Positions 1 through 37,026 of a stretch of DNA of 37,026 nucleotides are shown piece by piece. The first letter of the stretch is position 1. Every line of letters begins with the position of its first letter. Source of the DNA: Deltaproteobacteria bacterium (GTDB lineage: Bacteria; Desulfobacterota; DSM-4660; Desulfatiglandales; Desulfatiglandaceae). Location of the stretch: assembly GCA_021737425.1 (NCBI GenBank), contig JAIPDZ010000006.1, positions 1-37,026 of the forward strand. Direction: 5' to 3'. The position numbers and the translations under genes were made by a program. The notes beneath the pieces were generated by a model. That model was not told the origin of the DNA and did not search any database. It saw only the letters and a program-made list of their open reading frames with translations.

Positions 1-1092
1 GAAAACGTATTTGACTTCAGCCTGGGCAATCCCAATCTGGAGCCCCCCCAAGTATTCAATGACGTGCTGGAACGATTAGTCAAGGATCGGACACCGGGTC
101 AGCACGCCTACATGTCCAATGCGGGGTTTGTGGAGACCCGGGAGGCAGTGGCCGATTATCTCAATTCGGTCAACCCGGTCCGTGCCACCGCCGATGATAT
201 CGTGATGACCGTGGGGGCGGGCGGCGGACTCAATGTGGTCCTCAAAACCATCCTGAATCCCGGAGAAGAGGTCCTCATCCCCAAGCCCTACTTTGTGGAA
301 TACAACTTCTACCTCGATAACCATCAGGCCGTTCCCAGCCTGGTCGACACCCGGCCCGACTTTTCGTTTGATTTTGAGGCCCTTGAACAGGCCGTTACCA
401 AAAAGACCAGGGCCATGCTCATCAATTCCCCCAACAACCCCACGGGCAAGGTATACACCATAGATGAATTGGAGAAGCTGGGCCAATTTCTCTCCCGGCA
501 CAGCGAGAAATTCGGGCAACCCATTTATTTGATCTCGGACGAACCGTATCGCAAAATCGTATATGACGGCATTACCGTACCCGGCATCTTCGGGGTGTAC
601 AATGAATCGTTTATCGTCACCTCCTTCTCCAAGGACCTCTCCCTGCCCGGAGAGCGTATCGGTTATGCGGCCGCACACCCGGATATCTCGGACAAAGCCA
701 TGGTAATGTCCGGCATGGTCCTGTGCAACCGTATCTTGGGATATGTCAATGCCCCGGCCCTCATGCAGCGGGCCATTACCCCCCTTCTGTATGAAAGCGT
801 GGATATCTCCGTCTATCAGAAAAAACGGGACCGGTTGTGCGAGGGCCTTGAGGCCCTGGGATATGAGGTCCAAAAACCCCAAGGGGCCTTTTACCTGTTT
901 CCCAGAACCCCCATGGAGGATGATATCGCCTTTGTGAATCTGCTTCAGAATGAAAATGTTCTCACCGTGCCGGGGAGCGGTTTCGGCGGGCCCGGGCACT
1001 TCAGGATCGCCTACTGTGTGTCCGACCAGGTGATTGAGAAATCCCTTCCCGGCTTTGAACGGGCCATGAAAAAGGCCTTGGCCCAAGGGTAG
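1..1092 (+). CDS. Pyridoxal-phosphate aminotransferase, class I/II (5' truncated by window edge)
   Basis: Frame 1 is open from base 1 (ENVFDFSLGNPNLEPPQVFNDVLERL...). Contains NSPNNPTGK, SDEPYRKIVYDG and SFSKDLSLPGERIGY (PLP-Lys region). Confidence 0.93.
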   Translation, partial: ENVFDFSLGNPNLEPPQVFNDVLERLVKDRTPGQHAYMSNAGFVETREAVADYLNSVNPVRATADDIVMTVGAGGGLNVVLKTILNPGEEVLIPKPYFVEYNFYLDNHQAVPSLVDTRPDFSFDFEALEQAVTKKTRAMLINSPNNPTGKVYTIDELEKLGQFLSRHSEKFGQPIYLISDEPYRKIVYDGITVPGIFGVYNESFIVTSFSKDLSLPGERIGYAAAHPDISDKAMVMSGMVLCNRILGYVNAPALMQRAITPLLYESVDISVYQKKRDRLCEGLEALGYEVQKPQGAFYLFPRTPMEDDIAFVNLLQNENVLTVPGSGFGGPGHFRIAYCVSDQVIEKSLPGFERAMKKALAQG

Positions 1093-1105
1093 GAGCGAAG
1101 CCCTC

Positions 1106-1531
1106 ATGTATAAAAAGACGCTTTCTCTCAGGTTCCCCAAAAAGATGGTGGACGAACCCATAGCGGTGAATCTGGTCAAAAAATTCGATCTCTCCTTCAA
1201 CATCCTCAAGGCCACCATCTATCCCAGAAAAGAAGGCTTTATGGTACTGGAGTTGTCCGGGCACAAAAAGAACTTCCAGCGGGGGGTCCGGTATCTCAAA
1301 ACCATCGGGATCAAGGTGGAAAGCATCGGGCAGGATATCAAACGAAACGAAGAGCTCTGCTTTCACTGCGGGGCCTGCACCGCGGTCTGCGCCACCGGGG
1401 CCCTTCACATCAAAAGACCGGAGATGACGGTTGAATTTGACAAGGAGCGGTGCAGCGCCTGCGAATGGTGTGTTGCCGCGTGCCCGGCCAGGGCCATGGA
1501 GGTCCGGTTCAATCGGACCCTCCTGGATTGA
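1106..1531 (+). CDS. NIL domain protein with two [4Fe-4S] ferredoxin motifs
   Basis: N-terminal NIL-like region (LRFPKKMVDEPIAVNLVKKFDLSFNILKATI...), then CFHCGACTAVC and CSACEWCVAACP clusters. Confidence 0.88.
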   Translation: MYKKTLSLRFPKKMVDEPIAVNLVKKFDLSFNILKATIYPRKEGFMVLELSGHKKNFQRGVRYLKTIGIKVESIGQDIKRNEELCFHCGACTAVCATGALHIKRPEMTVEFDKERCSACEWCVAACPARAMEVRFNRTLLD

Positions 1532-1536
1532 AGCCC

Positions 1537-2625
1537 ATGGGAAGGGGTCCATCCGGGATTGTGGTTGCGCTCAGTGGGGGGGTGGACAGCGCCCTGGCCG
1601 CAGCCTTGCTGAAGGCAAGAGGCTGGGAGGTGTTCGGAATCCATTTGCGACTTCCGGCCCCTGGCGCTGAAACCGAATCAAGGGCCCGCAGTGTCAGACA
1701 AATCGCCAGACACCTCGATATAGCCTTGGACGTCATTGATGTTCAAATGGCGTTCGAGCAGATCATTATCGATCCCTTTGTCCAGTCCTACCTCAACGGG
1801 TTAACCCCCAATCCCTGTGTGCGGTGCAATGCCCGCGTCAAATTCGAGTATATGAGGCGGTTTGCGGAACAAAAGGGGATTCCTTTCTTAGGGACCGGCC
1901 ATTATGCAAGACTCCGAAAGCAGGCAGAGGATGAAACCATACACCTTTTACGGGGCCTGGATCCCAAAAAGGATCAGTCCTATTTTCTGCACCGCCTGCG
2001 CGGGGACATACTGGAACGGACGGTGTTTCCCCTGGGCCATATGACCAAGGCGGCGGTCAAAAAAATGGCTGCAGAAACGGACCTCCCCTGTGAGCCGGGC
2101 ATGGAAAGCCAGGAGATCTGTTTCATCCCGGATATGGATTACCGGCATTTCGTCCAGCGACGGAAAGGGGTTGTGGTGGGACAAGGAGGGCTGATTAAAG
2201 ACACCCAGGGAAAAGTCCTGGGAGAACATAACGGCATATACCACTACACCATCGGACAGCGACACGGGTTGAAAATCGCCTCCTCGCGGCCCTATTACGT
2301 TCAGAAGATCGATCCGAAAACCCATGAAGTGATTGTGGGGAGAAGAGAGGAAATCTACACCACCATTGTGAAGGCAACCCGGTTTCGCTGGATCGGAAGG
2401 CCCTTATCCGGACAGATTCGGGGGATATGGGCACAGATCCGTTACCGCCATACCCCGGCCCAGGGCGTCTTAGAAGTGCTGTCTTCACAAGACGTGCGCT
2501 TTACCTTTCATACCCCCCAGTGGGCCGTCACCCCGGGCCAGGCCCTGGTATGCTACCAGGGAGACCGGGTCATCGGGGGCGGGTGGATCGCCGGGTCATC
2601 CGCTACGGCTGAACCCATGGTCTGA
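1537..2625 (+). CDS. mnmA: tRNA 2-thiouridine(34) synthase MnmA
   Basis: VALSGGVDSALAAALL P-loop, NPCVRCNARVKF, TGHYARL, KDQSYFLHRL, SQEICFIPD. ATG at 1537 is preferred because the 1450 start overlaps the upstream gene. Confidence 0.95.
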   Translation: MGRGPSGIVVALSGGVDSALAAALLKARGWEVFGIHLRLPAPGAETESRARSVRQIARHLDIALDVIDVQMAFEQIIIDPFVQSYLNGLTPNPCVRCNARVKFEYMRRFAEQKGIPFLGTGHYARLRKQAEDETIHLLRGLDPKKDQSYFLHRLRGDILERTVFPLGHMTKAAVKKMAAETDLPCEPGMESQEICFIPDMDYRHFVQRRKGVVVGQGGLIKDTQGKVLGEHNGIYHYTIGQRHGLKIASSRPYYVQKIDPKTHEVIVGRREEIYTTIVKATRFRWIGRPLSGQIRGIWAQIRYRHTPAQGVLEVLSSQDVRFTFHTPQWAVTPGQALVCYQGDRVIGGGWIAGSSATAEPMV

Positions 2626-2638
2626 AGTATAGGCGCGT

Positions 2639-3964
2639 ATGGCGTTTTCTTTTACCATCATCACCCTGGGCTGCAAGGTCAACCAGTACGAATCCGCCTG
2701 GCTGGATCAAACCCTGCGTCAAGCCGGCGGGACCCCTTCAGAAGCGGGAGCGCTTAGTGACGTGGTCATTGTCAACACCTGCATTGTGACCCAGCGGGCC
2801 TCCCACCAATCCAGACAGGCCATCCGCAAGGCCATCAGGGAAAACAAGAACGCCACCATTGCGGCCATCGGCTGTTACGCCCAGGCATTTCCTGAGGAGC
2901 TTACCGCCATTCAGGGGGTCCACCTCATTGCAGACAACCGCACCAAGGGCCAAGTTCCCCGCATGTTGCTCAACGGCATTTCAAAACAGCAACAAGTCCT
3001 ATCCCTGAAACCCTTTGAACCCCATACCCCCTTTGATTTTCTCAGAATCAGCACTTTTCCGAGCAGGGCCCGGGCCTATCTCAAGATTCAGGACGGGTGC
3101 CAATCTTTCTGCAGTTACTGCATTGTCCCCCATACCCGAGGGCCTTATCGGAGTCTGGCCCCTGAAGCGGTCATCTCCGTACTGCACGACCTCTCGGCCC
3201 AGGGATTCAAGGAAGTGGTGCTCACCGGGGTACACCTTGGAAAATACGGCGTGGATCTCAAAGGGGAGATTCATCTAACCGCCCTTCTCGAAGCGGTGGG
3301 AAAAGCCCGCTTACCATTGCGCATCCGATTAAGCTCCCTTGAGCCCAATGAACTGGACAGGGGGCTGATTGAACGGATGGCCCATGAACCGTGGCTGTGC
3401 AGACATTTTCATATTCCCCTGCAGAGCGGCGACGACCGCATCCTAAGACGAATGAACCGTGGTTTCACCCGGGCTGCCTTTGCCCGGCTCATTGAAACCA
3501 TCCACGCCGAGAGCCCCTCGGCCGCCATCGGCGTGGACGTGATGGCCGGGTTTCCCGGAGAAGATGAACCCGCCCACCAGAACACCTATACCCTGCTCAG
3601 GGATCTGCCCATCTCCTACCTCCATGTCTTTCCTTTCTCGCCCAGGCCCGGCACACCGGCCGCATCATTTTCGGATCCGGTGGATCCCAAAACCATCAAA
3701 ATGAGGGCCGCGCAATTGCGGGAACTGGGACAGGGAAAAAGGCTTCTTTTTTACAATAGCTGCCTGGCGCAACGCTTTGACGTGTTGACCGAGACCTGGC
3801 ATAATGCTCAGGAGAAATTGATCAGAGGCACCAGCGACAACTATCTTCCGGTCATTTTTTCCTCTGAGGGCATACACCCGGGCAGCATCATTCCCGTACA
3901 TATCGACCGTGTCCGGGAGAACGGGGTGAGCGGTCATGTGCACCGGGAAGGGGTCCCCTGGTAG
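2639..3964 (+). CDS. mtaB: MiaB-like tRNA methylthiotransferase (MtaB type)
   Basis: TLGCKVNQYES N-terminus, radical SAM motif CQSFCSYCIVPHTRGPYRS, VLTGVHLGKYG, LQSGDDRILRRMNR. Confidence 0.92.
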   Translation: MAFSFTIITLGCKVNQYESAWLDQTLRQAGGTPSEAGALSDVVIVNTCIVTQRASHQSRQAIRKAIRENKNATIAAIGCYAQAFPEELTAIQGVHLIADNRTKGQVPRMLLNGISKQQQVLSLKPFEPHTPFDFLRISTFPSRARAYLKIQDGCQSFCSYCIVPHTRGPYRSLAPEAVISVLHDLSAQGFKEVVLTGVHLGKYGVDLKGEIHLTALLEAVGKARLPLRIRLSSLEPNELDRGLIERMAHEPWLCRHFHIPLQSGDDRILRRMNRGFTRAAFARLIETIHAESPSAAIGVDVMAGFPGEDEPAHQNTYTLLRDLPISYLHVFPFSPRPGTPAASFSDPVDPKTIKMRAAQLRELGQGKRLLFYNSCLAQRFDVLTETWHNAQEKLIRGTSDNYLPVIFSSEGIHPGSIIPVHIDRVRENGVSGHVHREGVPW

Positions 3965-4059
3965 GCCTTATTTTTTGAGTGAGCCCTTAGAGGGGCCTGT
4001 GCCCTTATCTCAAAACCCCAAAGACTTTAATTCCCTGTTGAACATTACGAGGCCATGGA

Positions 4060-4079
4060 TGCACCTTTTACCCGGTGCA
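4060..4079. repeat. Small inverted repeat (TGCACC / GGTGCA) upstream of the MscS gene
   Basis: TGCACC-TTTTACCC-GGTGCA read directly at 4060-4065 and 4074-4079. Confidence 0.4.
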
Positions 4080-4099
4080 CCCCATAAGGAGGGCGCCGA

Positions 4100-4984
4100 A
4101 TGAAAACGGAACTGGAGCGATGGCAACAACTTGGCAATGAGGTCATGGCCTACGGACAGGACCTGATCCAGGCCATGATCATCCTGGTGGGGGGACTGAT
4201 TCTGATCCGGCTTCTGTTCAGATACCTCAGGCCCCGGCTCAAGCGGATCATCCCGCGGGAGTCCGTGGTGTCCATGATCACCCATGGCGTCTCCGTTATC
4301 CTCCTGTTCCTGGTGGTGACGGCCGCCCTGCACCATGCGGGCATGCGGGAGGCGGTGGTGTTCCGGGTGCTGGCCCTGATCGCCATAGGGGTGGTGGGCG
4401 TCATCGTCCTGTTTCGTCCCCTGCTGCCCAGCCTCCCGTTCAAGGTGGGCAATACGGTGGAGGCCGGCGGCCTTTTGGGTCGGGTGGAAGCCACCACCGC
4501 CCTCAATACCCGGCTGCGGACCTTTGACGGCAAAACCGTGTTTATCCCCAACCGGATGATTCTGAACGAAACCGTGGTCAATTTTCATTTCACCCCCACC
4601 CGTCAGATACGCATTGCCGTTACCATTACCTATGACGCGGATCTTATTCAGGCCAAAACCATCCTGACTGCGATTTTGGCCCGAGACCCGCGTGTTTTGG
4701 ATAAACCTGCGGCCAGGGTGTTTGTGCTGAACCTGACCGAAGACGGGGTGGAGATCGCGGTGCGGCCTTGGGTGAAAAACGCCGACTACTGGCGGACCCG
4801 CTGCGATCTCCTGGAAATCATCAAACTCCGCCTGGACCAAGAGGGCATTCCCTTTGCCTCCCCCAGACGCAGGGTCCATCTTCATGAAAGCGCCCTTGAA
4901 GGGGCTCCCGCCGGAAAGGCGCCTCCTCCCCAAGGGCCGGAAATGAACCCGTCCACCCCCATCAGAAAAGGAGAAACCGCATGA
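4100..4984 (+). CDS. MscS-family mechanosensitive ion channel protein
   Basis: Several hydrophobic segments followed by an MscS beta-domain-like region (LPFKVGNTVEAGGLLGRVEATTALNTRLRTFDGKTVFIPNRMILNETVVNF). Confidence 0.88.
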   Translation: MKTELERWQQLGNEVMAYGQDLIQAMIILVGGLILIRLLFRYLRPRLKRIIPRESVVSMITHGVSVILLFLVVTAALHHAGMREAVVFRVLALIAIGVVGVIVLFRPLLPSLPFKVGNTVEAGGLLGRVEATTALNTRLRTFDGKTVFIPNRMILNETVVNFHFTPTRQIRIAVTITYDADLIQAKTILTAILARDPRVLDKPAARVFVLNLTEDGVEIAVRPWVKNADYWRTRCDLLEIIKLRLDQEGIPFASPRRRVHLHESALEGAPAGKAPPPQGPEMNPSTPIRKGETA

Positions 4985-5313
4985 ACCTGAAGGAAGCCAT
5001 GCAGTTCATCGACCAGGGATGGAAAAGAAGACTGAAAGGGTTTCGGGTTCACTTTGAGAGGTGGGATGGGACCCAGTGGATCCCAGATCATTTTCCAGAC
5101 CCCGGATCCAAACCGATCACCTCCGAGGTATCCGCCTGGGAACTGGCCAGGCGATTTGCCCAGGCCACCCGGCCAGACCAAGATCCCATTGGGCCGGGAA
5201 ATACGGCCAATGTCCATGTGGTGGATGACCTGGGGAATCCCGTACTGTTCTACGGCACCCACGCGCCCCTGGGATTCAACAAAAAAAAGGATTTGCCCGG
5301 ATCTGCCGGATGA
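4981..5313 (+). CDS. Hypothetical protein, ATGA-overlapped with the MscS gene
   Basis: 110-aa ORF whose ATG overlaps the upstream TGA (ATGA at 4981-4984). No family recognised. Confidence 0.6.
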   Translation: MNLKEAMQFIDQGWKRRLKGFRVHFERWDGTQWIPDHFPDPGSKPITSEVSAWELARRFAQATRPDQDPIGPGNTANVHVVDDLGNPVLFYGTHAPLGFNKKKDLPGSAG

Positions 5314-5478
5314 CCGGTGCCTTGACTTGAGCCTATGGAATCCAGTTGGGCCGACTCCCGGACCGAGGATCATTTTCCCTTGACCCTCGGGTTGGATTTC
5401 CCTATGGTCTTGGCCGTTGCCCCAAGAGGATCCCTTGATAAATCAATAAATCATTCAAACCAGGAAAGGATATTCGTT

Positions 5479-5880
5479 TTGAGCAAATCCATATCTGAAA
5501 AGACCCGGGACACCGCTGCCCTGTATTTTGACGGCGTGACGGATGAAAAACCGTATGACCTGTGGCGGGCATTTGACAAGGACCTGGCCAAGGACCTCTC
5601 TTTGTTTATTACGGGTCAGATGTATGCCCGGGAAAAGATCCCCCACAAGATCCGTCAACTGATCACCGTTGCGGCCCTGACCGCACTCTCCAGGCCGGAT
5701 GAGTTGAGACTGCATATTCATGCGGCCCTGAATGTGGGGTGCAAACCTCAGGAGATCGCGGAGGTGATTTTTCAGACGGCCGTTTACGCAGGGGTGCCTG
5801 CCACCAATGTGGCGCTAAAGGTCCTCAAAGGCGTTTTGGAAGAAAAGGGGCTGTGGCCGCTTGACGAATCAATGCCCTGA
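5479..5880 (+). CDS. Carboxymuconolactone decarboxylase family protein
   Basis: LITVAALTALSRPDELRLHIHAALNVGCKPQEIAEVIFQTAVYAGVPA. TTG start at 5479 has AGGAAAGGA 8 nt upstream, better supported than ATG at 5335. Confidence 0.88.
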   Translation: MSKSISEKTRDTAALYFDGVTDEKPYDLWRAFDKDLAKDLSLFITGQMYAREKIPHKIRQLITVAALTALSRPDELRLHIHAALNVGCKPQEIAEVIFQTAVYAGVPATNVALKVLKGVLEEKGLWPLDESMP

Positions 5881-6000
5881 CCCCCTTTTGGCCTCCCCTT
5901 TCCGGTAATGTTCGGCCCCACACCACTGTAAACAGAACAGAAGAGAACCAAACCTGAAGCACAGACCGTGTCCCCGAATAGTTGAATAGCCCACGGTGGG

Positions 6001-7656
6001 GTGTCCATGGAAACAGAATCGGCTGAGATAAAACGGATTCTTCTTTTATATACGGACAGGTACTATTTTGTAAAACAGGTCTACCCGTTCGGCCTCGATG
6101 TGATTGCCGGGGTTCTGCGCCGGCACGGATACCATGTGGACATCGGATATCCATTCCTGCCCGAGCCGGATGTTGAAACCAATCTGAGGCATCTCCTGAC
6201 CTTTTCCAGACCCCAGCTTGTGGGACTGGGGATCCGCAATCTGGATACCTGTATGTCATGTGAACCCTACGGAGATTTCGGGAACCAGGCATACCACACA
6301 TTCTACTTTCTGCCGGAGATTCAACAGATTGCAGAGACGCTCAAAAGGGCGGCCCCGAACGTTCCCATCATTGCCGGCGGAGGGGCATTCACTGTTTCAC
6401 CTGAAGCCATTTTACGTGCCCTCGACATCCAGTACGGGATAATCGGCGAGGGCGAGAAGGCCCTTTTGCGGTTCCTGAAGGCCTACCCGGACCAGGACCA
6501 GGTGCGCACCATCCCCGGCCTTGCCCATTTGCATAACAGGGGTTGTGTCGTCAATGAGCGGGAACCGTACCGATTTGAAACAGGGACTTGGGCCCTGTCC
6601 AGGGATAAACAGTTCGCTTATGCCTTTGAGTCCACAGGTCTCCCGGTCCGGGTCAAAAGGGGGTGCAACCAACAATGCAGCTATTGTGTGGAGCCCATCA
6701 TCGAGGGGCGGGAATTTGTCTTTAGAGAGATAGAAGATGTCATCAGGGAACTGGAGTATATCGCTCAAGCCCATGAAGAGGTGCGGACCCTCTTCTTTGT
6801 GGATACCGAATTCAACCTGCCTGATTTGACCTATTGCACCCGACTGATCCATGGCATCATGGAGAAAGGGCTGCATGAACGGTTCGGGTTTACTTCACAA
6901 TTCCTTCCCAAGCCCTTTGGGCCCGGGTTTGCGGCCCTCTTGGCTGAGGCCGGGGTTTCCCTTATTCTGACAGCCGATAGTTTTTCCGACCCGGTCCTCA
7001 AGAAGAATCAGATCGCTTACCAAGAAAAGGACATCATAGACGTCCTGGAACTGTGCGACAGGCACCGGATAGCGTGTACGGTCTCCATGATCTTCGGCCT
7101 GCCCGGGGAAACCGTTGACACCCTGGATCATTCCCTGAACCGCATGAAGGCCTATCCGCCCGATTTTTGGAGACGGTATGAATACACAGTGGGCGGCAGG
7201 ATCTATGAGGGCACACCCCTGTGCCGATGGGTGGAGAAGGGCGGGGGAGAACCCCACCTGTATGGAGAGCGATCCCCGGGGTATATAAAGCCCTACTATT
7301 TCTGCAGCCCTGAGGCCCCGTTGGCACTGAACACCATTATCGAACGTGAACTCGGGTACGGGATTGCCCATGACAATCCCTTTGCGGACCACAAGAGCGG
7401 GGCCCTTGCGCTGGCGTTCAGGACGGATCAGGGAGCGTATGACGCAGCAGTATCAACGTTTCTCAACAGCCCCTTGCCCGTCTGCTCCCAGGGCTTTGAA
7501 TATTTATTCAGAAAATTGACCGGCGCCGGGCGGATCAGGGAGGCAAGGACCATCTGCGAACACCTGCTGAGGGCCTTGTCCACGGCTCAAACCGACCCCC
7601 GCTATCTGGAACAAATGGAACTTGTGCGGTTTTACATGGGATTGCTGGGTCCCTGA
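6001..7656 (+). CDS. Radical SAM protein, B12-binding-type architecture
   Basis: N-terminal Rossmann-like region (YPFGLDVIAGVLRRHGYHVDIG...IIAGGGAFTVSPEAILRA...IIGEGEKALLRFL) then CNQQCSYC and IFGLPGET. Confidence 0.88.
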   Translation: MSMETESAEIKRILLLYTDRYYFVKQVYPFGLDVIAGVLRRHGYHVDIGYPFLPEPDVETNLRHLLTFSRPQLVGLGIRNLDTCMSCEPYGDFGNQAYHTFYFLPEIQQIAETLKRAAPNVPIIAGGGAFTVSPEAILRALDIQYGIIGEGEKALLRFLKAYPDQDQVRTIPGLAHLHNRGCVVNEREPYRFETGTWALSRDKQFAYAFESTGLPVRVKRGCNQQCSYCVEPIIEGREFVFREIEDVIRELEYIAQAHEEVRTLFFVDTEFNLPDLTYCTRLIHGIMEKGLHERFGFTSQFLPKPFGPGFAALLAEAGVSLILTADSFSDPVLKKNQIAYQEKDIIDVLELCDRHRIACTVSMIFGLPGETVDTLDHSLNRMKAYPPDFWRRYEYTVGGRIYEGTPLCRWVEKGGGEPHLYGERSPGYIKPYYFCSPEAPLALNTIIERELGYGIAHDNPFADHKSGALALAFRTDQGAYDAAVSTFLNSPLPVCSQGFEYLFRKLTGAGRIREARTICEHLLRALSTAQTDPRYLEQMELVRFYMGLLGP

Positions 7657-7657
7657 G

Positions 7658-8488
7658 TTATGATTTAAAGCCCTGTTCACTGGCCAGCAAATCCAGATGC
7701 AGAGTAGCCAACCCCTCCAGTTCAAGGGGGGCCACTTCCTCCAGCACCCGCTTGTCCACGGTCTTGAGATAGCGTGAACATGCGTGGCAGAAATAGACTC
7801 GAAACCCCTCCTCTGCCTCCGACTCAAAATAGCCAAGACTTTTCTGATCTTCGTTATTGCAAAAGGGGCATTTGATCCTGGTGAACCGCCACTCCTCCCC
7901 GCAAAATCCGCAGTGCAGGTATCGCTCTCCGGTTTTACCGAGACAGGCCATGTCCGGTTGAGATCCGCAAAAGGGACAGTAACCGAAATCCCATCCCGTC
8001 CGCGGTATCCGATCACCGACCCTATCCCGCAAGGCCTGAATCGAGGGCCGAAGGGCCGTTTCTCCCAAAAAGCGGAGGGTTGCGGATTCCAGATCCACAG
8101 AACCGGCCATCCGGCCCTGTGCCGCCTCATCTTGGTTCAAAATCGCTGCAAACAGATCCCGGGCCCAATCCGGTTCAGTGTCCATGCGCTTTAAGGCCTG
8201 GTTCAGACCGGCGGCATCTTTGCGGTCAAGGGAGGCCAAGTGCGCTAAAAATCGCCTCATCAGGTGGGTTGCCGTCTCCAGATCCAGGGGCAAATCCCCT
8301 CTCGAAAAAAGCGGGAAGCCTTCCTCTGTCTTGACGGTATTGAGCCGGTCATCAATCCTTGTGGAAATGACGCCAGGCTCTGCCTCGATCATCAGATTCA
8401 CAAGGCCCCGGTAGGCCTCCATGGCTTCTTTGGTCATAGGCCGTTGTCTCTGCAGACGATCAATATGGTGCAATAATGCCTCGGTCAT
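7658..8488 (-). CDS. fdhE: Formate dehydrogenase accessory protein FdhE
   Basis: Four CxxC pairs typical of FdhE: YCPFCGSQP, LHCGFCGEEW, KCPFCNN, YFCHACSRYLKTVD. Confidence 0.93.
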   Translation of the reverse strand: MTEALLHHIDRLQRQRPMTKEAMEAYRGLVNLMIEAEPGVISTRIDDRLNTVKTEEGFPLFSRGDLPLDLETATHLMRRFLAHLASLDRKDAAGLNQALKRMDTEPDWARDLFAAILNQDEAAQGRMAGSVDLESATLRFLGETALRPSIQALRDRVGDRIPRTGWDFGYCPFCGSQPDMACLGKTGERYLHCGFCGEEWRFTRIKCPFCNNEDQKSLGYFESEAEEGFRVYFCHACSRYLKTVDKRVLEEVAPLELEGLATLHLDLLASEQGFKS

Positions 8489-8505
8489 TCTCTTCTCGTT
8501 CCTTT

Positions 8506-9105
8506 CTACTTATTCACCTTTTCCAGGGCCCCCACCAGGTTTTCCAGCCGGGGCCTGAGGTTGATATCGTGTACATCCATATATTGGAGGATCCCCTGTT
8601 TATCAATCACAAACAAGGCCCGCTCAGACATGCCGTCCGAGCGCAACACCCCGTATTTTTCCGCCACCGCACCGTGGGGCCAGAAATCAGAGACCACCGG
8701 AAACCATACCCCGCCCATTTCTCGGATCCAGGCAAAGAGGGTGGGTACATTATCTACGGTGATGCCGATCAAAACGGCATCCTGTTGGTCAAAGAGATCC
8801 TTGACAATATTGTATCCCGGCCACTGGTCTGAGCATACGGGTGTCCACGCAGCAGGGACGAAAGAAAGGACCACATTTTTCTTTCCCAGATACTGGCGCA
8901 AAGACACCATCCCTCCGGAAACAGCAGGGAGGGTAAAGTCCGGGGCCTTATCCCCTACAGCGACTTTAGGCACACTGTCCACCGACTTGAGAGGTCCGGG
9001 ATCATAGATGTTGTTCTCAAAGGCTGCCGACCCCGCATACCCCCAATGGCCCCAAAGCAGTCCGGTCATCCACACCACCCATAGAGTGAAAAGGACTTTT
9101 TTCAT
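8506..9105 (-). CDS. Exported peroxiredoxin-like (AhpC/TSA, redoxin) protein with a single cysteine
   Basis: MKKVLFTLWVVWMTGLLWGHWGYAGSA signal peptide; VGDKAPDFTLPAVSGGMVSLRQYLGKKNVVLSFVPAAWTPVCSDQ. Start taken at MKKVLF rather than the ORF start at 9177. Confidence 0.88.
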   Translation of the reverse strand: MKKVLFTLWVVWMTGLLWGHWGYAGSAAFENNIYDPGPLKSVDSVPKVAVGDKAPDFTLPAVSGGMVSLRQYLGKKNVVLSFVPAAWTPVCSDQWPGYNIVKDLFDQQDAVLIGITVDNVPTLFAWIREMGGVWFPVVSDFWPHGAVAEKYGVLRSDGMSERALFVIDKQGILQYMDVHDINLRPRLENLVGALEKVNK

Positions 9106-9154
9106 CCCACTCTCCTTATTTTTCTGAACCCGTCGGTGCACGCAGATATCCCGG

Positions 9155-9724
9155 CTATTCTTGGGACTTCTGGACAATCTCCTTTAAAAACCGCTGAGCC
9201 CCCTTCAGTCCCCCCACTTTGGCGTAAAACACCCGGGGAGGCCGGCCCGTTTTAAGTCTGATCCCGAAGAAATAGGGGGTTCTCACCTTACCAAAGCTGT
9301 TGTAGAGGGAAAAATCCGCATCCGCAAAAAGGGGAAAAGGCACCTGGTACTTTTCTCGAAACACATTCACCTCAAAGGGAGTATTCCCGGCGCCAATTCC
9401 TATCAGTTTTATTTTCCCCCTGAGTTGGGGATCATTTTCGATGAGTTCATACAGCTCATTGACATCCTCTGCCTCCCGCTGACAATGGGGACAATACATG
9501 CTGAAGACTTCAATGATAAGGATCTCGGCCTTTACCTGGGATAATTGAAAAGAGTCTCCTTCAGAGACCCCCAAGTAGCCTCGCGCAGACACCTCCTTGG
9601 GAACCGGCAGAGTGAGATCCGGAAAAACATCGCCCGGCCCCGGGATGTCACCGGATGCATAACCCCTGGGTGACAGAGCAAGGCCCAACATCATCATCAC
9701 CAGACATGGAAGTATTCTTTTCAT
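9155..9724 (-). CDS. Exported thioredoxin-fold (TlpA/redoxin-like) protein with CPHC
   Basis: MKRILPCLVMMMLGLALSPRGYA signal peptide; IIEVFSMYCPHCQREAEDVNELYE. Start at 9724 preceded by GGGAG; the ORF start at 9838 lies inside a hairpin. Confidence 0.86.
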   Translation of the reverse strand: MKRILPCLVMMMLGLALSPRGYASGDIPGPGDVFPDLTLPVPKEVSARGYLGVSEGDSFQLSQVKAEILIIEVFSMYCPHCQREAEDVNELYELIENDPQLRGKIKLIGIGAGNTPFEVNVFREKYQVPFPLFADADFSLYNSFGKVRTPYFFGIRLKTGRPPRVFYAKVGGLKGAQRFLKEIVQKSQE

Positions 9725-9744
9725 GGTAGCTACTCCCTGTGATC

Positions 9745-9800
9745 TCACACCAAGAAAAACACAAGGGTAACGGTCTCTGTGGCTCTGTGACTTTGTGTGA
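9745..9800. repeat. Intergenic repeat: 3 x 8-nt units (TCTCTGTG/GCTCTGTG/ACTTTGTG) inside an imperfect inverted repeat
   Basis: TCACACCAAG (9745-9754) vs CTTTGTGTGA (9791-9800), 9/10 complementary; octamer units at 9774-9781, 9782-9789, 9790-9797. Confidence 0.6.
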
Positions 9801-9816
9801 ACCAAAAGACCGGACA

Positions 9817-9855
9817 AAGATAAAAGGGACACCCTCATGGCATCCCTTTTATCTT
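9817..9855 (-). terminator. Perfect 13-bp inverted repeat with 13-nt loop between fdhB and the downstream thiol gene
   Basis: AAGATAAAAGGGA (9817-9829) and TCCCTTTTATCTT (9843-9855). On the minus strand it follows fdhB, so it is a terminator, attenuator or processing hairpin. Confidence 0.65.
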
Positions 9856-9886
9856 GTACCCATTATGCTTTATCTTGGCGCGGGCG

Positions 9887-10642
9887 TCAACCGGCCAATT
9901 TGTTCAACATCTGCCACTCCCTGGAGAGATCCTTAAGGGACCTGCCGATCTTCTTGAGGGCCATCTTCCGGTCCATCCCCTTGGGGGCCGATGTGGCGCT
10001 GGCAAACATGTAATACTTATCAGGCTTATCCGCCAGCAGATAGAACACGCGAAGGTCCTCAAGCCCACTGAGCGTGGCATTGGGGAATTTGGCTTTTACT
10101 TCTTTTAATCGGCTCTTGGCCATATCAACCATTTTGTCCCGGTCCCCAAAATTCATGGCCCCGGTGGGACAGGTCTTGACGCAGGCAGGCAAAAGCCCGT
10201 TGTTAACCCTGTCCACACACATGTTGCACTTGGACATGTATCCGGTCCCTTTCTGGGCCCTGGGGATATTAAAGGGGCAAGCTTCCTTCACTTCTTCGGC
10301 GTTGGCCTTTTTCAGCTTGTCCGTGTACAGTACGGCCCCGGTCAGGCTGTCAATGATGATGCCTCCGGGGGCATTATATTCGGCCGCCTCCTGGCAGGGC
10401 GGGGCCAGACAGTGACGGCATTGATCCGGAAAGAAATACCATACAGGCTTGTTGTCAGGACCCATATGTTCTGAAAACCGGACCAGTTTGTAGGTATAAA
10501 AGGACAAATCCTTGGGATTCTGCATGCTCCCCCAATTTTCTGTCTCGGTGGCGGGCAGCTGATTCCATTGCTTGCAGGCAATCTGACAGCCCCGGCATGC
10601 GGTACATACGGTGGTATCAATAAAAAACGCTTTTCCACTCAT
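9887..10642 (-). CDS. fdhB: Formate dehydrogenase iron-sulfur (beta) subunit, no membrane anchor
   Basis: CTACRGCQIACKQWN, CRHCLAPPCQEAAEYNAPGGI, CNMCVDRVNNGLLPACVKTCPTGAMNFGD. C-terminus is not hydrophobic. Confidence 0.95.
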   Translation of the reverse strand: MSGKAFFIDTTVCTACRGCQIACKQWNQLPATETENWGSMQNPKDLSFYTYKLVRFSEHMGPDNKPVWYFFPDQCRHCLAPPCQEAAEYNAPGGIIIDSLTGAVLYTDKLKKANAEEVKEACPFNIPRAQKGTGYMSKCNMCVDRVNNGLLPACVKTCPTGAMNFGDRDKMVDMAKSRLKEVKAKFPNATLSGLEDLRVFYLLADKPDKYYMFASATSAPKGMDRKMALKKIGRSLKDLSREWQMLNKLAG

Positions 10643-10655
10643 CAGATCACCTCCT

Positions 10656-13600
10656 TTACGCCTTTTTCACGTTGACCATAAAGGCCTTGGTTTCAGGTAT
10701 CCGGGTATTGGGATCGCCGGTGGACGGAGTCAGCAGGTTGGCTGAATCCCCACCGTTTTTGGGATGAACCCATCCATAATGCCACGGCAGGCCCACCTCA
10801 TGCACCGTGGTCCCCTGGATCTTAAAGGGTCTGAACCGGATGGTCACCACTGCAACCGCCTCCACCTTGCCCCGGGGCGATTCCACGATCACTTTTTCAC
10901 CGTTTTTGATCCCTCGCATCTTGGCCAGTTCCTGACTCATCTCCACAAAGAGCTGGGGCTGGGCCTCCAGCAACCATGGCTGCCACCGGGTCATTACCCC
11001 GGTCTGCCAATGTTCACTCACCCGGTAGGTGGTCCCCACAAACGGATACTGGGGATCGCAGGACTTGTAAATATCCATGGCCGTAGCATACTTGGGGGCC
11101 ACCGGGCTGACCAGTTGGTCGGAAAGGGCATTCTTTTCCACCGGACACTCCATGGGCTCGTAGTGTTCGGGGAAAGGTCCGTCCGCGCGGCCCGGTCCGA
11201 ATACATGGGCATGCCCCTCGGGCTTCATGATAAAGGGATATTTGGTGTCCGTGCGATCAGACCCGTCCGGGTTCTTCATGGGATACCATCCCCCGTCCGG
11301 CACATCGCCGACCCACTTTTTGGACACATATTTGCCGTCTTTGACATCTCCCTTAAACTCGATGACCGGATGCTCCTGGTCCCAGGGTTTTCCGGTCAAA
11401 TCCACCGAGGCCCGGTTGTAGATAATCCGCCGGTTGACCGGCCAGCACCAGGACCATTCCGGGTTCAGGCCGATGCCGGATTTTTCCCGTTTCCGTCTCG
11501 CCGCCATGTTCCCCTTGCTGGTGTAGGAGTTACAGTACAGCCAGTTCCCGCTGCTGGTGGAGCCATCGTCCTGGAGATAGGCAAAACTGGGCACCAGATC
11601 GCCCTTCTTGAAATGCTTCCCTTTGATGGTCACATCCCTCAGAAAATAACCATTGATCTCCTTGGCCATCTTGTGGGCATCAAACTCACCATGGGAGGTG
11701 TAATCCCATTTCAGGTTCAGAATCGGTTCCGGAAACACCGCGTCCTTGTCTTTCCGGTACAGGTACTTGAGTTTTTTACCCAGGGCGATGAGCATATCCC
11801 CGTCCGACCTGGCCTCTCCCGGAGGATCGGCCGCCTTGTAGCGCCACTGCATCCAGCGTCCGCTGTTGGTAATGGACCCCTCCTTTTCCACCGATACCGC
11901 ACAGGGGAGGAAGAAGACCTCGGTCTTGACCTTCTTGGGGTCCATGTCCGGGCCCTTCCAGAAGGACCCGGTCTCATTGTCGAAGATATTGACATTGACC
12001 ATCCAGTCCAGCTTGGTCATGGCCTCGCGGTTTTTGTTGGCGTTGGCCCCTGAGCCCGCAGGGTTCTGACCCCAGGCAAAAAAGCCGGAGAACTCACCCC
12101 GGTACATGGCATCAAAGAGATCCAGCCACGAATAGGTCTTGCCGTCATCCAGCTTGGGCAGCCAGTTATAGCCGAAATCGTTGGCCCTGGTGCCCTTGTC
12201 CCCAAAAAAGGATTTGAGCAGGCTGACCGAGTATTTGGGATAGTTTCCCCACCAGTTGGCGCTCAGTGGATCGTTGGTTTGGGGGGTGTACTTCTTGTTA
12301 TAAGCGGCCAGGGTCGGCTGGGAGGCCTTGGGGGTCTTAAGATACCCGGGCAGGATATGGAACAGGATGCAATGGTCCGTGGACCCCTGCACATTGGACT
12401 CCCCTCTCAGTGCATTGACGCCGCCGCCGGCCACGCCCATATTGCCCAGAAGCAACTGGATGATGGCCATGGCGCGAATATTCTGGACCCCCACCGTATG
12501 CTGGGTCCATCCCATGGCATACATGATGGTCCCGGCCTTGCCCTTGGCACCTGTGGCGCCGTAGGTCTCGTAGACCTTGGTCAAATCCTCTTTCGGGGTC
12601 CCGGTGATGGCCGATACCGTATCCACATCATAGCGGCTGTAGTGTTTTTTAAGCAGTTGAAGAACACACCGGGGATCCTGAAGGGTTCGGTCTTTCTTGG
12701 GAATCCCATTGGCGCCTTTCACAAATGCCCACTGGCTCTTGTCATATTTGTGTTGCTTGGGATTATACCCGGAGAAGAGCCCATCGGTGAAGCCGTAGGA
12801 GTCGGCCACGATGAAACACGCGTTCGTGTACTCGGCCACATACTCCTCAAAATATTTGTTGTTATTCAGGATGTAATTGATCATTCCGCCCAGGAAGGCG
12901 ATGTCAGTACCTGATCTCAGGGCGGTATAGATATCCGCCTTGGAAGAGGTTCGAGTGAATCTCGGGTCCACACTGATCAACGGGGCCCCATTCTTCATGG
13001 CCTCAGTGACCCATTTGAAGGATATGGGATGGTTTTCCGCTGCATTGGATCCCATGATCAGGATACAATCGCTGTTTTTGATGTCGATCCAGTGATTGGT
13101 CATTGCGCCGCGTCCGAACGACTCTGCCAGAGCCGCAACAGTTGCGCTGTGTCAGATACGGGCCTGGTGCTCGATATAGACCAGCCCCAGGGACCGCATT
13201 AAGGCCTGTATCAACCAGCATTCCTCATTGTCCAGTGCGGCGCTGCCCACATTGGCAATGGCGGTGGTGCGATTGACTACCTGGCCTTTGGCGTTTTTCT
13301 GCTCGAAACTGGCATCCCGGCTCTTTTTCACCCGCTTGGCAATGGTCCAAAGGGCCCAATCCCAGGATACCTTCTGCCATCTCGTGCTGTACGGGGCCCG
13401 ATACATGGGCGTGACGATCCGGCTGTCGTTGTTGGCCAACTGGCTCAGGGCCGCCCCTTTTGAGCACAGAGCCCCTTCGTTGACCGGATGATCCGGATCC
13501 CCTTCGATGTTGATGATTTTTCCCGCTCCCGCCTCTCCGGTGCTACAGATTACGCCACATCCAACAGCACAGTAACAACATATGCTCGTTGTCTCCTTGG

Positions 13601-13727
13601 CGTAGCGCAGCTTGAGTGTCTGGGCGTGGGATTTGAAGGGTTTCAAATCCAGTCCCAGGCCCAGCATGGCCGCACCTGCAGCAGAGGCCCCTGTGATCTT
13701 GAAAAAATCACGACGCGAAACGTTCAT
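10656..13727 (-). CDS. fdhA: Formate dehydrogenase alpha subunit, selenocysteine-containing, Tat-exported
   Basis: ORFs 13152..13727 and 10656..13103 are in the same frame, interrupted only by TGA at 13154-13152: ...EHQARI-U-HSATVAALAESFGRGAMTNHWIDI. Twin-Arg signal SRRDFFKITGASAAGAAMLG; CCYCAVGCGVIC cluster; SD AAGGAGG before ATG. Confidence 0.95.
13118..13136 (-). promoter_or_regulatory. Putative bacterial SECIS hairpin of fdhA
   Basis: Minus strand GCGGCTCT-GGC-AGAGTCGT, 8 pairs including G-U, starting 15 nt after the UGA. Confidence 0.65.
13152..13154 (-). other. In-frame UGA predicted as selenocysteine in FdhA
   Basis: TGA sits at the Mo/W-ligand position of the family motif (Q-A-R-x-[U/C]-H-S-x-T-V). 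Confidence 0.95.
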
Positions 13728-13910
13728 GGTTCCTCCTTTCTTTCCTCCGCTAAGATTTATGGTTTATAATGTATGGTTTATTAATGAAGGCTTTTCGGTG
13801 ACTGTTCCAAAAGCATGTTCTCAATCAGAGTCCCGGGTTTGCGCCGAAAGCGGGCTGAAATCGAACCCATCGGAAATTCCTGCAATGGGGATGGCCTACG
13901 ATTCTCCTAT

Positions 13911-13938
13911 TGAATACCGGGTTGTCAGTGCTTGTCAA
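13911..13938 (-). promoter_or_regulatory. Possible sigma70-like promoter for fdhA
   Basis: Minus strand TTGACA - 16 nt - TATTCA. The -35 is perfect, the -10 is weak. Confidence 0.3.
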
Positions 13939-13979
13939 GTGCTTTCATCACTTTTTTGGGAATAAAATCAAGGAGTTAA

Positions 13980-13999
13980 ATATATCAAAAATGATATAT
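13980..13999. promoter_or_regulatory. Palindrome ATATATCA-AAAA-TGATATAT in the fdhA/hdrA divergent region; possible regulator site
   Basis: Perfect 8-bp arms at 13980-13987 and 13992-13999, between two divergent selenoprotein genes. Confidence 0.45.
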
Positions 14000-14217
14000 G
14001 GGTAGAAATTCGCAATTGAAACTTGTCCACCCCTCGGGGCTGAGGTTCAGGGAACAGCCTACAGTTCGGCTTACAACCAAAATAGGGTTGCACGATGGCT
14101 ATAATATAGTTACAATGTATTTACTTTGTCCCAGGACCTGGAAATGACCAGTCGGTCCTGCGAAACTTGAAAATCTACTGGATGCCATAGCGAATCGATG
14201 GATTGAGGAGACAGTCG

Positions 14218-17200
14218 ATGCCCCAAAACATACAAGGGTCCGTACTGGTGGCGGGCGGCGGTATTGCCGGCATGCAGGCGGCCCTGGATCTGGCAGACTC
14301 CGGCTTTTACGTTCATCTGGTGGAAAGCTCTCCGGCCATCGGCGGGGTCATGGCCGAGCTGGACAAGACCTTTCCCACCAATGACTGTGCCATGTGAATC
14401 ATCTCTCCCAAACTGGTCGAGGTCGGCCGGCACATCAACATCCAACTTCATACCTGCTCCCGCATAGAACAAGTTCAGGGGGAGCCGGGAGACTTTGAAA
14501 TCACCCTTCATAAGACCCCCCGTTTTATCGATCCGGAGGTCTGTACGGGCTGCGGGGATTGTGCTCAAGTGTGCCCCGTCACCCTGCCCAATGAATACGA
14601 TCAGGGACTTACGGTTCGGAAAGCCATCTACAAAAAGTATCCTCAGGCCATTCCCGGGGCCTTTGCCATCCAGAAAACAGACCCGGCGCCCTGTGGCCTG
14701 GCCTGCCCGGCCCATCTGAATGTCCAGGGCTACGTACAGATGGTGGCGCAGGGCAAGTATGAGCAGGCCTTGGGCATCATTATGGAAAATCTGCCCCTTC
14801 CGGGAGTCCTGGGTCGCATCTGCCCTCACCCCTGCGAGGAGGCCTGCCGCCGATGTGAGGTGGATGAGCCGGTGGCCATCCGGGACCTCAAGCGGCTGGC
14901 TGCGGACCAGTTTGATCCCAGAGAGATACCCGTCCATTGCGATCCCAAAAGAGCGGAAAAGGTGGCCGTCATCGGGTCCGGACCGGCCGGTCTTACGGTG
15001 GCCTACCACCTGGCACGCAAAGGCATTCAGTCCACCATTTTTGAGGCCCTCCCCGAGCCCGGCGGGATGCTGCGGGTGGGCATCCCGGATTACCGGCTTC
15101 CAAGAGAGGTCCTGGACAGAGAAATCGAGGTGATTACCCACCTGGGAGTGGAAATACGCACCAACACCTCTCTGGGCCGCGATGTGACCATAGATGGCCT
15201 TTCAAAAGAAGGGTACCAGGCCGTATACCTCGCCATCGGCGCGCACAAGGGCATGGACTTGGGCATTCCCGGAGAAGATGCCCCAGGCGTGTGCCAGGGG
15301 GTGGACTTTCTAAGGGAAGTGAACCTCAAGGGAAATGCTGAAGTGGGGAAAAAGATCGCCATCATCGGCGGGGGGAACGTGGCCATTGACGTCTCCCGGT
15401 CCGCCCTACGGCTGGGGGCCGAAGCGGTTACCCTCCTCTACCGCCGGACCCGCGCAGAAATGCCCGCCTGGGAGGAGGAAATCGAGGCTGCCGAGGCCGA
15501 AGGGGTCCGGATGAGCTACCTCTCAGCCCCCCGGGAGGTGCTTGTGGAGGACGGGCAGGTGACAGGCCTGCGCTGCATCCGTATGGAATTGGGCGAACCG
15601 GATGGCTCGGGCAGGAGACGACCCGTCCCCGTACCGGAGAGTGAGTATGATATCGAGATTGATCAGTTGATTACGGCCATCGGTCAACGCCCCGATCTTT
15701 CAGTACTGGAGGGTATCCAGGGGCTTGAGTTCTCCAGATGGGGAACCCTGCAAGTGGATCCGGTGACCTGGGAAACCGGTCGCAAAGGCGTGTTTGCCGG
15801 GGGTGATCTTCAAACCGGGCCGGGAGTAGCCATTGATGCCGTCGCAGCCGGTCTACAGGCGGCCGAATCCATTGTCCGGTATCTAAACGGCCGGGAGAGG
15901 GCCCGGGAGCGCAAACCCGGATCCGATGAAAAACCCCGATACCGGCCCATCCCGCCGGAGCATCCCAAGGACTCCCGGGCCGGCATGCCCCAAATTTCCA
16001 TGGAAACGCGGGTCCACAGCTTCAAAGAAGTGGAAGCAGGGTATGATCCTGAAACCGGCCGGCGTGAAGCCAATCGCTGCCTGAACTGCGGCTACTGCTG
16101 TGAGTGTTATCAGTGTGTAAGCGCCTGTAAGGCAGGGGCCGTCACCCTGAAAACCCACGCCCAAAGGGTTGAAACGCTGACCATCCAGGCAGGTGCGGTC
16201 ATCCTGGCCCCGGGGTTTCAGCCCTTCGATCCTGCCGGGCACACGGCCTATGCCTATGGCCGGCATCCCAATGTGGTCACAGCCATGGAATTTGAGAGAT
16301 TTCTCTCTGCCTCTGGACCCACCCGGGGCCACCTGGTGCGACCCTCTGACGGAACCCCCCCCGGCAAAATCGCCTGGATCCAGTGCGTGGGATCCAGGGA
16401 CGTTCATGCCTGCGATCACGGGTATTGTTCCTCTGTGTGCTGCATGTATGCCATCAAGGAGGCCATCATTGCCAAGGAACACGCAGGGCCGGATCTGGAA
16501 TGCGCCATCTTTTACATGGACATGCGGACCCAGGGCAAAGACTTCGAGCACTACTATACCCAGGCCCGTGACCTTCACGGGGTGCGTTTCATCCGGTCCA
16601 GGGTCCCGGCCATCGACTGGACCGGTGGGGAACATACCCTCATCATCCCCTATGTGAATGAATCCGGCGAGATCGTCCAAGAGGCCTTTGATATGGTGGT
16701 TCTTTCCGTGGGAATGGAACCCGGCCCCATGGCCATGGACCTGGCCGGAACATTCGACTTGGCCCTGACCGAGGGACATTTTGCACAAACCGCTTCCTTT
16801 TCGCCGGTCTCCTCATCCAAAAAGGGGGTATATGTGTGCGGTGCATTCTCAGGACCCAAGGATATCCCCCAATCCGTCATTGATGCCGGTTCTGCAGCAG
16901 CCGAAGCAGGGGCCCTGCTCAGCGGCGCCAGAAACACCCTGACCGTGGAAAAACAGACCCCCCGGGAGCAGAATGTGAGCGGAGAGCGGCCCCGCATCGG
17001 GGTATTTGTGTGCCATTGCGGCATTAATATCAGCGGGGTGGTGGACGTCCCCGGGGTCAGGGACTACGCCGCATCACTTCCCTATGTGGAATATGTAACG
17101 GACAATCTATATACCTGCTCCCAGGACACCCAGGACGCCATGGCCAAGGCCATTCAGGAAAACCACTTGAACCGGGTGGTGGTGGCGGCTTGCACGCCCA

Positions 17201-18657
17201 AGACCCATGAGCCCCTGTTTCAGGAGACCCTCATCCAAGCCGGGTTGAACAAGTATCTCTTTGAGATGACCAATATTCGAAACCAGGATTCATGGGTCCA
17301 CAAGGACCATGAAGACCTGGCCACGCAAAAGGCCCAGGACCTGGTGAGAATGGCGGTGGCCAAGGTGGCCCTCATGGAACCCCTCGAGGACTTCCCTTTG
17401 GAGATCAACCCACGGGCCCTGGTCATCGGAGGGGGTATCTCGGGGATGACCGCCGCCAAGAGTCTGGCCGAACAGGGCTATGCGGTCTGCCTGACGGAAA
17501 GGGGATCTGAACTGGGAGGCCAGGCCCGCAACCTGTTTAGGACCTGGAAAGGGGAAGATATCCAAAAAAACCTGGATGAACTCATCTCAACGGTGGAGGC
17601 GAACCCCCGGATAGACGTCCGCCTGAACACTCAGCTATTGGACGCGGAAGGGTTTGTGGGCAACTTCAGGACCACCCTCGGGCCTCCCGGCGGGGAGGGG
17701 GAAACCATCGAACACGGGGTCACCCTCATCGCCACGGGCGCCAGTGAATCCGAGCCCCGGGAATACCTCTACGGGAAAGACCCCAGAGTGCTCACGCACA
17801 CCCAACTGGACCGGCGATTCCTGGCCCAGGACCCCGCACTCAAACAAATAAAAAGCGCGGTATTCATACAGTGCGTGGGTTCCCGGGAACCGGATCGGCC
17901 TTACTGTTCACGGGTATGCTGTACCCATTCCATTGAAAGCGCCCTCCATCTAAAAGAAATAAATCCGGACATGCGGGTATTCATCCTGTATCGGGATATC
18001 CGCACCTACGGGGAACGGGAATACCTCTATCGTCAGGCCCGCATGGCCGGGATCCTGTTCATCCCGTTTTCCCTGGATCAAAAACCACGGGTTTCCGCCG
18101 GTGACGAGGGTCTGAGAATCTCTGTCGTGGACCGTCTCTTGGAAAAAGAGGTGGTGATTACCGCTGATCTGCTCTCCCTGGCATCGGCCATCGTGCCCCC
18201 GGCAGACGAGGCCCTGTCCAAGTTCTTCAAGCTGCCGGTAAACGAGGACGGCTTTTTTGTGGAGGCCCATGCCAAACTGGGTCCCTCTGAATTTGCCACC
18301 GACGGCGTCTTTTTGTGCGGCATGGCCCACTACCCCAAACCCATAGATGAATCCGTGGCCCAGGCCCTGGCCGCCTCATCCAGGGCCGTGACCCTGCTGT
18401 CCAAAAAGTCCGTCCTTATGAGCGGAATGGTGGCCCATGTCAATTCCTCCCTGTGCAGCGGCTGCGGGGTATGTGCGGAGGTGTGCCCTTATTCCGCACC
18501 ATCCATGGTGTCAGAAGGGGCTTTGGCGCCCAGGGCCGAAATAAATCCGGTCCTGTGCAAGGGATGCGGGTTATGCGCGGCATCCTGCCGTTCCGGGGCC
18601 ATCAACCTAAGAGGGTTCGGAGAAGATCAGATTATGGCCATGATTGAACAGAGTTGA
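14218..18657 (+). CDS. hdrA: HdrA-like flavoprotein: HdrA-GltD-HdrA fusion, selenocysteine-containing
   Basis: In frame with ORFs 14203..14397 and 14569..18657 through TGA at 14395: [19 protein letters not shown]. Three FAD-type GxGxxG motifs ([24 protein letters not shown]), a GltD-type NAD(P) site ([29 protein letters not shown]), C-terminal 2x[4Fe-4S]. GAGGAG before ATG 14218. Confidence 0.93.
14395..14397 (+). other. In-frame UGA predicted as selenocysteine in HdrA
   Basis: UGA occupies the conserved Cys of the HdrA motif NDCAMC(I/L)xxPK. Confidence 0.92.
14413..14430 (+). promoter_or_regulatory. Putative bacterial SECIS hairpin of hdrA
   Basis: CTGGTC-GAGGTC-GGCCGG, 6 pairs with G-U, loop containing GGU, starting 15 nt after the UGA. 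Confidence 0.65.
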
Positions 18658-18734
18658 AGGAGCCTCCCGTGCCGGGGATAACGGCGAACGCAACACCTTA
18701 TCCATAATCATGAACAAACCAGGTGAGAAAACAT

Positions 18735-19202
18735 ATGACCGAGATTGATGTAAACAAGACAGATCCTTATTTTGCCAGGGACATTATGAACCAGCCCGGG
18801 GGTGAAAAGATATGGGCCTGCTTTTCGTGTCGCACGTGTACGGCAAGCTGTCCCATAGCAGCCATCAATCATACATTCAATCCTGCACGGATCATCCGGA
18901 TGGCCTTATACGGGCTAAAACAGGACATCCTTAGAAGCGACTTCATATGGTTTTGTTCAAACTGTTATGCGTGCCAGGAGAGATGCCCCCAGGGGGTACG
19001 CATTACCGACATCATGACCCTGTTGAAAAACATGGCCATCCAGGGGGGATATATGCCATCCGGCATCAAATCCCAAATGGATATCATCAAAGGGGAGGGT
19101 CGCATCTACCCCATTGACGATTTTGACAATAAAAAGCGGGCCAAGGCGGGTCTTCCGCCGCTCCCCACTTCGTGCGAGGTGGTCAAGGCACTGTTTTCAT
19201 AG
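18735..19202 (+). CDS. hdrC: Heterodisulfide reductase subunit C-like iron-sulfur protein
   Basis: CFSCRTCTASCPI and CSNCYACQERCPQG; AGGTGA before ATG 18735. Confidence 0.93.
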   Translation: MTEIDVNKTDPYFARDIMNQPGGEKIWACFSCRTCTASCPIAAINHTFNPARIIRMALYGLKQDILRSDFIWFCSNCYACQERCPQGVRITDIMTLLKNMAIQGGYMPSGIKSQMDIIKGEGRIYPIDDFDNKKRAKAGLPPLPTSCEVVKALFS

Positions 19203-19235
19203 GACCGTTTCGCCAAACACGTAAGGAATGAGCCG

Positions 19236-20111
19236 ATGACATACGCACTTTTTTTGGGCTGCACCATCCCCGCTCGATCCCGCAATTATGAACTTTCCGC
19301 CCGAAAGGTGGCCCAGCAGCTGGGGATTGAACTGGTGGACATGAATGACTTTGTGTGCTGCGGGTTTCCCCTTAAATCAGCGGACATGGACGCTGCCGAA
19401 CGAATGGCCGCCTACAATCTCAGCCTGGCCCAAAAGCAGAACCTTGATATCTGTGCCCTGTGCAGTTCCTGCACCTCGGCCCTGGCCGAAACCGCACACC
19501 ATCTCTCCCAGGATGATGGGCGAAGAGCCCTCGTCAACGAACAGCTGTCAAAAGTCGGGGCCGTGTACCAGGGGGATATCAGAGTAAGGCATTTTGCGCG
19601 GATTCTGTTGGAAGAGGTCGGTGCTGAGCGCATCCGTTCCCACCTGCACAAGGATCTGAGTGATCTCACCATCGCCGTACATTACGGGTGTCATTACCTT
19701 AAGCCTTCGGCCGTTCACAACCATTTTGACGACGTGGAAGACCCCCGATCTCTGGACACACTCATTGGGCTTACGGGCGCCAAAGTCATTGATTATCCGG
19801 GAAGAAGAAACTGCTGCGGGGGCCCTTTACTCCCTGTGGAGGAGGCCCTGGCCGCATCCGTCAGCAAGGAGAAGCTGGATGCGGTAAAAGAAGCGGGGGC
19901 TGATGCCATTTGCCTGGTATGCCCCTTTTGTGCCGTGATGTACGACGGCAATCAAAAAAGCATTGAGTCCCAATACGGGGTCGAGTACGGTCTTCCGGTC
20001 TTATACCTGACCCAGCTTTTGGGGGTGGCCATGGGTTTCGACAGAAAGGAATTGGGCCTGAATATGAATGTGGTCAAAACCAAGGCCCTGTTAAAACGCT
20101 ATTTTGAATAA
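19236..20111 (+). CDS. hdrB: Heterodisulfide reductase subunit B-like protein (two CCG domains)
   Basis: GCTIPARSRNYE...FVCCGFPL...CALCSSC and HYGCHYLKP...NCCGGPLL...CLVCPFC. Confidence 0.94.
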   Translation: MTYALFLGCTIPARSRNYELSARKVAQQLGIELVDMNDFVCCGFPLKSADMDAAERMAAYNLSLAQKQNLDICALCSSCTSALAETAHHLSQDDGRRALVNEQLSKVGAVYQGDIRVRHFARILLEEVGAERIRSHLHKDLSDLTIAVHYGCHYLKPSAVHNHFDDVEDPRSLDTLIGLTGAKVIDYPGRRNCCGGPLLPVEEALAASVSKEKLDAVKEAGADAICLVCPFCAVMYDGNQKSIESQYGVEYGLPVLYLTQLLGVAMGFDRKELGLNMNVVKTKALLKRYFE

Positions 20112-20114
20112 GGG

Positions 20115-23100
20115 TTACGACAGAGATACCAGTTGTTCCCGGATTCGGTCAAATTTCTTGGCGATGAGGGTTTCAAATTCCTTTCCAAAAAACCACCTGT
20201 TTTCCTGCAAGTACCACTTGATTTGGTCCCAATAGCCCTGCAGGGCATCCAGGTCATGGATGGAAGCCAGGGTTTGGTCAATGTCGTTCAACCGATCCCG
20301 TTTGAGATTGTCCTTGCGGAATTCATACAGGTCGTTTAGGCGTTCTCTTTGATCCGGTGTAAACCCCATATCCCATGATCGAGCCGAGATATCGGTCACC
20401 ATCTCATGGAGCTTCTTGAAATCCCTGACCTGATCCATCCGGGCCTTGATCTTATTTAACATCATGTCAATGATATCGTGCATCCTGGCCTCAAAGGCTT
20501 TCTCCAGTTCCAGTTCGTAATCCTCGGTATAAAAGCGATGCTTTCTCAGTGACCTGAGGCTGCCATGGAAATAGTTCTTGAGTTGATCCAGGTCATTTAT
20601 GGAATACATACGGGAGATCTTGCGGGGGAGGTTGATTCGTTCCTGAAACTGGATAAAAAGCACATGATGCGCATCATCTCTTCTGAAAAGAAGTCCTGTC
20701 TTGGCCTTGAACAGCTGGTCCGGGGCGGATTTGTCTTCCCAGAGCTTTTCCGTGCTCAAGGTATTTAAAAAGTGATTGGCGGCTTCGTAGCGTTTTTCAA
20801 TCACCTCACTCATGTCCAGGAAATTCAGGCAAATGGGAACCCGTGAAACGGGATGCATCCTGTGGGCGCCCAACAGGGCGGCCAAAAGGAGTTTGATCCT
20901 GTTTTCATAACTGAGATACCCGCTCACCTTTTCATACCCGGCAAGCCTGATACGGTCCCCCACGAGCTGCTGCAGGATAAAATGCCGCCTGGCTTCCACC
21001 AGGTTCTCGAGCGTATTGTAGATGCGAAAGGTTTCGTATACCTCCTTTTCAAAGGTGGCATACCCCACATTCAAAAAATTTCGTTTGCGATGAATGAATC
21101 TGAGCGGAACGCCCAGGAATATATCCACCAGATCTCGATATTGGACATATTGAATCCCCTGCAATCTAAAAATCCGCTCCACGGCAAAAATCATTTTCCC
21201 CGCCTCAAGCCGTTTGGACCCATCCACTGCCTCCCATTTGCCTGACTCCAGATAGTCGGCAGCGGTAACCCCTTCGGGGAGGCCCTTTTTCTGGAACTCC
21301 TCCAGGGCGTAATAGAGCGATCCCCGGCTTATAAAGGCCTCGTCCAGCTGTGCACGGAGGGTGGTTTTCCCGTCAATGATATTGTGGCACATGGACCTGA
21401 TCTGGAAAAGACGACCGGCCAGGTCCTCCAATATCAGGTCCTCCCGCATGGCCGAAAGCATCACAAACGAAAAGACAAAAAAGGCATCCAGGAGTTCCTT
21501 GTCCCGGGGCACAATGATCTCCCGAATGGCTGCGTAAGAGATTTCTCCCCGCACGTTATGATGAAACAGGCTGTGGTGCCTGACCAGGAAGATAAAGTAC
21601 TCCTTCCCCTTTTGATCCAGATGATACTTTTCGGCCAAATGTTCTTTTTCAATGAACAGGGCGCCCGCACCGCCCACGTCTGCCGGATTGATGTCATGGG
21701 CGTACTTTTGTCTCATCTCAGGGAGCCTTCCCACATCCTGAAATATAAAGGACTTGGCAAGGGCATCCAGCAGGGAAGCATTGTGATTGATGCCCTCCAC
21801 GATCCGGCACAGGTTCTCCAACTGGGACGTACTGAGTCCGATGATCCCTACAGCCATGGGTCCGAATTCCTTCTGGGCGCGCCGATGCAGAAATTGAATG
21901 TCCTGGAAGTCTTGTTTGTTCCGCGTCACCAGGGCCTGAAACTTCCGGGTGGCGATCATGAGATAATCCGTAATGGGGCGGTTGAGATAAAGTCGACCCA
22001 CGATATCCACATCTTTCAGCGCGGTAAACTCGGGGATCAAGAAGTCGAGCAAAAGCGGGGCGTGGTGAAAAAGGAGGTCCAGGTCCGTAAACAGGTGCTC
22101 CGGGCGAAAGATCACCTGGAGCAGGTTTCCTTTCAGGGCCTCTCTCAACGCCTCAGCCTTCTGAAACCAGGCAATCTGTTTCGTGGGCAGTGCAGGAGGG
22201 GATTCCGCATCCTGAATAAGGGTGAGGTGACTCTGATAAAAGGTTTTCAAATTCCCGAAAAGGGTGTTCAGGGTCTTTAGGTCCGTGAGGGGAATATCCG
22301 CCACAGGTCGGTTGGCCAATTCCTTCAACAGGCGGTCCAGGGTATCCAGGTTTTCTCCCATATCCTTGTAGTCGATCTCCAAGACCTCCCGTTCCCGGCC
22401 GGATACACTGATTTGAAACCCGGTCCCCACGATAAAGGAGGACCGGCTCTGTTCCAGTTGTTTCCGAAATCGGTCCAGGATATCCAGGTCTAAGTAATGG
22501 ACATTGATGGCCCGGGCCTCCGCCTCCACCTTTTTTATGTGCGCATCGATGTCTCCCGCTTCCACCTCAGTGAGAATCGGATTGAAGTTAATGATCTTCC
22601 CCTGCGCCAGACTCACCGTAATCCAGAGAAGTACAAATATGTTTCGACTGTCCATGCGTTGAAAAAGATGCCCGGTCCCATGGAATTCCGTCTCCAGAAA
22701 CCGACGGTAAAATTGCGGCAGTTCCAGGGGATCAAATTTCAGGTACATCTGTTCAAATTCCTCCACCGTACGGATAAGCCTCAACACATTCTCGATCCTG
22801 GATAGTTTCACCTCATTATAGTCGGCCAGGGACTCCTTCTCCATCTCCCCTTTCCCGGGCAGTTCGGACCATTCATAGAGGAATTCGAAATACCCCATCA
22901 TCATGAGGACCTTTCGGATGATCTTGTTGTGTATCCCGCCCATGGCCGTGATTTTCTCATCCAAAAGCTGATCCCAGTCCAATTCCTGGTTGATGATCAC
23001 CCGCACCGTAGACTCATACAGGTCAAAAAGTTCCTTGAGCTGCTCCGGCGAGAGTTCCGCATCTCCGGCCGCCTCGGTTTCCGCCAGCGTCATGACCCGA

Positions 23101-24827
23101 CAGTACCGGAGCAGGTTAAGGGCTTCCTGGGGATCATATTTTTGGGCCATGTCTGAAACAGGTTTCAGGGTTTTTTCGGTCATCTTGCCTGAAATGATGC
23201 GCCCGAAGTGGGTGTGGCCCAGGACAATCAGGAGAACCTCCCTCAACTCAGGGGAATCAAATCCGAAAAAAGTGAGCGCTTCCAGGTTGTTAATGACGCT
23301 CGTGGCAGGTCCTTCCATATTCTCCGGGTTAAGGTATTCCCGAATCCTCTCCAGGCGTTTGATTCTGGATATGAGCTTGATGACATGATTGAATGCCCCG
23401 AACCGCCGATTGCGGTTTTCAAAGGGCTGTCTGAGGCGATCCACGAAAACCTGGGGCAACGTACGGTGGTCCCCCTTTCTCAGCCCGTCCAAAATCCTCA
23501 GGGTTCGGATCAAAAACTCAAAGGAATCCCGGTATTCGGCCACCAGTTCAATGGGACAGCCGCTGAGATTGGATTCTCCAACCTCCTGCTTGATGTCTTT
23601 CAGGGTGGCTTTCAACGGCCTTTTGCACCCCAGATACACCATCATGCACTGGGGAACATAATCGGTAAAAGAGAGCCTTTCTTCCCAATCCCGCCTGACC
23701 GGTTCGGGAAGCGTGGCGTGGAGATACGTCTGGTCAAAAAAAGTGGGGAGGATCCGGTCCCAGGTCTTTTCCTGGTTCACGGTGAAAGGCCATTGTGCAA
23801 ACCCGCTGTTAAAATAGGGTAGACGATCGATCTCTTTGAGGGACATCTCTTCCAGAGATCGTCCTCGCAGCAATTGGTCCACTACATCCTGCAACACATA
23901 CCGGCCGTCTAAATACTTCTCCAGATCGGAGACGTTAACGAAGACGCGATGGTCCTTGATGCGATATTTTTTCTTGGTGGCGAAAATATGGGTGAAGAGA
24001 GCGAAACGCTTCTCTTCCAATTCGGTCCTGAATGTGATTTCAGTCTTCTGCTTGGTTTTTCCTGAGAGATGATTGGCGATAATAAAGAGCTCGCCATCAG
24101 GACTCAATGCCTTGTATATCTTCCAGAGGATGTAGATGCAATGCGCGTCAAGCCGTTTCTTTGACAACGCCGCCTGATTGAGCACACTGGACCGCTGCAT
24201 GAGGACCACCTCATACAAATCGCCGGTCAGTATGACCAAATCCAAGGGTGTGCTCACCCGCTTGAGCCGTTCCGGGGAGTCCAGCACAAAGAGATGGTGT
24301 TCCTTGAACTGAAGAGAGAGCTCCTGCACGATCAAGTCATCTTGGGTACTCAAGATACCGATATGTTGCTGCTCTCTCAGGTTTTTCTTTATATGCAGAT
24401 GAACGATGCGGGTGATCTCATCCACCTTTGCCTTCACCTGCGTCAGCGTATCGGAAATGAGGTGAATGGGAATCAGGTAATAAGGTTTTCCAAAACGGGA
24501 AAACCGGATGAGCAGCCCGATCTTTCGGTATATTTCATTAAGGACCCGATAATTTTGTTTCACGTCTTCGGGGTCTTCAAAGCAGATGGAATTGAGTATC
24601 TCCATTTCCTTTGGCTTGAGTCTGTCGTAGTCCTCGAAAAGCCCCAAGCCATAGGCATTTCCGCCGAATCGACTCCTCAGCTGGGAGGGATGTCTGAAGG
24701 ACGCCACAGTGCCCAGCGGCACGTAAGCAGGATCAATCCCGAGGTCCTCATAATTTTCAGGTTTGATGAATTGAAACGGGCCTTCCTGCCAGAAGGCCTC
24801 CTTGGGAAGGGTATCAGTAGAACCCAT
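20115..24827 (-). CDS. Giant (1570 aa) uncharacterised protein; degenerate methyltransferase-like N-terminal region and GlnD-like HD region are inferred
   Basis: Single uninterrupted 4.7-kb ORF. Contains KALSPDGELFIIANHL (post-motif of class I MTase) and FIFQDVGRLPEMRQ...DVGGAGALFIEKEHLAEKYHLDQKGKEYFIFLVRHHSLFHHNVRGEI (GlnD HD-like). Confidence 0.9.
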   Translation of the reverse strand: MGSTDTLPKEAFWQEGPFQFIKPENYEDLGIDPAYVPLGTVASFRHPSQLRSRFGGNAYGLGLFEDYDRLKPKEMEILNSICFEDPEDVKQNYRVLNEIYRKIGLLIRFSRFGKPYYLIPIHLISDTLTQVKAKVDEITRIVHLHIKKNLREQQHIGILSTQDDLIVQELSLQFKEHHLFVLDSPERLKRVSTPLDLVILTGDLYEVVLMQRSSVLNQAALSKKRLDAHCIYILWKIYKALSPDGELFIIANHLSGKTKQKTEITFRTELEEKRFALFTHIFATKKKYRIKDHRVFVNVSDLEKYLDGRYVLQDVVDQLLRGRSLEEMSLKEIDRLPYFNSGFAQWPFTVNQEKTWDRILPTFFDQTYLHATLPEPVRRDWEERLSFTDYVPQCMMVYLGCKRPLKATLKDIKQEVGESNLSGCPIELVAEYRDSFEFLIRTLRILDGLRKGDHRTLPQVFVDRLRQPFENRNRRFGAFNHVIKLISRIKRLERIREYLNPENMEGPATSVINNLEALTFFGFDSPELREVLLIVLGHTHFGRIISGKMTEKTLKPVSDMAQKYDPQEALNLLRYCRVMTLAETEAAGDAELSPEQLKELFDLYESTVRVIINQELDWDQLLDEKITAMGGIHNKIIRKVLMMMGYFEFLYEWSELPGKGEMEKESLADYNEVKLSRIENVLRLIRTVEEFEQMYLKFDPLELPQFYRRFLETEFHGTGHLFQRMDSRNIFVLLWITVSLAQGKIINFNPILTEVEAGDIDAHIKKVEAEARAINVHYLDLDILDRFRKQLEQSRSSFIVGTGFQISVSGREREVLEIDYKDMGENLDTLDRLLKELANRPVADIPLTDLKTLNTLFGNLKTFYQSHLTLIQDAESPPALPTKQIAWFQKAEALREALKGNLLQVIFRPEHLFTDLDLLFHHAPLLLDFLIPEFTALKDVDIVGRLYLNRPITDYLMIATRKFQALVTRNKQDFQDIQFLHRRAQKEFGPMAVGIIGLSTSQLENLCRIVEGINHNASLLDALAKSFIFQDVGRLPEMRQKYAHDINPADVGGAGALFIEKEHLAEKYHLDQKGKEYFIFLVRHHSLFHHNVRGEISYAAIREIIVPRDKELLDAFFVFSFVMLSAMREDLILEDLAGRLFQIRSMCHNIIDGKTTLRAQLDEAFISRGSLYYALEEFQKKGLPEGVTAADYLESGKWEAVDGSKRLEAGKMIFAVERIFRLQGIQYVQYRDLVDIFLGVPLRFIHRKRNFLNVGYATFEKEVYETFRIYNTLENLVEARRHFILQQLVGDRIRLAGYEKVSGYLSYENRIKLLLAALLGAHRMHPVSRVPICLNFLDMSEVIEKRYEAANHFLNTLSTEKLWEDKSAPDQLFKAKTGLLFRRDDAHHVLFIQFQERINLPRKISRMYSINDLDQLKNYFHGSLRSLRKHRFYTEDYELELEKAFEARMHDIIDMMLNKIKARMDQVRDFKKLHEMVTDISARSWDMGFTPDQRERLNDLYEFRKDNLKRDRLNDIDQTLASIHDLDALQGYWDQIKWYLQENRWFFGKEFETLIAKKFDRIREQLVSLS

Positions 24828-24976
24828 TACGCTCAGGTCCTCATGCAGAGTGGTTGGATACGGAAGCCGATTTTTGGAACAATCGAAGACTCAGGATCTT
24901 ACCTAAGGTCATAATGCCGGGCCATCACCCTCTGAAGGCACTGTAAGGAAGCGGTAGGGAGGGATATATGCCCTTT

Positions 24977-25780
24977 TTAAAGCCATCTTTTGCGGCGTTT
25001 ATAGGCCTTTACATCCTTGTATGATTTGAGGGTTCCGGATGCAGCGGTTCCCAGGTAAAACTCTTTCACATCCGGATTTTCTCTCAACTCCTGGGCACTG
25101 TTTTCCATAACGATTTTGCCGTTCTCCATCACATAGCCGTAATGGGCAATCTGGAGCGCCATATTGGCATTTTGTTCCACCACCATCAGGGTGGCGGCCT
25201 GTTCTTCATTGATCCGCTTGATGATCTGGAATATCTCTTTCACCAGCAGGGGCGCCAACCCCAGGGAAGGCTCATCCAGCAATAGGAGCATGGGATGGGC
25301 CATCAGGGCCCGGCCGATCACCAGCATCTGAAGTTCGCCTCCGCTGCAATATCCGGCCATGGCCCTTTTGCGGGCCAAAAGCGCGGGGAAGTAATGGTAG
25401 ACCAAATCCAGATCCTTTTGATAGGGTTTTCCCCAGCGCGTCGCCGTACCCACCCGCAGGTTCTCTTCCACGGTTAAGTACTTAAATTCCTGCCGCCCCT
25501 CCAGGACCTGGATGATCCCTTTCCGGGTAATTTCCTCGGGTGAAGAATTCTGGACCGCTTTGCCATCGTACTCGATGGATCCTTCCGTCACTCTGCCGTT
25601 TTCAGGCTTTAGCAGACCTGAAATGGCCTTCAGCGTGGTGGTTTTGCCGGCGCCGTTGCTCCCCAAGAGCGACACAATCTGTCCCTCCCGGATGGTGAGG
25701 GACACCCCCTTGAGGACCTGTATGACATCGGAATAGACCACACTGATATTGTTGATCAGCAGCCTTACATTACCTTCCAT
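24977..25780 (-). CDS. livF: Branched-chain-type ABC transporter ATP-binding protein (LivF-like)
   Basis: Walker A LLGSNGAGKTTTLK, signature CSGGELQMLVIGRALM, Walker B LLLLDEPSLGLAP. Confidence 0.93.
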   Translation of the reverse strand: MEGNVRLLINNISVVYSDVIQVLKGVSLTIREGQIVSLLGSNGAGKTTTLKAISGLLKPENGRVTEGSIEYDGKAVQNSSPEEITRKGIIQVLEGRQEFKYLTVEENLRVGTATRWGKPYQKDLDLVYHYFPALLARKRAMAGYCSGGELQMLVIGRALMAHPMLLLLDEPSLGLAPLLVKEIFQIIKRINEEQAATLMVVEQNANMALQIAHYGYVMENGKIVMENSAQELRENPDVKEFYLGTAASGTLKSYKDVKAYKRRKRWL

Positions 25781-25818
25781 ACCCCGAAACCTTCCTTACC
25801 GCTTATGGTCTTGATCGG

Positions 25819-26889
25819 TCAATAGGAAAACGGCCAGAGCCTGAAGCTTGACCGCACAATCCGCCATACCTCTGCCAGACCCTTGGGTTCAAAAATGATG
25901 AACAGGACAATGGCCAGCCCGTAAATGAACTCGCGGAGCGGTGCAATGGTCAGGGCCACCCCGGTGCTGGCCCCGATATTCATGAGATATTCGGTAATCA
26001 TGCTCAACACCTCATTTAAGGAGACAATGAACACGGAACCGAACACGGCCCCCGGAATGCTCCCCAGCCCTCCGATGATGATCATGGCCACATATTCGAT
26101 GGACAGTCCCAGATTAAAAGGCTCCGGGGTGATACTCATCATATAATACGCATAAAGGGCTCCGGCAAATCCAGCATAAAAAGAGCTGACGGCGAACGAC
26201 AGCAGCTTGTAGGGAAACACCGGGATCCCCATCCCTTCTGCGGCCCGGTCATTATCCCGGATGGCGATAAAGGCGCGCCCGATCCGGGTTCGAATCAGAT
26301 TGACCGCTATCCAGGTCATGAGGACAAAACAGATGAATACCACGTAGAAAAAGGACCGGTCAGAGCCCAAATCCAGTCCGAATAAGGATGCACTGGGCAC
26401 CACAATGCCCATGGCCCCGCCGGTGAGGCTCTCCCACTGCACCAGGACATAGTCCACAATGAACTGCCCGGCCAGGGTGGCGATACACAGGTAGAGGTGC
26501 TTGAGCCGGGCAGAGGGGAGCCCGAAGATCATCCCCACCCCCGAAGCCACCACCCCTGCCAGGGGGACCGACAGCCAGAACGGAAAGCCCAATCGGGTGG
26601 CCAGGATGGCCCCGGCATAGGCCCCCACGCCGAAAAAAGCCCCGTGACCCAAAGAGATCTGCCCCGTAAATCCGATAAGGAGGTTCAGGCCCACCGCGGC
26701 AATGGCATAAATACCGATGGTATTTAAGATATAAAGAAAGTAGGCGCTGCTGATGAAGGGGACCACCGCAAACAACAGCAACATACCGATCCACATCCAC
26801 AGCCGTCCGAAATCGGTATCAAAAATGGCCAGTTCCTCTTTGTAACTGACGTTGAAATTGCCGCAGGGATGAAACTGTAGCTTGCGCAT
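25819..26889 (-). CDS. livM: Branched-chain-type ABC transporter permease (LivM-like)
   Basis: Polytopic; ALGLNLLIGFTGQISLGHGAFFGVGAYAGAILA-type motif (AVGLNLLIGFTGQISLGHGAFFGVGAYAGA). Confidence 0.94.
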   Translation of the reverse strand: MRKLQFHPCGNFNVSYKEELAIFDTDFGRLWMWIGMLLLFAVVPFISSAYFLYILNTIGIYAIAAVGLNLLIGFTGQISLGHGAFFGVGAYAGAILATRLGFPFWLSVPLAGVVASGVGMIFGLPSARLKHLYLCIATLAGQFIVDYVLVQWESLTGGAMGIVVPSASLFGLDLGSDRSFFYVVFICFVLMTWIAVNLIRTRIGRAFIAIRDNDRAAEGMGIPVFPYKLLSFAVSSFYAGFAGALYAYYMMSITPEPFNLGLSIEYVAMIIIGGLGSIPGAVFGSVFIVSLNEVLSMITEYLMNIGASTGVALTIAPLREFIYGLAIVLFIIFEPKGLAEVWRIVRSSFRLWPFSY

Positions 26890-26895
26890 TTTTTG

Positions 26896-27774
26896 TTACA
26901 CCCTTTCTATCTCTACCAGTCCGAACAGTCCGTAGGGCTTCACCATGAGGATAAAGATGAGGACAATATAGGGAATAATCTCCCTCAGCGAGGTGGAAAT
27001 ATACCCGCCGGTAAAGCTCTCCAAGAGTCCGATGATGATGCCCCCGAGTATGGCGCCGCCGATACTGTCCAGTCCGCCTAAGATCACCACCGGAAATACC
27101 TTGAGCCCTATGGAACTCAACTCGTGTACGTTGATCCCGTTGATAATCCCCAGTACGATGCCGCTGATGGCGCAGACCAGTCCTGCAATGGCCCAGGACA
27201 GGGCAAACACCCGCCGCACATGGACCCCGAGGGAAAGGGCCGCGGGCTGATTGTCAGCCACGGACCTCATATAGATCCCCTGGGATGAATACTTGAAAAA
27301 GAGACCGAACAGAATCAGAAAGAGGATACCGATGATGAAGGCCGCCACATACACGGAAGGGATGTTAATGGCCCCCCATTGGATGGTGAGCGCTTCCGGC
27401 AGAAAATCCGGGTAATCGTGGATGTCCCCGCCGAAGATAAACAGCAGCAGCCCCCTGAACATGAGGGCCAGCCCCAGGGTCAGCATAATCACCTGAATCA
27501 GGGCCTCCCCGATGAGGGGACGGAGAAAGAATTTCTCCAAAATGAACCCCAAGGTGAAACTGCCGATCATGGTAAACACAAAGGCCAGAAGGATGGGAAG
27601 CCCGGCCCACGCGGAAAGGGCCAGAAATATAAAGGCCCCGATGGCCATCAGTTCGCCGTGGGCGAAGTTGAGCACGCTGCTGGACTTAAAGATCATAACA
27701 AAGCCCAAGGCCGAAAGCGCATACAAAAATCCCAATGACAGGCCGTTTACGAGAAGCTGAAGAAAGAATTCCAT
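26896..27774 (-). CDS. livH: Branched-chain-type ABC transporter permease (LivH-like)
   Basis: LVNGLSLGFLYALSALGFVMIFKSSSVLNFAHGELMAIGAF; VVILGGLDSIGGAILGGIIIGL. Confidence 0.94.
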   Translation of the reverse strand: MEFFLQLLVNGLSLGFLYALSALGFVMIFKSSSVLNFAHGELMAIGAFIFLALSAWAGLPILLAFVFTMIGSFTLGFILEKFFLRPLIGEALIQVIMLTLGLALMFRGLLLFIFGGDIHDYPDFLPEALTIQWGAINIPSVYVAAFIIGILFLILFGLFFKYSSQGIYMRSVADNQPAALSLGVHVRRVFALSWAIAGLVCAISGIVLGIINGINVHELSSIGLKVFPVVILGGLDSIGGAILGGIIIGLLESFTGGYISTSLREIIPYIVLIFILMVKPYGLFGLVEIERV

Positions 27775-27794
27775 ATCAGGTCCATCCCCCGTGC

Positions 27795-29744
27795 CTACAC
27801 GGTCAGTATCTTGACCGTGGTCTCTATGGTTCCCACTGTGCCGTCCCTATAGCGCACCTGGCCCTTGATGGGCAGTTCGGTCTTATCCGCGTACATGGCA
27901 TCGATCAGTTTTTTGTATTCCTCAAACACAAACTTCCGCCGCACCTTTCCGGTCCGGGTCAGTTCCTCATCGTCCGCATCGAGGAGTTTATACAATAAAA
28001 TAATCTTGACCAGTTTCATGGGATCGGGCAGCTGGTTGTTCACCTCGGCCACTTCCCCGCGGATCAATTCCTCCACGGCCGGCTGCTGGGAGAGGTCGGT
28101 GTAGGTGGTATAGGGTATTTTTCTGTCTTCCGCCCAGTTCCCCACGTTTCCGAAATCAATGTTGACGAATGCAGTGAGATAGGGCTGGCCCTCTCCCCAT
28201 ATGACGGCTTCCTTGATATACGGGCTGAATTTAAGCCGGGTCTCAATGAAATCCGGTGAAAAGGCCTCTCCCTCCACGGTCCGCATGATGTCCTGTTTTC
28301 TACCGATGATCAACAAATGGCCGTCTTCATCGAAATAGGCGGCGTCGCCGGTGTAAAACCATCCGTCTTTCAGGGCCTCGGCCGTGGCCTCCGGGTCCTC
28401 GTAATACCCCACAAAGTTGGACTTGCTCTTGACCAGCACTTCCTGGTCTTCCATGATCCTCACCTCGGTACCCGGGAGCGCCTTGCCTACCGTTTCGGGC
28501 TTTACCTCATGGTCGGGTTGGACCTGGAATATACCGCAGGTCTCGGTCAGGCCATAGCATTGCTTCAGATTCAGGCCGTTGGCCCTGAAAAACTTGATCA
28601 CATCCGGACTGATGGGGTGCCCCCCGGTGTAGGCGACACGAAAATTGAGACATCCCACCCGATCCAGAAGGGGTCGGGCCACGAGCCGATGGGAAATCCA
28701 CCGCCAGGATTTCAGCTTTGAAGGGATCGGCTTCCCTTCCGATTCCAGCTCCACCACTTCTCTTCCCACTCGCTGGGCAAAATTATACAGCCCCCGTTTG
28801 ATAAAACCGGCATCGGCTATTTTGACCCGGATCTTGGACGCCAAATCCTCCCAGAACCGGGATGAACTGATCATGACCGTGGGACCGATGTCCCTGAAAT
28901 CCTCGGTGGCCGTTTCAAAGGTCTCAGGGAAATTCATGACCAGCCCGCCGCACAGGGTCACCCCCGCCCCCCACATCTGATCCACAATCCAGGCCGTGGG
29001 GGTAATGGAAATCCAGTTGTCTTCAATGCCGATGGGCGCGGTCTGGATCCATTTGGCGGCCATATCCGTAAGGTTCATGTGGGCCAGCATGACCAGCTTC
29101 GGGACCCCGGTGGTCCCGGAGGTCATGAGCATCAGGGCCACATCCTCGGGATTGCCTTCCCACAATTCCTTGATAAAGAGTTCGGGCTCCTCCTTGTCCA
29201 ACTCCTCTCCCAGCTCCAGCAACTGGCTGAAGCTGATCAGCCACGGGTCATCTCCGTATGTGCGCATGCCCGTGGGATCGATATAGATGATATGCCGGGT
29301 ATACTGCAGCTCTTCTCTTACAGCGAGGAGCTTGTCCACCTGTTCCTGATCCTGGGCAAATACGTACGCGGCCTGAATACGACCCAACCCCCCGGCCAGT
29401 TCCTTGGCCACGGCCGACGTAAACAGGGTGAGGGTTACCGCCCCCACGGACTGGGCCCCCAACTGGGCGAAAAGCCATTCAGGATCGTTGTCCACGATCA
29501 TCCCCACGTTTTCGCCCCGTTTCAGACCAAGGGACACCAGGCCCAGGGCCACCAGTTTGGTATACCGGAGATAATCCTTCCAGGTGTAATTGTGCCATAT
29601 CCCGTAGGACTTTTCCCGAATGGCGATTTTGTCATCCTTAAATTTCTCCGCCTGCCTGGATAGGACCTGAGGCAGGGTGAATTCTCCTAAGGAATCCAAA
29701 CTCTCCTGATCTATCCGCTCAATCTTGTGGGGGGTAGCTTCCAT
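27795..29744 (-). CDS. AMP-binding acyl-CoA synthetase (long-chain-type)
   Basis: MLMTSGTTGVPKLVMLAHMNL, QCYGLTETCG, GWFYTGDAAYFDEDGHLLIIGRKQDIM. Confidence 0.94.
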   Translation of the reverse strand: MEATPHKIERIDQESLDSLGEFTLPQVLSRQAEKFKDDKIAIREKSYGIWHNYTWKDYLRYTKLVALGLVSLGLKRGENVGMIVDNDPEWLFAQLGAQSVGAVTLTLFTSAVAKELAGGLGRIQAAYVFAQDQEQVDKLLAVREELQYTRHIIYIDPTGMRTYGDDPWLISFSQLLELGEELDKEEPELFIKELWEGNPEDVALMLMTSGTTGVPKLVMLAHMNLTDMAAKWIQTAPIGIEDNWISITPTAWIVDQMWGAGVTLCGGLVMNFPETFETATEDFRDIGPTVMISSSRFWEDLASKIRVKIADAGFIKRGLYNFAQRVGREVVELESEGKPIPSKLKSWRWISHRLVARPLLDRVGCLNFRVAYTGGHPISPDVIKFFRANGLNLKQCYGLTETCGIFQVQPDHEVKPETVGKALPGTEVRIMEDQEVLVKSKSNFVGYYEDPEATAEALKDGWFYTGDAAYFDEDGHLLIIGRKQDIMRTVEGEAFSPDFIETRLKFSPYIKEAVIWGEGQPYLTAFVNIDFGNVGNWAEDRKIPYTTYTDLSQQPAVEELIRGEVAEVNNQLPDPMKLVKIILLYKLLDADDEELTRTGKVRRKFVFEEYKKLIDAMYADKTELPIKGQVRYRDGTVGTIETTVKILTV

Positions 29745-29776
29745 AGGCTGTCCAATGACTCGATACTTGGGCGATG

Positions 29777-30607
29777 CTATTCAATTTTTGACGTGTCCCC
29801 GAGATAGGCCTTGATGACCTGGGGATGATTCTGGACGAAATCCGGGGAACCCTCTGCGATCTTGACACCGAAATCAAACACGGCCACCCGTTTGGAAATG
29901 CTCATCACAATGGACATGTCGTGTTCCACCAGAATCATGGTCTGGTTCCAGGCCTCATTGAGTTCCATCAAAAACCGGACCATGTCTTCCTTTTCTTCCA
30001 GGGTCATACCGGCAAACGGTTCATCCAGCACCAGCAGCTTGGGCTCCAGGGCCAGGGCACGCCCCAGTTCCACGCGCTTTCGCATGCCGTACGGAAGCGA
30101 TCCCACCAGTTGGTTGCGTAAGCTCTGCATCTCCAAAAAGTCGATCAACTCTTCCAGTATCCGGCGGTGACGCACCTCTTCATCCTGGACGCTCTTCATA
30201 AAAAGGGCGGCCTTGCCCACATTATAACGGCAGTGAACATGGCGGGCCAGAAGCATATTGGAAAGCACGGTCATTCCGGGAAAGAGTTCGATGTTCTGAT
30301 AGGTGCGTCCGATCCCCTTCCGGGTCAGGTGATGGGTGGAAAGACCGGTCACCTCATCGCCGTTGAAAAAGATCTGCCCCTCCTGGGGCTTATAATACCC
30401 TGTGATACAGTTGAGCAGGCTGGTCTTTCCGGCCCCGTTGGGCCCGATTACGGCCACCAACTCACCGGTACTCACGGCGATGTCGATCTTGCTGAGGGCC
30501 GTAATGCCCCCGAACTTGAGGGTAAGGTCCTTCACTTCCAGCCCGGCCCGCCTCTCTTCGGGCCGGGCGGAACTGAAGATACTGGGATTCCCGCGAAAGG
30601 CTTTCAT
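29777..30607 (-). CDS. livG: Branched-chain-type ABC transporter ATP-binding protein (LivG-like)
   Basis: Walker A VIGPNGAGKTSLLNCITG, Walker B LLVLDEPFAGMT; ATGA overlap with the upstream binding-protein gene (30604-30607). Confidence 0.93.
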   Translation of the reverse strand: MKAFRGNPSIFSSARPEERRAGLEVKDLTLKFGGITALSKIDIAVSTGELVAVIGPNGAGKTSLLNCITGYYKPQEGQIFFNGDEVTGLSTHHLTRKGIGRTYQNIELFPGMTVLSNMLLARHVHCRYNVGKAALFMKSVQDEEVRHRRILEELIDFLEMQSLRNQLVGSLPYGMRKRVELGRALALEPKLLVLDEPFAGMTLEEKEDMVRFLMELNEAWNQTMILVEHDMSIVMSISKRVAVFDFGVKIAEGSPDFVQNHPQVIKAYLGDTSKIE

Positions 30608-31812
30608 TTGAGGAGGGTTACCTTCTCTTTTTTCGGGTTCCAGAACTTGGTGAGCGGCTCAAAGGTCTGGTCTTCGTTGATCTTCACAATCCTGGCCGTA
30701 AAAGAGGCGCTGTGATCGGTGTCCGTGTAGGTAATGTTGGGGACCAGGCCGCCGAAGTCTTCATTCTGGAAGGTCTCCAGGGCCACGTTGATGGCCTCGC
30801 TGTCTGTTTTTCCCAGTTTGTCGTGGGCCCTCTGGAAGGCCTTGGCCATGATGGCGCCGACGGTCACACCTTCCCAGTAGGCCGTGTCAAACTTGGAGAC
30901 GGTCCCGTACCGTTCCCACAAATCCGTCAGCAGCTTGATGCCCGGGTTATCATCCCCCGGCAGACACCCGGGAAACTGCATGTGCATCCGGTCCCGGATG
31001 AGTCCTTTTCCCCGCTTGAAAAAATCGGGATCCGTGGAGGTCCAGGTCCCGAAAAAAGGGACGTCAAACTGGACCCGGTCCGCGGACTCCAGGGCCATGA
31101 TAATGGCGGAGGGAAGACACTGCATGAAGATGTACTCAGCGCCTTTGTCTTTGAGTCTCAACAACTCCGTCTTGAGGTCGAGGCTCTTGGGCGGAAACTG
31201 TTCGACGGCCACAATGTCTATGTTATGTTTTGAGGCATATTCCTGGCTGGGGTCGTGGATGGACTTCCCATAGGCGTTATTATAGGTAAGCAGGCCCACC
31301 TTGGGCGGTGCACTCCCTTTATGGATGGCATTGATGTATCCCAGGACCGCGTAGCAGTCCATGACATAACTGCCGAAAGGGAGATAGGCATAATCCACCG
31401 GGGGTTTTAAGATCCCCTGATAAGTGGAATAATTGATGTTGGGAACCTTATATTTTTGGATAATGGGTTTGGCCATGATCCCGGACCCGGCATCCCAGGT
31501 GGCGATCATGTCCATTTTGTCTGCGGTGCAGAATTTCTTAACGTATTTGAGGGCTTCCGGAACCTTATAGGCATGGTCGACCACAGTCAAATCAATCTTG
31601 TTTCCTGAGATCCCCCCCTTCACTTCATTGATATACCGGAAGTAGTCCTGTTGGCCCTTGGCATGGAATTGACCCCATGTGGAAGCAGGCCCGGTCAGGT
31701 TAATCACAGCGCCTACCTTGATATCCTCCGCCACGGCAGCGGATGGAAGTCCCATCCCGATCATTCCTGCTGCCACCAAAGTCACCGTTGCCAAAAACAG
31801 TAATCTACGCAT
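30604..31812 (-). CDS. ABC transporter substrate-binding protein (LivK-like)
   Basis: Signal peptide MRRLLFLATVTLVAAGMIGMGLPSAAVA; IKVGAVINLTGPASTWGQFHAKGQQDYFRYINEVKGGISGNKI. Confidence 0.92.
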   Translation of the reverse strand: MRRLLFLATVTLVAAGMIGMGLPSAAVAEDIKVGAVINLTGPASTWGQFHAKGQQDYFRYINEVKGGISGNKIDLTVVDHAYKVPEALKYVKKFCTADKMDMIATWDAGSGIMAKPIIQKYKVPNINYSTYQGILKPPVDYAYLPFGSYVMDCYAVLGYINAIHKGSAPPKVGLLTYNNAYGKSIHDPSQEYASKHNIDIVAVEQFPPKSLDLKTELLRLKDKGAEYIFMQCLPSAIIMALESADRVQFDVPFFGTWTSTDPDFFKRGKGLIRDRMHMQFPGCLPGDDNPGIKLLTDLWERYGTVSKFDTAYWEGVTVGAIMAKAFQRAHDKLGKTDSEAINVALETFQNEDFGGLVPNITYTDTDHSASFTARIVKINEDQTFEPLTKFWNPKKEKVTLLK

Positions 31813-32068
31813 GGATCTCCTCCTTAATGGTCATGAAGTTGAATGTGTAAAACCCGGTTCACCAGGCTCCCTTAGTCAATATCCCCCCCTCTCTTTATGA
31901 GTTTTGTGTGTGCAATCTAAATCAAGGGGCCATTTTTTGTCAAGAAGATATTTCCCAAGAACAACCCGGTTTTCCTGTTGGGCCGGCCCCTATTTCAAAG
32001 GAGGATGCGAAAGGCGGGCGGACCTCAAAAAAGCCTTGACACCAAGGGGACGCAATGCTATCAATGCT

Positions 32069-32088
32069 ATGAATGAATAATCATTCAT
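32069..32088. promoter_or_regulatory. FadR (TetR-family)-type operator ATGAATGA-ATAA-TCATTCAT
   Basis: Perfect 20-bp palindrome 16 bp upstream of the TetR start; matches the known Bacillus FadR box pattern TGAATGA-N4-TCATTCA. Confidence 0.85.
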
Positions 32089-32103
32089 CAACGGATCAGC
32101 ACT

Positions 32104-32694
32104 ATGAGCAAACGAAAAGATAACGGCAAGTACCATCGGATCATTGCGGCGGCCACACGGGTTTTCGCCAAAAACGGATTCTATCATTCCAAGATATCGG
32201 AGATTGCCAAAGAGGCCCAGGTGGCCGACGGCACCATCTATATCTATTTTGAGAACAAGGATGACATTCTGATCTGTCTCTTTGAAGAGCAGATGAAGGC
32301 GGTTCTGGAGAATATGAACCATCAGCTCGAAGGCATGGATGATCCCTCAGAAAAATTGAAAACCTTCGCTCTCACCCACCTCGAATTGATCGAACACAAC
32401 AAAGACATGGCTGAAATCATTCAGGTGGAACTGCGCCAAAGCGGCAAGTTTATGAAGGAATACAAAAATGAGGGCTTTCTCCGCTATCTCGACATTATCG
32501 GCAATATTATTACGGAGGGCCAGCAAAAGGGCATTTTCAAGGCCCAGGTGCTGCCGGGCGTGGCCAAACGCGCCTTTTTCGGGGCACTGGACGAGGTGTC
32601 CAGATTTTGGGTATTGTCAAGCCGTAAAGAGTATGATATCAGAGTCGTTGCCGAACAGATCAGCGATTGTTTTTTGGCAGGTATACGGAATTAA
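32104..32694 (+). CDS. TetR/AcrR family regulator, FadR-like
   Basis: Helix-turn-helix ISEIAKEAQVADGTIYIYFENKDDILICLFEEQM, close to Bacillus FadR; C-terminal LRQSGKFMKEYKNEGFLRYLDIIGNIITEGQQKG. Confidence 0.92.
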   Translation: MSKRKDNGKYHRIIAAATRVFAKNGFYHSKISEIAKEAQVADGTIYIYFENKDDILICLFEEQMKAVLENMNHQLEGMDDPSEKLKTFALTHLELIEHNKDMAEIIQVELRQSGKFMKEYKNEGFLRYLDIIGNIITEGQQKGIFKAQVLPGVAKRAFFGALDEVSRFWVLSSRKEYDIRVVAEQISDCFLAGIRN

Positions 32695-32785
32695 GCGACC
32701 CGTCCCGACCGCTCAAAGGACGAGGTTTTTATGAATGCCCAATAGCCATGAAGCCAAGTAAGGTGAGAGAAAGGAGGACAGTAAA

Positions 32786-33580
32786 GTGAATATTGTAGTC
32801 TGCTTAAAACAGGTCCCGGATACGGAGACCCAGATCAAAATCGGACCGGACAACAAATCCATCGTTACAGATGACATCAAATGGGTCATCAACCCTTATG
32901 ATGAATTCGGTGTGGAAGAGGCCTTGCAGCTGAAAGAAAAATTCGGCGGGGAGGTGACCGTGGTCGGCATGGGCCCCAAAAGGGTCACCGAGTCCATTCG
33001 CACCGCCCTGGCCATGGGGGCTGACAAGGGGATATTAATCACGGACGACGCCCTGGAGGGGAGCGATTCTCTGGCCACGGCCAAGGCATTGGCCGCAGTC
33101 CTTAAGGATCTGGAATATGATCTCATTTTTACAGGCCAGCGCGGTGTGGATGACGACATGGGCGTTGTGGGTCCTGCGCTTGCTGAGCTGCTGGGGATCC
33201 CCAATCTTTCGCTGATTGTAAAAGTGGAGGCGGCCGAGGACGGAAAATCCGTCAAGGTAAACCGGCCGGTGGAAGGCGAAACCCTGGTTATTGAATCCAG
33301 CCTTCCGGCCCTCATAACCGCCCAGAAGGGATTGAATGAACCCAGGTATGCGTCGCTCCCGGGAATCATGAAGGCCAAAAAGAAGCCCTTGGAGGAAAAG
33401 ACATTGGGTGATCTGGGATTGGACGCTGCTCAATTCGGAGAAGGGGCCAGGAAGTTGAAAATACTGGAAATGACCCCGCCGCCGGAAAGAGCCGCCGGAA
33501 AAATCGTGGAGGGCGAAACCCCTCAGGAAAAGGCCGCCGAACTGGCCAAGCTGCTCCATGAAGAGGCCAAGGTCTTCTGA
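32786..33580 (+). CDS. etfB: Electron transfer flavoprotein beta subunit
   Basis: MNIVVCLKQVPDTETQIKIGPDNKSI...INPYDEFGVEEAL...GADKGILITDDALEGSDSLATAKAL; AAAGGAGG before GTG start. Confidence 0.96.
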   Translation: MNIVVCLKQVPDTETQIKIGPDNKSIVTDDIKWVINPYDEFGVEEALQLKEKFGGEVTVVGMGPKRVTESIRTALAMGADKGILITDDALEGSDSLATAKALAAVLKDLEYDLIFTGQRGVDDDMGVVGPALAELLGIPNLSLIVKVEAAEDGKSVKVNRPVEGETLVIESSLPALITAQKGLNEPRYASLPGIMKAKKKPLEEKTLGDLGLDAAQFGEGARKLKILEMTPPPERAAGKIVEGETPQEKAAELAKLLHEEAKVF

Positions 33581-33664
33581 GAAGGTCTGTATTTCTTCAG
33601 GGTTGGCTTTTATTGAGATCATCGGAACAATACGGTTTACATCCATATACGTAAGGAGACAAAA

Positions 33665-34648
33665 ATGGCAGAGGGAGTATGGACGATTGCTGAGCAGAGA
33701 GAGGGAGAGTTCAGAAAGATCACGTATGAAATTGTCAGTGAAGGGAGACGCCTGGCTGATGCCCTGGGTCAAGAATTGACCGTGGTATTGCTTGGCTCCA
33801 ATATCAAGGACAAGGCCGCCGAACTGGGGCACTACGGGGCGGAGCATGTCCAGGTGGCTGACGATCCCAGGCTGGAAAAATGCACCACCGATGCCTATGT
33901 GTCGGTGATATCCCAACTCGTCAAGGCCAATGATCCGGCAGTGCTGCTTTTGGGCGCTTCAGTAGAGGGAAAGGACCTGTCCGCCCGACTGGCAGGCAAA
34001 CTGGATGTGGCCATGGCCCAGGACTGCACGGAATTTACCATAGAAGACGGGAATCTTGTGGCCGTCCGCCCGATTTATGCGGGCAAGGCCTATACCAAGG
34101 TGGCCTTTGAAAACAGTATGCCCCAGCTGGTCACTGCCAGGCCCAACGTCATGAGCATCGCTGAACCGGATACCTCCCGTTCAGCCCAGATCATTGATGC
34201 GGACTTCAGCCTGGATGACGGGGACCTCAAGACCAAGGTGGTGGACGTCATCCGGGATGAGAGCGGGAAGATCGACCTGACAGAGGCCGACAAGATCGTG
34301 TCCGGTGGGCGAGGCATGAAGGGACCGGAGAATTACAACATCCTGGAGGAACTGGCCGACACCATCGGGGGTACGGTGGGGGCCTCCCGTTCGGCAGTGG
34401 ATGCGGGATGGCGACCCCATTCGGACCAGGTGGGCCAAACCGGAAAGGTGGTTTCCCCGAACCTGTATGTGGCATGCGGTATTTCAGGGGCCATCCAGCA
34501 CCTGGCGGGAATGAGCACATCCAAAGTGATTGTGGCCATCAATAAGGACGAAGATGCCCCCATCTTTCAAAAGGCCGACTACGGGGTGGTGGCGGATCTG
34601 TTCGATGTGGTCCCCGCACTCACGGAAGAAGCCAAAAAACTCCAGTAG
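33665..34648 (+). CDS. etfA: Electron transfer flavoprotein alpha subunit
   Basis: C-terminal FAD domain KIVSGGRGMKGPENY...GASRSAVDAGWRPHSDQVGQTGKVVSPNLYVACGISGAIQHLAGM. Confidence 0.96.
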   Translation: MAEGVWTIAEQREGEFRKITYEIVSEGRRLADALGQELTVVLLGSNIKDKAAELGHYGAEHVQVADDPRLEKCTTDAYVSVISQLVKANDPAVLLLGASVEGKDLSARLAGKLDVAMAQDCTEFTIEDGNLVAVRPIYAGKAYTKVAFENSMPQLVTARPNVMSIAEPDTSRSAQIIDADFSLDDGDLKTKVVDVIRDESGKIDLTEADKIVSGGRGMKGPENYNILEELADTIGGTVGASRSAVDAGWRPHSDQVGQTGKVVSPNLYVACGISGAIQHLAGMSTSKVIVAINKDEDAPIFQKADYGVVADLFDVVPALTEEAKKLQ

Positions 34649-34667
34649 GCCCCGACTTTGAAGACCA

Positions 34668-34702
34668 TGGGCGCCGGGGACCCTCCCGGGCGCCCACTTT
34701 TT
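34668..34702 (+). terminator. Rho-independent terminator after etfA
   Basis: TGGGCGCC ... GGCGCCCA stem followed by CTTTTT. Confidence 0.85.
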
Positions 34703-34735
34703 CATTAGATAACCCGCCCGGGTCCCAATATTTTA

Positions 34736-34763
34736 TTGACAAAGCCTAAAACCGCGCTACAGT
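34736..34763 (+). promoter_or_regulatory. Probable sigma70 promoter of the tRNA gene
   Basis: TTGACA - 16 nt - TACAGT about 30 nt upstream of the tRNA. Confidence 0.6.
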
Positions 34764-34795
34764 AAGATCGATCTCAGGATCTCTGAACGGTACAC

Positions 34796-34872
34796 GGCGG
34801 TGTAGCTCAGTTGGTCAGAGCATGCGGCTCATATCCGCAGAGTCACTGGTTCAAATCCAGTCACCGCCACCA
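34796..34872 (+). tRNA. tRNA-Met (anticodon CAU), CCA encoded
   Basis: Full cloverleaf: GGCGGTG/CACCGCC acceptor, GCTC/GAGC D-stem, TGCGG-CTCATAT-CCGCA anticodon arm, ACTGG-TTCAAAT-CCAGT T-arm, A + CCA. A lysidine-type Ile tRNA is not fully excluded. Confidence 0.92.
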
Positions 34873-34906
34873 TGAAAAAGCCCTGTGCAGGGATTGACTT
34901 TTTCAT
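34872..34906. terminator. Bidirectional terminator-like hairpin after the tRNA
   Basis: ATGAAAAAG (34872-34880) / CTTTTTCAT (34898-34906) enclosing CCCTG-TG-CAGGG. Confidence 0.7.
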
Positions 34907-34953
34907 TGCCGACCTTATCTTTTTTGAAAATTTCCGGATAAGAGAATCCTAAC

Positions 34954-35475
34954 ATGGTCTCCTTCAGCCGCCAGGACCTCATGATCGTGAGCGATTCCCT
35001 TGCCATTGCCGAAGATGCGACCTCGGATTTTTACAAATTTTCGTTTCGGCAATGGAAACGCCACGGGTATGATGTGAAAACGCTCCGTTCTTTGAGTTCG
35101 GATGAGATCAGTTCTTTTGCCCTTGCGGTGTTAAAGCGGGCCGAACAGGATGCGGGTCCGCCGGCATTAAGAACGCGAATGCGTCACTTTTATTTTATCT
35201 GCCTTCAGGACCATCTCATATTGGAGGCGGTGAACAGAGACCGAAGGCTGGCGTTGCTGCCGTTACTGGTGTACATATTCACCCATGAACTGGTTCATAT
35301 TGTAAGGTTCTGTAATTTCTCCCAGCGATTTGAGCTGTCCGAAGCGGCCAGATCCGAGGAGGAATCGGTGGTGCATGCCAGGGCCTTTGACATATTAAAC
35401 AGGTGTTCCATACCCAGGCTGGACTATGTGCTCGAGTCTTATGACGGGCACAGAAAATGCGCTATGGCATTTTAA
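34954..35475 (+). CDS. Uncharacterised protein with HExxH motif (putative small zinc metalloprotease-like)
   Basis: YIFTHELVHIVRFCNFSQRFELSEAARSEEESVVHARAFDIL: HELVH followed by an acidic EEE about 25 aa later. Confidence 0.75.
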   Translation: MVSFSRQDLMIVSDSLAIAEDATSDFYKFSFRQWKRHGYDVKTLRSLSSDEISSFALAVLKRAEQDAGPPALRTRMRHFYFICLQDHLILEAVNRDRRLALLPLLVYIFTHELVHIVRFCNFSQRFELSEAARSEEESVVHARAFDILNRCSIPRLDYVLESYDGHRKCAMAF

Positions 35476-35520
35476 TTTTCAGCAATGTATCGTGTACATA
35501 AGCAGGGAGGTATCCAAGAC

Positions 35521-35853
35521 ATGCCTATTTACGAGTTTGAGTGTGACCATTGCGGCCATCATGTGGAGGTTCTACAAAAATTCTCCGATCCCCCGATCAC
35601 GGAATGCGAGCAATGCCATTCCCGGATGAAAAAGCTCATCTCTCACAGTACATTCCATCTCAAAGGGACCGGGTGGTACGTCACCGATTATGCCAAAAAA
35701 TCGGGTCAAAGCACACCGGAGAGTCAATCGACATCGTCGGCACAATCCGATTCCACCCCCTCCGCATCCAAACCCGAGGCCAAGGCATCCAAGACCGAGT
35801 CTACCAAAACCACTTCCAGCGATTCAAAACCCGATTCAAAAAAGAAAACCTAA
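35521..35853 (+). CDS. FmdB-type zinc ribbon protein with Ser/Thr/Lys-rich tail
   Basis: MPIYEFECDHCGHHVEVLQKFSDPPITECEQCHSRMKKLIS; low-complexity C-terminus. Confidence 0.9.
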   Translation: MPIYEFECDHCGHHVEVLQKFSDPPITECEQCHSRMKKLISHSTFHLKGTGWYVTDYAKKSGQSTPESQSTSSAQSDSTPSASKPEAKASKTESTKTTSSDSKPDSKKKT

Positions 35854-35881
35854 ACGCTAATGAGGATTATACGGATCACCC

Positions 35882-36427
35882 ATGGAAACAAGAGACAGCG
35901 GCAGGGTCCAGGACAGGCTCATTGATCGCCTGGACAGGCAGGAAAAACAACGGGCCTTTCAAAAAAGCCGGTTTTTCAGGTTTAAAATCCCTGAAATACA
36001 CGGAAGGCTTTCCCAGAATCTGCTGGAAGAACGGATCATCGAAACCGATAATTCGGCCGCGGTGTCAGATGCCATTCTGAAAGGGCTCAAGGCCGCATTG
36101 AACAGTTCTGAATTCGATTTCGATTACTTCATCTCTCCCATCCGCAATCTGGTCCCCCGGCCCAACCCGTATTCCCTTTATATGACCCAGTATCTGATGG
36201 AGGTCCTTATCGACGACCCCCATGTGATCGAAATTTACGGCACGGACGAAGAGATATACCATGCCATCAACCGGGTCATCAGCAAGAGCAGCGTTCAGTT
36301 TGAAAAGGCGGAACAGGAGGTCTCGGACCAATTGGCAAAGAACAAATCCCTGGTTCCGGGGACCAGCGAATATGAAGTCGCCAGGGACCAGATCCTGCGC
36401 AAGAAAGTGGGAGAGCCTTACAAGTAA
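35882..36427 (+). CDS. Hypothetical protein
   Basis: 181-aa ORF following fmdB in the same direction; no recognised motif. Confidence 0.7.
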   Translation: METRDSGRVQDRLIDRLDRQEKQRAFQKSRFFRFKIPEIHGRLSQNLLEERIIETDNSAAVSDAILKGLKAALNSSEFDFDYFISPIRNLVPRPNPYSLYMTQYLMEVLIDDPHVIEIYGTDEEIYHAINRVISKSSVQFEKAEQEVSDQLAKNKSLVPGTSEYEVARDQILRKKVGEPYK

Positions 36428-36431
36428 CCCC

Positions 36432-36453
36432 GGGGAGGCCGTCTGTCCTCCCC
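36432..36453. terminator. GC-rich hairpin between convergent genes
   Basis: GGGGAGG-CCGTCTGT-CCTCCCC, no strong T tract. Confidence 0.5.
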
Positions 36454-36457
36454 TGCC

Positions 36458-37026
36458 CTACCCTTCGTACAATCTCCCCTGCCAGGTATCTCTTTGTTCA
36501 AGCCTGTGCCGAATCCTTCCGAGGTTGTGGGATTTGTAAAGGGCCCACTTTGGGGCCACCAGTTCGGATTTTATGGGATCCCCGGTGAGGCGCTGGACGA
36601 CCACCTCCGGGGGGAGCCTCTCCAGAAAATCAACCACCAAATCCGTATATTCCGCCAGGGTCAGGCACCCATACTCCCCCCTTTGATAAAGGCCGGCCAG
36701 CGGGGTGTGGGCCACCACATATAACGAATGGATCTTGACCCCCTGAATGGGGAGGCGGGCGAGGAATCGAGCGGTTTCTAACATCATCTCCCGGTCTTCT
36801 CCGGGAAGCCCCAGGATCACATGGGCACAGATGTTCAGGGCAAACTCCCGGGCCAGATAAACACTTTTCTCAAAACAGGCCGCATCATGTCCCCGGTTGA
36901 TGCGTCTGAGGGTGGGGTCATGGGCGGACTGAAGTCCGTACTCGATCCATACTAGGTGCCGCGGTGCATAGCCTGCCAGCAGCCCCAGCACCTTCTCATC
37001 CACACAGTCCGGACGGGTGGCCACCG
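36458..37026 (-). CDS. YhcC-like (TIGR01212-type) radical SAM protein, 5' truncated by window edge
   Basis: WIEYGLQSAHDPTLRRINRGHD, CAHVILGLPGEDREMMLETARFLA, GVKIHSLYVVAHTPLA. Confidence 0.88.
   Translation of the reverse strand, partial: VATRPDCVDEKVLGLLAGYAPRHLVWIEYGLQSAHDPTLRRINRGHDAACFEKSVYLAREFALNICAHVILGLPGEDREMMLETARFLARLPIQGVKIHSLYVVAHTPLAGLYQRGEYGCLTLAEYTDLVVDFLERLPPEVVVQRLTGDPIKSELVAPKWALYKSHNLGRIRHRLEQRDTWQGRLYEG

Follow-up and report, generated by a model that had tools for sequence, protein, structure and literature searches.

A 184-kDa single-copy protein of Desulfobacterota that combines a methyltransferase-like fold with a duplicated pseudo-HD core

HD domains are linked to nucleotidyltransferases in described enzymes such as GlnD (the PII uridylyltransferase / uridylyl-removing enzyme, TIGR01693) and the class II CCA-adding enzymes and poly(A) polymerases with an HD domain (3wfo-3wfr; pcnB-type), both of which pair the HD domain with a helical neck. 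Class I SAM methyltransferases, including Rv2258c and RdmB, are built on a Rossmann-like fold that carries a GxG loop for SAM. Dre2 (anamorsin/Dre2), an essential multidomain protein, already offers a case in which a SAM-methyltransferase fold is incomplete (PMC3440578).

A 1570-aa protein from a 4.1-Mb draft genome of Desulfobacterota, encoded in the 37,026-nucleotide stretch of DNA analyzed here (the window), recalls parts of each of these systems and matches none of them as a whole. Specifically, its likeness to GlnD comprises the neck and HD region (aa ~896-1190 versus GlnD 401-612); in contrast to GlnD, it has no recognizable nucleotidyltransferase domain, with no segment aligning to the GlnD N-terminal domain, the HD histidine is gone in 65 of 65 sequences, the HD unit is doubled and an extra N-terminal third is present. 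The likeness to CCA-adding enzymes and poly(A) polymerases likewise consists of neck and HD, with nothing aligned beyond them, whereas the nucleotidyltransferase head is missing, the HD unit is duplicated and the metal ligands are lost. With the class I SAM methyltransferases it shares the Rossmann-like fold at modest statistics, but it lacks the GxG SAM loop and any significant sequence relation, and the domain is embedded in 1570 aa.

A very large cytoplasmic protein outside the named families

The gene occupies positions 20115-24827 on the minus strand, as delimited by ORF calls and orthologues. It is the uninterrupted 4.7-kb frame of 1570 codons that a preliminary description of this DNA had reported, it starts with ATG, and no in-frame start codon lies between the upstream stop and that ATG. 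The product has a mass of 184 kDa, a pI of 6.5 and no convincing membrane segment, and is thus a very large, cytoplasmic protein. The same description had assigned it to no recognized family, which held up: the protein, its orthologues and the profiles tried found no match in Pfam or NCBIfam and none among PDB sequences, and PADLOC-DB returned nothing for the window protein. A role in anti-phage defense is rejected for want of a PADLOC match. No paper on the family was found in the literature, and a term search of the NaphS2 genome paper brought up nothing that bears on it. Among viral fold models (BFVD), one, H1ZV28, scored a probability of 0.99 but an E of 0.06, and the rest are mostly long helical proteins and unsupported. 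NCBIfam gives no full-length TIGR01693 match for the protein, and the locus is missing among the TIGR01693 matches listed for its own genome, which carries real glnD genes elsewhere; a role as GlnD replacement is ruled out by these separate genes.

In an Rfam search of the window, a tRNA is the sole match at gathering score, and no conserved RNA leader was found for the 1570-aa gene. Further along the window, a DUF507-like protein (35882-36427, plus strand) and an ORF of 173 aa that has no match in Pfam (34954-35475, plus strand) adjoin a zinc-ribbon protein and a tRNA-Met gene. With the in-frame TGA taken as selenocysteine (U192), the ORFs 13152-13727 and 10656-13103 elsewhere in the window (minus strand) would together encode a molybdopterin protein of 1024 aa, formate-dehydrogenase-like and TAT-exported. 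A SECIS_3-like match just after the TGA (13099-13157; E 3.8e-6), at 35 bits, falls short of the gathering score (63), and the folding energy of this region is not unusual.

Domain architecture

The protein was modeled with AlphaFold2 from 61-sequence alignments in two parts, aa 1-810 (pLDDT 85.9, pTM 0.82) and aa 690-1570 (pLDDT 90.3, pTM 0.82). Its core consists of two tandem repeats, aa 425-840 and about 985-1410, in which a pseudo-HD domain is combined with a beta-hairpin module. Repeat A starts with pseudo-HD 1 (aa 425-640; 22908-23555, minus strand, as are all segments of the gene), placed by profile comparison, and ends with a helix/beta-hairpin module seen in the AlphaFold2 model and in profiles (aa 723-840; 22308-22661; LLWITVN..INFNP..FIxGTGFQL). 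Repeat B contains pseudo-HD 2, which together with its helical neck (aa 896-1190; 21258-22142) is GlnD- and CCA/poly(A) polymerase-like by profiles and fold search, and ends with the second module (aa 1301-1410; 20598-20927; AlphaFold2, profiles). Long C-terminal helices follow (aa 1411-1570; 20118-20597; AlphaFold2, orthologue lengths). The two repeats give one colinear alignment of 304 columns at 89% hhalign probability (E 2e-6), and when profile segments are compared, the HD-like parts score 93% and the hairpin modules 61%; these probabilities are single pairwise comparisons of shallow alignments, with clean controls (reversed sequences at most 0.9%, and at most 0.4% for the values of 89-93%). 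The pseudo-HD and beta-hairpin unit is thus present twice through internal tandem duplication. Both hairpin modules are modeled in beta-alpha-beta-beta-alpha order, which suggests an ACT identity, and by profile neither matches the GlnD ACT region significantly.

By profile, pseudo-HD 2 is akin specifically to the HD domains that accompany the nucleotidyltransferase in GlnD and in CCA/poly(A) polymerases. With its neck it reaches, again in single pairwise comparisons of shallow alignments, 95-96% probability against GlnD and 64-81% against CCA/poly(A) polymerases, whereas the reversed sequence, six unrelated neighbor families, HD-GYP and RelA all stay below 2%; an origin from HD-GYP or RelA is rejected on the same figures. 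In a Foldseek search of the PDB with the C-half model, the first 14 rows belong to one entry group, annotated as tRNA processing enzyme / poly A polymerase, at a best E of 2.8e-3, which is above 0.001. The GlnD-like HD region that the preliminary description had read at aa 980-1200 is therefore borne out, at ~896-1190 with the neck included, while the second pseudo-HD at aa ~425-640, the product of the duplication, had been missed.

Neither pseudo-HD carries the expected metal-binding signature. In pseudo-HD 2, the HD-motif histidine occurs in none of the 65 aligned sequences and is replaced by Q (50), R (7), Y (6), N (1) or K (1), the last Asp position is mainly S or A, and H1051 is found in just 27/65 sequences; H1085 is kept in 60/65. 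Pseudo-HD 1 is more diverged than pseudo-HD 2 and contains no HD motif. Where an RHH motif would be, it has the family motif GHTxMGRIxxGK (aa 537-548; 23184-23219), identified in the 65-sequence alignment, whose G537, H538, R543, G547 and K548 are each present in at least 63 of the sequences (K548 in 65, H538 in 64, R543 in 63). This motif and HGTGHLF are near-invariant in the family.

The N-terminal third contains an invariant loop, SRFGGNAYGxGLFE (aa 52-66; 24630-24674), delimited by conservation and AlphaFold2. Since this is the best conserved stretch of the family, yet is modeled with low confidence, GGNAYGxG is probably a mobile binding loop. It is followed by a possible winged helix (aa 69-125; 24453-24623), drawn from AlphaFold2 secondary structure only as two helices and then a beta-hairpin (helix-helix-hairpin at aa 72-120), and by a long linker helix (aa 121-149). 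As such, aa 69-149 may recall the winged helix and linker of O-methyltransferases, as a resemblance only.

The adjoining segment (aa 151-310; 23898-24377) has a class I SAM-methyltransferase-like fold according to AlphaFold2, fold search and alignment. The best 50 PDB matches of the N-half model in Foldseek are all class I methyltransferases, among them the anamorsin methyltransferase-like domain, Rv2258c, RdmB, SibL and chalcone O-methyltransferase; probabilities reach 1.00, and no match passes E 0.001 (best E 4.2e-3). Profile comparison of this region, including aa 69-149, against O-methyltransferases gives a non-significant 10-19%, and significant sequence homology to them is accordingly rejected. 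The motif I SAM loop is missing: the consensus at its position is (I/V)GLLTxxDDL, with G157 as the sole conserved glycine around beta-1, followed by T-x-x-D-D. Beta-2 still ends with an acidic residue (D183, which is D or E in 59/65 sequences), and D196 persists in the domain. Both the methyltransferase-like fold proposed earlier for aa ~150-310 and the absence of its glycine-rich SAM loop are thereby confirmed.

Distribution, selection and gene neighborhood

More than 60 full-length orthologues without internal stops were found at 28-62% identity, nearly all of them 1540-1580 aa long, with one copy per genome apart from copies split over contigs. Within 99 related genomes, the gene is present in 63, comprising 42 of the 46 genomes of its own family; of two further families of the same order, one has it in 16 of 17 genomes and the other in none of 18. 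Sampled across the phylum Desulfobacterota, it occurs in 38 of 394 genomes and is confined to a few families. A wider scan, in which 84,980 species genomes were searched for a conserved peptide pattern, found 92 relatives, and very diverged ones could be missed, because the search outside the phylum rested on one such pattern. The 80 listed of these 92 belong to Desulfatiglandales/NaphS2-like lineages, Syntrophobacteraceae and Desulfarculaceae, none lying outside Desulfobacterota except one contig labeled Aminicenantes. Presence in Aminicenantes is rejected, since this contig nests in the tree beside a Desulfobacteraceae MAG and is probably mis-binned. Cultured hosts include NaphS2, Desulfoferrobacter suflitae, Desulfocarbo indianensis and Dethiosulfatarculus sandiegensis.

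The protein tree broadly tracks the named lineages, and inheritance looks vertical. Between near pairs, dN/dS is 0.04-0.22 across the whole gene and well below 1 in each domain, so the gene is not decaying, and together with the stop-free orthologues these values exclude a chance ORF. The gene is thus kept as an old, single-copy Desulfobacterota gene under purifying selection. This bears on the overall interpretation in the preliminary description, which had seen a sensor or scaffold made of eroded catalytic domains. The domain types and the loss of both catalytic signatures stand, with no SAM loop and no HD histidine in the 65 sequences; 'eroded' does not, as all domains are under purifying selection and the term is misleading for a protein whose new polar motifs, GHTxMGRIxxGK and HGTGHLF, are near-invariant. 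The duplication had escaped notice, as had the distribution, which is that of an old Desulfobacterota gene in single copy.

One lineage, f42, has short variants of 1139-1245 aa without the C-terminal part. Specifically, the ORFs of L083 (genome G154, 1245 aa) and L084 (genome G183, 1139 aa) retain the N-terminal motif, with most of aa ~260-350 also missing from L084, and are possibly a minimal form of the family. Fusion to another protein, as in the 2034-aa frame of G099 and similar long frames, is rejected, these being only upstream extensions of the open frame.

Directly upstream of the gene in the window lies a livF-type ABC ATPase gene (24977-25780, minus strand), 149 nt away, followed by the remainder of a Liv-type ABC cluster that also includes an acyl-CoA ligase (25819-31812, minus strand; livM, livH, fadD-like, livG and substrate-binding protein), all assigned by Pfam / NCBIfam. 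About 14 related loci, at identities down to 39%, also have a livF-type gene in this position and on the same strand, at 0-93 nt, which suggests co-transcription of the two genes in Desulfatiglandales and hints there at a link to how organic or amino acids are taken up and activated with CoA. On the other side, the gene is convergent with hdrB, part of an electron-transfer cluster (14569-20111, plus strand) in which a 1362-aa fusion of a GltD-like NAD(P)-binding part with an HdrA2-like part precedes HdrC-like and HdrB-like genes. Other lineages have htrA/pgpA/VanZ-type genes, with gyrBA/gpsA near, or a divergent M20 peptidase gene, and in some the neighbors are mnmG, fusA, orn or a tRNA-ligase-like gene. 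In one clade (L137, L148, L149, L150, L156), the orthologue is followed on the same strand, after 212-432 nt, by the gene of a hybrid histidine kinase, which comprises GAF, PAS, HisKA, HATPase and receiver domains. The neighborhood is conserved solely within lineages, and because neighbors differ between them, it is a weak functional hint.

Candidate functions and significance

The best fit to these data, put forward tentatively and short of even confidence, is a Desulfobacterota-specific multidomain sensor or scaffold that is cytosolic and non-catalytic, since the catalytic signatures of two folds are lost, the core is duplicated and new motifs are conserved. In such a protein, pockets marked by GHTxMGRIxxGK, HGTGHLF and INFNP would bind a small metabolite, a nucleotide, RNA or a partner protein, ligand binding may shift the arrangement of the two repeats, and the mobile GGNAYGxG loop, together with the N-terminal module, could engage a target. 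More speculatively, the family might be a lineage-specific allosteric megaprotein of a new class: an HD domain of the nucleotidyltransferase-linked kind would have lost both its catalytic partner and its metal site, been duplicated along with a beta-hairpin module and been fused to a methyltransferase-like module, and would now serve anaerobic, sulfate-reducing Desulfobacterota as a core cytoplasmic sensor.

Against a sensor or scaffold, an active site would account just as well for the near-invariant H, R and K residues. The protein would then be an undescribed enzyme of re-tooled HD and methyltransferase folds, in which the three pocket motifs form a new catalytic center. The conservation of H538, R543 and K548 (64, 63 and 65 of 65 sequences) is of the polar kind typical of a catalytic or phosphate-binding site, and D183 (D or E in 59/65) and D196 remain in the methyltransferase-like domain; however, the known catalytic signatures are missing from both folds, no Pfam or NCBIfam match names a reaction and no dedicated substrate pathway recurs in the neighborhood across lineages, and we regard such an enzyme as unlikely.

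A still less probable reading is an RNA- or tRNA-binding factor, in which the CCA/poly(A) polymerase-derived neck and pseudo-HD hold RNA, with recognition aided by the methyltransferase-like domain and the possible winged helix. The CCA-type profile match does extend over the neck, the C-half fold matches are poly(A) polymerase/CCA-adding chains and mnmG, fusA, orn or tRNA-ligase-like genes lie nearby in some lineages. However, the match to GlnD, a protein-modifying enzyme, is the stronger one, no nucleotidyltransferase head is there to position the tRNA end, the neighbors vary by lineage and can be coincidental, and the protein, at pI 6.5, is not basic.

Least probable of all, and improbable in its own right, is a DNA-binding regulator of the Rv2258c-/RdmB-type, with a winged helix, a ligand-binding methyltransferase-like domain and a large C-terminal effector, controlling for example the neighboring uptake operon: livF adjacency, the helix-helix-hairpin at aa 72-120 with its long linker helix before the methyltransferase-like fold, and top fold matches to Rv2258c, RdmB, SibL and chalcone O-methyltransferase, which carry an N-terminal winged helix, are compatible with it, but O-methyltransferase winged helices serve dimerization rather than DNA binding, aa 69-149 shows no significant profile match to these enzymes, and the size and architecture are unlike known regulators.

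A 184-kDa protein kept in single copy almost throughout a major marine-sediment lineage is costly and probably important, and none of the libraries used has a name for it. As a sensor or scaffold, it would be an unusually large case of enzymes turned into a non-catalytic machine. It could also lead to a regulator or binding factor found specifically in sulfate-reducing and hydrocarbon-degrading Desulfobacterota, and the named cultured hosts, such as NaphS2, make the protein testable.
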